A stretch of DNA of 48,487 nt, from contig JACAFF010000029.1 of NCBI GenBank assembly GCA_013388455.1, positions 1-48,487 of the forward strand, read 5' to 3'. The translations under genes and the position numbers were made by a program. The notes beneath the pieces are model-generated. The model did no database searches. It was not told where the DNA came from and worked only from the letters and a program-made list of their open reading frames with translations. Positions 1 to 48,487 of the stretch are shown here, in pieces; the stretch's first letter is position 1, and each line of letters begins with the position of its first letter. Source of the stretch: Nitrospirota bacterium. Lineage in GTDB: Bacteria > Nitrospirota > Thermodesulfovibrionia > Thermodesulfovibrionales > SM23-35.

Positions 1-1
1 G

Positions 2-157
2 TTGATTGTCTGGATTTATAAAATAGAAGGGCTTCTGTTTCAGGGGAACTTAAGACTTTCAGATATGCGGTCACTTCTTATTTACCCCTCCCTTCCAAAG
101 GAGTTCCTGAGCTTCATGCCCACCTTTGATAAACGCATACAAAAAATATATAAATAA
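2..157 (+). CDS. Partial C-terminal end of an unrecognised protein
   Basis: An open frame runs from the left edge to a TAA at 155-157, giving about 51 residues with the C-terminal end DKRIQKIYK. The composition is protein-like and the frame stays open in AT-rich DNA, but no family is recognisable. The gene would begin outside the window. The following stretch, 158-331, is very AT-rich, and I see no gene, clear promoter or terminator in it. A chance open frame is possible. Confidence 0.35.
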   Translation: MIVWIYKIEGLLFQGNLRLSDMRSLLIYPSLPKEFLSFMPTFDKRIQKIYK

Positions 158-331
158 ATTTTTTTGGTGGGAACTTATTTATAATTAATAAAACATAATT
201 TTATAATCTTTTCAATAGGGAAAAAGTTTGAATTTGTGTAAAAAAAAGTATTAAATAAAATATAATACTAAAGTTTACAAATATTCATTCTTTAGTTTAA
301 TAAAGGGTGGCATAAAAAAGCGATGACATAT

Positions 332-976
332 TTATTTATTGTATTTGGGTAATATCTTAAAAGAATAGAGTGCGAGCTGAAGTCGGTCTGCAACCCCGAG
401 TTTTTTATATATTCTATTACAATGTGATTTTACTGTTTGCTCACTAATATTTAATTTCTGCGCTATTTCTCGATTTCTGAAACCCTGACAGATATGGAAC
501 ATTATCTCTTTTTCTCTTTTTCCAAGAGGAGCATTGTTAGTTCGATGTATAGATGAGATTAAAGTCATTAATGTATGCCTATCAAGCCAGAGCTCGTCTG
601 ACACCACTGCCTTTAAAGCCTTTTTTAATAAATCTGAATCAGCACCAGGAGGTAGAATTCCCACAATTCCAGATGTTATAAAAGCCTTTAAATGTCTGTC
701 TGCTAAAAATCTTAAAGACCTATCACCGATAAGTAGTATTCTGAGTCTATTTTCCTTAAAGAAATCTTCTGGAAGGCTATAAAGAATATTAAAATCAGTA
801 TTGTAATCAGATAGTATTACATCTGGTTTGAATTTTAAAATCTCTTTTAAATCAGAGATGAGATTGCCTATGTTAAAAATTTCTATTACATTTATTACTT
901 TTTCTTCTTCAAGAAGTTTTTTTAATCCTTCTGAATAGAGGTAGTTACCGCAACCTATGGCAAGTCTAATTTTCAT
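332..976 (-). CDS. LuxR/NarL-family transcriptional regulator with a degenerate receiver domain
   Basis: The 214-residue protein has the NarL layout: an N-terminal receiver-like domain (about 1-120) and a C-terminal LuxR helix-turn-helix (about 148-210; LGKREKEIM, then NISEQTVKSH). The likely phosphoacceptor Asp57 is kept in the context VILSDYN. The acidic pair that binds Mg2+ is replaced by Gly8-Cys9, the switch Ser/Thr is Gly, and the conserved Lys of the GYLLK loop is Pro. The DNA-binding half looks intact. By family knowledge it should be a dimeric transcription factor; I infer that it is regulated by something other than ordinary phosphotransfer. It lies beside the glycosylation genes and could control them, but no operator is visible. 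Confidence 0.85.
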   Translation of the reverse strand: MKIRLAIGCGNYLYSEGLKKLLEEEKVINVIEIFNIGNLISDLKEILKFKPDVILSDYNTDFNILYSLPEDFFKENRLRILLIGDRSLRFLADRHLKAFITSGIVGILPPGADSDLLKKALKAVVSDELWLDRHTLMTLISSIHRTNNAPLGKREKEIMFHICQGFRNREIAQKLNISEQTVKSHCNRIYKKLGVADRLQLALYSFKILPKYNK

Positions 977-1040
977 GCCTAATTACTTATTATTTTAACA
1001 CTATGGAAGGGATAATTCCAATTGAAATTGCATATTTAAC

Positions 1041-1122
1041 GACGAGATTGCTTCGTGGCTAAAGCCCCTTGCAATGACGAATAGAGAGGGTGTCATCGCG
1101 AGCGGAGCGTGGCGATCTCATC
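1041..1122. repeat. Paired palindromic repeat (REP-like, family A)
   Basis: Two inverted arms share this intergenic space. The first reads GAGATTGCTTCG...GCAATGAC (1044-1078). The second reads GTCATCGCGAGCGGAGCGTGG...GATCTC (about 1092-1119). The same arms recur at more than a dozen places in the window, both between genes and inside the giant glycosyltransferase gene. The element lies between the regulator and the HEAT-repeat gene. Confidence 0.85.
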
Positions 1123-1134
1123 GTATAGCTTTTT

Positions 1135-2556
1135 TCACTTGTTAGTTTTACTTTTTATTTTTATTTCTTTAATTGCCCATTGAGCCAAATCACGTATATA
1201 ACTGACATAGTCATTAAGCATAATATTCAATGGCTCGATAGCACGTTGATCTCCAATTTTAGCCAGAGCTCTTATTGCTTCAGCACGAAACATCCATGAT
1301 TTATTATCATAGGCATCAAGTAATAGTGTGTTAATAATTGGTTCAACTGCTTTTGTGCTTTTAATGTTCCCGAGGATAATAACAGCGTTTATTTTGGCTG
1401 TAAAGTTATTCTGGCTCTTTATAATAGAAATAAGTGAATCAACAGCAGGTTCGCCGATTTCTGATAAAGCATTCATAGCAGACTCCTTCAGGCGGACCTG
1501 TTTGCCATTAATTATTTGAATAAGAGGTTCAACAGCTCGAGCATCACCAATTTTCCCTAATGCTATTATTGTTTCGACTTTTAACTTTTCAGCAGATAGG
1601 GGTTCTTCTTTTGATTCATATTTGAGTGAGTTAATAAGTGGTTCCACTGCTTGAGGTTCCTTTAACTCACCTAATATGGTGGCTGAAGATATTTTAGTAA
1701 TAATATCATCATTATTATTAAGGGCATTAATAAGCGGTTCAACTGCTTCCTTCCCAATATCTCTCACAGCTTCTATAGCTTTTTTGCGAATATCAGGATT
1801 TTTATCTTTCATAGCAATTATCAAAAGCTCTGCGGTTCTTCTGTCTTTTTCTTGTTTTATTGCATCAACGACTATTTCTCTCACATCTTTATTTTCGTGT
1901 GTAATAAACTCAGAAAGCGAATCAACTCCTTTAGTCTCTTTTGTTAGATTGATTACTTTTTTAAGTGAATTAAGAGAAGCATCTTTAACACATGTTTTCT
2001 TATCATCGAGAGCGGAGATTAATGGAATAACTGCACGTTGGTCTCCTATTTCACCAAGTGCTTCAGCAGAATTTTTGCGGACATATGTGTCTTCATCTTT
2101 GAGTGATGTTATGAGCGTATCGACAGCAAGAGAATTTTTTATCTTGCCGAGTGCTTTAATTGAATTTCTTCTAACATCAACATTATTACTTTTTACAGCA
2201 TTAATGAGTGGTTCAACCGCTAAATCGCCGATGTTTATTATTACTTTTAAAGCTTCTTTATCAACAGAAGAGGAAGATATTATTTTGTCATCCCGATGAC
2301 ATATGATGACTGATGTGTCAGAAAGCATTTTTATTAGTTCAGGTATGGCTGACTTTGCTTCTATCCCGATTACAGATAATTTCTGAACTGCTTCACAACG
2401 AGCAAGCGGGTCTTCTGAACGAAGGTTATCGATCTGTTTTCTTATGTCAGAGGAATTTTCAGTTTTAGTATTAAGTTGCCCGGCAGAGATGGGTAGATTG
2501 TTGATTAGTGTAAACCCAAAAAATGCAATAAAGATTATAGTTATCAGATATTTCAT
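1135..2556 (-). CDS. Secreted HEAT-repeat (PBS-lyase-type) protein
   Basis: The 473-residue protein starts with a hydrophobic signal segment (about residues 3-20, followed by ISAG), so export from the cytoplasm is likely. The rest is a run of roughly 30-residue HEAT-like repeats with the recurring pattern 'ALGKIGD.RAVEPLI..L', typical of PBS lyase HEAT-like proteins that act as protein-binding scaffolds. No enzymatic motif is present. It shares strand with the downstream LuxR gene but is separated from it by a palindromic repeat. It follows the TPR-GT41 gene on the same strand after a 27-base gap, so co-transcription is plausible. I infer a periplasmic or surface scaffold; the partner is unknown. 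Confidence 0.82.
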   Translation of the reverse strand: MKYLITIIFIAFFGFTLINNLPISAGQLNTKTENSSDIRKQIDNLRSEDPLARCEAVQKLSVIGIEAKSAIPELIKMLSDTSVIICHRDDKIISSSSVDKEALKVIINIGDLAVEPLINAVKSNNVDVRRNSIKALGKIKNSLAVDTLITSLKDEDTYVRKNSAEALGEIGDQRAVIPLISALDDKKTCVKDASLNSLKKVINLTKETKGVDSLSEFITHENKDVREIVVDAIKQEKDRRTAELLIIAMKDKNPDIRKKAIEAVRDIGKEAVEPLINALNNNDDIITKISSATILGELKEPQAVEPLINSLKYESKEEPLSAEKLKVETIIALGKIGDARAVEPLIQIINGKQVRLKESAMNALSEIGEPAVDSLISIIKSQNNFTAKINAVIILGNIKSTKAVEPIINTLLLDAYDNKSWMFRAEAIRALAKIGDQRAIEPLNIMLNDYVSYIRDLAQWAIKEIKIKSKTNK

Positions 2557-2583
2557 GGATTCTGTTTTTATATTATTATATTA

Positions 2584-4596
2584 TCACCCTCTCTTGACAA
2601 CACTTTCAATAAAATTCTCCAGAGCTTTAATGCATTCCATGTCATAATAAATTTTATATTTATTCTCAGCGATCTTATTTGAGATGCTTTTTCTCAATTC
2701 ACAGTCATTGCCAATACGGACAGCTAAATCTATATATTCTTCAAGCGTAGAAGTAATGCATTCTTCTAAACCTATCATTTTCAAGATGGCAGAGCAATCA
2801 CGACTTCTCATCAAATTTCCGGGAAAAGTAACAATTGGTAAATTAAAATTGATGGCTTCAATTGCTGAATTACAGCCAGACCATCCAATAGGATCGAGAA
2901 ACACATCAGCGATTTGATAGAGTGAATTGTATCTATGATTATCAAGAAATGGAAGAAAAGTTATATAATCACTTGCGTGGAGATTTAATCTATCAAATGC
3001 CTTATAAAGCCTGAGTCGTAGTTGTTCGGTAATATATTCACTTTTAGGATGTTCTGAGAACAGGAATCGGCAATTGTTTACACGTTTTGCAATCAAGGGG
3101 AATATCTCATCATACTGTGGTAAAAATTTGTAAAGAGACTGACAGCAGTGATATAGCAAAGAATCATCAGGCAGATTGAAACTTTGTCGATTAATATTTG
3201 TTACTTGCGTTTCTAAAGGTGTTATGTAGGCTGAAAGATTCGGTAGTCGCACAAGTTTTTCAGTGTAATGGGTATCACCATCAGGTGGTTCCATTAGAGC
3301 ACTGCTCAGGAAATAATCAATACTTGGAAGTCCTGTTGTCGTTGGATGACCCCATGAAACGCATTGCACAGGGGCGAGTCTTAGAGATGCCAGCTTTAAA
3401 GATAAAGGATCCATGCCAATTTCTGGATAGATTATAATGTGCAGGTTATCATTGCGAATTATTTGAGATAATTTTTCAAAGGAATTGTTTTTTAGAAATC
3501 TTTTACAGTATTTTGCAGCAGTTTTAGTCTCATCATCATCTTTTGTCCATGTATAGTATCCAAATAGCTCAAAACGTTCCTTATCGATTTTCTCCATCCA
3601 TCCCTTAATAGGAATTTTCCATACAGAATGATTATAGAAATAACCTGATATGAATCCTATACGAATACGTTCTTGAATATCCGGCATTACAGGCTTTTCT
3701 GCAAGCTCAGGATAACGTGAGGACATTATGTTACAAATTAAATCTCCATAAAGTCTCTGGAGTTCGACATCATTCAATCCCTGGTAAGCTAAATAAAAAG
3801 GTTGAATTGTCCCGATCGCTACAGAAGCTTCTTCAATCCGGGAAGAATTTTTTGGGTATATCATATTTTTGAGTTCAATTAATTCGTTTTGATAATTTTT
3901 ACGTGATGAAGATATACTTGATTCATCCTTGTGGATAATAGGAATTTGTGCAATAGAATGTGCAAATCTCGCAATAAAAGAATGAGGCCTTTGTTTGATT
4001 ACTTTGTTGAGTGTGGCTAATGCTTCTTCCTGTTTTCCCTCTTCCATAAGTGCTGTCCCAAGATTAAAAAGGATTTCGGGAGATTCAGGTTTGGAATTTA
4101 GAGCTTTTTTATAATATTTAATAGCCTCTCTAATATTGCCAGTTTCCTGAAAAACAATTGCAAGATTACTATTTGCTTCGGGATGCTCCGCGTTAATTTT
4201 TAAAGCCTCCTGGAAACACTCGATAGCTTTATCAATTTGTATTTCATATTTGAAAAAGATAATGCCAAGATTTACCAATGCATCTGCCATATGTGGATTT
4301 AACTTCAATGCATTTTGGTACGATGATATTGCTTTATCAAAAAATCTTTTGCCCTGATATGCAAGACCAAGATTGTAATATGCATGGGCATCAGATTTTA
4401 TTAGAATTGCTTTTTTTATGTATTCGATTGCTTTGTCATAATTACCGTATTGACAATATAACACTCCGAGGTAATGCAAGGCATAAAAGTTATCCGGTTC
4501 AGAAATTAATAATTCTTGATAAATATTTTCTGCCTCAATGAGTCTGCCTGCTTGATGATACTGGATTGCTTTTTTCAGAACATCGGAAGTTTCCAT
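2584..4596 (-). CDS. TPR - GT41 (O-GlcNAc-transferase/SPINDLY-like) glycosyltransferase, paralogue 1
   Basis: This 670-residue protein has about six TPR units at residues 1-210 (pattern 'YYNLGLAYQGKRFFDKAI'). A GT41-type C-terminal catalytic region spans about 300-665. Family landmarks are HSVWKIPIKGW, IYPEIGMDPLSLKLASLRLAPVQC, GHPTTTGLPSIDYFLSS and FLDPIGWSGCNSAIEAI. GT41 enzymes transfer a sugar from a nucleotide sugar to Ser/Thr of proteins, with the TPRs choosing the substrate; bacterial members are usually cytoplasmic. The paralogues at 8743-10758 and 21932-23848 share the architecture, and this copy is the most diverged (HPTTTG for HPDTTG, SRDCS for QRHSA). No Shine-Dalgarno sequence precedes the ATG; a TATAAT lies 8 bases before it. 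Confidence 0.9.
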   Translation of the reverse strand: METSDVLKKAIQYHQAGRLIEAENIYQELLISEPDNFYALHYLGVLYCQYGNYDKAIEYIKKAILIKSDAHAYYNLGLAYQGKRFFDKAISSYQNALKLNPHMADALVNLGIIFFKYEIQIDKAIECFQEALKINAEHPEANSNLAIVFQETGNIREAIKYYKKALNSKPESPEILFNLGTALMEEGKQEEALATLNKVIKQRPHSFIARFAHSIAQIPIIHKDESSISSSRKNYQNELIELKNMIYPKNSSRIEEASVAIGTIQPFYLAYQGLNDVELQRLYGDLICNIMSSRYPELAEKPVMPDIQERIRIGFISGYFYNHSVWKIPIKGWMEKIDKERFELFGYYTWTKDDDETKTAAKYCKRFLKNNSFEKLSQIIRNDNLHIIIYPEIGMDPLSLKLASLRLAPVQCVSWGHPTTTGLPSIDYFLSSALMEPPDGDTHYTEKLVRLPNLSAYITPLETQVTNINRQSFNLPDDSLLYHCCQSLYKFLPQYDEIFPLIAKRVNNCRFLFSEHPKSEYITEQLRLRLYKAFDRLNLHASDYITFLPFLDNHRYNSLYQIADVFLDPIGWSGCNSAIEAINFNLPIVTFPGNLMRSRDCSAILKMIGLEECITSTLEEYIDLAVRIGNDCELRKSISNKIAENKYKIYYDMECIKALENFIESVVKRG

Positions 4597-4604
4597 AGTG
4601 GTAT

Positions 4605-4632
4605 ATTATAAAAATATTTGGTTATATTACAA
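4605..4632 (-). promoter_or_regulatory. Possible promoter placed for a nearly leaderless mRNA
   Basis: On the minus strand a perfect TATAAT (4610-4605) ends 8 bases before the GT41 start codon. A weak -35-like TTGTAA (4632-4627) lies 16 bases further upstream. Transcription would then begin within a few bases of the ATG, which fits the lack of a ribosome-binding site. The DNA is AT-rich, so a chance match is possible. Confidence 0.4.
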
Positions 4633-4654
4633 ACTGATTGCTAATTGCTAAACG

Positions 4655-4700
4655 ACGAGATTGCCACGTCGCCCGCCTTCGGCGGTCTCCTCGCAATGAC
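4655..4700. repeat. Palindromic repeat, family A
   Basis: The sequence reads GAGATTGCCACGTCG...CCTCGCAATGAC with an internal GCCCGCCTTCGGCGG hairpin. It is one arm of the repeat family described at 1041. It lies directly after the 3' end of the FKBP-TPR-glycosyltransferase gene. Confidence 0.8.
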
Positions 4701-4703
4701 TCA

Positions 4704-6482
4704 TTAGGTTAATTTTCTGATTTCCTCCTCAACTCTCTCGATTATTGTCTTCCAGTCACCCAATGCAGGCTGTCTGAATAACCTCATGGTGGGATACCAG
4801 GGACTATCATCTCTATCCAGCATCCATCGCCAATCAGGAACAAAAGGAAGAAGAGTCCATACAGTTTTACCTAATGCCCCTGCAAGATGAGCTACTTCTG
4901 TATCTACTGATATAACTAAATCAAGATTTTGTATAAGAGCAGCAGTATCTGCAAAATCATTAAGTTCATCTGTATAGTCTAAGATCTTTTCACCGTCAGG
5001 GTGGCTTAATATTTGGTAAGAAGCTTCTCCTTTCTGTAGGCTATAAAAGTTAATATCAGTGATTTTCAATAATTGTGAGAGGACATCCAATGTACATGAT
5101 CTATTATAATCTTTTCTCAATTCAGGGCTACCAGCCCATGTGAGCCCCACATTTAATTTGGAATTTTTTAGTATTCTGCCATGCCATTTCTGAACCAGTT
5201 CTGCATCAATTTTAATATAAGGTATTGGAGAAGGTATATCTTCAATGGTAGTATTGAATAGAAGCGGTAGACTCAAAAGGGGACAATAAAAATCAAAGTC
5301 GGGTAGTTGGGATTCTCTTAAAAAAATATCATTAACACCTTCAACCTTTTGTAATAAACTTATTAATTCCTTCTCACATTCAACAATAACCTTTGCCCCA
5401 CGTTGAGCAATTAAGGGGACATAGCGGATAAATTGAATAGTATCTCCGAAGCCTTGTTCTGTATAAATCAGAATAGTTTTACCATTGATATCAGAACCAT
5501 CCCATTGAGGTTTATCAAATGTTCGCTTTATTGCAAGATTACCTAATTTCCATCGCCATTCATATCCTTTCCATCCCTCTTTAAAATTTCCTGATAGAAG
5601 ATTTAATAGTGCAATGTTCCAGTGTGCCTCAGCATATTCATTATCAATTGAAATCGCTTTTTTGTAATAATCCATAGCATTATTAAATTGCCCTTTCGCT
5701 AAATGGACATTGCCGAGATTGTAATACGCCATTGCATAATCTGGTTTGATTTTTATCGCAGTTTTAAAAGATTCTAAGGCTTCATCATATTGCCCCAATT
5801 CTTTATATGCTATTCCAAGATTCAGATGTGCTTTTGGATTTTCAGAATTTAGTGCAATGGCTTGTTGATAAGATAAGATTGCCTTATCGTGTTGCCCTAA
5901 TTGCTGAAAGGCAACGCCCATATTGAAATGAGCCTCTGTGAAATCTGGATTAACTGATGTAGCTTTCTGATAATGTTGGACTGCTTCATCAAAAATACCT
6001 TTTTCTTGTAAAAACAATCCGAGTGCATAAAAAGATTCTGCACTCGGACCAACCTTGATAATATCTAATAATTCTATTTCAAAATTTAAATTCTTTCCAG
6101 CTAATGGATGGTTAGCATCCAGTGTTATCTCATTTTCTGCAACATTAGTTACAGTTATGACATCTTCGCCACCATCGTTTCGCTTTATTATTATTTTAAG
6201 ACCAAGTTCAGGATTCATATCTTTTGGGAATTCTTCTCGCTTTATTACTTGAACTAATTCTTTTTTGTATTCTCCAAATGCTTCTGATGCAGGAACCGTA
6301 TATATTTTCTTCTCTCCTATATTCATTCCAATGACTAATTTTTCAAAGAATGGAAGAAAACTGTTTTCACCTACTTTTAAAATGATAGGTTCTTTTCCAA
6401 CAGAGCTGTCGTGAACAGTTCCGTCTTCAAATTTACATGTGAAGTGAAACTTTACCGTATCTCCAAATTTTACTGGTGCTAT
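4704..6482 (-). CDS. FKBP (SlyD-like) - TPR - GT9-like glycosyltransferase fusion, probable ATA start
   Basis: The protein is about 592 residues if it starts at the ATA codon 6482-6480. Residues 1-148 form a complete SlyD-like FKBP prolyl isomerase (start APVKFGDTVKFHF, later DANHPLAGKNLNFEIELLDI). About 150-300 hold four to five TPR units. About 310-592 resemble the heptosyltransferase-like GT9 domains found on TPR proteins (GFGDTIQFIRYVPL, VISVDTEVAHLAGALGK, LLPFVPDWRWMLDRDDSPW). The first in-frame ATG (6326) would delete the first third of the FKBP fold. A perfect AAGGAGG (6494-6488) sits five bases before the ATA, an in-frame TAA lies just upstream, and no ATG, GTG or TTG lies between. 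Either ATA is the start or an ATG was mutated or misread. I infer a folding helper coupled to a TPR-guided sugar transferase. Confidence 0.82.
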   Translation of the reverse strand: MAPVKFGDTVKFHFTCKFEDGTVHDSSVGKEPIILKVGENSFLPFFEKLVIGMNIGEKKIYTVPASEAFGEYKKELVQVIKREEFPKDMNPELGLKIIIKRNDGGEDVITVTNVAENEITLDANHPLAGKNLNFEIELLDIIKVGPSAESFYALGLFLQEKGIFDEAVQHYQKATSVNPDFTEAHFNMGVAFQQLGQHDKAILSYQQAIALNSENPKAHLNLGIAYKELGQYDEALESFKTAIKIKPDYAMAYYNLGNVHLAKGQFNNAMDYYKKAISIDNEYAEAHWNIALLNLLSGNFKEGWKGYEWRWKLGNLAIKRTFDKPQWDGSDINGKTILIYTEQGFGDTIQFIRYVPLIAQRGAKVIVECEKELISLLQKVEGVNDIFLRESQLPDFDFYCPLLSLPLLFNTTIEDIPSPIPYIKIDAELVQKWHGRILKNSKLNVGLTWAGSPELRKDYNRSCTLDVLSQLLKITDINFYSLQKGEASYQILSHPDGEKILDYTDELNDFADTAALIQNLDLVISVDTEVAHLAGALGKTVWTLLPFVPDWRWMLDRDDSPWYPTMRLFRQPALGDWKTIIERVEEEIRKLT

Positions 6483-6487
6483 ATGAC

Positions 6488-6494
6488 CCTCCTT
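6488..6494 (-). promoter_or_regulatory. Shine-Dalgarno site supporting an ATA start
   Basis: AAGGAGG on the minus strand is a full match to the anti-SD of 16S rRNA. It lies five bases before the ATA codon that opens the complete FKBP reading frame. It is 162 bases from the first in-frame ATG, too far to serve it. Confidence 0.75.
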
Positions 6495-6551
6495 AGTTTA
6501 TATGACATAATTCATTTTAAAACTGCAAAACCCCTTTTCTGTTAGGCAACA

Positions 6552-6755
6552 TCAACCCTCAATATCGAATATAAGATCCCTTATCTCTTCTATCGCATCC
6601 TGAATTTGAACCGTATAGTCAAATAGATTTGGGGAATCCTCATCGTTTTCTTCAGTCTTTGGTGGTTCGTTTAATAAGGCGATAGCTAAATCTGAAGATT
6701 TTTTTATATCCTCGAAGTATTTGATGATCTCAGCTATTTTTGCACTATTTGCCAT
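6552..6755 (-). CDS. Small acidic hypothetical protein (67 aa)
   Basis: The frame begins with ATG preceded by AAAGGAGGG at a good distance, so it is probably translated. The product is rich in Asp/Glu and looks largely helical (KIAEIIKYFEDIKKSSDLAIALL, then QDAIEEIRDLIFDIEG), with no signal peptide or membrane segment. I do not recognise a family. It lies between the GspC-like gene and the FKBP-glycosyltransferase fusion on the same strand, with gaps of 26 and about 70 bases, so the three may form one operon. Confidence 0.7.
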   Translation of the reverse strand: MANSAKIAEIIKYFEDIKKSSDLAIALLNEPPKTEENDEDSPNLFDYTVQIQDAIEEIRDLIFDIEG

Positions 6756-6781
6756 TTTTTCCCTCCTTTATTTTATAGTTA

Positions 6782-7456
6782 TTATTGTTGTTTCCTTCTT
6801 TCGAAAAAGTCAAAAACATCCTGATCTATTTGTTTTCGCGAAGCTGGCCGAGTTGGTTGTTTTTCTATTTTAGCAGGTTGTGTAGTAGGTTGAGTAGATG
6901 TTGATGGTTGTGTTTGTGTAGAAGAGGTAGAGGCTGGCCCCTTATATTTTTTCCGCGATTCTGCTAAGTCTATTACAATCCTTTCTTCACCCCTCACCAT
7001 TACAACTTTATCTGTTTCAATTTCTTTAAGAGTAAATCCACTTAAAGTATCACCCTGCCTCAGGGTGATTTGTCTTTTTCCTCTACCGGGTGTGCTGTAA
7101 GGTTCTTTTAAATCTTCAAGATAGGCTAAACTTAGGTTCTCTGATATCAATGTCCCATACAGCACAAACTCGGGTTTGGGAAGTGGTTTTTCTTCTTTTT
7201 TTTCAATCGGGATTTTTCTTTCGGGGTGGAATAAATTTAACTCGCCAATTATTAAGAAGTCAGATAAAGAAGGAAGGTCAGATGTAGAAGGTGTTTCTAC
7301 TGATATCTGCTCTTTTGCCTTTGCTGAATGTGAATAGTTAATCTTAAAATTAGTCGATGAAAAAAATATGTAATTTGATAATGCTATGATAAAAACGATT
7401 AAGAGTATATTTATCAATGTAAAATTATGAATAGCAGTCCTCATCTTAATTTTCAT
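6782..7456 (-). CDS. GspC-like (type II secretion / pilus assembly) inner-membrane protein
   Basis: The 224-residue protein has one N-terminal membrane anchor (about residues 12-33, LINILLIVFIIALSNYIFF) and a periplasmic part. This contains the GspC homology-region pattern: FHPER, then FVLYGTLISENLSLAYLED, then QGDTLSGFTLKEIETDKVVMVRGEERIVIDL. A Thr/Ser/Pro/Gln-rich linker follows (about 175-205). GspC links the inner-membrane platform of type II secretion to the secretin. The PDZ domain of classical GspC is absent, as in short or PilP-like members. No other gsp gene is in the window, so assignment rests on sequence pattern alone. ATG codons at residues 1 and 5 are both possible starts. Confidence 0.6.
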   Translation of the reverse strand: MKIKMRTAIHNFTLINILLIVFIIALSNYIFFSSTNFKINYSHSAKAKEQISVETPSTSDLPSLSDFLIIGELNLFHPERKIPIEKKEEKPLPKPEFVLYGTLISENLSLAYLEDLKEPYSTPGRGKRQITLRQGDTLSGFTLKEIETDKVVMVRGEERIVIDLAESRKKYKGPASTSSTQTQPSTSTQPTTQPAKIEKQPTRPASRKQIDQDVFDFFERRKQQ

Positions 7457-7522
7457 CTTATTATTTAATCAAAATTATGCTAAAAAATGTATATAAATAT
7501 TATAAATCATTGTTTATCAAAG

Positions 7523-7654
7523 CCCAAATCCAGTGATAAAAATCGTCATCGTGAGCGGAGCGTGGCGATCTCTCTGTCTGTAATTGCTTCGGGGCTACGC
7601 CACTCGCAATGACACATATAGTAAGGGATTACGTTGCTTATCGCTGGATTTGGG
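7523..7654. mobile_element. MITE-like element with terminal inverted repeats, copy 1
   Basis: This 132-bp non-coding element is bounded by CCCAAATCCAGTGATAA (7523-7539) and its inverted partner TTATCGCTGGATTTGGG (7638-7654), a 16 of 17 match. Inside are two palindromic family-A arms, GTCATCGTGAGCGGAGCGTGG and GCTTCGGGGCTACGCCACTC. A second copy with the same ends is at 45766-45904. It encodes no transposase, and no clear target duplication is visible here. The size and structure suit a miniature element moved in trans. Confidence 0.75.
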
Positions 7655-7671
7655 AATATAATGAAAAGGTC

Positions 7672-8625
7672 ATGTTTAATAGACTTAATTACAATACTAT
7701 TTATTCCCCTTATAAATTTCATGAGTCTCCTGAAACATATAATTTCATTGTTTGTTCGATGTTTACGCCTACAAATGACAAATATTTCCATTTAGCAGAG
7801 CGTCTAATCTTATCCTGTGAAAAATATTCTTTACCTTATGCAGTTTATAAAGTATCAAATGTGCATACATCTATTAACCTTCAAGGAACAGACTCTCCGC
7901 TATACACAAAGGCCAATTTTATCTTGTTTAATATGGAAAGATTTCCGATTAAAGATATTTTTTATGTAGATATTGATATGATTTTTTTGGATTATCCAGA
8001 AAAGATTATAGAAATAGACAATTCAGAAACGGATTTTGCTATATATAACTGGCTTAATGATATCCATAACGAGGCGTATATGCCAATTGTGCAGGATAAA
8101 GAAGGCAGAACCACCTTTTCTGAGTTTTATGTATATTCGCATAGTATTGACTATTACAGTAACGAACAATTGATATGTAGTGGTGGTGTGCAATATTATA
8201 AGAATAATCCGCAGGCTAAGAAATTATTGGAAATCTGGCAGAAGGTAATAGAGGAGAATTCAGGAGTGGCAGACGATGAGTGTCTTGATTTTGCGTTTAA
8301 TAACCAGAGTGATGAGAATATAAAAATAAGAGCTAAATGGCTCAATAAATCATATCTACGTTTACCATGGTGGCCGCATATAAAGCCTGTTATACTTCAT
8401 CCAGCGATACCTGTAGCTGGGGGACATAGAGTGAGTTTCCCGCAGGATAAAAAAAGAAAGAGATTTTATCCTGAAAAATGTCAGAGAAGAACTGTGCCAT
8501 ATTATTTCCCAGTCGATTATCTAATTGATACAAAGAGGCAATTGTTGCTTAAAGTTGATAATTCGACTGTTATTGATGTCAAGAAAATTCAACAGAATTT
8601 CTGGATTTATGAGGAGTTTTTATAA
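7672..8625 (+). CDS. Glycosyltransferase-like protein (DXD motif, GT-A fold)
   Basis: The product is 317 residues from the ATG at 7672. The frame stays open upstream to 7609, but those extra 21 residues come from the right end of the MITE-like element, so I prefer 7672. A GT-A-type pattern is visible: an N-terminal strand (NFIVCSMFTP), the metal/nucleotide-sugar motif FYVDIDMIFLDYP, a GGVQYYKNN segment, and a late HPAIPVAGGH histidine motif. This resembles nucleotide-diphospho-sugar transferases of the capsule/LPS type, but I cannot name the family. It is cytoplasmic, with no membrane segment. It sits between glycosyltransferase genes on a short plus-strand run with the next TPR-GT41 gene. 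Confidence 0.68.
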   Translation: MFNRLNYNTIYSPYKFHESPETYNFIVCSMFTPTNDKYFHLAERLILSCEKYSLPYAVYKVSNVHTSINLQGTDSPLYTKANFILFNMERFPIKDIFYVDIDMIFLDYPEKIIEIDNSETDFAIYNWLNDIHNEAYMPIVQDKEGRTTFSEFYVYSHSIDYYSNEQLICSGGVQYYKNNPQAKKLLEIWQKVIEENSGVADDECLDFAFNNQSDENIKIRAKWLNKSYLRLPWWPHIKPVILHPAIPVAGGHRVSFPQDKKRKRFYPEKCQRRTVPYYFPVDYLIDTKRQLLLKVDNSTVIDVKKIQQNFWIYEEFL

Positions 8626-8635
8626 GTGTTAAGAA

Positions 8636-8720
8636 GAGATTGCTTCGTACCCCGAAATATTTTCGGGGTCTTCGCAATGACAGTCTTTTTTGTCATCGCG
8701 AGCGAAGCGTGGCAATCTCA
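8636..8720. repeat. Paired palindromic repeats, family A
   Basis: Two inverted arms face each other: GAGATTGCTTCG...CTTCGCAATGAC (8636-8671) and GTCATCGCGAGCGAAGCGTGG...CAATCTC (8691-8719). An internal CCCCGAAATATTTTCGGGG hairpin lies in the first arm. They fill the gap between two glycosyltransferase genes and could fold in mRNA. There is no T-run, so I do not call a terminator. Confidence 0.85.
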
Positions 8721-8742
8721 AAATGGATACTTTTAGAAAATT

Positions 8743-10758
8743 ATGATCGAACAGGTTATCGAAAGATATAACTCAGGTAATTTCAAAGAAGCAGAAGAGA
8801 TTTGCAAGGAAATAATAAACACTCAACCACAAAACGCAGATGCCTTTCATTTTCTCGGTCTAATAAATTTTCAACTCAAAAATTATAATGAGGCAATAGA
8901 ATATATTAAGAAGGCTTTAAATATTAACCCTCACTTTGCAGATGCGCACAACAATCTTGGAACAATATATTACAATCTTGGAAAGCTGGATAAAGCGTTT
9001 GAACATTATCAGAAGGCGGTGGAATTAAATCCATACTTTGCAGACGCATATAATAATATCGGCGTCATTTTACAGAGTATTGGTCAATTCCATGAGTCTA
9101 TTTCATGTTTTCAAAAAACCCTCGAATTAGTTCCAGAACATGCACAAGCATATAATAATCTCGGCAATTCTCTGAGAGAAATAGGAGAATTCGAAAAGGC
9201 ACTTGAGTGCTTTAATCATGCAATTTCGATCAAGCCAGACTATCTCCTGGCTTATTATAATAAAGGAAATGTTTTAGTTTATCTTGGCAGAACAGATGAA
9301 GCGATTGTTGCTTATGATGAAGCTTTAAAAATAGCTCCTAATTTTTTTACTGCAAGATGGGCTAAATGTATTTCCCAATTACCTTTTATTTATCCTGATG
9401 AGGCAAGCATTTATGTTTACCGTAAGAGGTATGAAGATGAGCTTTTGAAACTCAGGGATTCGATTTCACTTGAAACGCCTTATGAAATACACATGGCTTC
9501 AGAAGCTGTCGGGAGTCATCAGCCTTTTCTCCTGACATGTCAGGGCTTGAATGACAGAGATTTGCAAAAGCTTTATGGTGAGATCGTATGTAAAATCATG
9601 AGTAAAAGATACCGACAATTTACTGAAATGCCAGTTGCATTTACGAATTTGAATAATGAACAAATGAGAATTGGTATAGTCTCAGCGTTCTTCCATTATC
9701 ATTCTGTCTGGAAAATTCCTTTAAAAGGATGGGTAGAAAATATTGATAAAAATAGATTTAAGCTTTATGGGTATTATACACGAAGGATTTATGATGAAGT
9801 TACTGAGATAGCAAAAAAACATTTTTATAAATTTGTTGAAAATATCTATTCATTTGAGGATTTATGTCAGATCATCCGAGATGACAATTTACATGCTTTA
9901 ATTTATCCAGAAATTGGCATGGATACGATAACGCTGAGGCTTGCTACTTTGAGACTTGCTCCTGTTCAATGCACATCTCTGGGACATCCTGATACCACTG
10001 GGCTTCCGACAATTGATTACTATTTGAGCAGTAAATTGATGGAGCCGTTAGATGGAGATGAACATTACACAGAGAAGTTAATTCGATTGCCAAATTTAGG
10101 ATTTTATTATTCACCAATAGATATTACATCTGAAAATGCAAATCGAGAAATGTTTGGACTAAACTCGGATTCGATTGTATACCTTTGCAGTCATGCCCTA
10201 TTTACATATTTGCCTCAGTATGATGATATTTTCCCTCAGATTGCAAAAGAGGTGTATAACTCTAAGTTCGTATTTATTTCACAATTCGACATAAAGAATT
10301 TCGTCACAGAACAATTTATAATGCGGCTCAAAAAAGCATTTAGTTCTTACAAAAAGGAGTATGAAAAGCATGTTGTGTTTCTTCCACATCTTACCCCCGA
10401 AAGATATTTTTTGCTTAACTCTGTATCTGATATATTTTTAGATACTATAGGTTGGTCTGCCAATAATTCAACCTTTGAAGCTATCAACTGTAATCTTCCT
10501 GTAGTAACATTACCTGGAAAACTTATGAGACAACGTCATTCCGCAGGTATTCTTAGAATGATGGGGTTAACAGAGACCATTGCAAGTTCAGTCGGTGAAT
10601 ATGTTGAGGTTGCAGTTCGTCTGGGAAAGGATAAAAAATGGCGACAACAAATTTCTGAGAAGGTTAATGCAAATAAAAATAGACTTTATAGAGATAAAGA
10701 ATGTATTAAGGCGCTTGAGGATTTCTTAGAAAATGCGGTCAAAAATGCAATTGGATGA
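8743..10758 (+). CDS. TPR - GT41 (O-GlcNAc-transferase/SPINDLY-like) glycosyltransferase, paralogue 2
   Basis: The 671-residue protein carries about six TPRs (residues 1-215; repeated 'ADAYNNIGVILQSIGQFHES') and a GT41 catalytic region (about 300-665). Landmarks are HYHSVWKIPLKGWVENIDK, IYPEIGMDTITLRLATLRLAPVQC, GHPDTTGLPTIDYYLSS and FLDTIGWSANNSTFEAI. It is closest to paralogue 3, sharing SANNSTFEAI and MRQRHSAGIL. The predicted activity is O-glycosylation of protein Ser/Thr from a nucleotide sugar, with substrate choice by the TPR superhelix. The stop codon lies at the edge of a palindromic repeat. No good ribosome-binding site is visible. Confidence 0.9.
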   Translation: MIEQVIERYNSGNFKEAEEICKEIINTQPQNADAFHFLGLINFQLKNYNEAIEYIKKALNINPHFADAHNNLGTIYYNLGKLDKAFEHYQKAVELNPYFADAYNNIGVILQSIGQFHESISCFQKTLELVPEHAQAYNNLGNSLREIGEFEKALECFNHAISIKPDYLLAYYNKGNVLVYLGRTDEAIVAYDEALKIAPNFFTARWAKCISQLPFIYPDEASIYVYRKRYEDELLKLRDSISLETPYEIHMASEAVGSHQPFLLTCQGLNDRDLQKLYGEIVCKIMSKRYRQFTEMPVAFTNLNNEQMRIGIVSAFFHYHSVWKIPLKGWVENIDKNRFKLYGYYTRRIYDEVTEIAKKHFYKFVENIYSFEDLCQIIRDDNLHALIYPEIGMDTITLRLATLRLAPVQCTSLGHPDTTGLPTIDYYLSSKLMEPLDGDEHYTEKLIRLPNLGFYYSPIDITSENANREMFGLNSDSIVYLCSHALFTYLPQYDDIFPQIAKEVYNSKFVFISQFDIKNFVTEQFIMRLKKAFSSYKKEYEKHVVFLPHLTPERYFLLNSVSDIFLDTIGWSANNSTFEAINCNLPVVTLPGKLMRQRHSAGILRMMGLTETIASSVGEYVEVAVRLGKDKKWRQQISEKVNANKNRLYRDKECIKALEDFLENAVKNAIG

Positions 10759-10840
10759 GATTGCTTCGGGACTACGTCCCTCGCGATGACGGTTCTGAGA
10801 TCGTTATTCCTATCCCAAAGGCATGTAGGTTCGCGATGAG
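10757..10840. repeat. Palindromic repeat, family A, abutting a stop codon
   Basis: GAGATTGCTTCGGGACTACGTCCCTCGCGATGAC (10757-10790) overlaps the stop codon of the preceding GT41 gene. It is followed by a degenerate second arm (to about 10840). The insertion may have trimmed or replaced the last codons of the gene. Confidence 0.75.
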
Positions 10841-10855
10841 AAAGAAGGATTTTTT

Positions 10856-11266
10856 TTAATAAAAAATCTCATATGTCCAATTTTTTTGTTTAAAAAAATC
10901 AGCAGCTCCTTTTGCTGTTCCATCGTAAGAATATTCTTTATCTCCAACGAGCACACTTAGACCCTTTAGTTCCTTTGTTTCAGGATTATAATATTGAAAT
11001 TCGTAATTATCATTAAGGTATGCAATAACAGCCTCTAAATGATTAGGATCTACTAAAAAAGGGAGGAAACCAAAAGGCAAATACATAGCAGGCACTTTTT
11101 CTGCCATCACCAGAGCTTTTACTTTGATAATTTTTGAAGAATAAGAGACTATACATACTGGATCAATAGGTCCAACATACTCTTTGTTCATACTAAAGTA
11201 GAATTTATCAACATCTTTAATAATAGTTTTAAGTTTTTGAATCTGTTCAGTCATGTTAATTGACAC
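10856..11266 (-). CDS. Hypothetical protein (136 aa)
   Basis: The start is GTG at 11266, seven bases after AAGGAGG, which is better placed than the internal ATG four codons later. The product is soluble with mixed alpha/beta composition (KFYFSMNKEYVGPIDPVCIVSYSSKIIKVKALVMAE, then YLPFGFLPFLVDPNHLEAVIAYLNDNYEF). I recognise no family, signal or membrane segment. It lies 77 bases downstream of the giant glycosyltransferase gene on the same strand but has its own strong translation signal. Its leader (AAGGAGG followed by CATATAG) resembles that of the FKBP-TPR-glycosyltransferase fusion, hinting at shared leader ancestry. Confidence 0.65.
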   Translation of the reverse strand: MSINMTEQIQKLKTIIKDVDKFYFSMNKEYVGPIDPVCIVSYSSKIIKVKALVMAEKVPAMYLPFGFLPFLVDPNHLEAVIAYLNDNYEFQYYNPETKELKGLSVLVGDKEYSYDGTAKGAADFFKQKNWTYEIFY

Positions 11267-11343
11267 TATATGTCCTCCTTGCAGTTTTTACTTAATATAG
11301 CATAAAGAAAAAACCAAAGAAAGAAGGTGATTTTATAAAAATG

Positions 11344-14300
11344 CTAATTTTCTTCTGTCAAAAGTTTTTCACATCTATCAAGCAAAATTGGAAAACGTTC
11401 ATCCTGTGTTCCTGTATCTAAAGCAGTCTCAATTATAGAAATAGCATAATTCAAATTTCCTGCTTTAATCAGAAATTCAGCAAATTCATAAAGATAATTA
11501 TCATAGGTCATTCTTTTTTTTAATAAAGAAAGATACTTTTTGGCATCATCTTTTTTATTTATGCAACAGTATACCAGCGCAAGCATCAACACAACCATTG
11601 GTAATTCTGGATATTTTGATAAAGTGTCTTTTAGAAGAGATATGCATTTTTCTGCTTTCCCGATGCAAATTGAACAGGCTGCGTAAAGAGGTATAAATTC
11701 TCTTCGTTCCTCAGGATTTTTTTCGAGTTTAAGTGCTGTTTCGAGTGAGTCTATAGCCTCTTGAAACTTTGACTGACGGTAGTAACTGTTCGCCAGACCA
11801 AAATATGCCTTTGGAAAATCTGGTTTTACCTCACTCAATTTTTTCCAGTATCCAAGGGCTTCATCAAACCTTTCGAGTTCAGAAGCCTGGACTGCTAATT
11901 CATAAAGTGCAATAAAGTCTTTCTCTCCACGCTCTGATAGTTTTAATTTGCCAAGGATATAATAATCTTCTCCTTTTGTAAAAATCTTATCTTTTTCGAG
12001 TTTTCCGTAATGATGGACAGGAATATCAATAATTATATTTTTAATACCTGCTTTTTGCATTGTCATTTCCACAAACTCATGGACAGGAAATTCAAACCTG
12101 ATATGCGGATTATTAGGAAATATACGAACTTTGTCACTCGGAAACCAGCCTGATCCTGCTTCTTGTTTGATATAACTACCATCATTCGGTCTCCATCCGA
12201 TAGTAGACACAGGCAGGACATAATTTCTCGATGTGATAGTAAATCCAGCAGATTTGTAAGCTGGAAGAGACAGTAATTTTCTTAAAACATCCTGATCAAA
12301 AGGTGCGATAACCTCATCAGCATCGAGCACAAGTATCCAATCTCCTGATGCTTTTGATATCGAATAATTTCTCGCTTCTGAAAAGTCACCTGTCCATGCA
12401 AAATCAAATACCTTTGCACCAAATGCCTTGGCTATGTTTTTTGTTCTGTCAGTAGAACCTGTGTCAACAACGATCATCTCATCAACAAGAGGCTTTATAC
12501 TATGCAGACATTTGCCTATATATTTTTCTTCGTTTTTGACAATCATGCATAAAGATATAGTAGGTGAGTAACCGGAGATTACTTCGCCGCTTCGCTCCTC
12601 GCAATGACCCCCCTTTAATTCCTCCCTAACTAAGTCTTTCGGTCCTATTTTATTCCTTATCCCGAGAGCAATAGAAAGTGTATCATCATCTATTCCAAAA
12701 GCTACCATCGCATCTTCATAAATTTCCATGGCTTCTTCATATTTCTCTTGTTGCAAGAGAAGATCAACAAGCACGTATTTCAGTCTTCTATTAGATGGAT
12801 AAAGGTCTATTGCTTCTTCAAATATTTTTTCAGCTCTTTCCTGTTGTGAAAGTGAAACAGCAACAGCGTGATAATTAATTGCAACATTTTCAACTGTTGG
12901 TGATAGGATAAAAGCTCGCTCGAAAAGATTAATTGCTTCTTCTTTATAATTTTTATACCATTTAATTGCACCTAAATTTGCGTATGCTTCTCCATAACTT
13001 CTGTCGAGATCGATTGCTTTAGTAAAAAACTTTTCTGCTTCATCAAATAATCCTTTGTTATAGTAAATAAGACCTTTTAGGTTCCAGGCTTTCGCATATT
13101 TATTATCTAAATTGATAGCTTCATCTGCATATTTTTCTGCTTTATCGTAAATGTTAATGCCGTTTTTACAGATGCTGGCAAGTTCAAACCATCTTGCGTC
13201 TTTTTTATGATTTGCTGACATTTTTTCAAGAATATCGTATGCTTCAATATATTTTCCATTTTCTGTCATATACATAACGAGAGCAAAATGTAGTCGTTCA
13301 TCAAAAGGGGAATATTTCAATCCTTCATAAATAGTTTGAATAGCATTGTTTTTTTGTCCTTGCTGTGCGAGTTCATCAGCATAGCGTAATGAATTTAAAG
13401 TAATAAGTTTTTTCCTTGTTTCTTCATCAACATCGTTTGCGCTCCATTTATCAATGAAATGTTTTCTGTCAGCAGAAAGTATTTTGTTATAGGCAATGGT
13501 GTCTTCTCTGATCTTTACCACATTTATTTTATCAGCTTGAACTATCTTATGGACAACAATATCCCCTGCTATTAAAGATCTGTAATTATTTAAAGAAGCC
13601 CTCAGGCAGTAATCATCAAGTGTATATTCGGGTGTTTGGAACTGTTCATCAAAAAGTCCATTCTTTTCTAATAATTCACGTTTGATTAAAAAACATTCAC
13701 CAATTAATTTCTTTTGTTCTACATATCGATATCTATTTTTCTGTCTAAAAGATAATGCGAATTCATCAAGTCCGATTAAGCCATATGGAGTAATTTTTTC
13801 TTCGTCCTTTTGACTAAACGACGAGATTGCTTCTTTGCTTCGCTCCTCGCAATGACCACTCTTTGATTCCTCCCTTATTGCTTCTTTCCCACTCTCCACT
13901 AACCACTTACCACTCACCACTGTATTTACCCCCTGCGGTCCTTCAACATTCGTCATCATAGGACCCACCAGAGCAATATCAGGATTACTCATTGCACACT
14001 CAAGCAATCCCGTAAGCCAGCCGTCTGTGACAATCACATCGTCATTGATTAGTACAATATAGTCACCTGATGATTTATTTATGCCATTGTTAGCAGCCTT
14101 AGCATAGTTGAGGTTACTTTGAGGTTTCGATTCCCCCTCACCCTTGCCCTCTCCAGTTAGGGGAGAGGGGATTCCCCTCTTGAGAGGGGTGCAGGGGTGT
14201 GTTTCCCCTCTTGAGAGGGGTGCAGGGGTGTGTTCCTCTTCTTTGCCGAGGGGTTCCCATTCCAATCCCCTCCCTTGAGGGGAGAGTGAAGTCTCCTTTG

Positions 14301-17300
14301 GAACTATCACAATCTCATGCGGCTCAAGAGTTCTTCTCTTTATACTTTCAATGCATTTATTTGAATTATCCGAATTATCCGAAGCGAGAACTACAACAGA
14401 TACCTTTGATTTGCTTTCATTAAGCCTTTTTATCATATAAAGGGTAGAGAGAAGCTGTTCAGATTTTTTATCTACACTTCCTATCTCGATTGCGGACTCA
14501 AGAAGAGATATAGCAGAATCAATTTGCCCGAAGCTTGTCAATGTATTTGCATAATGAGAAATGAAATTTTTGTAGTCAAAATTTAATATTTTTAATTTTT
14601 CAATAATTTGTTGTGCGTTTATTTTATTACGTAAAGAGAAATATCCAAGAGCTAAAAGGGCGAGTGCCTTAAGGTGTTCTGGATTTTCTTTAATAAATTT
14701 CTCAAGCCTTGAAACTGCCAGAGCAGATTCCCCTAAGTAAAGCTCACATGAGGCAGCCTGTATTACAGCTTCTTTTAATTCAGAATCGAGCTCTAATGCC
14801 TTAATGTATGAGGAAAGGGCTTCATTAAATTTACAAAGATTGAAATGATTGTTGCCTTTACTCAGATAGGCCCTTCCAAAATCAGGATTCAAATCTAAAA
14901 CTTTTTCCAGATATTCTAAAGCCTCTTCAAATTTTCCAAGACTTGAAGCATGAACAGCAAGCTCATGTAATGCTCTAAAGTCCGAATTTTTATCCTCGAA
15001 AACCTTCTTTTTAGCCATCTCATAATATATTTGTGCCTTTGCATTTTCTCTTTCACGGTTGAGTGTTCCATAGTGATGAACTGGAATATCAGAACTTTCG
15101 ATTTTTATGCCATTTTTTATAAGAGAAGGCTCTATTCTTTCGTGAATGGCAAAGTCAAACTTGATGCCAGGTTTATTTGGAAATAATCTAACCTTTTCCC
15201 CAGGAAACCATCCTGTTCCTGCTTCTTCGGAATAATTTCCATCATTTGGCTTCCAATCAATATTATTCAGTTCCATTATATAGTTACGTGTAGTAAAGGA
15301 ATAGGCGACTAATTTCGTGGATTCCGAGGTTCCATGATACGCAGGTTTCGTTTCGTCATCGCGAGCGGAACGTAGCAATCTCGCTTTTTCTTCTTTTCCC
15401 TTTACTAATTCTTTAAGCCTCTCATGATCCTTCGGCGATATCACTTCATCAGCATCAAGGATAAGTATCCAATCACCTGTAGCCTTAGAGAGTGAAAAAT
15501 TACGAGCTTCAGAAAAGTTATCATTCCATCTAAAATCGAAAACTTTAGCGCCGAATTCTTTTGCAATCTCTTTTGTCCTATCAGTAGAGCCTGTATCTAC
15601 TATGATTATTTCATTAACCAAACCTCTAACACTCAAAAGACTATGCCCAATATTTTCCTCCTCATTTTTAACAATCATACAGAGAGAAATGGTTGCTTTT
15701 GCTGTGTCATCGAGAGCGAAGCGTGGCGATCTCATCCTTTCATCAGCACTCAGCTTCCTTCTACATTCCTCAAGAAGTGTTTGTATTTCTTCAGTTACAT
15801 AATTCCCCTCCATCGCAGCTTCAACGAGTTTATTTGCATAAATTAGTTGTCCACTTTTGATTAATGTCGATGCGAAACTTGTAAAAAATCTCGAAGCATC
15901 AAAATTTGTTTCATCCAACTTTTTAGCATAAATAAAGCCTTCTTTTTTTCTGTCAGTGCAAAAATAAGCTGCTGAGATTAGACCAAGTGCAGGAGGATAG
16001 GAAGGTTCTTTTTTAAGTAGTCTTTCAAGCAATTTAATTGCTGTATCACAATTGCCTGAACAAAATTCAAACTTTGATAGTAAAATCAAAGCATCTTGGC
16101 AATCCGGTTCAATAGCTAAGGCAGTTTTTATGGCAGTAATAGCATTTTCGTACATCCCAAGTTCAAAATATGAGATACCAATGCCAATATATGCTTTTGT
16201 AAAATCGGGTTTAAGCTTTGCAAGTTGTTTCCAGTATTCTAAGGCTTCTTTATGATGCCCGATTTCTGAAGTTTGAACTGCAATTTCATAAAGTGGGGCA
16301 AAATCCTTCCATTGGTTCGCTGTGAGCTTTTTCTTTCCAAGTTCGTAATAATCTAATTTTTTTGAACTTTGCTTTTCGATATTAAGTTTGCCATAGTGAT
16401 GTATAGGAATGTCGCACTTTATTATCTCATATCCAGCTTGCAATAAAGAATATTCCACTAATTCATGTACTGGAGACTCAAAGCGAATACGGCTATCGTT
16501 TGGGAAAAGCCTTACCTTTTTGCTCGGCACCCATCCAGTTCCAGCCTCTTCTTCAAGATATTGCCCATCATTTGCAGTCCACTCCATACTGACGTTATTT
16601 TTATAATTTCTGGTTGTAAAGGAATAGGCGACTAATTTCGTGGATTCCGAGGTTCCATGATACGCAGGTTTCGTTTCGTCATCGCCGACACTTTTAAATT
16701 CGTCATCACGAGCATCTTCTTTATTAGTCATTGCTAACCCGAAGGGCATGGCAATCTCGTCTTTTTCTTCTTTTCCCTTTACTAATTCTTTAAGCCTCTC
16801 ATGATCCTTTGGCGATATCACCTCATCAGCATCAAGGATAAGTATCCAATCACCTGTAGCCTTTGATAGCGAAAAGTTTCTTGCTGCTGAGAAATCATCT
16901 GTCCATTTAAAATCAAATACCTTTGCACCAAAGGCACCAGCAATATACTTAGTCCTGTCAGTAGAACCTGTATCAACAACTATTATTTCATCAGCAAGAG
17001 AACCGACTTTGCTGAGACAATTTACGAGATTACTCTCTTCATTTTTTACAATCATACATAAAGAAATAGTTGATTGGGTTTGTTGCGTTTCTTGAGTTTG
17101 TTGTGTTTTTCGAGGTTTCTTAATTTTTTTCTTTTTTCCAACTTTAGCCTTAAGTTTGCCCTTTGCTTTAATCATATCTCCTTCATTACTGGTCATCGCA
17201 AGCGAAGCGTGGCGATCTCGTTGTTTATTATTGTTAGCATCCCACCCTATGACAATCTCTTTTGGTCCTATCTCATGTCTTACCTTCAGGGCAAACGAGA

Positions 17301-20300
17301 GTGTTTCATCATCAATTCCGCAAGTGCGTAAAGCCTCTTGAAGGACATCCATAGCTTCGTGTTTTTTCCCCTGTTTCAAAAGAAGTTCGGCAAATGAATA
17401 GCGCAATTTTTTATGTGAAGGGTATATGTCTACGGCTTCACCCATTATTTTTTCAGCGTTATCTAATTTTTGGAGAGTAACTGCTGAATCAAAAAATTTA
17501 TCGATTGTCTCATTATGTGCTGGATTTAAAATAAATGCCTTTTCATATAGTGTGAAAGCTTCTTCTTCTTTGCCCTCATCCCATTTTAACTGACCGAGAT
17601 TTAAGTAAGGCTCGCTATAACTTCTGTCAGACTCAATAGCTTGATAGAAGAAATTTTCTGCATCACGGAAATTTTCTTTTTTAAGTGCTATTAATCCCTT
17701 TAAGTTTAGAGCTCTTGAAGCTGTTTTATTTAACTCAAGTGCATTGTTTGCAATTTTTTCAGCATCATCTAATTGATTCATTAAAACTTTACAATATCCA
17801 ATTAGAGCAAGCCTGTCAGCATTATCTTTTAGCGATTCGGGCATGTTTTCAAGTATATTAATGGCCTCGGTTAATCTATTCTGTTCTATTAAAATTTCTA
17901 CAAATGTGAAGTAATAATTATTTTCATCTGGTTGCAATTCCTTAACAGCAGAAAGCACTTGTATAGCTTCAGAATATTTACCTTTTTGTCTTAACTCATT
18001 TGAAGCTGAAATCGAATTTAGAACCACCATTTTTTTACCGAGTAGAGTCGAAGGATGAAGATTATTCCATTTATCAAAAAAGAGTTTGGATATTTTAGGG
18101 AGCGAAGAGCCTATTTTACCGCCCCGTCCTGCCAGAGTTCTATCTCGATGAGAATAGACAAAAACGTCTCCAGCAATAATATGCCTGTATCCTTCAACCG
18201 CTGACCTCAGACAATAATCATTATCTGCAAAGTCAGGGATTTCGAGTCTTTCATCCATAAAACCGATTTTCTTCGGCAAATCTCTTCTGAATAACATGCA
18301 GAATCCGTTTAGGTTTACTGTCTCGATCCGTCGATGCCGATTCCGTTTCCTGAAAGCCCCGGCAAAAGAGTGAAGGTTGTCATTGCGAGCACGCGAAGGG
18401 TGCGTGGCAATCTTGTCTTTATATGCTTCTTTTCCACTCTCCACTAACCACTTACCACTCACCACTGTATTTACCCTCTGCGGCCTATCTACATTTACCG
18501 TCATCGGAGCGACAATGCCAACATCCGGTGAACTATTCAAATGTTCCAGCATACTTGATAACCATCCTTCGGTAACAATCACATCATCGTTTAGAATAAC
18601 GACATACTCACCCTTTGCTTCAGCAATGCCTTTATTGAATGCTTCGGGGTAAGTGAGTTTGCTATGAGAGATTGCTTCGTCGCTACGCTCCTCGCAATGA
18701 CGAGGAGGGGAGGTGTCATTGCAAGCACCCGAAGGGTGCGTGACAATCGCGGCCTTCACGTTTCCTACAATACGAGTGCTTGCATCTTTTTTTACAATTT
18801 CCTCTAACCCTTGTAGATGTCCATGAGAAACTTCAACAGGCACTAAGATAATTTCATGCGGTTCAGGGGTATGCTTCTTGATGCTTTCAAGACATTTGCT
18901 GAGATAAGTTGCATCTTTAGAAATAAAAATAATGATCGAATTTAAACTTTTTTTATATTGAACTGGATAAGCAATTTTATCTTCATCTAAAGAAATTCTC
19001 TGCTTTTCTTCTTTTTTAAAGCTTTGTATATTAGATTTTCGCAAAAAATCTCTGTCAAAGGAAGAAACCTGCACCGGTTCTTTTAATAAAATTTCATCTC
19101 GCATTTTATTCAGAATATCTTTTATCGGTTTATATGGTCTATAGTCGCCAGTTTTTTTAGTCAGTTCTTCAACCTTTTTTAAACCGCACTCAATGTCATC
19201 TAATGTAGCGAGGTATTTTTGAATATATTTCTGTCGAATCTGCATATCTTCTTGAACGCGTGTCGACTGATCTCTATGTTCTGCACTTTGTGGTGAAAAG
19301 AGGTATAACCCAAGAAATTCGGGAATATGCAACATTTCTGTTCCTTCAGCGATTCGAAGCCAGAATTCCCAGTCACCTGAGGATGTAAAAGATTCATCAA
19401 AGTATCCATATTTTTCGTGTAAAGATTTGCGCCACATGGGTTGTGGACCTACGAAACAACCGAGTGTGAGAAATTCTCTGCTGTAATCAAGCCAACGGTA
19501 GGCACCTATAGGAGTGTGATTTACGAATGTTTCATTCTCTTTTGCAGTAATTATGACATCTGCATATACAAGACCAATATCAGGTGACCCATCAAGAATA
19601 GATGCCATATGTTCAAGAGCATCTTTTCGATGTCTATCGTCGGCGTTAGCATTTGTAATATATTTTCCTCTGGCAGCCTTAATTCCACGATTCCATGCTT
19701 TATAAATTGTTTCACGCTCTTCAGTGCGGATATATACAATATTCTTGTAATTTTTTTGAAATTCCTCTACGATTGATTTTTCATTTTGCTGTGATCCGCT
19801 ATCTACGACAATTATTTCAAGTTCTCCTTTTTGATAAAGCGTTTGGTTCACAAGATCTTCAAGGCAGCCACTTATGAACCTCTCTGAGTTATAAGTGGAA
19901 ACTATTGCTGAAACCTTGATCCTTTTATCCTGCTGAATATCTTCAAAAGCATTAGACTCTGAGACTGTAGAGACTATGTCCAGATTTTTCAAAGCCTGCA
20001 CTATTTCTTCATCATCTGGATTTTTTTCGAGATAGGATGAATAGAGGTTCTTTACAGAATCAATCTGTTCCAGAGAAGTCAATACCTCTCCGCATTTTAA
20101 AACTATATTCCTGTCAGAAGGGTTAATTTCTAATGCTTGAGTAAGATAGTCAATGGCTCTGTCAACATCTCCCTTTTCCCACAAATCTGATCCGAGCTTT
20201 AGTGAAAGTTCAGCCTTAAGAGCAAGGAGTTCCATAGAATCATGATCCTGATTTAAAGCATCTGTAATGGCACGTTCAGCCTCATCAAGATTTCCTGAGT

Positions 20301-20337
20301 CGATTAATTGTTTGATATTTTGGACAGCGTTCTCCAT
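11344..20337 (-). CDS. Giant mosaic TPR / six-GT2-domain glycosyltransferase (2997 aa)
   Basis: One uninterrupted frame encodes alternating blocks. They are TPR (1-115), GT2-1 (about 140-370; NANADDRHR), GT2-2 (about 463-728; ILNDDVIV), TPR (745-1020), GT2-3 (about 1090-1315; LILDADEVI), TPR, GT2-4 (about 1549-1757; LILDADEVI), TPR, GT2-5 (about 1979-2265; LINDDVIV), TPR (2300-2560), GT2-6 (about 2594-2779; LVLDADEVI) and TPR to the end. Domains 3, 4 and 6 share ISLCMIVKNEE and VVDTGSTDRTK; domains 2 and 5 share a second type. GT2 enzymes transfer sugars from nucleotide sugars, and the Asp-rich motifs bind the metal and donor. No membrane segment is seen, so it is likely cytoplasmic. About 0.5 kb of the gene consists of interspersed repeats read in frame. 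No ribosome-binding site precedes the ATG. I infer sequential assembly of a glycan, or glycosylation of proteins. Confidence 0.88.
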   Translation of the reverse strand: MENAVQNIKQLIDSGNLDEAERAITDALNQDHDSMELLALKAELSLKLGSDLWEKGDVDRAIDYLTQALEINPSDRNIVLKCGEVLTSLEQIDSVKNLYSSYLEKNPDDEEIVQALKNLDIVSTVSESNAFEDIQQDKRIKVSAIVSTYNSERFISGCLEDLVNQTLYQKGELEIIVVDSGSQQNEKSIVEEFQKNYKNIVYIRTEERETIYKAWNRGIKAARGKYITNANADDRHRKDALEHMASILDGSPDIGLVYADVIITAKENETFVNHTPIGAYRWLDYSREFLTLGCFVGPQPMWRKSLHEKYGYFDESFTSSGDWEFWLRIAEGTEMLHIPEFLGLYLFSPQSAEHRDQSTRVQEDMQIRQKYIQKYLATLDDIECGLKKVEELTKKTGDYRPYKPIKDILNKMRDEILLKEPVQVSSFDRDFLRKSNIQSFKKEEKQRISLDEDKIAYPVQYKKSLNSIIIFISKDATYLSKCLESIKKHTPEPHEIILVPVEVSHGHLQGLEEIVKKDASTRIVGNVKAAIVTHPSGACNDTSPPRHCEERSDEAISHSKLTYPEAFNKGIAEAKGEYVVILNDDVIVTEGWLSSMLEHLNSSPDVGIVAPMTVNVDRPQRVNTVVSGKWLVESGKEAYKDKIATHPSRARNDNLHSFAGAFRKRNRHRRIETVNLNGFCMLFRRDLPKKIGFMDERLEIPDFADNDYCLRSAVEGYRHIIAGDVFVYSHRDRTLAGRGGKIGSSLPKISKLFFDKWNNLHPSTLLGKKMVVLNSISASNELRQKGKYSEAIQVLSAVKELQPDENNYYFTFVEILIEQNRLTEAINILENMPESLKDNADRLALIGYCKVLMNQLDDAEKIANNALELNKTASRALNLKGLIALKKENFRDAENFFYQAIESDRSYSEPYLNLGQLKWDEGKEEEAFTLYEKAFILNPAHNETIDKFFDSAVTLQKLDNAEKIMGEAVDIYPSHKKLRYSFAELLLKQGKKHEAMDVLQEALRTCGIDDETLSFALKVRHEIGPKEIVIGWDANNNKQRDRHASLAMTSNEGDMIKAKGKLKAKVGKKKKIKKPRKTQQTQETQQTQSTISLCMIVKNEESNLVNCLSKVGSLADEIIVVDTGSTDRTKYIAGAFGAKVFDFKWTDDFSAARNFSLSKATGDWILILDADEVISPKDHERLKELVKGKEEKDEIAMPFGLAMTNKEDARDDEFKSVGDDETKPAYHGTSESTKLVAYSFTTRNYKNNVSMEWTANDGQYLEEEAGTGWVPSKKVRLFPNDSRIRFESPVHELVEYSLLQAGYEIIKCDIPIHHYGKLNIEKQSSKKLDYYELGKKKLTANQWKDFAPLYEIAVQTSEIGHHKEALEYWKQLAKLKPDFTKAYIGIGISYFELGMYENAITAIKTALAIEPDCQDALILLSKFEFCSGNCDTAIKLLERLLKKEPSYPPALGLISAAYFCTDRKKEGFIYAKKLDETNFDASRFFTSFASTLIKSGQLIYANKLVEAAMEGNYVTEEIQTLLEECRRKLSADERMRSPRFALDDTAKATISLCMIVKNEEENIGHSLLSVRGLVNEIIIVDTGSTDRTKEIAKEFGAKVFDFRWNDNFSEARNFSLSKATGDWILILDADEVISPKDHERLKELVKGKEEKARLLRSARDDETKPAYHGTSESTKLVAYSFTTRNYIMELNNIDWKPNDGNYSEEAGTGWFPGEKVRLFPNKPGIKFDFAIHERIEPSLIKNGIKIESSDIPVHHYGTLNRERENAKAQIYYEMAKKKVFEDKNSDFRALHELAVHASSLGKFEEALEYLEKVLDLNPDFGRAYLSKGNNHFNLCKFNEALSSYIKALELDSELKEAVIQAASCELYLGESALAVSRLEKFIKENPEHLKALALLALGYFSLRNKINAQQIIEKLKILNFDYKNFISHYANTLTSFGQIDSAISLLESAIEIGSVDKKSEQLLSTLYMIKRLNESKSKVSVVVLASDNSDNSNKCIESIKRRTLEPHEIVIVPKETSLSPQGRGLEWEPLGKEEEHTPAPLSRGETHPCTPLKRGIPSPLTGEGKGEGESKPQSNLNYAKAANNGINKSSGDYIVLINDDVIVTDGWLTGLLECAMSNPDIALVGPMMTNVEGPQGVNTVVSGKWLVESGKEAIREESKSGHCEERSKEAISSFSQKDEEKITPYGLIGLDEFALSFRQKNRYRYVEQKKLIGECFLIKRELLEKNGLFDEQFQTPEYTLDDYCLRASLNNYRSLIAGDIVVHKIVQADKINVVKIREDTIAYNKILSADRKHFIDKWSANDVDEETRKKLITLNSLRYADELAQQGQKNNAIQTIYEGLKYSPFDERLHFALVMYMTENGKYIEAYDILEKMSANHKKDARWFELASICKNGINIYDKAEKYADEAINLDNKYAKAWNLKGLIYYNKGLFDEAEKFFTKAIDLDRSYGEAYANLGAIKWYKNYKEEAINLFERAFILSPTVENVAINYHAVAVSLSQQERAEKIFEEAIDLYPSNRRLKYVLVDLLLQQEKYEEAMEIYEDAMVAFGIDDDTLSIALGIRNKIGPKDLVREELKGGHCEERSGEVISGYSPTISLCMIVKNEEKYIGKCLHSIKPLVDEMIVVDTGSTDRTKNIAKAFGAKVFDFAWTGDFSEARNYSISKASGDWILVLDADEVIAPFDQDVLRKLLSLPAYKSAGFTITSRNYVLPVSTIGWRPNDGSYIKQEAGSGWFPSDKVRIFPNNPHIRFEFPVHEFVEMTMQKAGIKNIIIDIPVHHYGKLEKDKIFTKGEDYYILGKLKLSERGEKDFIALYELAVQASELERFDEALGYWKKLSEVKPDFPKAYFGLANSYYRQSKFQEAIDSLETALKLEKNPEERREFIPLYAACSICIGKAEKCISLLKDTLSKYPELPMVVLMLALVYCCINKKDDAKKYLSLLKKRMTYDNYLYEFAEFLIKAGNLNYAISIIETALDTGTQDERFPILLDRCEKLLTEEN
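12575..12608. repeat. Family-A palindromic repeat inside the giant gene (before GT2-6)
   Basis: GAGATTACTTCGCCGCTTCGCTCCTCGCAATGAC is read by the minus-strand gene as HCEERSGEVIS (near residue 2580). It sits directly before GT2-6 (TISLCMIVKNEE). Confidence 0.85.
13823..13856. repeat. Family-A palindromic repeat inside the giant gene (GT2-5)
   Basis: GAGATTGCTTCTTTGCTTCGCTCCTCGCAATGAC is translated as HCEERSKEAIS, near residue 2166. It lies in GT2-5 just after the family-B segment. Confidence 0.85.
13881..13930. repeat. Family-B repeat inside the giant gene, copy 1 (GT2-5)
   Basis: A C/A/T-rich stretch (CCACTCTCCACTAACCACTT followed by ACCACTCACCACTG) is read as VVSGKWLVESGKEA. The same DNA and peptide occur at 18425-18475 at the equivalent position of GT2-2. 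Confidence 0.8.
14131..14286. repeat. Family-C G/C-rich repeat cluster inside the giant gene (GT2-5)
   Basis: This about 156-bp block contains two adjacent 30-31-bp copies of a CCCCTCTTGAGAGGGG palindrome followed by TGCAGGGGTGTG (14172-14231). It also has CCCTCACCCTTGCCCTCTCC and a closing CCCTTGAGGGGAGAG. It is read in frame as a Pro/Gly/Glu-rich insert (HTPAPLSRGE, then IPSPLTGEGKGEGE) directly before the NDDV motif of GT2-5. Its G/C content and codon use are unlike the surrounding gene. Confidence 0.85.
15293..15486. repeat. Long near-identical block shared by GT2-3 and GT2-4 (copy in GT2-4)
   Basis: Positions 15293-15362 are identical over 70 bp to 16616-16685, and 15384-15486 match 16761-16863 with two substitutions. 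The rest of the two modules is clearly diverged, so these segments were recently duplicated or converted. Confidence 0.85.
15355..15382. repeat. Family-A palindromic repeat inside the giant gene (GT2-4)
   Basis: GTCATCGCGAGCGGAACGTAG...CAATCTC, in the orientation opposite to 13823, is read as ARLLRSARDDE (near residue 1655) after the DADEVISPKD motif. Confidence 0.82.
15706..15733. repeat. Family-A palindromic repeat inside the giant gene (before GT2-4)
   Basis: GTCATCGAGAGCGAAGCGTGG...CGATCTC is read as MRSPRFALDD (near residue 1539), immediately before the TISLCMIVKNEE start of GT2-4. Confidence 0.82.
16616..16863. repeat. Long near-identical block shared by GT2-3 and GT2-4 (copy in GT2-3)
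   Basis: This is the partner of 15293-15486. The two near-identical stretches are separated here by about 75 bp of repeat material (16686-16760), against about 21 bp in the other copy. Confidence 0.85.
16678..16758. repeat. Cluster of family-A repeat fragments inside the giant gene (GT2-3)
   Basis: Three GTCATYGC/GTCATCAC starts (16678, about 16702 and 16727) are followed by one complete arm (16727-16758). Translated, they give DEIAMPFGLAMTNKEDARDD, a stretch with no counterpart in GT2-6. Confidence 0.75.
17192..17219. repeat. Family-A palindromic repeat inside the giant gene (before GT2-3)
   Basis: GTCATCGCAAGCGAAGCGTGG...CGATCTC is read as RDRHASLAMT (near residue 1043). It lies upstream of a Lys-rich linker that leads into GT2-3. 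Confidence 0.82.
18379..18413. repeat. Family-A palindromic repeat inside the giant gene (GT2-2)
   Basis: GTCATTGCGAGCACGCGAAGGG...GGCAATCTT is read as KIATHPSRARNDN (near residue 646). It directly follows the family-B segment, as in GT2-5 but in the other orientation. Confidence 0.82.
18425..18475. repeat. Family-B repeat inside the giant gene, copy 2 (GT2-2)
   Basis: The same CCACTCTCCACTAACCACTT-type stretch as 13881-13930 is again read as VVSGKWLVESGKEA (near residue 632), after VNVDRPQRVNT. Confidence 0.8.
18668..18748. repeat. Paired family-A repeats inside the giant gene (GT2-2)
   Basis: Two inverted arms (18668-18701 and 18715-18748) are translated as HCEERSDEAIS and IVTHPSGACND (about residues 530-557). 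They lie directly before the segment leading to the NDDV motif of GT2-2, the same place where family C is inserted in GT2-5. Confidence 0.88.
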
Positions 20338-20492
20338 TTTTTATAATTAATGTATAAGCAATGAATATTCTTATTAAGACAAAAAAGATTTTTTATTATT
20401 TTTACAAATTAATGAAGAAAAGGCAATATCTTGGTTTATTCGAAATCTTAGCCATACTGAATTGTAAGTATTCTTTTGGCGGGGAAACAAGT

Positions 20493-21191
20493 TTAGTTCT
20501 TTTTTATTTTGTCAAAATTCAATATATCCATATACTCCCATTCCCTGTATGCCATTACATATGTGCTTAATTTGCTTGCATATTCGATAACATTCTCAGG
20601 GAATGTAAGGCTTGCAAGGATTAAGATAAGTTTCTTGCCTTTATATTCCGGGAAGAATGCAAAGAAATCTTTTGACTTTTCTATAAATTTATCGACATGC
20701 TCTATTTTCGGGCTTGATTTAACCTCTATCATAAATACTTTGTCTTTACATGTCAGGAGCACGTCTATTTCATAATATTTTCCATCTATTTTTTTAAGTA
20801 TGTTGTCTGATTTAAATACGGGTTCACAATTGAAATAATTTTCTATTACAGGTCTTGAAGCAGGTGATATTATGTCCTCTACAAGTGTTCCAAGTTTATT
20901 TGATATTTCACCCCATTTCTTGTTCATGTCTTTACGGTCTTGCCTCATCTCTTCTTTGAAGGCTTTCATCTCTTCTTTAAAATCTTTCATTTCGTTTTTA
21001 AAATCTTTCATTTCGTTTTTAAAATCTTTCATTTCGTTTTTGAAATCTTTCATTTCGTCTTTGAAATCTCTAAGTTCTGCTTCTGTCCTCATCTGTGAGT
21101 TATAGAGTTTATTGAACTCTATACCAACACTTTTTATAAATTCCTGCAAAGTTATCTCGAGCTTATCGATTCTCTCTTCGGTTGTCTTCAT
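20493..21191 (-). CDS. Coiled-coil protein with a PD-(D/E)XK-like C-terminal domain (DUF3782-like)
   Basis: The 232-residue protein has a long N-terminal coiled coil (about 1-105). It includes five 7-residue units of the type MKDFKNE encoded by 21-bp tandem repeats. A C-terminal domain follows (about 110-225) with EIDVLLTCKDKVFMIEVKSS, the D...ExK core of restriction-endonuclease-like folds. This layout matches DUF3782-type proteins common in cyanobacteria, archaea and Nitrospirota, whose function is unknown to me. It may be a nuclease or a nuclease-derived binding protein. It starts with ATG and has no signal peptide. It faces the AbiEii-like gene divergently. Confidence 0.72.
   Translation of the reverse strand: MKTTEERIDKLEITLQEFIKSVGIEFNKLYNSQMRTEAELRDFKDEMKDFKNEMKDFKNEMKDFKNEMKDFKEEMKAFKEEMRQDRKDMNKKWGEISNKLGTLVEDIISPASRPVIENYFNCEPVFKSDNILKKIDGKYYEIDVLLTCKDKVFMIEVKSSPKIEHVDKFIEKSKDFFAFFPEYKGKKLILILASLTFPENVIEYASKLSTYVMAYREWEYMDILNFDKIKKN
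20963..21067. repeat. 21-bp tandem repeat, five units, coding for coiled-coil heptads
   Basis: The unit is CTTTCATTTCGTTTTTAAAAT on the plus strand (units at 20963, 20984, 21005, 21026 and 21047). The second and third are identical; the others differ at a few bases. Copy-number change by slippage would add or remove whole heptads without a frameshift. Confidence 0.9.
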
Positions 21192-21304
21192 TGTCTTTTC
21201 CGTATACTATTTTTGATTGAATTATAACAAAAACATTGTTTTAACTCAAACCTCTGATGGATTTATTTGGGGTAGTTAATGAATTTAGATTATATTGAAC
21301 AACA

Positions 21305-21856
21305 ATGGTTTATGATATAATAAAAGCAATGGAAACCCTTCATAAAAAAACACTTTTTTGGGATGTTGACACAGAAAAACTCTCCTCAGAAAATGACTGG
21401 TTTTTTATTATTGAAAGAATTCTGGAGTACGGTGACATTGATGATTTTCTGTGGATGAGAAACTTTTTTAGAAAGGATTTGATTGAATTTCAAATTAAAA
21501 AAAATAATTTATCCATTGGAGGTGAAATACGTCATCAAGGAGCTCTACATTGTATTCTTGAGGGTGTAAAAACCTCGTTTATTTGTTATGATGGCATATT
21601 GCTTTTTCCTTTGCTTTATTTTGGCATCCAAAAATTAGGGATTAAGAATGTTATCAATTATGCTTATAAAAAATTTGGTAAAAAGGTAAATTATTTCCAT
21701 CTTCTTAAAGGTGTTGTCTATTTTGAGGATGCTGATAGGAATCCTGACCCCTTATTACTGGATAAAACTGTAACCTGGGATAAAGTAAAAGAATTCTTCA
21801 GAACACATCTCTATGAATTCGAAAATGCACTTGGATACGTGATTAAACCCGAATAA
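21305..21856 (+). CDS. Collapsed antitoxin (DUF6922-like) - AbiEii-toxin fusion, probably non-functional as a toxin
   Basis: The 183-residue product starts like small DUF6922-type proteins found upstream of AbiEii toxins (KTLFWDVDTEKL, FIIERILEYGDIDD; residues 14-60). From about residue 70 it continues as pieces of an AbiEii-type nucleotidyltransferase: GALHCILEGVKTSFICYD, then YAYKKFGKKVNYFHLLKGVVYFEDAD. The catalytic N-terminal part of AbiEii (GG...S and DLD motifs) is missing. So is the segment normally between the 'YPLL' strand and the 'DLYFLL' helix, yet the frame is intact. Two in-frame deletions would explain this. Another reading is a genuine small protein derived from the module. A healthy relative of the module is at 46087-47014. 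Confidence 0.55.
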   Translation: MVYDIIKAMETLHKKTLFWDVDTEKLSSENDWFFIIERILEYGDIDDFLWMRNFFRKDLIEFQIKKNNLSIGGEIRHQGALHCILEGVKTSFICYDGILLFPLLYFGIQKLGIKNVINYAYKKFGKKVNYFHLLKGVVYFEDADRNPDPLLLDKTVTWDKVKEFFRTHLYEFENALGYVIKPE

Positions 21857-21931
21857 GGCAATTAAAAAAATAGAATCTGCATAATTAAGCATATCAAGGA
21901 GGTTCGTCAAATTAGTAATATTGAACATGTT

Positions 21932-23848
21932 ATGAATATAAATAAAGAAATTCAATCAGCTTTTGAAAACTATCAATCTGGAAATTTAAAGGAAGCAGAA
22001 AGAATTTGTAGAAAAATACTTATAGAACAACCTGACAACATTGATGTTCTCAGACTACTCGGTGCAATTTATTACCAAATAAAAGATTATACCTCTGCGA
22101 AATATTATTTTAGAGAGGCAATACAGATTAATCATCATGATGCGATCTCTTATTATAATTTAGGAATCTTAATGCATGAGGAAGGTCATCTCGAAGAAGC
22201 AATAAGCTACTATGTAAAAGCAATTCAACTAAATTCTAATATTGCAGAAATAAATTATAATCTTGGAGTTGCTTATCAGGAAAAAGAAGAATTTGACGAA
22301 GCTGTATCTTGCTTTCAAAAAACTTTAAGTCTTAACCCTCGATATGCGGATGCATATTATAATTTGGGAACTATTTGGAAACAAAGAGGGCTGTTGAATG
22401 AGGCAATCGCTTTTTATGATCAAGCACTTTTTTATGCGCCAAATTATGCATTGCCACTCTGGGCTCGATGCATGTCACAGTTACCTGAAATATATCACAA
22501 TGAAGAACAAATTCAAGCTTGCAGGGGAAAATATTATAACGAGTTAATAAAATTACAAAATAATATACCACTTAAATCGCCTCAGGATATTGATATTGCT
22601 GCAAGGTCTGTAGGCAGTCAGACGCCTTTTTTACTTGCGTGTCAAGGATTAAACAATCGTGAACTGCAATCAATTTATGGAAACATTGTCTGCAAAATAA
22701 TGGGGTTAAGATATCCCCAATTTGCAAGATGTACTGATAAGCCTCGATATGTGCATGGAGAAAAACTTAGGGTTGGCATAATATCAAGTTTCTTTTATTG
22801 GCATTCAGTCTGGAAGATACCTTTAAGAGGATGGGTTGAAAATATAGACAGAAAAAGGTTTAGTCTTTACGGATACTATACTGGAAAAGTTAGAGAGAAA
22901 GTTACAGAAGATGCTGAGCAGTATTTCACAAATTTTGTCCAGGGTATATACTCTATTGAAGAACTATGCCAAATTATCCGCAATGACAATCTTCACGTAA
23001 TAATATATCCAGAGATTGGAATGGATCCATTGATTGTCAGACTCGCAGCACTAAAGTTGGCTCCAGTTCAATGTGTTTCTCTGGGGCATCCTGATACTTC
23101 TGGTTTTCCAACTATCGATTATTACCTCAGCAGTGATTTGATGGAGCCTTCTGATGCTGATGAGCATTATACTGAAAGATTGATTCGTTTGCCGAATCTT
23201 GGTTTTTATTACATACCTTTTGAATTTTCTACTGTAAATATAAATCGTCAAACTTTTGGATTAAGTAAAGACTCAGTTTTGTATTTATGCAGTCATTCTT
23301 TATTTACATATCTTCCACAATACGATATGGTTTTCCCTATGATTGCTAAAAAGGTGAGGAATTGTAAGTTTCTGTTTATTTGCAATAAAAGTGATCTTAT
23401 AACAAAACAGTTTCGATTGCGTCTTTCTCAGATATTTAATCAATTTGGTTTAAATGCAGATGATTTTGTTGTTTTTCTTCCGCGTCTAAATCAGGAACAA
23501 TATTATGGGCTTAATAGTATTTCTGACATATTTCTTGACAGTATTGGCTGGTCTGCAAACAATTCGACTTTCGAAGCAATAGCATGTAATTTACCTGTGG
23601 TAACATTCCCCGGGAGTCTAATGCGCCAAAGACATTGCGCAGCCATACTGACCATGATGCAGATGCAAGAGACAATTTCTAAATCAGTTGATGAATATGT
23701 TGAAATAGCTGTAAGTCTCGGAAACAATATAGAATTGAGAAAAAATTTAGCCGATAGGATAAAAGAAAAAAAGCATCTAATTTATTATGACAGAACATGT
23801 ATAACTGCGCTTGAGGATTTTCTTGTTTCAGTAGTAGAAGAAAATTAA
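21932..23848 (+). CDS. TPR - GT41 (O-GlcNAc-transferase/SPINDLY-like) glycosyltransferase, paralogue 3
   Basis: The 638-residue protein has about five TPRs (residues 1-180), one fewer than paralogue 2. The GT41 region (about 270-632) shows FYWHSVWKIPLRGWVENIDR, IYPEIGMDPLIVRLAALKLAPVQC, GHPDTSGFPTIDYYLSS and FLDSIGWSANNSTFEAI. The start matches paralogues 1 and 2 in alignment (MNINKEIQSAFENYQSGNL). A perfect AAGGAGG (21896-21902) is too far upstream for the ATG but lies eight bases before an in-frame ATT (21911), so a seven-residue longer form from a rare start is possible. The predicted role is protein O-glycosylation in the cytoplasm. Confidence 0.9.
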   Translation: MNINKEIQSAFENYQSGNLKEAERICRKILIEQPDNIDVLRLLGAIYYQIKDYTSAKYYFREAIQINHHDAISYYNLGILMHEEGHLEEAISYYVKAIQLNSNIAEINYNLGVAYQEKEEFDEAVSCFQKTLSLNPRYADAYYNLGTIWKQRGLLNEAIAFYDQALFYAPNYALPLWARCMSQLPEIYHNEEQIQACRGKYYNELIKLQNNIPLKSPQDIDIAARSVGSQTPFLLACQGLNNRELQSIYGNIVCKIMGLRYPQFARCTDKPRYVHGEKLRVGIISSFFYWHSVWKIPLRGWVENIDRKRFSLYGYYTGKVREKVTEDAEQYFTNFVQGIYSIEELCQIIRNDNLHVIIYPEIGMDPLIVRLAALKLAPVQCVSLGHPDTSGFPTIDYYLSSDLMEPSDADEHYTERLIRLPNLGFYYIPFEFSTVNINRQTFGLSKDSVLYLCSHSLFTYLPQYDMVFPMIAKKVRNCKFLFICNKSDLITKQFRLRLSQIFNQFGLNADDFVVFLPRLNQEQYYGLNSISDIFLDSIGWSANNSTFEAIACNLPVVTFPGSLMRQRHCAAILTMMQMQETISKSVDEYVEIAVSLGNNIELRKNLADRIKEKKHLIYYDRTCITALEDFLVSVVEEN

Positions 23849-23888
23849 ACCTATCTTCATTTTTCATGTCTTTCTAATATATTAACAA

Positions 23889-23907
23889 ACCCCTGCACCC
23901 CTCTTGA
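23889..23907. repeat. Family-C repeat fragment
   Basis: ACCCCTGCACCCCTCTTGA matches the complement of the TCAAGAGGGGTGCAGGGGT core found twice in the giant gene at 14172-14231. It lies between two convergent genes. Confidence 0.7.
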
Positions 23908-23932
23908 AAAAAGATATCGGTCTGGTATTGCT

Positions 23933-24346
23933 TCAAGGAAGCCCTGTAAAACCCATGGTGCTGAAATGCTTATCGAAGGAAAAGGACTTCTTTATCCTGT
24001 GCATTTTCATTATCACGAAACTGACAGCGTCTGTATAGCTGAAATCCTGATCCTGATATTTCTTCAGGATTTTCTCTGCTTTTGCCTCGGTGTCAGGCGT
24101 TGAATAAATCCGGATAATCCTTGGACTGCTACCTATTCTCTCAAGGAATTTAATTGCTGCGGTATGTCCCAGATTTTTTAAGATTAAAATATAAGACTCA
24201 GCTATTACGAGGTTGCTTGTGATGAGCCCTTTGTATGTTTTCAAAAGCGAAGGAAAAATTAAGGTTGCCTCTTTATGATGCGAATCATCTTTGTCTGCGA
24301 GCGCAAACAATGCGCCTGTGTCGACAAATATATGCTCCGGATACAT
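23933..24346 (-). CDS. PIN-domain ribonuclease toxin (VapC-like)
   Basis: The 137-residue protein has the PIN layout: the first acidic residue Asp9 in FVDTGALFALADKDD, a Glu in NLVIAESY, the later acidic site in SYTDAVSF, and the final FSFDKHF. PIN toxins are Mg2+-dependent RNases that usually cut tRNA or rRNA. The start codon overlaps the stop of the upstream antitoxin gene by one base (TAATG), typical of translational coupling in a toxin-antitoxin operon. All expected acidic residues appear present, so it is probably active. Confidence 0.85.
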   Translation of the reverse strand: MYPEHIFVDTGALFALADKDDSHHKEATLIFPSLLKTYKGLITSNLVIAESYILILKNLGHTAAIKFLERIGSSPRIIRIYSTPDTEAKAEKILKKYQDQDFSYTDAVSFVIMKMHRIKKSFSFDKHFSTMGFTGLP

Positions 24347-24621
24347 TATTTCCTCTTTTTCTTCCCGTAACCGGACACATGCTCTGCTATGTAAATGTCA
24401 TGTTTCTCTGATATATCTTTTTTCCCTGATTTCCCGAGCCCTATAATGCCCATAGCAGGATCTTTCTCTATCGGCAACTCACTGATATATTTGTCAATAC
24501 TCAGACGTATTATTTCCGCCTTTGAAGAGCCTCTTTCCCTGGCGAGCTGCTCGAGCAGCACTTCCTGTTTCGGCTCAATATAAATCTGTATGGGTTTCTT
24601 TTTTAAAGTTCGCATATACAC
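24346..24621 (-). CDS. Ribbon-helix-helix antitoxin partner of the PIN toxin
   Basis: This 91-residue protein has an N-terminal ribbon-helix-helix pattern (KKPIQIYIEPKQEVLLEQLARERGSSKAEIIRLSIDKYI, about residues 8-48). A basic C-terminal tail follows that should wrap the toxin. RHH antitoxins bind their own promoter and neutralise the PIN RNase. The start may be GTG at 24621 or the ATG two codons later. The AT-rich region just upstream, with partly repeated ATAATGTATATTAGTGTATA, is a candidate autoregulatory operator. Confidence 0.8.
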   Translation of the reverse strand: MYMRTLKKKPIQIYIEPKQEVLLEQLARERGSSKAEIIRLSIDKYISELPIEKDPAMGIIGLGKSGKKDISEKHDIYIAEHVSGYGKKKRK

Positions 24622-24779
24622 TAATATACATTATAGTTTATGATATGTCAAATAATGATGTATAAAAAATATAGTTTAGCTATTAAAAATGTGTTGACCC
24701 AAAAATGCAATTAAAATAATGTAGATGTAGTAGCTTTGAAAAATTTCCTCAAAACGCAAATATTTTTATAAAGTGGTAG

Positions 24780-25208
24780 TTATAAAATTTCTACAAGCTC
24801 GATGTCTACAGTCAAATCTTTTCCTGCTAATGGATGATTTTTATCAAGTGTTACAGTTTTGTCAGTCACTTTAACTACAGTTGCAAGATTATGATCAGAA
24901 CCTTCTTGAGATAACTGCAAATATTGTCCAACTTCGAATTTAAAATCAGCAGGGTATGTATTCCTATCTTCTTCTACAACTAATTCTTTTATGTGAGGGC
25001 CGAATGCCTGCTCCGCAAGAATTTTTATAGTTTTGGATGAGCCTGGAGTCATACCGATTAATGCCTCCTCTATATCCGGGAACACCTGCCCAGATCCTAA
25101 AGCGATTTTCATTGGTTCATCATTTAAAGTGCTGTCAAAAACTGTCCCATCTTCAAGTTTTACCGTATAATTCATTTTTATAAGATCACCATATTTTGCT
25201 ACTCTCAT
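24780..25208 (-). CDS. SlyD-like FKBP peptidyl-prolyl cis-trans isomerase
   Basis: The product is 142 residues from the ATG at 25208, which follows AAAGGAGAT at good spacing; an upstream in-frame ATG at 25226 would put the ribosome site inside the gene. The N-terminal FKBP strand (YGDLIKMNYTVKLEDGTVFDST), the flap insert region (EDRNTYPADFKFEVGQYL) and the closing DKNHPLAGKDLTVDIELVEI are the SlyD pattern. It catalyses proline isomerisation and acts as a chaperone in the cytoplasm. The His-rich metal-binding tail of E. coli SlyD is missing. It resembles the FKBP domain fused to the glycosyltransferase at 4704-6482. Confidence 0.88.
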   Translation of the reverse strand: MRVAKYGDLIKMNYTVKLEDGTVFDSTLNDEPMKIALGSGQVFPDIEEALIGMTPGSSKTIKILAEQAFGPHIKELVVEEDRNTYPADFKFEVGQYLQLSQEGSDHNLATVVKVTDKTVTLDKNHPLAGKDLTVDIELVEIL

Positions 25209-25306
25209 TTTATCTCCTTTCTGCATGTTAATAATTATTTATATTTTAACAATCAAAAAAATCTGTTGTAAATTCATTCTTATGAGGTTTTTTTTACTAA
25301 TAATTT

Positions 25307-25828
25307 TCAGGCAATCATCTTTTTTAAAGAATCTCTCATATTTAGGAATATATCAATAGAGATTTTATCCTGATAATCCCTATATGTAAAAAGGTGAGGA
25401 CTATATGTGTTGTTTTTATAGATTAGTGTGACTTCACCATATATACCTTTTCCTAAATAAATGCGATGAGCATAATTTTTAGTAGATGCAAGAACTATTT
25501 TTGAAAGAGTCAGATATCCAGGGTCGAGATTTATTCGTCTTTTCCCATTCAAGGAGAGACTTTCCTCAATTTCATTAGTCCGAAGCTTTATATCGGTAAT
25601 AGCACAAGGGTCTATAATATTTTTAAAAAAAATAAATCTTCTGAATATTGGCCAACCAAGTTCTTCACGGTAATAAGAAGAATAATCCCATTGAAAAGGT
25701 TGGCTTGCAAATAGAATTCCACCAAAAGTATTTTCCAATATTGTTTCTGCATTTTCGAATATAGCCGAATCAGTGTATAGAGTAGCAATAAAAAGAAGTG
25801 AAGGTTCAGGAGGTTTTATCTTCCCCAT
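25307..25828 (-). CDS. DUF4416 family protein
   Basis: The 173-residue protein matches the DUF4416 pattern: LLFIATLYTDS, FQWDYSSYYREELGWPIFRRF, IKLRTNEIEESL, then RRINLDPGYLTLSKIVLASTKNYAHRIYLGKGIYGEVTLIY and FTYRDYQD. The family's biochemical role is not known to me; it occurs in anaerobic and deep-branching bacteria. Its ATG overlaps the tlpA-like stop codon by one base (TGATG), so the two genes are translationally coupled. Confidence 0.82.
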   Translation of the reverse strand: MGKIKPPEPSLLFIATLYTDSAIFENAETILENTFGGILFASQPFQWDYSSYYREELGWPIFRRFIFFKNIIDPCAITDIKLRTNEIEESLSLNGKRRINLDPGYLTLSKIVLASTKNYAHRIYLGKGIYGEVTLIYKNNTYSPHLFTYRDYQDKISIDIFLNMRDSLKKMIA

Positions 25829-26358
25829 CAGACAGGTTCATTGATTAAAGCTTCCATTGCATTTAAAATAGATGGAGAATCCCACTGTTGTGGTCCTATA
25901 ATCTTATTCCTTAATATCCCTTTTTTATCAATAATAAATGTTTCAGGGATTCCTGTTATACCAAATTTTCTTGCAGCAGAGTCATCAGGATTGAAATATA
26001 CAGGAAATGAATAAGCATTCTGTTTCATAAAATTAAATACATTAGTCTCGTTATCTTTAAATATAATGGTTACCATTCTGAATTTATTGTTCTGTGAGAA
26101 TTTGTCGAATAAGACCTCCATAGATGGCATTTCATCAATACAAGAGGTGCACCATGTTGACCAGAAATTGACAAATATTACGGAACCCTTGAGGTCTGAA
26201 AGCTTTAATGTATTTCTATTCACATCAATGAGTTCGATGTCAGGGACAGGATTTCCGACAGCAGCTTTTTCAGGTATATCATTGTGAGTAATTGCAAAAA
26301 AACCAATAAAGACTGCTAAAAAAATAACAATAGTTATAATTAAGGTTTTCTGTTTCAC
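25828..26358 (-). CDS. TlpA/ResA-like membrane-anchored thioredoxin
   Basis: The 176-residue protein has an N-terminal membrane anchor (about residues 4-23) and a periplasmic thioredoxin fold with active site WCTSC (Cys70 and Cys73). The later IPETFIID segment carries the cis-proline. Such proteins reduce disulfides outside the membrane, often those of apocytochrome c before haem attachment. The start is GTG with no clear ribosome-binding site. It begins 12 bases after clpC, so probably shares its mRNA. A multihaem cytochrome nearby (29111-29824) is a plausible beneficiary; that link is inference. Confidence 0.85.
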   Translation of the reverse strand: MKQKTLIITIVIFLAVFIGFFAITHNDIPEKAAVGNPVPDIELIDVNRNTLKLSDLKGSVIFVNFWSTWCTSCIDEMPSMEVLFDKFSQNNKFRMVTIIFKDNETNVFNFMKQNAYSFPVYFNPDDSAARKFGITGIPETFIIDKKGILRNKIIGPQQWDSPSILNAMEALINEPV

Positions 26359-26370
26359 TCTTTGAAATTT

Positions 26371-28815
26371 TTAATTGGCACCAGAAAAAATTGAGACAGC
26401 TTCTTCTGCTTCAATAAATACTGGTTTATCACCTTCAAGAATCACGTTAATCTTGTGGATATCCTTAAATCTACCCTTGAGGAGCTCTTCAGAGAGGGGA
26501 TCTTCAATCTCTTTCTGAACTGCTCTTCTCATAGGTCTTGCACCGTAAGTTGGCTGGTAGTAACGCTTCAAAATCCATTCCTTAACCTCGGCTGATACTT
26601 CAATAATCAGATCCTGATCAATCAACATTCTATTTGTTTCTTCAACAAGGAGATCAATTATAGATAGAATTTGATCTTTTTCGAGTGGATGAAATACAAC
26701 CGTTTCATCAACTCGATTGAGGAACTCTGGATTAAAAGTCTTTTTTAGTTCATGAAGGACATTTTCCTTTATCTTTTCGTACACGACATCAGAGGTGTTC
26801 ATCTGGAAGCCGAGTGGCGTTGCCTTTTCAATGAGACGCGCACCAAGATTTGAAGTCATAATTATTACAGTGTTTTTAAAATCTACTTTTCTACCAAAAC
26901 TATCGGTGAGCACTCCTTCGTCCAGCACCTGAAGTAAAATATTGAAAACATCTGGATGAGCCTTTTCTATCTCATCGAAAAGCACAACAGAATATGGTTT
27001 CTTTCTAATTCTTTCTGTTAGCTGTCCTCCTTCTTCATAACCTACATATCCCGGAGGTGCTCCAGTTAGCCTTGAGACATTAAAGCGTTCCATATATTCT
27101 GACATATCTATCTTTACGAGGGAGTTCTCATCATTAAATAAAAACCATGCTAATGCCTTTGCAAGTTCTGTTTTTCCAACGCCGGTAGGGCCAAGGAAGA
27201 AGAATGATCCTATTGGTTTCTTGCTGGATTTAAGACCCGCACGCGATCTCCTGATTGCCCGTGAAACAGCCTTAATTGCCTCTTCCTGCCCAACAATCCT
27301 CTTGTGTAAATTTTCTTCCATCCTGATCAGTTTCTCTGACTCTTTCTCTTCGAGTTTTGAAAGAGGAATCCCCGTCATTTTGGAAACAGTGTATTCAACA
27401 TCTGCTTCAGTCACAGATGGAATTTCTTTATTGAGATTATCTACCCACTGTTTATGCAGCTGTTCGTGCAGTCGCCTGAGTCTCTCTTCTTCCAGACGGA
27501 TTGAAGATGCTTTTTCAAGGTCATGGAGCTTTATATATAAATTCTTTTCTTTTGTATATCTCTGAATATCAGTTTCAAGTTCTTTAAGATCCTGCGGAGG
27601 GGTATATTTCTTAAGTTTAATTCTTGAGCCTGTCTCGTCTATCACGTCTATTGCTTTATCAGGAAGATATCTATCAGTTATATATCTGTCAGAAAGTCGT
27701 GCAGCTGTTTCTATTGCTTGATCAGTTATCTTTACCTTGTGGAAGGATTCGTATCTTGATTTGAGACCCTTTAAAATATTTATAGTTGTTTCAACACTCG
27801 GTGGTTGAATATAAATTGGCTGAAAACGGCGTTCAAGAGCACCATCCTTTTCCACATGCTTTCTATACTCATCAGGTGTTGTTGCACCAATACATTTTAT
27901 CTCACCTCTCGATAGGGCTGGTTTAAGCATACTCGATGCATCTACAGAACCTTCAGCAGCGCCTGCTCCTATCAGTGTATGAAGTTCATCAATGAAAAGA
28001 ATTACATTGTCTGACTGTATAATTTCTTTCATGACGATTTTAAGTCTTTCTTCGAATTGGCCTCTATATTTTGTTCCAGCAATTAAAGCCCCGAGATCAA
28101 GAGAAACTATACGTTTTCCAATAAGACTATCAGGGATATTACCAGAAAAAATTTTCTGGGCAAGACCTTCTACGATTGCAGTTTTTCCAACACCTGGCTC
28201 ACCGATAATAACTGGATTATTTTTAATCCTCCTACCTAATATTTGAACGAGCCTTTCTATCTCATCTTCTCTGCTTATTACAGGATCTAATTTACCTTCT
28301 TTTGCAAGAAGGGTGAGGTCTCTTCCAAACTCATCGAGTGCTGGTGTAGTGCTCCTTTTCTCTTTTACATGTGAGTGTGCCCTTATCGAGAAATTAATAG
28401 TGAGTTGCCTTGCTCCGAGCAGATTTGCACCAAAGCTCCGTAAGATTTTGCCTCCAATACCTTCCTCTTCTCTGATAAGGCCAAGGAAGATATGTTCACT
28501 GCCTATATAGTTGTGTCCTAAAAGACGTGCCTCTTCAACTGCAAGCTCTAAAACTTTTTTTGCCCTTGGAGTAAATGGAATATCGCCGAAGGTCATAATG
28601 TTTGTTCCTTGAGGAAGATTTCTCTCAATTTCAAGCCGGATTTCTTCAGGTGTTATGCCCATTCTTTTTAGAATGGCGATTGGAAGTCCATCATCTTCTT
28701 TCAAAACTGCGAGTAATAAATGTTCAGTTCCAAGATAGTCATTCTGTCTTTTTTCAGCTTCTTCTTTTGCATATATGATTATTCTTCTTCCGCGTTCTGT
28801 GAACTTCTCGAACAT
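26371..28815 (-). CDS. clpC: ClpC-type AAA+ unfoldase of the ClpCP protease
   Basis: The 814-residue protein has full ClpC architecture. It has double Clp N-domains (about 1-150), a first AAA+ module (Walker A GEPGVGKT at 205-212) and a middle region with a UVR-like segment (about 420-455, [15 protein letters not shown]). A second AAA+ module follows (GPTGVGKT from 542) with the LGF ClpP-docking loop. It unfolds tagged or damaged proteins and feeds them to ClpP. AAAGGT precedes the ATG. A strong promoter, TTGACA-18-TATCAT, lies upstream. No mcsA/mcsB or ctsR gene is adjacent. Confidence 0.95.
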
Positions 28816-28838
28816 CTTTTTTACCTTTCTTTAATTAC

Positions 28839-28868
28839 ATGATACTTATTTTTATTAATGATTGTCAA
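28839..28868 (-). promoter_or_regulatory. Sigma-70-type promoter of clpC
   Basis: On the minus strand a perfect -35 TTGACA (28868-28863) and a -10 TATCAT (28844-28839) are 18 bases apart. The -10 lies about 23 bases before the clpC start, and the ribosome-binding site falls between them. Confidence 0.75.
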
Positions 28869-28883
28869 TAATGTGGGGTTTTA

Positions 28884-28913
28884 TTGAAGGGCTTTTAAAT
28901 TTTATGATATAGT
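28884..28913 (+). promoter_or_regulatory. Promoter of the tRNA-Gln/tRNA-Glu pair
   Basis: TTGAAG (28884-28889) and TATAGT (28908-28913) are 18 bases apart. This would start transcription about 20 bases before tRNA-Gln, divergently from clpC. Confidence 0.6.
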
Positions 28914-28940
28914 AAAAACACTTTCTGAAGAATTAATTTT

Positions 28941-29014
28941 TGGGGAGTCGTCCAGCGGCAGGACGGCAGACTCTGGATCTGCTTACAGGGGTTCGAATCC
29001 TCTCTCCCCAGCCA
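28941..29014 (+). tRNA. tRNA-Gln (anticodon CTG)
   Basis: The acceptor arms TGGGGAG and CTCCCCA pair, the discriminator is G and CCA is encoded. The anticodon stem GCAGA/TCTGC holds the loop CTCTGGA, giving anticodon CTG. The T-loop is GTTCGAATCC. The unusual first U pairing with A at the acceptor end is typical of tRNA-Gln. Confidence 0.95.
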
Positions 29015-29017
29015 ATT

Positions 29018-29093
29018 GGTCCCATCGTCTAGGGGCCCAGGACGTAGCCCTCTCAAGGCTAAAACACGGGTTCGAATCCCGTTGGGACCGCCA
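29018..29093 (+). tRNA. tRNA-Glu (anticodon CTC)
   Basis: The acceptor arms GGTCCCA and TGGGACC pair, followed by G and an encoded CCA. The anticodon stem TAGCC/GGCTA holds the loop CTCTCAA, giving anticodon CTC. It lies three bases after tRNA-Gln and is surely co-transcribed. Confidence 0.95.
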
Positions 29094-29110
29094 GGATCTT
29101 GAATATAGGT

Positions 29111-29824
29111 TCAAAAAGACCTGTGACATCTATTACAGATATTCTTATGGGTAAAAAGTTTGCGATATTTAGAACCATGTGGATTATGGCAACTTATACA
29201 TGTCATCTCTTTTGTTTTGTTTCCGGGATCTTTTTTCAGATAAATAGGATGAACTTTACCTCTCGGAAGTGAGACAATATGTATACCTGAATTTTGTTCG
29301 AGATGACATCCTGAACACATATCATTTATATTTGACGAAAGGAGCTTGGGATAATCACTTGAATGGTGGCTATGACATCTTATACCACATCCTCCCTCTG
29401 CTACCTTATGTGCATATTTTTTATTGAACTTTTCCTTTGCATGACATCTATAACATACTTCCCGAGGTTCATTAAAGAGCAATAGATTCTTATTATCTGA
29501 TTGATGTGGATTATGACATAAAATGCACATGCCTTTATCAATTGGCATATGAACATACTTTTTTGTAAATTTTGATTTCTTATGACAGTGAAAACAAAGT
29601 TCAGGCAGATCAGATTTAAGTTTTATGCTATTTTTTCCATCAGGATGTTCTTTCCCGGTAATAATTTTGTGGCATGATTCACATCCTATATTCACCGCTG
29701 AATGGATATAGTTGTGACCTTTTCCTATATCAGGATGGCAACCTATACATAAATTAGAGTGTGCTGAAGATACCCAGATAAAGGAAATAATCATTGTTAA
29801 CAGAATAATAGTTCTTTTATTCAT
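29111..29824 (-). CDS. Exported multihaem c-type cytochrome (doubled-CXXCH type)
   Basis: The 237-residue protein has a signal peptide (about residues 5-22, ending SSAHS). Eight canonical CXXCH haem sites are visible: CIGCH, CESCH, CFHCH, CILCH, CYRCH, CSGCH, CISCH and CNRCH. A ninth reads CGIRCH, with three residues between the cysteines. Pairing of sites and HNPH-type second histidines are those of doubled-CXXCH cytochromes of the NrfB/DmsE-like group, which carry electrons across the periplasm. It should need a cytochrome c maturation system, not visible here. It stands alone, convergent with the tRNAs. Confidence 0.9.
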   Translation of the reverse strand: MNKRTIILLTMIISFIWVSSAHSNLCIGCHPDIGKGHNYIHSAVNIGCESCHKIITGKEHPDGKNSIKLKSDLPELCFHCHKKSKFTKKYVHMPIDKGMCILCHNPHQSDNKNLLLFNEPREVCYRCHAKEKFNKKYAHKVAEGGCGIRCHSHHSSDYPKLLSSNINDMCSGCHLEQNSGIHIVSLPRGKVHPIYLKKDPGNKTKEMTCISCHNPHGSKYRKLFTHKNICNRCHRSF

Positions 29825-29881
29825 GCAAAAATGTAATAAAGTATCTTCTTTATTGTCAAGAGATTAAGCCAAATAACTTGG

Positions 29882-30169
29882 TTATATGCTCTGGGTTTGA
29901 AAAAAAAAGAATATATCACAGAATTTCATGGAGGTTTTGACATAGTTATAACCATTATTTCTTATATTCTTATTCCATGGAAAAATCAGTCCTGCGGCAC
30001 ATACTCCCTTCTCAACCGCTTTTGCCAGAATGTGAGGAGAGTCATCTACAACAGCATGACATTCTGTATCTATTAAAACGAATATTAAATTATGTCTTTT
30101 CAGCCACCTTTCTGTTTGTTCAGAACTATCAGAGGAGCGATGGCTTGCAATGATTGAAGTCCCACCAGT
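29882..30169 (-). pseudogene. Remnant of a HAD-superfamily hydrolase (5'-nucleotidase-like), N-terminus lost
   Basis: An open frame of 95 codons follows an in-frame TAG (30172-30170) and lacks a convincing start. Its product reads TSIIASHRSSDSSEQTERWL, then CHAVVDDSPHILAKAVEKGV and AAGLIFPWN. This matches HAD motif II-like Ser, motif IV VDDSP and the closing strand of NT5C-type hydrolases. The nucleophile motif I (DxD) and the cap are absent. It fills most of the gap between the cytochrome and pgi genes. A short inverted repeat (CCACCAG...CTGGTGG, 30162-30188) marks its upstream edge. Confidence 0.6.
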
Positions 30170-30213
30170 CTATCCAGAATTCTGGTGGAGGTATGGTAAT
30201 ATTTATAATAATG

Positions 30214-31869
30214 TTAAGATTTTCTTAATTCCTTATACCTGTTAATCAATCCATTTGTTGATGAATCATGTGATGATATGATGCTATCGTCACGGAGTTC
30301 TGGTAAAATCTTTTTTGCAAGTTGTTTTCCCAATTCGACACCCCACTGATCGAAGCTGAATATATTCCATATTATGCCCTGAACAAATATCTTATGTTCA
30401 TACATTGCGATAAGGCTTCCAAGAGTTCTCGGTGTGATCTTTCTGACAAGTATTGAATTGGTTGGTCTGTTACCTTTGAAGACTTTGAATGGTAGTAGCA
30501 TTTTTATTCCCTCGTCATCCATGCCTGCTGCTTTAAGTTCATCAAATACTTCTTCCCGTGTCTTCCCTTTCATAAGTGCTTCAGTTTGTGCAAAAAAGTT
30601 AGATAGTAATATTAGATGATGTTCTCCTACTGGATTATGACTTATTGCAGGGATGATAAAATCACATGGTATTAATTTTGTTCCCTGATGAATGAGTTGA
30701 TAAAAAGCGTGCTGACCGTTTGTTCCAGGTTCACCCCAGATTACCGGACCGGTCTGATATGTAACCTCATTACCTTCTCTATCAACAGATTTGCCATTGC
30801 TTTCCATATTACCCTGCTGAAAATAGGCAGGAAATCTATGCATATACTGATCATAGGGTAGTATTGCCTCTGTTTCTGCGTTAAAGAAATTGTTATACCA
30901 TATGCCAATTAATGCGAGTATTACAGGTATATTTTTTTCGAAAGGAGTATTCCGGAAGTGATTGTCCATAGAGTGAGCTCCATCGAGAAGTTCAACAAAA
31001 TTATCAAATCCTATGGTGCATGCTATTGAAAGACCGATAGCAGACCAGAGTGAATATCTTCCCCCGACCCAGTCCCAGAACCTGAATATATTTTTCTTGT
31101 CTATCCCAAATTTTATGACCTCTTTTTCATTTGTTGAGATCGCAACGAAGTGGTTTTTTATAAATGATTCATCCTTAGCAGAATCAAGAAACCATTTTCT
31201 CGCTGTATGTGCATTGGTCATCGTCTCCTGTGTGGTAAAGGTCTTTGATGCAATCATGAAAAGTGTTGTTTCTGGAGAGAGTTTGTTCAGTGTTTGAGTT
31301 ATATGAGTACCGTCTATATTTGAAACAAAATGTGTGTGCAAATGTGGTTTCCAGTATGGCTTAAGAGTTTCGGTGACCATCAGAGGCCCCAGATCCGAAC
31401 CTCCTATTCCGATATTGACAATATCTGAGACAGGTTTTCCTGTGAAGCCTTTCCACTCACCATTAATAATACTTGCTGAAAAGCTCTTCATTTGTTCCAG
31501 TACAGTGTTTACTTCATGCATTATGTTTTTGCCATCAACATAGATTGGGGTATTAGAGCGGTTTCGTAAAGCAATATGTAGAACTGCACGGCCTTCTGTC
31601 TCATTTATTTTATCCCCACTGAACATTTTCTCGACGGCATCTTTTACTCTGCATTCGTAAGCGAGATCGAGAAGCAAATTCATTGTTTTTTCTGTCACAA
31701 TATTTTTCGAATAATCAACAGTCATATCCTCAAATGTTATATGAAATTTATCAAACCTGCGTGGATCAATGAGAAACATGTCTCTCATTGATCTATTTTT
31801 CATAGTCCTGTAATGTACCTGAAGTTTTTTCCATGCTTTTGTAGTTGTAGGATTTATCTTATCGAGCAT
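30214..31869 (-). CDS. pgi: Glucose-6-phosphate isomerase
   Basis: The product is about 551 residues from the ATG at 31869, five bases after AGAGGA; a GTG one codon earlier is the alternative. Family signatures include [19 protein letters not shown], the [18 protein letters not shown] region, and the C-terminal [11 protein letters not shown] of the second PGI signature. It interconverts glucose-6-phosphate and fructose-6-phosphate. It starts nine bases after the AOR stop codon on the same strand, so pgi, AOR and the ferredoxin form one operon, divergent from pyk. Confidence 0.95.
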
Positions 31870-31878
31870 CACATTCCT

Positions 31879-33615
31879 CTACTGAACAATCTCTTTTATT
31901 CTTCTCGCATATTCTTTTTTTAAAGCATCAAGAAAATCTTTATCAACCATTCCACGTGAAGTCTCTGTTTCAGTAAAACGCCGGGGTATCTTAACATCTT
32001 CGGGATTGTATCCTGTTGAAATACGTGTCTTCCAGCGTATTTTTCTAACATTCTGTGCAATATTATTAATATTTTCTGACAGCATATTATAACCTACAGC
32101 TTTCAGACAGTCTGTAAGCAGAGTTTCAGTGTAAACTTCGCGTGCAAAAAGACAGGCAACCATTGAAGTAAGCAATACTCTAATCTCCTCATCTTTTATA
32201 AGGAAGTCCACAGCCTTTTCTACCTTTCTATCTTTAGCTTTAAGGTCATAACTATAACCTGCTGCATCAAGGTGTGAATGACGGAAACCTAAAGCCTGTG
32301 ATGTGAAGAACACCTCACCAGTAGCATAGCCTGCCATCTCCTGTCCGAGCACGCATGAAAAATCAGTTCCACCATATTTTTCTGCAGCTTTGAGAGTGCC
32401 ATTCGCAAGCAATTGATAGAACTCATTCGTCCCCTTTGCAAGATGGATAATGGCTTCTTTGTATTTTTCTGTATCTCCAAATTTTAAAGGAATGAGCGTT
32501 TCTTTCTCAGTGATAATTCCTTTTTCCAGTGCCTCGGTAGCCCATGCAAGTGATACCCCTGTAGATATTACATCAAGTCCCATCTTCTCGACAGTGTCTA
32601 AAATTCTTAGAACCGAAAAACAATCAAATACTCCAAGCATGGACCCTGTAGCAAAAATCGGTTCATGGTCATATGATACCTGACGGTAAAAATATCTATT
32701 CTCGGCCTCAAATTTTTCTCTAACAAATCCAATATGTATGCATCCAACAGGACAGCCTGCACATGCAGCATTGCGTAATAATGCAATCTCTGCAAAATGC
32801 TCTCCTGTAATTCCACTTATTTCAGGGTCACTTGTTTTTTTTAAATTTCTACAGGGAAGTGCTCTTATATCATTCAGCATTGAAACATTAGCAGGTGTCC
32901 CGAGATTATGGTATTTGCTCATCATATCTGTATCAGTCATTTTTTTATGAATTTCTTCAAACAGCGCTGGATATTCCTTATTTTCTGGCAGGACAAATGA
33001 TGCATCGCCCTGAATAATGATACCCTTTAAATTCTTAGAACCCATAGCAGCACCAGCACCGAGTCTGCCAAAATGGCGATATGTATCAGCATTGATGCAG
33101 GCTATTGGAGAGCATCGCTCGCCTGCAGGTCCTATACGAAGGATACTTCGATGACCTGAGCCTTTGAACATACGCCTGAGCATTTTCCCGGTTGCTGAAA
33201 CATCCATACCCCAGAGATAGTGCACCTCTTTAATGTCAAGATGACGTGAGCCGACTGAAACACAGGAGGGTTTCTCTGCTTTTCCAGTAATTACAATGGC
33301 ATCGAGATTTGCAAATCTCAAAGTTAGTGCTGAACGGCCACCTGCGTGGCTTTCTGCATATTGATTATGATAGGGAGATTTGAATGAGCATACAGTTTTG
33401 CTCATTAATGGAAAATAACCTGTTAGTGGACCTATTGCGAAGATAATCGGTTGATCAGGGTCATCCCATGTTTTTTCAGGATGTCCATATTTATTGAATA
33501 AAAGTGCTGCCAGTCCACTTCCCCCAGCCAATTCATTTCTTCCGTCAATTTCTACTACTGTTCCCCTGCTGTTTGAAAGATCTATATTGAGTACTCTGAA
33601 ATGATCCCTGATCAT
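31879..33615 (-). CDS. Aldehyde:ferredoxin oxidoreductase (tungsten-pterin type)
   Basis: The 578-residue protein has AOR family landmarks: the N-terminal domain with LAGGSGLAALLFNKYG and FAIGPLTGYFPLMSKTV, then GRLGAGAAMGSKNLKGII. The [4Fe-4S] motif CAGCPVGC lies near residues 283-290, with a further Cys in the C-terminal part (MVACLFARE). Such enzymes oxidise aldehydes to acids, or reduce acids, using a tungsten bis-pterin centre and ferredoxin. The physiological aldehyde cannot be told. A glycolytic context raises glyceraldehyde-3-phosphate as one possibility, but this is not a recognised GAPOR sequence. Its start overlaps the ferredoxin stop by one base. Confidence 0.9.
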   Translation of the reverse strand: MIRDHFRVLNIDLSNSRGTVVEIDGRNELAGGSGLAALLFNKYGHPEKTWDDPDQPIIFAIGPLTGYFPLMSKTVCSFKSPYHNQYAESHAGGRSALTLRFANLDAIVITGKAEKPSCVSVGSRHLDIKEVHYLWGMDVSATGKMLRRMFKGSGHRSILRIGPAGERCSPIACINADTYRHFGRLGAGAAMGSKNLKGIIIQGDASFVLPENKEYPALFEEIHKKMTDTDMMSKYHNLGTPANVSMLNDIRALPCRNLKKTSDPEISGITGEHFAEIALLRNAACAGCPVGCIHIGFVREKFEAENRYFYRQVSYDHEPIFATGSMLGVFDCFSVLRILDTVEKMGLDVISTGVSLAWATEALEKGIITEKETLIPLKFGDTEKYKEAIIHLAKGTNEFYQLLANGTLKAAEKYGGTDFSCVLGQEMAGYATGEVFFTSQALGFRHSHLDAAGYSYDLKAKDRKVEKAVDFLIKDEEIRVLLTSMVACLFAREVYTETLLTDCLKAVGYNMLSENINNIAQNVRKIRWKTRISTGYNPEDVKIPRRFTETETSRGMVDKDFLDALKKEYARRIKEIVQ

Positions 33616-34055
33616 TAATCTGTCTCTTCCTTTTTATTTACCTTGCCAGCGGCAACTTCAATCTCTTCTAATTCAAGGCAATCATGAGGGCAAAATGGAA
33701 TACATTTCCCGCAATGAATGCAGACAAAGGGCTCTCCTGTCTGGTCAAGATATATGGCATCAACCGGACATGCTTTAGCGCATTCACCGCATCTGATGCA
33801 TAGGTTTTTTCTTACTATTACTCCTCCTCCTTTTCTTTGTGAATATGCTCCTGTAGGACAGACCTGAACACAAGGAGCAGGATTACAGGCAAGGCATGTC
33901 TTTGCCTCGAAATTTGTAGATAAGCCACCAGATGTGAATATCCGGATGCCAGCAGTTTCCCATGAGAGGCGTTTGTGAATAAGCCTTGCGCAAGCGAGAG
34001 AACATGAATAACATCCGATACATCGCTCCATTCTTGGAGTAATCAATCTCTTCAT
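33615..34055 (-). CDS. Four-cluster [4Fe-4S] ferredoxin-type electron-transfer subunit
   Basis: In 146 residues there are four complete cysteine sets: CIGCYSCSLAC, CLACNPAPCVQVCP, CIRCGECAKACP and CIHCGKCIPFCP, as in HycB/CooF-type proteins. It should pass electrons to or from the adjacent aldehyde oxidoreductase, with which it is translationally coupled (TAATG). Similar pairs are found in anaerobic bacteria with AOR. No ribosome-binding site is obvious. Confidence 0.9.
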   Translation of the reverse strand: MKRLITPRMERCIGCYSCSLACARLIHKRLSWETAGIRIFTSGGLSTNFEAKTCLACNPAPCVQVCPTGAYSQRKGGGVIVRKNLCIRCGECAKACPVDAIYLDQTGEPFVCIHCGKCIPFCPHDCLELEEIEVAAGKVNKKEETD

Positions 34056-34175
34056 GGTTATAGTGTATATATACTTTAAAAATAAATAAAGATGATTGGA
34101 ATTGGACAGTTATGTTTTTTTCATATATTTTATAATTACAGTTATAATTATTTTTATAGCAAAAATAAAAAGAGT

Positions 34176-35606
34176 ATGAAACTTCCAACGAATAAGACAA
34201 AGATTATCTGCACAATCGGTCCGGCATCTGAATCTCCTGAGATTATGGAAAAGATGATCAGGGCAGGGATGAATATCGCCCGGCTGAATTTTTCGCATGG
34301 TGATTTTTCTTCCCATGCAAAGACTATCAAAAATATCCGTGCAGTGGCTCATAGAACAGGGAGACGAATTGCTATTATGGCAGATCTTCCTGGTCCAAAA
34401 ATACGTATCGGGAGACTTGCAAGAGAACCATTGATGCTTAAGTCTGGAGATATTTTTATTCTTACCGCTAAAGGTGGTATAAGTGAATTCAATAGAGTTT
34501 CTGTAACGTTTGAGAGACTTCCTGATGTTGTAAAACCTAATGACACACTTTTTTTAAATGATGGAATTATACAGCTTGAGGTAGAGAAAGTTGTTGATAC
34601 TGATGTTTACTGCAGAGTTATTGTTGGTGGTGAGCTTAGATCCAGAAAAGGTATTAATTTGCCAGGTATTGCTCTGGGTATCAGTGCATTCACAGATAAC
34701 GATTATAATTGTCTGAAATTTGCAAGTGAATATGGTATTGACGCAATAAGCCAGTCATTTGTAGAAAGTGCAGATGATATCGAGAAAGTTCGCAAAGCTG
34801 CAGCAGACATGGGATATTGTCCATATATCATAGCAAAAATTGAACGTTCAAGAGCCCTCGATAAGATAGAAGAGATTTTAAATGTTTCTGATGGAATAAT
34901 GATAGCACGCGGAGATCTTGGAGTTGAAATACCTATTGAACAGATTGCAATTGTTCAAAAGAAACTTATGCGCAAGGCAAACCTTCTTGCTAAACCTGTT
35001 ATAACTGCAACCCAAATGTTAGAGTCTATGACTAATAATAGAAGGCCTACCAGAGCTGAGGCAACAGATGTTGCGAATGCAATTTTTGACGGAACAGACT
35101 GTGTCATGCTTTCAGGCGAATCAGCTATGGGTATCTATCCAGTTGAAGCTGTAGAGATGCTGGCAAAGATAGCTGCAATGACTGAGCCTCATTTAAACAG
35201 ACTCGAGCTAAAAGAATTTTTAAAATCATCAAATCGTGAAGATAAGATAAGCCTTGTTGACATCATTTCTTTAAGTGTCGAAAATGCCTTAGAGCATGTA
35301 TCTGTAGCTGCGGTTTTTGTGCCGACGCGAAGCGGTGCTACTGCAAGAAGTATAGCCCGCTTCAGACTTCCTGTTTGGATTACTGCTGTAAGTTCTCTGG
35401 AGAAAACCTGCCAGCGTCTTCTTTTTTCTTATGGTATTTATCCTGTATGGGAGCCTGAGCATCCTGATAACTGGAATGAATATGTTAGAAATTGGTTAAA
35501 TATGTATGAAGTTGAGGGGAAACTTGCCATTCTTACAGAGGGACCTTCATCAAAGCATCCTGAAGCAAACAATCGCATGGAGATAATAGATTTGACACGC
35601 AATTAA
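34176..35606 (+). CDS. pyk: Pyruvate kinase
   Basis: The product is 476 residues from the ATG at 34176 (MKLPTNKTKIICTIGPASES). The frame extends upstream to 34092, but those residues are not family-like. Landmarks are MIRAGMNIARLNFSHG, MADLPGPKIRIG, the catalytic IIAKIERSRALDKIEEIL, MIARGDLGVEIP and TATQMLESM. The C-terminal domain ends at LTRN. It makes pyruvate and ATP from phosphoenolpyruvate. It is the first gene of a plus-strand run with gpmA and a phosphohexomutase, divergent from the AOR operon. Confidence 0.95.
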   Translation: MKLPTNKTKIICTIGPASESPEIMEKMIRAGMNIARLNFSHGDFSSHAKTIKNIRAVAHRTGRRIAIMADLPGPKIRIGRLAREPLMLKSGDIFILTAKGGISEFNRVSVTFERLPDVVKPNDTLFLNDGIIQLEVEKVVDTDVYCRVIVGGELRSRKGINLPGIALGISAFTDNDYNCLKFASEYGIDAISQSFVESADDIEKVRKAAADMGYCPYIIAKIERSRALDKIEEILNVSDGIMIARGDLGVEIPIEQIAIVQKKLMRKANLLAKPVITATQMLESMTNNRRPTRAEATDVANAIFDGTDCVMLSGESAMGIYPVEAVEMLAKIAAMTEPHLNRLELKEFLKSSNREDKISLVDIISLSVENALEHVSVAAVFVPTRSGATARSIARFRLPVWITAVSSLEKTCQRLLFSYGIYPVWEPEHPDNWNEYVRNWLNMYEVEGKLAILTEGPSSKHPEANNRMEIIDLTRN

Positions 35607-35751
35607 TTGTGAAAAAGGTTGTTTATTGTTAAATAAATTTTCTCACAACATCTGCATTATTCAATTTGCATTTCCGGGTTAATCAAATGTTTTAAATAAT
35701 TGATTAAAAAATCGTAATATGATATTTTTTAAAATTACAAGAGGTGATAGT

Positions 35752-36501
35752 ATGAAAAAACTTGTATTACTTCGTCACGGAGAAAGCATCTGGAACAAGG
35801 AAAACCGATTTACTGGATGGACAGATGTAAAGCTTTCAGAAAAAGGGATTCAGGAAGCGATTGAATCAGGACGTCTGCTGAAAAAAGAAGGATATATATT
35901 TGATATTGCTTTTACATCTGTGCTATCACGATCGATTAAAACCTTATGGATTGTGCTCGAGGAGATGAACCTGATGTGGATCCCCATATTAAACAGCTGG
36001 AGATTGAACGAGCGTCACTACGGAGCTCTTCAAGGTCTTAATAAAGCTGAGATGGCTGAAAGACACGGCGAAGAGCAGGTTAAGCTATGGCGGCGAAGTT
36101 ATGACATGCCCCCACCTCCTTTAACACCAGATGACCCAAGATACTCCGGAAATGACCCTCGTTATGCAGATTTAAAACCAGAAGAGATACCCCTAAGCGA
36201 ATCGCTGAAAGACACAGTTGCTCGTTTTCTTCCCTATTGGCATGAAACAATTGCACCGACTGTCCGAGCTGGCAAACGTGTTCTTATCTCGGCACATGGA
36301 AATAGTCTTCGTGCTCTTGTTAAATATCTCGATAAGATTTCTGATCAGGATATAGTGCATCTTAATATTCCAACGGGAATACCTCTGGTTTATGAACTCG
36401 ACGACGATTTAAATCCTATCAGTCACTACTATCTCGGTGATCCCGAAGCTGTTCAGCGTGCTACAAAAGCTGTTGCGGATCAGTTAAAAAAGAAAAATTA
36501 A
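35752..36501 (+). CDS. gpmA: 2,3-bisphosphoglycerate-dependent phosphoglycerate mutase
   Basis: The product is 249 residues from the ATG at 35752, which follows GAGGTGAT. The frame extends upstream to 35719 but without a ribosome site. [12 protein letters not shown] carries the phosphohistidine His9. [30 protein letters not shown] and [16 protein letters not shown] are the dPGM signature segments. It interconverts 3- and 2-phosphoglycerate. The TPDDPRY and [15 protein letters not shown] segments confirm the family. Confidence 0.95.
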
Positions 36502-36518
36502 TTTTAAATGAATGTAAG

Positions 36519-38156
36519 ATGTCTAAGATTATAGCAACATTTAATAGTGCTGCTTCTTGCTGGAAAGAAATTTTATCTGATTCAGCAAAAAATAGAAATC
36601 TGCTTGCTCAGATAGAACGTTTTGCAAGAGAAAACACAGAACCGTCAAAAATTGTATTCGGTACATCAGGATGGAGAGGTGAGATCGGAACTGACTTTAC
36701 TTTCAATAACCTTCGTATTGTCACTGCCGCAATCATAGAGATGTTTAAAATGCAGGAAGATTCTATAATGAATGCGATCGGAGTATCCGATTTTAAAGAG
36801 ATTCAGAAAAGAGGAGTTATCGTTGGGCATGATAACAGATTTCTTGGTTCTGAATTTGCGATGGAAGTTCTTGGAATGTTGCAAAAAGAAGGAATTAAAA
36901 CCTGGTATGCAGGAGAAGCAACAACACCTGAGTTTTCAACAGGAATTGAGATGTTGCAGGCCGCATGCTCAATTAATCTCACGCCTTCACATAATCCATC
37001 AAATTATGCAGGCTTTAAATTCAATCCGTCAGATGGAGGACCTGCAGGTCCTGAAATAACTAAAGCAATAGAAAACATTGCAAACGGCCTGGTTGAGAAA
37101 AAAATTGTGCTACCTTCAGTAAAACCAGAGAAAATTGACAAAGTTGATTTGACAAAACTTTATATTGAATATATTCAACGAAGAAAGACAATAGACCTTA
37201 ATAAGATAAGAGATTTTCTTAAAAATGATTCATATCTAATATGTATTGATAATGTGTATGGCGCCACGCGTGGACGTATGCAGAAAATCCTGGGAGAGAG
37301 TAACAGGATCATTTATCTAAGAACAGAAGATGATGTTCTTTTCGGAGGAATTGCGCCAGAACCTAGCGAAAAGAATATGGAAGGGATTGAGAGAATCTTG
37401 AGTAAAACTGATGCACAATTTACACTTGGTGCGATAATGGACCCTGACGGAGACCGTATTCGATTAGCTGATGGAAAGATGCAGATACCAATAAATTATT
37501 TCGGGACTATAGCTCTTCATTTTCTGTATACATATAAAAAAATTGATGGAATTGTTGTAAAATCAGTAGCTACAAGTAATTTTGTAAATGCAGTTGCAAA
37601 GGGTTTAGGAATACCTGTCAGGGAGACAAAAGTTGGCTTTAAGAATTTCAGGCCATACCTTATTAGCACTTCTCTCGAAAAGGCGATCATAGCATTTGAA
37701 GAGTCTGATGGCATATCAGGATATAATCATACGCTTGAAAAAGATGCAATATTCGGACTTTTACTTGCTATTGAGATAATTGCTTCAACAGGCAAGAATC
37801 TTAGTGACTATCTTAAGGAATTGATGGACGAATATGGATATTTTTACCCTGAACGCTCAGGTATAGCGGTGGACAGATCTCTATCAGGAGAAAAACTTCT
37901 TGCGAAACTATCAATTATTAAAGATAAATATAGAAAAGGAACCATTGTAAATATTGGTGGAGAAAAAAGAACAGTTCAGGATGTTGTAACCATAGATGGC
38001 ACAAAGCTAATTTTTGATGATGGCTCATGGTTGATGATAAGACCTTCAGGCACAGAGCCGAAGGTAAGATTTTATATTGAATCACGGACACAAGCTGGTA
38101 AGAATGCTGTATCTGAAATCGTAGAACAGATGACAAAAGAAGCTCTCGGCTGCTGA
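36519..38156 (+). CDS. Phosphoglucomutase/phosphomannomutase (alpha-D-phosphohexomutase family)
   Basis: The 545-residue protein shows all phosphohexomutase motifs. These are FGTSGWRGEIG near the start, the phosphoserine loop TPSHNPSNYAGFKF (Ser157), the metal loop DPDGDR (308-313), the sugar-binding FEESDGISG, and the phosphate-binding RPSGTEPKVRFYIES near the end. It moves phosphate between C1 and C6 of a hexose. Whether glucose or mannose is preferred cannot be read. It could supply glucose-1-phosphate or mannose-1-phosphate for the nucleotide sugars used by the many glycosyltransferases in the window. Confidence 0.92.
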   Translation: MSKIIATFNSAASCWKEILSDSAKNRNLLAQIERFARENTEPSKIVFGTSGWRGEIGTDFTFNNLRIVTAAIIEMFKMQEDSIMNAIGVSDFKEIQKRGVIVGHDNRFLGSEFAMEVLGMLQKEGIKTWYAGEATTPEFSTGIEMLQAACSINLTPSHNPSNYAGFKFNPSDGGPAGPEITKAIENIANGLVEKKIVLPSVKPEKIDKVDLTKLYIEYIQRRKTIDLNKIRDFLKNDSYLICIDNVYGATRGRMQKILGESNRIIYLRTEDDVLFGGIAPEPSEKNMEGIERILSKTDAQFTLGAIMDPDGDRIRLADGKMQIPINYFGTIALHFLYTYKKIDGIVVKSVATSNFVNAVAKGLGIPVRETKVGFKNFRPYLISTSLEKAIIAFEESDGISGYNHTLEKDAIFGLLLAIEIIASTGKNLSDYLKELMDEYGYFYPERSGIAVDRSLSGEKLLAKLSIIKDKYRKGTIVNIGGEKRTVQDVVTIDGTKLIFDDGSWLMIRPSGTEPKVRFYIESRTQAGKNAVSEIVEQMTKEALGC

Positions 38157-38164
38157 AAATTAGA

Positions 38165-38614
38165 ATGACAGATTCAGGAATAGAAACAGATAAGCTAATT
38201 GAAAAAGGATTGAAAGCACTTGAAAATGGTGATACACTTTCAGCATTAGTATTTTTCGAAAAGGCTTACAATATAGAACAAACGCCTGAGATCTGTTCTT
38301 ATCTGGGTTTTTGTATTGCAAAAGAACGCGGACAGTTTAGTAAGGGTGTAGCTTTATGTGAGGAGGCGATTAAAAAAGAACCTAATAATTCCGTTCTCTA
38401 TCTGAATCTTGGAAGACTCTACCTTTTCTACAATAAAAAAGAACAAGCAGTGATTACATTTAGAGAGGGCTTGCAACAGGAGATGAATCAGATGATATTA
38501 GAGGAATTTAACAGGATTGGAAACCGCAAACCTCCTGTTATCCCTTTTCTAAAGAGGAGCAATCCCATCAATAAGTATCTTGGTATTCTTCTTAAAAAGC
38601 TAAAATTGCGATAA
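38165..38614 (+). CDS. Small TPR-repeat protein
   Basis: The 149-residue protein contains about three TPR units (IEKGLKALENGDTLSALVFFEKAY, ICSYLGFCIAKERGQFSKGVALCEEAI, SVLYLNLGRLYLFYNKKEQAVITFREGL). It ends in a basic proline-containing tail. There is no signal peptide. It starts eight bases after the phosphohexomutase stop, so they are co-transcribed. Similar small TPR proteins are common in Nitrospirota; the partner is unknown. Confidence 0.78.
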   Translation: MTDSGIETDKLIEKGLKALENGDTLSALVFFEKAYNIEQTPEICSYLGFCIAKERGQFSKGVALCEEAIKKEPNNSVLYLNLGRLYLFYNKKEQAVITFREGLQQEMNQMILEEFNRIGNRKPPVIPFLKRSNPINKYLGILLKKLKLR

Positions 38615-38676
38615 ATCTATCAATTTTTAGAATAATAATTTGACGTCAAGAATAGTAAGGTTTTAATATATTCTTT

Positions 38677-39894
38677 ATGCTAAAACCAGAACAACAATTT
38701 GAAATTATCAAGAGAGGCTCTGTTGAAATAATAACCGATAAAGAACTCATACAGAAACTCGAAAAGTCATATAGGGAAGATAGCCCCCTAAGAATAAAGG
38801 CAGGCTTTGACCCAACAGCTCCTGATATACATCTTGGTCATACAGTGCTACTTGAAAAGATGAGGCAATTTCAGGAACTCGGGCATAAAGTGATATTTCT
38901 TATAGGTGATTTTACAGGAATGATAGGTGATCCGACTGGTAGATCTGAAACAAGGAGACCTTTAACAAGAGATGAAATAAATAAGAATGCAGAAACATAT
39001 AAGAGTCAGGTATTCAAAATACTGAATCCTGAAAAAACAGAAATAAGATTCAATAGCGAATGGTTATTGAAAATGGATGTGATGGAACTTGTCAGATTAG
39101 GTTCAATGCAGACTGTTGCCAGAATGCTCGAGAGAGAAGATTTTAAAAAGCGTTTCAAGAATCAACAGGACATAAGTATTCTTGAATTCTACTATCCTTT
39201 ATTTCAGGCTTATGATTCGGTTTATCTCCAGGCAGATGTTGAATTGGGAGGGACAGACCAGAAATTTAATATCCTTATGGGAAGAACTATGCAAAAGAAG
39301 ATGGGAAAAGAAGAACAGGTAGTGCTTTTATTGCCATTGCTGGAAGGTCTTGACGGTGTAAATAAGATGAGTAAGAGTCTCGGCAATTATATTGGTATTA
39401 GTGAATCGCCAAAAGACATATATGGCAAGATTATGTCCATCAATGACGATCTAATGTTAAGGTACTATGAACTGCTTAGCCATATATCTCTCGAGGAATT
39501 TTTAAATTTAAAGGCAGGGATTACTGAAGGAAAAATTCATCCGAAGAAGGCAAAGGAGAATCTGGCTCTTGAAATTGTTGAGAGATATTGGAATAAGGAA
39601 GAAGCAATAAAGGCACAGGAAGATTTCAAACACGTTTATACGGAAAAGGGTATGCCTGAAGATATTCTTATAAAAGTTTATGATGATATAAAAGCAGAAG
39701 ATATTTTATGGGTTCCACAGGTATTGAAAGATACAGGGCTTGTAAAAAGCACGAGTGAGGCTATACGACTTATAAAACAGGGTGGAGTTAAAGTCAACGA
39801 TGATATTGTAACTGAACCGAATACCACTTTAAAGAAAGGTGAACATATTATCAAGGTGGGTAAAAGGCGGTTTTATAAGGTAATAGTAAAATAA
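38677..39894 (+). CDS. tyrS: Tyrosyl-tRNA synthetase
   Basis: The 405-residue class I synthetase has the HIGH-like HLGH (residues 52-55), the KMSKS loop (230-234) and a C-terminal S4 RNA-binding domain (about 340-400). [20 protein letters not shown] is typical of the TyrRZ-type enzyme. It charges tRNA-Tyr. There is no clear ribosome-binding site before the ATG. It ends the plus-strand run and converges with tolB. Confidence 0.95.
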
Positions 39895-39967
39895 TTTTAG
39901 CCCATTTTATCCATAAATTTTAAGATTATGTCCTGTCTTATTAACCATAGTTTATGAATAATCAGGA

Positions 39968-41296
39968 TTAGAAAATATAGTTTTGTGACCATCTTGAATT
40001 ATATGCTTTAAGATTTTCAGGACTGATCCTCTTCTGAAATTCTCCATTAGCCCTCATTATATATACACCCTTTATTTTGTCTCTGTCAGAAGTAAATGTT
40101 ATGTATCTGCCATCAGGTGAAAATGATGGCTCTTCATTGTTTCCATTTGCAGTAAGTTGTGTTAATCCTGTACCATCAGGATTAACAATAAATATCTGGT
40201 TTAGTCCCCTTCTGCCTGTAAAAACTATTTTATCTCCTTTAGGTGACCATGATGGAGAAGTATTATATGAACCTTCGAATGTTATTCTTCTTAAATTTGA
40301 ACCATCTTTTTTCATAGTGTATATCTGTGGGGTACCACCCCTGTCTGATACAAATGCGATATAATTTCCATCAGGAGATATAGCAGGTGAAACATCAATA
40401 CCATATGATGAGGTTAATTTTACTATATCGCTGTTTTTAAGATTCATGATATAAAGATCTGGAGTCCCATCTTTTGAAGAAGAAAATGCAATCTCATTTC
40501 CCGATGGAAAAAAATCTCCTGCAATGTTCGTTCCTTTAGAGGAGAATATTTTCTTTTCGATCATATTTGTAAAATCTAATAGATAAATACTCCAGTGTCT
40601 ATTTCTCTCAGCAGCATATATTAATCTATCACCGTTTGGTGACCAATGAGGAGATAGGATTATGTTACCTTTAATCCCTGTTTTTATGATTCTGTTACCA
40701 TCCCAGTCCATAATGCATAGCTGCTTTTCTTTCTTGGTATCCTCGATGAATGCTATACGTGATCTGAAGATACCTTGCTCACCTGTTAGCATATAATAGA
40801 TATCATTAGAAATTGTATGAGCTAAAGGAATCAATAAATCTCTACTGGCTGTATATTTTTTTCTCATTATTTCTTTTCCTTCAAAAACATCATTCAGAGT
40901 AACTGTAACAATCAGGTCTTTCACTTCCTGAATTGAGCCCTTTATGACTGTTTCAACGCCGATTGGAGTCCAGTTGGCCGGATTAAAAGGCTGTGATGGA
41001 TTTTCTATATAGGCTGATTTATCGATCAATTCGAATAATCCTGTAAAATCAAGGTCATTTCTAATAATTTCCGCTATTTCTTTACCGGATGCCCCTGAAA
41101 AATCCTGTATTGCTACAGGAAGTTTTTTAAATGCAGGTGAATTGATATCAATGTAAACCTTTGCCTCAACATCAAATGTCCTTATTTCCCATTTATTAAA
41201 AAGGGTTGAGAGAGGATTGAAAGTAAAAAGTAAAAACAAGAGAAAAATTATATAAGCTTTGAACTTTGAACTTTGAACTTTGAACTTATTTGTCAT
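39968..41296 (-). CDS. tolB: TolB, periplasmic Tol-Pal system protein
   Basis: The 442-residue protein has a signal segment (about residues 14-30), the TolB N-terminal domain (about 40-170) and a beta-propeller of PD40/WD40-like repeats. A recurring pattern is 'SPDGRYITFTSDRDG.PDIYIMN'. TolB links Pal and the TolQRA motor and acts in outer-membrane constriction. The start overlaps the tolA-like stop (ATGA). Directly after the start, four GAACTTT-type heptamers give the odd N-terminal FKVQSSKFK. No pal gene follows; the next gene is convergent tyrS. Confidence 0.92.
   Translation of the reverse strand: MTNKFKVQSSKFKAYIIFLLFLLFTFNPLSTLFNKWEIRTFDVEAKVYIDINSPAFKKLPVAIQDFSGASGKEIAEIIRNDLDFTGLFELIDKSAYIENPSQPFNPANWTPIGVETVIKGSIQEVKDLIVTVTLNDVFEGKEIMRKKYTASRDLLIPLAHTISNDIYYMLTGEQGIFRSRIAFIEDTKKEKQLCIMDWDGNRIIKTGIKGNIILSPHWSPNGDRLIYAAERNRHWSIYLLDFTNMIEKKIFSSKGTNIAGDFFPSGNEIAFSSSKDGTPDLYIMNLKNSDIVKLTSSYGIDVSPAISPDGNYIAFVSDRGGTPQIYTMKKDGSNLRRITFEGSYNTSPSWSPKGDKIVFTGRRGLNQIFIVNPDGTGLTQLTANGNNEEPSFSPDGRYITFTSDRDKIKGVYIMRANGEFQKRISPENLKAYNSRWSQNYIF
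41257..41284. repeat. Heptanucleotide tandem repeat in the tolB signal region
   Basis: CTTTGAA is repeated four times perfectly (TTCAAAG on the coding strand), a few codons after the tolB start. Seven is not a multiple of three, so a change in copy number would shift the tolB frame. Confidence 0.85.
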
Positions 41297-41925
41297 GGAT
41301 AAAATCTTACTCCGATTTCCATCTCATATGGTGGCGGCGTAAGAGGATTTGCTTTTGCGATGGCTTTGAGTGCAGATCGATCAAATAAAGTATTACCCGA
41401 ACTCTTCTCAACTTTCTGGTTAATAATTGTCCCATCCTTTAATATTTTTATTGATATAATTGCCTCAATATTTTTTGGACCACTGTCTGGGAAAATCCAT
41501 TGTTGGCGTATCTCATTAGTTATTTTTGCATAATAATCATCAAATAGTGTACCTGTTCCCTGAGTAATATTAGATATTTTGTCTGGATTTTTTTCGCCAG
41601 CTTTTAGTGAAATTATAGATCGAAGTTTAACGATCTTCTCTATCTTCTTTTTTGCTTCAATAGCTGCAATTTTCTCTTCTTTCATTTCTTTTGTTCTAAT
41701 AGTTTTTTCTTCAGATATTGGTTGTGTATCAGAGAGAACAGATGTTTTTAAATCTAATTTTTCATGTGAAGCTTCTGAATTCGCAGGACTGACAAGGCTC
41801 ACTACATAAGGAGATGGGATAACTATAGTGTTAGATTGTTTTAAGATCAGGATTGTAATAAATATTGCTGAAAGATGTATAGTTAAAGATAAAACAGTTG
41901 TTCTTTGAAGACTGGGTTCTCTCAT
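41293..41925 (-). CDS. TolA/TonB-like energy-transducing protein
   Basis: The 210-residue protein has one N-terminal membrane anchor (about 12-32) and a charged Lys/Glu-rich periplasmic linker (about 60-110). A TonB C-terminal domain follows (about 125-210; YYAKITNEIRQQWIFPD, then IIKDGTIINQKVEKSSGNTLFDRSALKAIAKANPLTPPP). Position between tolR and tolB makes TolA the likely role: linking the TolQR motor to TolB/Pal. The linker is far shorter than in E. coli TolA. It overlaps both neighbours by four bases. Confidence 0.85.
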   Translation of the reverse strand: MREPSLQRTTVLSLTIHLSAIFITILILKQSNTIVIPSPYVVSLVSPANSEASHEKLDLKTSVLSDTQPISEEKTIRTKEMKEEKIAAIEAKKKIEKIVKLRSIISLKAGEKNPDKISNITQGTGTLFDDYYAKITNEIRQQWIFPDSGPKNIEAIISIKILKDGTIINQKVEKSSGNTLFDRSALKAIAKANPLTPPPYEMEIGVRFYP

Positions 41926-42323
41926 TTAAGGCTTATTTTAGGTTCTGTAATCATTCCGAGTTTTTCTATGCCGGCTTCTTTGATCTCACCCATAACTTCT
42001 ACAACAAATCCATATGGAACATCTTTATCAGCTTTTAAAAATACATTTGGATTGAGTTTGCTAATTGCCTTAAGTTTTTTATTCATTTCTGACAAAGAAA
42101 CAGGGTTGTCATTCATATAAATAACCCTGTTTTTTTTAACGACAAGTGTAATCCTCTCTTCTGGAGGCAGATCTTTTCCTTTTGCTTTCGGAAGATTCAC
42201 ATCTATGCCCTGTTGAAGGAGTGGAGCTGTCACCATGAAAATAACGAGCAATACGAGCATAACATCAACGAAAGGAGTAACATTTATCTCTGAGAGAACA
42301 TTTCTCTCTCTATTGAATTTCAT
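41922..42323 (-). CDS. tolR: TolR/ExbD-like motor subunit
   Basis: The 133-residue protein has the ExbD/TolR signature: a cytoplasmic start, then EINVTPFVDVMLVLLVIFMVTAPLL with the proton-carrying Asp in the membrane segment. The periplasmic domain with the DKDVPYGFVVEVM pattern follows. With TolQ it forms the proton-driven stator. It overlaps tolQ by 14 bases and the tolA-like gene by four. Confidence 0.92.
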   Translation of the reverse strand: MKFNRERNVLSEINVTPFVDVMLVLLVIFMVTAPLLQQGIDVNLPKAKGKDLPPEERITLVVKKNRVIYMNDNPVSLSEMNKKLKAISKLNPNVFLKADKDVPYGFVVEVMGEIKEAGIEKLGMITEPKISLK

Positions 42324-42951
42324 GATTCTCCCGGTTGAAGAAATCGAAAAGTTCTTCTGAAAAATCCTCCATTTCTATAATCATTCTTCGTGCCATGCTG
42401 AGATAGTAATTATAAGCAATGACAGCAGGGATAGCAGCGGCAAGTCCTGCAGCAGTAGCTATAAGAGATTCGGCGATTCCAGGAGCTACAATCGCAAGAG
42501 AAGCAGCACCGGAAACACCTATATTCCGGAACGAATTCATGATTCCCCAAACTGTTCCAAAAAGACCTATGAATGGTGTAGTAGATCCGGTTGTTGCGAG
42601 AAAATTCAGATACTTTTCGAGTTTTGCTGATTCAAGTGCTCCATATCTTTTTAGCAATCTCTTAGTTTCGCTTTTGTCTTTTCGAACTTCATCGGTATAT
42701 ACAGATCTGAAAAGATTCGCAATGGGACTGATAGTCAAGCTCCGTGTTGCCTGATATAGACTCTTAACATCTCTACTTGTTCGGAATGCGCGCAGAAATT
42801 GTTCAGACTCTTTATTCGCTTTTGAAAAATATCTTTGTTTAAAAAAGATGATGGCCCATGATACTACAGAAAAAAATAAGAGGATTATTAAAACACCCTT
42901 TACAATAAGCCCTGCCTGTAATATTAATTGAAGAGCAGAATCTTTCATCAA
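42310..42951 (-). CDS. tolQ: TolQ/ExbB-like proton channel
   Basis: The 213-residue protein has three membrane segments (about 12-36, 122-150 and 160-185) with the MotA/TolQ/ExbB signature TTPFIGLFGTVWGIMNSFRNIG and IAESLIATAAGLAAAIPAVIAYN. It is the first gene of the tolQ-tolR-tolA-like-tolB operon. The start may be either of two adjacent ATG codons. Confidence 0.93.
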   Translation of the reverse strand: MMKDSALQLILQAGLIVKGVLIILLFFSVVSWAIIFFKQRYFSKANKESEQFLRAFRTSRDVKSLYQATRSLTISPIANLFRSVYTDEVRKDKSETKRLLKRYGALESAKLEKYLNFLATTGSTTPFIGLFGTVWGIMNSFRNIGVSGAASLAIVAPGIAESLIATAAGLAAAIPAVIAYNYYLSMARRMIIEMEDFSEELFDFFNRENHEIQ

Positions 42952-43010
42952 CGTGTATTATAAAATAAATTTTTAAAAAATTATTATCTAAAAAAAGTCA
43001 AATAAAGTTC

Positions 43011-43019
43011 TGTTATAAT
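43011..43019 (+). promoter_or_regulatory. Extended -10 promoter for tRNA-Ser
   Basis: TGTTATAAT is a perfect -10 box with the TG extension, about 32 bases before the tRNA. No good -35 is visible, as expected for extended -10 promoters. Confidence 0.55.
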
Positions 43020-43050
43020 TATTTATTAATTTTTGATTTTTTGTTATCAA

Positions 43051-43140
43051 GGAGGGGTGGCTGAGTGGTTGAAAGCGACGGTCTTGAAAATCGTTGTAGG
43101 GGCAACTCTACCGGGGGTTCGAATCCCTCCCCCTCCGCCA
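43051..43140 (+). tRNA. tRNA-Ser (anticodon TGA)
   Basis: The acceptor arms GGAGGGG and CCCCTCC pair, followed by G and encoded CCA. The anticodon stem ACGGT/ATCGT encloses CTTGAAA, giving anticodon TGA. A long variable arm (TGTAGGGGCAACTCTACC) confirms a class II tRNA. Confidence 0.96.
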
Positions 43141-43178
43141 GAAAAATGTTATAAATCCAACTATTTTAAACTGACAGA

Positions 43179-43520
43179 TTAAAGTCCGATAGCTTCAGTT
43201 ATTCTTTTTTTCTGTTTCTCAATCACCTTTTGCCCGTGCTCAAGATTTTTCAATATTTCCTTTTTTGCGCTTTCAGATAATTCCACACCCCGTTCTATGA
43301 TATCTGATACTTTATCTTTAATAGAACCTGCAAAATCATGAATATTATCAATTGTGTCATCTATCAATTCAGATGTCTCTTTTTTTACTCGTCTTGCAAC
43401 TTTTGAAATATCTTTCCTTGTCTCTCTGCCGGATTTAGGCGCATAAAGGAGTGCAATTACCGCACCAATTAATCCGCCCAGTAAAAAAACACCTGCCAGT
43501 TTTTTATAATCTTCGTCCAT
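43179..43520 (-). CDS. YtxH-domain membrane-associated protein
   Basis: The product is 113 residues from the ATG at 43520 after AAAAGGAGG; the frame runs on upstream to 43574 without its own ribosome site. It has one membrane segment (about 6-24, LAGVFLLGGLIGAVIALLYAP) followed by the YtxH signature APKSGRETR. A long amphipathic helix rich in Lys and Glu follows. YtxH proteins are linked to general stress in Firmicutes; here the role is unknown. It is divergent from ftsH. Confidence 0.85.
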   Translation of the reverse strand: MDEDYKKLAGVFLLGGLIGAVIALLYAPKSGRETRKDISKVARRVKKETSELIDDTIDNIHDFAGSIKDKVSDIIERGVELSESAKKEILKNLEHGQKVIEKQKKRITEAIGL

Positions 43521-43584
43521 GAATTCCTCCTTTTCTTTTTTATAAACTTTAACAGGTATAAACAATAGAGTCAACTTAAAGATT

Positions 43585-43614
43585 TCAAGTTTAAAGTATT
43601 CAAGTTTAAAGTAT
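43585..43614. repeat. Two 15-bp direct repeats upstream of ftsH
   Basis: TTCAAGTTTAAAGTA occurs twice in tandem. It is related in composition to the TTCAAAG heptamers at the tolB start. It lies in the divergent gap between the YtxH gene and ftsH, where promoters are expected. Confidence 0.75.
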
Positions 43615-43699
43615 TATTTACTGTATACTATAAACTGCATATAGTTGTCCAGATTTAAACAGTTGCAATTTTATTTTGTTTCGATAATATATTGTAATA

Positions 43700-45601
43700 A
43701 TGGCTGATGACAAAAAAAATATCAGTAACATAATAAAGAATCAACAGTGGCGTTTAATAATAGGTGTTTTACTGCTTCTATTTTTTTTATATACATGGAG
43801 TCAATTCTTTTCCTTTGGGTCAAAAAGAAACTACCCCATCAGTTATAGCCAGTTTATAGAACAACTCGAAGCAGGTAATATCAGATTAGTTACTATCAAA
43901 GAATTGCGGGTTCGTGGAGAATTTGTTCGAGAGACTGATATACAACTTACGGGTGAAAAAATTACTACACCAATAAAAGATTTCGAGACATTTTTACCTT
44001 CCTTTCAAGGTGAGGGTCTACTTGCAAAACTGAAAGAAAAAAATGTAATTGTGAATATCGAACCTGCTGATAAAGGGTCTGCACTGTGGCAGATTCTGAT
44101 TGGACTACTGCCATGGGTTTTGATTATCGGTATATGGATACTCATCATGAGAAGAGCGCAACAGGTTCAGGGTGGACCAGGAGGGCTGTTCACATTTGGA
44201 GCGAGCAAGGCAAAACTTATTGATGCTAAAAAGATGAATATTACATTCAAAGACGTTGCAGGAATGGAGCAAACAAAGCAGGAACTCAGGGAGACGATTG
44301 AATTTCTTAAGGACCCATCAAAATTTAGAAGACTGGGGGCAAAAGTTCCTAAGGGAGTGCTTCTGATTGGCCCTCCTGGAACAGGCAAAACTTTGTTAGC
44401 CCGAGCAGTCGCTGGAGAGGCAGGAGTGCCTTTTTTCAGTATCAGTGCATCTGAATTCATCGAGATGTTTGTAGGAGTTGGAGCTGCAAGGGTAAGAGAT
44501 ATGTTCAAAAAGGCTAAGGAATCACAACCAAGCATAATTTTCATAGATGAAATTGACTCTGTTGGCCGCACTCGTGGTGCAGGCTTAGGGGGAGGCCACG
44601 ACGAACGAGAGCAGACACTGAATCAACTTTTGAGTGAAATGGATGGTTTTGAATCACATGAAGAGGTTATTGTTATGGCTGCAACAAATAGACCTGACGT
44701 TCTCGACCCTGCATTGCTGAGGCCTGGAAGGTTTGACAGGCATATTGTTATTGACAGACCTGGATTAAAAGAACGGAAGGCGATTCTTGAAGTGCATACA
44801 AAAAACAAAATATTAGCTGAAGATGTTGACCTTGAAAAGATTGCAAGGGGAACTCCTGGTATGACAGGAGCAGACCTTGAAAATATCACAAATGAAGCAG
44901 CGCTTCTTGCGGTTCGGAAGAACAAGGATAAAATAGATATGAGTGATTTTGAAGAGGCAAGGGATATCATTCTTATGGGGGCTGAGAGAGAAGAAACAAT
45001 AAGTGATATGGAAAAACGCATTACTGCATATCATGAAGCAGGACATGCTCTTGTTGCATGGAAACTTCCTGGAACTGATCCAATTCACAAAGTAAGCATT
45101 ATACCCCGTGGAATGGCAATGGGTGTTACACAACTTCTTCCAGAAGAAGACAGACATTATTATCCAAAGACATATCTTATGAATAGATTGAGCGTTGTCC
45201 TTGCAGGTAGAGTTGCAGAAAAAATAGTTTTTAATGATACAAGTAGTGGTGCACAGAATGATTTAAAAGAAGCAACAACACTGGCTGAAAAAATGGTATC
45301 GCAGTGGGGTATGAGCGAAAAGGTTGGACCAATTAACCTTGGAAGAGGTGAAGAACATCCTTTTTTAGGAAGGGAGCTGGCTTTGCCAAAACGCTATAGT
45401 GAAGAAATGGCATGGTTGATGGATCAGGAGATACGGGAATTAATACTAAAGGCCGAGCAAAAATCAGAAGAGATATTGAAGAATAACAGACATGTTCTTG
45501 ATCGACTTGCTGAGGAATTAATTAAGAAAGAAGTTCTGGATAGGGATGATATTGAAAGGATTATAGGTGTTTTGGAAAATTCGAAGTTCGGAGATTGGTA
45601 A
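43700..45601 (+). CDS. ftsH: FtsH, membrane-bound ATP-dependent zinc metalloprotease
   Basis: The 633-residue protein has two membrane segments (about 16-36 and 128-150), an AAA+ ATPase (Walker A GPPGTGKT at 224-231; SRH region with [20 protein letters not shown]) and the zinc-protease site HEAGH (445-449). It degrades misfolded membrane proteins and regulators. The last few codons (ENSKFGDW) overlap, in another frame, the start of a response-regulator remnant, so the native C-terminus was probably altered by a rearrangement. The core enzyme looks intact. Confidence 0.96.
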
Positions 45602-45770
45602 CAGTATCCCGATAATAGCAATGACATCGTATGCTATGGCAGGTGATAAAGAAAGGCTTTTGTCCGCTGGGTGTAAAGGCTATATCGAGAAACCTATTGA
45701 CCCTGATTAGGTCATATCCCAGATAAGGCAATTGACAGGTGAAACAGCATTAAGATATACATATACCTAA
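45579..45770 (+). pseudogene. Response-regulator receiver remnant (C-terminal half)
   Basis: In the frame that starts at 45579 the DNA encodes [20 protein letters not shown], then AGDKERLLSAGCKGYIEKP and IDPD. This is the second half of a CheY-like receiver with the switch Thr and conserved Lys. A TAG at 45708 interrupts it, and QIRQLTGETA follows. The first half, with the phosphoacceptor Asp, is absent. Its upstream end overlaps the last codons of ftsH. Its tail, GGTGAAACAGCATTAAGATAT, matches the junction before the intact kinase gene at 47041. Confidence 0.75.
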
Positions 45771-45904
45771 ATCCAGCGATAAGCATAACAAATGCTGATT
45801 CAGACAGTCATTGCGAGCACCTGAAAGGTGCGTGGCAATCTCCTTGAAGAAGTTCAGATTGCTTCGTTTCTCTCGCAATGACAATCTTTATAGCTGGATT
45901 TGGG
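45766..45904. mobile_element. MITE-like element with terminal inverted repeats, copy 2
   Basis: It is bounded by CCTAAATCCAGCGATAA (45766-45782) and TTATAGCTGGATTTGGG (45888-45904), which pair at 15 of 17 positions. It carries two inner palindromic family-A arms, GTCATTGCGAGCACC...GCAATCTC and CAGATTGCTTCG...CTCGCAATGAC. ATATA flanks both sides and may be a target duplication. It matches the copy at 7523-7654. The stretch after it, 45905-46043, is purine-rich; I see no gene there. Confidence 0.78.
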
Positions 45905-46043
45905 ATATATTTTCCCCTCTTTTATAAAAATGGGTGAGGGGAGATTACTAAAGAAAATTAGAAAATGGGGAGAGAAGAGAGAGATTTTAGAAAAGGGCCA
46001 CAACTTATAGAGGGGTTAAGGTAGGTATGAAAGGTATATTCAG

Positions 46044-46073
46044 ATGAAGATATTAATTATAGAGGAGGATTAA
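46044..46073 (+). pseudogene. Response-regulator N-terminal remnant (MKILIIEED then stop)
   Basis: ATGAAGATATTAATTATAGA followed by GGAGGATTAA encodes only MKILIIEED. It is nearly the same as the start of the intact receiver gene at 47051 (MKILIVEDD). It marks another broken copy of the same junction. Confidence 0.6.
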
Positions 46074-46086
46074 GGTATAATTATTT

Positions 46087-46386
46087 ATGACAAATATGGA
46101 AAAGAGTGAATTGTCTGAAGAACATAAACGAACGCTCAAACAGTGTTTGTGGGATTTAAATCTTACACCGGAGGAGTTTCTTGCTATTATAGAGGGACGA
46201 AGCACACGTAAATGGCCTGAAAGAGGGTTTTGTGTAGCACGGCTTCTTGAGAGTGTAAACTGGTTCAAGATTGTAAAAATAATTGATCCCAGAATTCTTT
46301 GCGGTTTATGGGGAGATGCAAGAAAGTTCGTAAGATTTAAAGAAATTAAAGAAGGAATGGATTTTGCTTGCAGAATATTACAATAA
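46087..46386 (+). CDS. Antitoxin-like partner of the AbiEii toxin
   Basis: The 99-residue protein has the size and pattern of the small proteins upstream of AbiEii nucleotidyltransferases (LWDLNLTPEEFLAIIEGRST, RGFCVARLLESVNWFKIVKII, LWGDARKFVRFKEIKEG). Such partners neutralise the toxin and may repress the promoter. Its end overlaps the toxin start by 23 bases, typical of type IV AbiE systems. A second ATG three codons in is an alternative start. The pair lies inside a broken response-regulator locus, suggesting insertion. Confidence 0.7.
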   Translation: MTNMEKSELSEEHKRTLKQCLWDLNLTPEEFLAIIEGRSTRKWPERGFCVARLLESVNWFKIVKIIDPRILCGLWGDARKFVRFKEIKEGMDFACRILQ

Positions 46387-47014
46387 TGTGATATATCCTT
46401 TAGAGGACATTGTTATATCTGTATTCCGGGAATCACCTTTTTATCTGACAGGTGACACCGCTCTTTCAAGGGGATATTACAATCATCGGTATTCTGATGA
46501 TCTGGACTTTTTTGTTAATGATCATGCAGAGTTCCGGAGGATTTCAGAAACTCAGTTGGCGAAACTGCAAAAGGTATTTAGTGACGCCGAAACCGACTAT
46601 AAAGGTGAACATTTTTATCGTATTTTTGTCGGTAATGAGAGATTAAAGATTGAGCTGATAAATGATGTGCCCTCACATATCGGTCAACTGGTAAATCATC
46701 CAGTTCTCGGCATTATAGATTCAAGGGAAAATATCCTTGCAAATAAGATAACTGCGATAGTTGATAGAACACTGCCGAAGGATATCGTTGATGTATTTGT
46801 ACTTTTGAATGATGGGCTAAGTATTAAGACAGCTTTGACTGACGCCGGAAGCAAGGCTGCCGGTATCTCACCTCTCCTTGTTGCCAAAATACTTGCCGAG
46901 TTTGATTATACGATTATTGATACTGAAATAAAATGGATAAAACCTTTCCCAAGCCTGACGATTAAACAATATCTGAGCAACATGGCAATCAGCATTGTTG
47001 AAGGTAAAATATAA
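46364..47014 (+). CDS. AbiEii/AbiGii-type nucleotidyltransferase toxin
   Basis: The 216-residue protein has the nucleotidyltransferase motifs FYLTGDTALSRGYY (a GDTALS variant of the usual GGTALS) and HRYSDDLDFF (Asp45, Asp46 and Asp48). The downstream NILANKITAIVDRTLPKDIVDVFVL segment resembles the AbiEii 'KL.AI..R..PKD..D...L' helix. AbiEii toxins add nucleotides to tRNA and give abortive infection. The start is TTG with AAGGA upstream, inside the antitoxin gene. Whether the changed Gly to Asp still allows activity is not known. Confidence 0.85.
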   Translation: MLAEYYNNVIYPLEDIVISVFRESPFYLTGDTALSRGYYNHRYSDDLDFFVNDHAEFRRISETQLAKLQKVFSDAETDYKGEHFYRIFVGNERLKIELINDVPSHIGQLVNHPVLGIIDSRENILANKITAIVDRTLPKDIVDVFVLLNDGLSIKTALTDAGSKAAGISPLLVAKILAEFDYTIIDTEIKWIKPFPSLTIKQYLSNMAISIVEGKI

Positions 47015-47050
47015 TCTATATTTTTGTTGAATTATGACCGGTGAAACAGC

Positions 47051-48487
47051 ATGAAGATATTGATCGTAGAGGACGATGTCAACTCAAGGGTTTTTCTTGA
47101 ACGTGCGCTCCTGAGCCAGGGATATACTGTTGAGAGCGCTGCCAATGGTATCCAGGCGATGGAAAAAGTCGTTCTATCGCCTCCTGATCTGATTATATCG
47201 GACATCATGATGCCGGAAATGGATGGTTTTGAACTTTGCCGGAAGGTAAAGACTGATGAACGTCTTCAACATATCCCCTTTGTTTTTTATACAGCTACCT
47301 ACACTGATAAAAAGGATGAAGATCTGGCTATGTCGCTTGGAGCGTCACGTTTTATTGTAAAGCCGATGGAACCGGAGAAATTTTTCAGCACCATTAAGGA
47401 AGTAATTGAAGAGCATCGGGCAGGGCAGCTTCCTGTGCTGGACCAGCTTCCTGTAGAGATTACAGAACTGGACAGGATGCAGATAGAAGCCTACGCCCGG
47501 AAACTGGAAAAGAAGGTGAGAGAACTTGAGAAAGAGCTTGAAAAATTATGGAAACTCCAGCAGGAGAGGGAAGATATTTTCCAGGCAATCGGTCATCCAA
47601 CAATAATTCTTGACGCACAACACAATATTCTTTCAGTAAATAAGGCTACGGTGAAGGCAACAGGTGCGGGTTCCGCAGAAGAACTTATCGGGAAAAAATG
47701 CTATGAAATCTTTCACAATACCTCGGGACCTCCCGAAGGCTGCCCGCTGGTGAAAATGCTCTCATCAGCAAAACTTGAGGAGAGTGAAATGGAAGTAGAG
47801 GCTCTTGGCGGAATATATCTCGTCTCATGCACTCCTGTTTTTGATGAAAAAGGCAATATTCAGAGAATAATTCACATAGCTACTGACATTACCGAACTTA
47901 AGCGGGCACAGGAGGAAATAAGGTATTCTCATTCGCTTCTTGAAGCAACTCTGGAATCTACAGAAGACGGCATTCTGGTTGTAGATAGAACCGGCAAGGT
48001 TACCAGATATAACAGGAAATTTCTTGAACTCTGGAAGATTCCTGAGTATTTAGCAGAAAGACGTGATGACAACATGTTGTTAGACTTTGTTTTCGAGCAA
48101 CTCGAGAATCCGGAAGACTTCATGAAAAAGGTTAGATATCTCTACCAAAGGCCTGAAGAAATTTCTTTTGACGAAATCAGATTCAAGGACGGAAAAATAT
48201 TTGAGCGATATTCTCAACCCCAGTTTCTTGGAGACACTATTGTAGGGCGTGTATGGAGTTTTCGTAACATAACTGAGCGTAAAAAGGTGGAGGCGGAAAT
48301 AAGAAAGCTGAATACTGAGCTTGAGCAGCGAGTAAAGAAACGCACTGCACAACTTGAAGCTGCCAACAAGGAACTTGAAGCATTTGTCTATTCTGTCTCT
48401 CATGATCTTCGAGCACCTTTGAGGGCAATAGATGGGTTTACAGAGATACTTCAGAAGGAATACATTCAGAAGCTTGATGAAGAAGGA
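47051..48487 (+). CDS. Receiver - PAS - PAS - histidine kinase (partial, cut at window end)
   Basis: The open frame has 479 codons with no stop before the window edge. It has a receiver (about 1-125; ILIVEDD with the acidic pair, phosphoacceptor Asp51 in [11 protein letters not shown], switch Thr in FYTAT, Lys in IVKPME) and a coiled coil (about 155-182). A PAS domain (about 185-300) contains [17 protein letters not shown], and a second PAS follows (about 300-415). A HisKA segment carries phospho-His451 in [16 protein letters not shown]. The ATPase domain would follow outside. It is a soluble hybrid sensor kinase with no membrane segment. The GC content seems higher than in the glycosylation region. 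Confidence 0.92.

Follow-up and report, generated by a model that had tools for sequence, protein, structure and literature searches.

On the minus strand of a 48,487-nucleotide contig from a Nitrospirota bacterium (hereafter the window, the whole stretch of DNA analyzed), a single gene encodes an FKBP domain of the SlpA/SlyD type, a TPR array, and a GT9-type glycosyltransferase domain. The fusion is conserved in related genomes, its parts have recognizable folds, and one FKBP lineage is reused on several enzymes. From these features we infer chain gripping, a protein acceptor, a transferred sugar, and export. We propose, with about an even chance of being right, that the FKBP and its insert-in-flap (IF) domain form the front end of a TPR-guided, cytosolic GT9 protein glycosyltransferase and grip its unfolded acceptors, the transferase activity itself being predicted.

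The fused gene and its domains

From 6497 to 4707 on the minus strand, a single stop-free frame covers 597 codons from stop to stop, and the fusion protein has 592 residues when read from the ATA at 6480-6482. An earlier note on this DNA had described a SlyD-like FKBP, TPRs, and a heptosyltransferase-like domain in one frame, and the frame, together with Pfam and fold matches, agrees with that description. The features of the gene are as follows.

6488..6494, minus strand: ribosome-binding site AAGGAGG, assigned from the sequence
6480..6482, minus strand: probable ATA start codon, the sole plausible start after the in-frame stop
6045..6482, minus strand: FKBP domain of the SlpA/SlyD type, residues 1-146 (Pfam FKBP_C; SlpA 2m2a/4dt4; model strands)
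About residues 70-131, inside the FKBP domain, minus strand: IF chaperone domain (FKBP and IF strands in the model)
5547..6044, minus strand: TPR array, residues 147-312 (Pfam TPR models; model helix pairs 148-312; matches to consensus TPR and OGT TPR)
4707..5531, minus strand: GT9-type domain (heptosyltransferase fold, GT-B), residues 318-592 (PF01075; 3tov, WaaF, WaaC, and TibC fold matches)
5442..5444, minus strand: codon of Asp347 in the EQGFGDT motif, candidate catalytic base (invariance; role by analogy with WaaC and TibC)

The stretch from the upstream stop to the FKBP of the fusion gene contains no ATG, GTG, or TTG, and the ATA, which follows the strong site AAGGAGG by 5 nt, aligns with the initiator Met of free-standing FKBPs. 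Thus, the gene likely starts at ATA, a rare start codon. The mechanical open reading frame from the first ATG (4704-6326) would cost the FKBP domain its first 52 residues; a gene caller restricted to ATG, GTG, and TTG places the start at that ATG, 6326, with the same loss.

The domain assignments of the earlier note held up in Pfam, where all three domain types scored above cut-off: FKBP_C (PF00254) with 56.9 bits against 21.1 over residues 5-138, TPR families, and Glyco_transf_9 (PF01075) with 22.3 bits against 22.0, which is marginal by sequence. For the C-terminal 294 residues, Pfam gave GT9 alone, plus a Peptidase_S77 match at E 0.12; a GT41 catalytic domain was absent from this part. The structure of the joined domains, which the earlier note had proposed to predict, was modeled by AlphaFold2 from 63 sequences with a mean pLDDT of 91.2 and a pTM of 0.76, and the GT domain modeled alone from 50 sequences reached 90.2 and 0.89. 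The GT domain model matched the GT9 structure 3tov (Z 19.5, rmsd 2.8, 248 aligned), WaaF 1psw (Z 18.3, rmsd 3.2, 245 aligned), WaaC 2h1h (Z 17.4, rmsd 3.2, 236 aligned), and TibC 4rb4 (Z 16.5, rmsd 3.1, 242 aligned), which bears out the marginal Pfam call. These were followed by three plant NDH-complex chains at Z 15.7-16.4 and then a fall to 12. With the whole model, SPINDLY and OGT stood at the top, and SlpA and FKBP51 (5omp) were also present. A sequence search of the PDB with the GT domain returned nothing meaningful.

Asp347 is invariant in both alignments in which it was followed (7/7 sequences in A1 and 50/50 in A3), and the 50 sequences of A3 contain no invariant or near-invariant Cys. 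Purely by analogy, Asp347 may be the counterpart of the catalytic bases of WaaC and TibC; in WaaC this base is Asp13. In TibC, it is Asp110 (PMC4358343).

The fold matches also bear on whether the GT9 domain is a heptosyltransferase of lipopolysaccharide or capsule, with TPR and FKBP as assembly adaptors. WaaF and WaaC are the strongest matches of known activity, and RfaE domain I, a step to ADP-heptose and the only one found, scored above cut-off in the source genome. However, TPR followed by GT-B is the layout of the protein glycosyltransferases OGT and SPINDLY, TPR-GT41 enzymes are among the neighbors, and the protein heptosyltransferase TibC matches nearly as well as WaaF and WaaC. We consider a role in lipopolysaccharide or capsule quite improbable.

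Occurrence and ancestry of the fused FKBP

In 20 genomes of the same Nitrospirota family (genomes are labeled G and loci L), we searched for the same fusion, as the earlier note had advised. FKBP-TPR-GT9 genes, in this order and at 42-55% identity, were present in 6 of the 20, which are independent assemblies: G000, G002, G006, G007 (two genes), G013, and G017. The remaining 14 had no fused FKBP, and fused copies made up 9 of the 43 FKBP matches across the family. An assembly or frame artifact joining two genes might be suspected from a draft genome of 44 contigs and an unusual ATA start, but the recurrence of the join at such identities in independent assemblies leaves that explanation almost no chance, and we rejected it. 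The join is thus genuine and not the assembly error that the earlier note had named as its refutation.

Two loci were set aside. At L045 in G017, a free FKBP (3289-3747) lies about 200 bp ahead of a TPR-GT9 frame; an open frame of 734 residues was listed there, but on translation stops separate both genes, so the pair was not counted as a fusion. This FKBP falls in a free clade with the window gene at 24780-25226 (support 100/96); hence, it does not represent a split form of the fusion, and split neighbor genes were rejected as the ancestor. In G057, a long frame of 816 residues precedes an FKBP; its upstream part had no domain-query match and looks noncoding. As a separate observation, the sole FKBP_C match in G006, a genome listed as 100% complete, is the one within the fusion.

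The same type of FKBP also occurs in other architectures. Contig C14 of the source genome carries TPR-GT9-FKBP-GT2, and G007 carries an FKBP-sulfotransferase (PF00685, 31.6 bits against a cut-off of 22), located at L041 13525-14682 and likely starting at GTG, not ATG. With a model built from the eight fused FKBPs (alignment A4), 395 genomes of the phylum were searched; in a separate step of the occurrence searches, three candidates were scored per genome. Six fused genes ranked first at 226-233 bits, the best free FKBP scored 204.6, and the C14 copy came lower at 194.2. Among the matches listed, all accepted fused rows belong to one family; G017 lies outside the 395-genome sample, its fusion coming from the 20-genome search. 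In a wide genome collection, an FKBP accompanied only one of the best 79 TPR-GT9 loci, that on the Nitrospirota contig of G006, and 78 were without it, which indicates that TPR-GT9 enzymes generally work without an FKBP. Viral contigs that were searched gave no match. In open-license PMC literature, we found no description of an FKBP-TPR-GT9 architecture and nothing apt on TPR glycosyltransferases.

To trace the ancestry of the parts, groups for the tree tests were set by the fusion status of the genes and independently of the trees. The FKBP set held 55 rows, and 8 under 100 bits (7 of the FkpA type and the IF-less G007 copy) were left out, leaving 47. On this tree the 8 fused rows needed 2 changes versus 7.5 in shuffles (0/500 as low), and fused FKBPs as one clade were not rejected (p-AU 0.50); when the long C14 row was removed, the other 7 formed one clade with modest support (75/61). 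Of GT9 rows, 226 passed the length filter, 84 entering a first tree and 46 a second. In the 46-domain tree, the 8 FKBP-bearing rows needed 6 changes versus 7.5 in shuffles (39/500 as low), and a single clade of FKBP-bearing GT9 domains was rejected (p-AU 4e-55); the same test without the most distant row, a choice made after the tree was seen, gave 0.013. Similarly, the G007 fusion at L043 5396-7408 shares 57% identity with the G006 fusion in the FKBP and 39% in the GT domain. Since the fused FKBPs cluster and their GT9 domains do not, one FKBP lineage has become attached to, or has remained with, catalytic domains that differ, by swaps or by repeated losses.

The FKBP pocket and the IF domain

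By sequence, the best solved relative of the fused FKBP is E. coli SlpA (2m2a/4dt4), aligned to 2m2a over residues 6-141. The earlier note had called for the FKBP catalytic residues, and the outcome was mixed: the Asp and Phe are kept, whereas both Tyr are replaced by Phe, FKBP12 Y26, D37, Y82, and F99 corresponding to F14, D25, F69, and F134. The D23 and F128 equivalents are each conserved in 7 of the 8 fused FKBPs. The Y13 equivalent is Phe in 7/8 fused versus 0/39 free FKBPs, and the Y63 equivalent is Phe in 5/8 fused versus 4/39 free FKBPs. The L40 position and the residue before the Asp drift in fused copies. The NHPLAG loop retains an invariant Asn in all eight fused rows and is exact in four.

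Of the 9 fused FKBPs of the family, 8 retain the IF domain, as do all 8 fused rows of the FKBP tree. In FKBP18 and SlpA, deletion of the IF abolishes or nearly abolishes the anti-aggregation activity, and SlpA also lacks a His-rich tail (PMC11013033). The fused FKBP has no such C-terminal metal-binding tail, its frame continuing straight into the TPR. In a G007 paralogue (L043 465-2249), the IF domain and pocket are lost and the GT9 domain is retained, which argues against a universal holdase or an indispensable role of the FKBP.

These residues also bear on an isomerase reading, in which the FKBP would work by true prolyl isomerization, not by gripping, and would control the geometry of prolines within or close to the glycosylated sites. 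The pocket is mostly kept, and in Thermus SlyD Y13F retains 92% and Y63F 76% of activity, while substitutions of Y63 increase the affinity of the IF domain about fivefold (PMC5034536). On the other hand, a gain of catalysis would not call for the Tyr-to-Phe change by which the fused clade is recognized, two positions drift as noted above, and the IF-less G007 paralogue has lost the pocket. We judge such a catalytic role unlikely. Because the Thermus substitutions keep most activity and those at Y63 raise IF affinity, the fused FKBP may possibly, by this analogy, be tilted toward holding; plain isomerase activity is also compatible with the substitutions.

The FKBP might instead serve intramolecular folding, stability, or oligomerization and never meet the acceptor, a role that would fit its presence on enzymes whose catalytic folds differ widely and the G007 copy that shrank with no loss of its GT9 domain. 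The N-terminal beta-barrel of TibC, also needed, may likewise be structural (PMC4358343). Yet a mere scaffold would need neither the IF, kept in every fused row of the FKBP tree, nor the invariant Asn of the NHPLAG loop, and close TPR-GT9 paralogues without an FKBP look intact. This role is improbable in our view.

We favor the reading in which the FKBP holds acceptor chains. The earlier note had suggested an acceptor protein that is unfolded or contains proline, a view favored by the IF in nearly all fused FKBPs and by the module on several enzymes; the IF-less G007 paralogue weighs against it. The occurrence of the same FKBP on other modifying enzymes suggests that it would hold unfolded chains during modification.

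Neighborhood, likely acceptors, and proposed function

Three further features of the window surround the fusion.

2584..4596, minus strand: TPR-GT41 (OGT/SPINDLY-like) glycosyltransferase (PF13844, 2.1e-28)
6782..7456, minus strand: GspC-like (type II secretion) gene, adjoining a TPR-GT9 gene wherever found
24780..25226, minus strand: free-standing FKBP of a clade found in the glycosyltransferase islands of four genomes

The free FKBP noted earlier is present, its end lying at 25226 rather than at 25208; each of the four members of its clade sits inside the glycosyltransferase island of its genome. The window holds three genes of the TPR-GT41 type, one identified by Pfam and two by similarity to that one. 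It also encodes, at 11344-20337, a 2,997-residue protein with GT2 domains and TPRs, with a counterpart of 2,976 residues in the G007 island (L041 4325-13252).

The GspC-like gene directly adjoins a TPR-GT9 gene at 7/7 loci (the window, L043, L044, L050, L051, L052, and L056), an adjacency biased by choice as the loci were fetched for GT9. Its TIGR01713 match (E 5.4e-7) is below the family cut-offs, and a PDB search with its alignment gave no match. With these loci chosen for GT9, the neighbor gives a hint of acceptors leaving by type II secretion. Related small genes lie near the GspC-like gene at L051 7706-8047 and L052 6977-7303; one scores 20.9 for Pfam HSP20 against a cut-off of 20.8 and the other has no match, and they are possibly another chaperone in the island. 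Near the fusion, at 1135-2556, the window encodes a HEAT-repeat protein with a signal-like start; in G017, its homologue (L038 1887-3467) is the gene directly upstream of the fusion. This protein is a possible acceptor or partner. Flagellin is the best known bacterial O-glycosylation target; none was found in the source genome, and it was therefore rejected as an acceptor there.

Several known systems share parts of this design. E. coli SlpA (FkpB) and SlyD have the same FKBP fold, IF insert, and NHPLAG-type loop, but they are free-standing, whereas the fused FKBP is the N-terminal domain of a glycosyltransferase, with no His-rich tail and a Tyr-to-Phe pocket. OGT and SPINDLY (GT41) have a TPR superhelix before a GT-B domain in common with the fusion; their catalytic domain is GT41, whereas that of the fusion is GT9, with an added FKBP. 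In FKBP51/52, the FKBP also precedes TPRs, and FKBP51 is among the fold matches, but they have no transferase and are not known to have an IF insert. TibC and the bacterial autotransporter heptosyltransferases have the GT9-like fold in common; they carry a beta-barrel and a four-Cys iron-finger and form a dodecamer, in contrast to the TPRs, FKBP, and absence of invariant Cys in the fusion, which is known as a single-chain model. TibC modifies a secreted protein (PMC4358343). The closest catalytic relatives are TPR-GT9 glycosyltransferases, widespread over phyla, which differ from the fusion in lacking the FKBP. In the best reading, the fusion would function as OGT or TibC does, with SlpA built in; by the features tested, it is neither GT41 nor of the TibC family.

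In the mechanism that we propose, the fusion would be a cytosolic TPR-GT9 protein glycosyltransferase with an exchangeable chaperone module at its front end. The IF part would grip unfolded stretches of an acceptor, probably a protein destined for export, the FKBP pocket would handle its prolyl bonds, and the TPR superhelix would guide the chain to a GT9 domain that would transfer heptose or another nucleotide-linked sugar, with Asp347 as the likely base. Glycosylation would take place in the cytosol, before export. In favor of this reading, the FKBP module is shared by GT9, GT9+GT2, and sulfotransferase enzymes, and the whole-model matches are led by TPR-guided protein glycosyltransferases. 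A broader form of the proposal, to which we hold tentatively and at somewhat less than even chances, is that one FKBP-IF lineage may be an exchangeable, acceptor-presenting front end for these unrelated cytosolic enzymes, so that a single polypeptide would both grip and modify unfolded, export-bound proteins.

Outside a few adhesin systems, how cytosolic glycosyltransferases reach sites on export-bound proteins before folding is largely open. With a transferase that would carry its own binder of unfolded chains, gripping and sugar transfer would be separable by domain deletion on one polypeptide. That glycosyltransferases and sulfotransferases share one FKBP lineage suggests a presenting module of general use, which may be a tool for widening acceptor range.

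Follow-up and report, generated by a model that had tools for sequence, protein, structure and literature searches.

The analysed window (48,487 nucleotides) is contig C29 of a Nitrospirota genome of 2.1 Mb in 44 contigs (99.4% complete). It carries a gene for a giant GT2-TPR protein (Table 1), whose 2997-codon frame was free of stops, as an earlier note on this DNA had claimed, and showed GT2 domain matches over six stretches and TPR matches over many. Two GT2 module types recur in the protein together with the TPRs, hereafter referred to as Z (SLCMIVKNEE) and Y (NDDV). The closest solved relatives of the SLCMIVKNEE module are GmaR (E = 3e-31) and SunS (E = 1e-14), but in contrast to GmaR-like or SunS-like GT2 proteins, the giant protein chains several GT2 modules and TPRs over about 3000 residues. 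AlphaFold models of both module types, built from 2-3 sequences, reached mean pLDDT values of 47.6 and 37.2, too low for insert placement, and the Rfam matches in the window were tRNAs only.

We found nine REP-like palindromes of the form GTCATTGCGAG...GCAATCTC (A units) in the giant frame, in both orientations and three reading phases, along with a half unit at 16702. This agrees with the at least nine arms reported previously, and all the peptides quoted at that time were present in the translation. Judging from the open frame, the inserts are probably translated into peptide. Two other blocks were detected: a G+C-rich B composite with internal near-copies and B-like sequences elsewhere in the genome, and a 48-bp C block present twice. 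Searching the genome for the C block sequence NTVVSGKWLVESGKEA revealed no copy beyond the two Y modules of the giant gene; thus, it is no dispersed repeat in this genome, and its sharing between these two modules is the best reading.

Table 1. Features of the window (A, B and C denote repeat types; Y1 and Y2 are insertion sites within NDDV-type modules)
Feature	Position	Strand	Details
Intergenic head-to-head A dimer	1044-1119		1044-1078 minus, 1092-1119 plus
Intergenic A unit	4657-4700	-	Long inner hairpin
MITE-like element	7523-7655		Terminal inverted repeats CCCAAATCCAGYGATAA around tail-to-tail A dimer (7545-7613)
Intergenic head-to-head A dimer	8636-8719		8636-8681 minus, 8692-8719 plus; strong hairpin, z = -5.9
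A unit at end of ORF 8743-10758	10757-10790	-	
Giant GT2-TPR protein, insert host	11344-20337	-	2997 aa; frame without stop, domain matches
A unit, linker before third SLCMIVKNEE module	12575-12608	- (gene strand)	Peptide GHCEERSGEVIS
A unit, site Y2 of second NDDV-type module	13823-13856	-	Peptide GHCEERSKEAIS
C block copy 2, site Y2	13879-13926	-	7-nt periodic NTVVSGKWLVESGKEA
B block, site Y1 of second NDDV-type module	14128-14286	-	CCCCTCTC..GAGAGGGG composite; peptide LSPQGRG..SPLTGEGKGEGES
Near-identity tract around insert, module Z2 partner	15293-15487	-	
A unit, post-DxD loop of second SLCMIVKNEE module	15355-15382	+	Antisense to gene; peptide ARLLRSARDD
A unit, linker before second SLCMIVKNEE module	15706-15733	+	Peptide MRSPRFALDD
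Near-identity tract around insert, module Z1 partner	16616-16864	-	
Half A unit	16702-16713	+	Head only, GTCATCACGAGC
A unit, post-DxD loop of first SLCMIVKNEE module	16727-16758	+	Peptide EIAMPFGLAMT
A unit, linker before first SLCMIVKNEE module	17192-17219	+	Peptide RDRHASLAMT
A unit, site Y2 of first NDDV-type module	18379-18414	+	Peptide KIATHPSRARND
C block copy 1, site Y2	18424-18471	-	
A unit, site Y1 of first NDDV-type module	18668-18701	-	Peptide RHCEERSDEAIS; half of head-to-head dimer
A unit, other half of 18668-18750 dimer	18715-18750	+	Peptide AIVTHPSGACND
Second MITE-like element	45765-45904		Tail-to-tail A dimer, 45807-45842 plus, 45855-45882 minus; z = -7.6

The A unit is 28-47 bp long, with head NGTCATTGCGAG and tail GCAATCTC, and is frequently found in inverted pairs. 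Scanning the window with the 28-mer consensus (up to 3 mismatches) gave 6 matches versus 0 in 100 shuffles, and a looser scan detected 20 A units versus 0 in the reversed sequence. The copies that the earlier note had placed between genes (near 1044, 4657, 7545, 8636, 10757 and 45807) proved to be real and to belong to the same DNA family as the in-gene inserts; those listed near 7523 and 45766 are, more precisely, paired A units within a longer MITE-like element with terminal inverted repeats. These outer repeats (CCAAATCCAGCGATAA) frame an element of about 130 bp that holds both tail-to-tail pairs of the window (7545-7613 and 45807-45882), the other three dimers (1044-1119, 8636-8719 and 18668-18750) being head-to-head. 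Genome-wide, 41 CCAAATCCAGCGATAA arms were identified (two mismatches allowed; control, 0), including about nine convergent pairs 52-126 bp apart, and the A units of the giant gene are without such arms. RNA folding of five A pairs yielded z-scores of -2.1 to -7.6; the two units of intergenic pairs base-pair with each other, and those of the in-gene pair (18668-18750) form separate hairpins.

Using a strict pattern (GTCATYGCRAGN{4,30}GYRATCTC), we identified 25 copies across the genome (control, 0), of which 11 were located on contig C29, five of them in the giant gene; a second GT-TPR gene, located on contig C7, contains two more and a Cas6 gene contains one. The two GT-module genes, which make up 0.6% of the genome, thus hold 7 of the 25 copies versus 0.14 expected by length. 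Apart from one pair at 45.8 kb, the intergenic copies of the window (1-11 kb) are likewise neighbours of the giant gene. In the related genome G002, 33 of 48 strict units are found on the single 61-kb contig carrying its giant gene, where genic units occur only in that gene and the others are intergenic or in short doubtful frames. One further apparent in-gene copy, on contig C22 (134206), was rejected: it lies early in a GspJ-like ORF, upstream of the methylation motif and beside a MITE end, and is probably upstream of the true start. As a candidate RAYT mobiliser, we rejected the genome's single intact Y1_Tnp gene (C17:84559): its ends are unrelated, with ACAGGGACACATCCCATTTTC repeats on the flanks, and no A unit occurs within 1 kb of it. 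No transposase with ends matching the MITE-like element was found, and a text search of papers for the repeat sequence returned no informative match.

We aligned modules from the giant gene, the C7 gene and relatives in other genera of the family and order, the nearest relatives compared being other genera with 43-61% protein identity. Clean empty sites were present in modules of at least four other genera where the giant gene has palindromes (e.g., RLKELINKK/QNVAYSITTRNY in L062 versus the filled RLKELVKGKEEKARLLRSARDDETKPAYHGTSESTKLVAYSFTTRNY in the giant gene); this comparison with insert-lacking orthologues, a check suggested in the earlier note, favours insertion. In all orthologues, the linkers vary in their inner parts, which leaves the exact insertion boundaries uncertain. 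Filled sites were found in the giant orthologue of G002 (2484 aa, 16 units), in that of G006 (1584 aa, ending at a contig edge; 4 units) and in the C7 gene (2 units). No units were present in a short GT paralogue of the genome or in 12 further GT frames of relatives, apart from a single weak match in one of these frames. All 31 units of the giant gene, C7, G002 and G006 fall into four site classes, of which two belong to Z modules (the linker that precedes the module and the loop that follows its DxD helix) and two to Y modules (Y1 and Y2); the second SLCMIVKNEE-type module of G006 reads SVCMIVKNEE, and its two units were placed in linker and loop by eye. Anchor-defined sites accounted for 9/9 units in about 10% of the giant gene length (binomial P = 8e-10, a guide only, since the slots were chosen with knowledge of the data and units of the same cluster are not independent of one another) and for 16/16 units within about 16% of the length in G002. 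An artefact of assembly or binning is highly improbable: the draft is fragmented and repeats commonly cause misassembly, but the units are not identical, the frame is open along its whole length, and the same arrangement recurs in independently assembled genomes of two other genera.

We further compared how the same sites are filled. Linker units are antisense to the gene before Z1 and Z2 and sense before Z3; at Y2, the unit is antisense in one module copy and sense in the other; and site Y1 is occupied by an A dimer in one module, by the G+C-rich B block in the other. Such differences in orientation, phase or family at one site indicate that the site was filled more than once, and the reading that we favour from these sequences is that palindromes probably entered permissive sites repeatedly. 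Across the 31 units, the forward phases were HCEE (10) and VIAR (3) and the reverse phases AMT (10) and ND (8), with 0/31 in the TGA-bearing reverse phase, a consequence of the frame being open and not separate evidence. Alternatively, each site could have received one ancestral insertion that was inherited and then diverged past recognition or was lost, without repeated insertion. The R. japonica genome paper, which left open the choice between a hotspot and one old insertion at Rickettsia palindromic element (RPE) sites, favoured the latter for RPE-4/6/7 (PMC3767692), and units at one site can change, as in Z1/Z2 (below). This explanation nevertheless appears improbable for the present gene, given the opposite orientations and different phases of same-site units, the different families per site (A versus B at Y1; A versus another type in Cas6) and the empty sites in several genera.

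Modules Z1 and Z2 share a near-identity tract of about 195-250 bp around an insert (58/60, 22/26 and 36/40 identical positions in successive blocks), versus mostly 45-70% DNA identity by block outside it, at about 65% or less with greater distance from the insert. Inside the tract, the A units of the two copies are not the same and are read in different phases, and the frame is restored in each, which indicates that units turn over after sharing. A comparable tract was found at the same loop in G002. Gene conversion would be the simplest reading of the Z1/Z2 tract, although a recent exchange followed by replacement of the unit would look alike. At least one insert pair thus became common to modules through conversion or a similar exchange, and the copies are not all separate insertions. 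The inserts may have spread in the gene chiefly through module-to-module recombination or conversion, few of them being true insertions, as could be read from the tracts centred on inserts in this genome (G000) and G002 and from the confinement of the C block to two NDDV modules. We consider this unlikely, however, since orientation, phase and sequence vary among the Z1, Z2 and Z3 linker units and among the Y2 units, which lack long identical flanks, and the C7 gene, G006 and Cas6 have units of their own. The peptides or hairpins of the inserts might also have been co-opted, as a flexible linker, in regulation of the long mRNA or as a junction for module exchange, and be kept by selection. Their recurrence at module junctions in three genera, the preference for the acidic HCEERSDEAIS phase (10/13 forward units) and the conversion tracts at inserts would be consistent with this, but several genera have insert-free proteins of the same kind, unrelated peptides occupy one site, and tolerance accounts for the same pattern, so that we see only a small chance of co-option. 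The earlier description of the palindromes as being used as protein-coding sequence is thus too strong, and tolerance within an open frame is what the data support.

The Cas6 gene (C18:14481-15476; PF10040, E = 3e-20) provides an independent case, with a 47-bp A unit inserted in frame directly before the C-terminal domain. Among the Cas6 orthologues compared (54-75% identity), that of G010 has an A unit in the same loop, read in another phase, and those of G004 and G014 have repeats of another type there (NPPLGKGGEGGF and relatives), so that A units fill the loop in two genera and the other type does so in two more; the remaining ones had no such repeat in that loop. In a different loop, the Cas6 of G005 carries an in-frame CTGTCATTCCTGCGAAAGCAGGAATCCAG, a TGTC-ATTCCTGC-GAAA-GCAGGAAT-CCA palindrome that fits the published CGTC-1 description. 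The process is thus not limited to a single gene or a single element family. The earlier proposal of an in-frame process analogous to that of the Rickettsia elements is supported by a single family in several phases and by the empty sites, but not its restriction to one gene, given the second GT gene and Cas6 here and the giant GT genes in two other genera.

Palindromic elements inserted in frame have been described in Rickettsia (Ogata et al. 2000, 2002, as cited in the review PMC10969869), and for RPE-4/6/7 different groups hit the same gene sites in different species (PMC3767692). The A units resemble RPE-4/6/7 as short palindromes in frame within ORFs, with a unit head GTCAT that reads ATGAC on the other strand; the frame stays open over nine units, GT motifs are conserved on both sides, and orthologue sites are empty. 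In contrast to RPE-4/6/7, they occur outside Rickettsia, are mostly 28-47 bp long, cluster in a single modular gene and the paralogues of that gene, and show empty sites, multiple phases and conversion tracts; we liken them to RPEs by description without classifying them as such. According to Di Nocera et al. (2013, PMC3733652), CGTC REPs have a terminal unpaired [C/T]GTC (or CCTC) tag, a stem of 8-9 bp starting with AT, a loop of 4-5 nt and an unpaired CCA tail, and are mostly head-to-head dimers; intragenic REPs with CGTC or GTAG tags were catalogued there in several species. The A units resemble CGTC REPs in the tag (the base before GTC is C in 27/58 and T in 18/58 strict units), the AT stem start (ATTGC/GCAAT), inverted dimers and intragenic copies. 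However, their units of 28-47 nt have 5 conserved bp and a variable inner hairpin, and their tail is CTC. The window contains three head-to-head and two tail-to-tail pairs. Given the unmatched CCA tail and stem and loop lengths, we describe the A units as CGTC-REP-like rather than as members. They also differ from GTAG REPs mobilised by RAYT in having neither a GTAG tag nor a link to the Y1_Tnp gene. As with MITEs (PMC10969869), two window copies sit in the terminal-inverted-repeat element of about 130 bp, with about 40 arms in the genome, but the giant-gene units are without such outer repeats.

Together, we assign a probability of about 0.8 to REP-like palindromes having been inserted repeatedly at permissive sites and then partly copied between modules. 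In this model, a REP-like family of short palindromes would spread through these genomes, presumably with transposition as the first step, and most copies outside the gaps between genes would be lost. The GT2-TPR gene would tolerate copies at a few homologous places (Z linker, post-DxD loop and two Y loops), where insertions may stay as extra peptide if they preserve the frame and are not read in the single phase that contains a stop, with selection probably acting for tolerance and not for function. Inserts with 100-250 bp of flank could then be copied between paralogous modules, putatively by gene conversion, and turnover of units at one site would give rise to different units, orientations, phases and families. 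A more speculative idea, to which we give a low probability, is that the palindromes at the module junctions act as exchange points seeding short conversion tracts between GT modules; if so, a selfish repeat would now be part of a module-shuffling mechanism helping to diversify and rearrange a giant glycosyltransferase.

In-frame insertion of REPs is already known from Rickettsia RPEs and from CGTC and GTAG REPs, and what is new is that units recur at homologous loops of different modules and genera, together with the local concentration and the conversion tracts. Overall, our findings constitute a clear new case, in at least three genera, of a process known mainly from Rickettsia. The filled and empty versions of the same sites, in one gene, in a second gene and in three genera, make the hotspot question raised for RPEs testable, and suggest that short mobile repeats may keep supplying new peptide to a working enzyme.

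One family of MITE-like elements, about 130 bp in length, has CCAAATCCAGCGATAA arms. Many of its members contain a tail-to-tail pair of A units (REP-like palindromes), and these arms also occur in the genomes of four other genera. Perfect inverted repeats (AAACAGGGACACATCCCATTTTC), which bear no relation to A units, flank the Y1 transposase gene of contig C17 in the source genome. At least three types of palindromic repeat were found in frame in Cas6 genes of several genera, most of them at a single loop preceding the Cas6 C-terminal domain.

Coordinates of the features discussed
Feature	Location	Remark
MITE-like family member	window 7523-7655	arms CCAAATCCAGCGATAA
MITE-like family member	window 45765-45904	arms CCAAATCCAGCGATAA
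Y1 transposase (RAYT-like) gene	L069:4461-5210 (contig C17)	inverted repeats both sides
Cas6 gene, source genome	L108:4482-5477 (contig C18)	in-frame palindromic repeat
Cas6 genes, several genera	L108, L144, L145, L146, L148	in-frame palindromic repeats
TPR + GT41 (Glyco_transf_41, OGT-like) gene	window 2584-4596	
TPR + GT41 (Glyco_transf_41, OGT-like) gene	window 8743-10758	
TPR + GT41 (Glyco_transf_41, OGT-like) gene	window 21932-23848	
21-nt tandem repeat	window 20924-21091	in ORF 20493-21191(-)
AbiEii-like nucleotidyltransferase ORF	window 46364-47014	type IV toxin-antitoxin family

In G002, a relative from another genus, about twenty A units are densely packed upstream of the giant glycosyltransferase gene (contig C20, about 22-40 kb; L101), both within and between genes. 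On visual inspection, this stretch resembles a hydrogenase region.

Close to the contig end of the window lies an AbiEii-like nucleotidyltransferase ORF. The 21-nt repeat encodes a seven-residue repeat, probably a coiled coil. Three further TPR + GT41 genes flank the giant glycosyltransferase gene, and together these genes suggest a protein glycosylation cluster.
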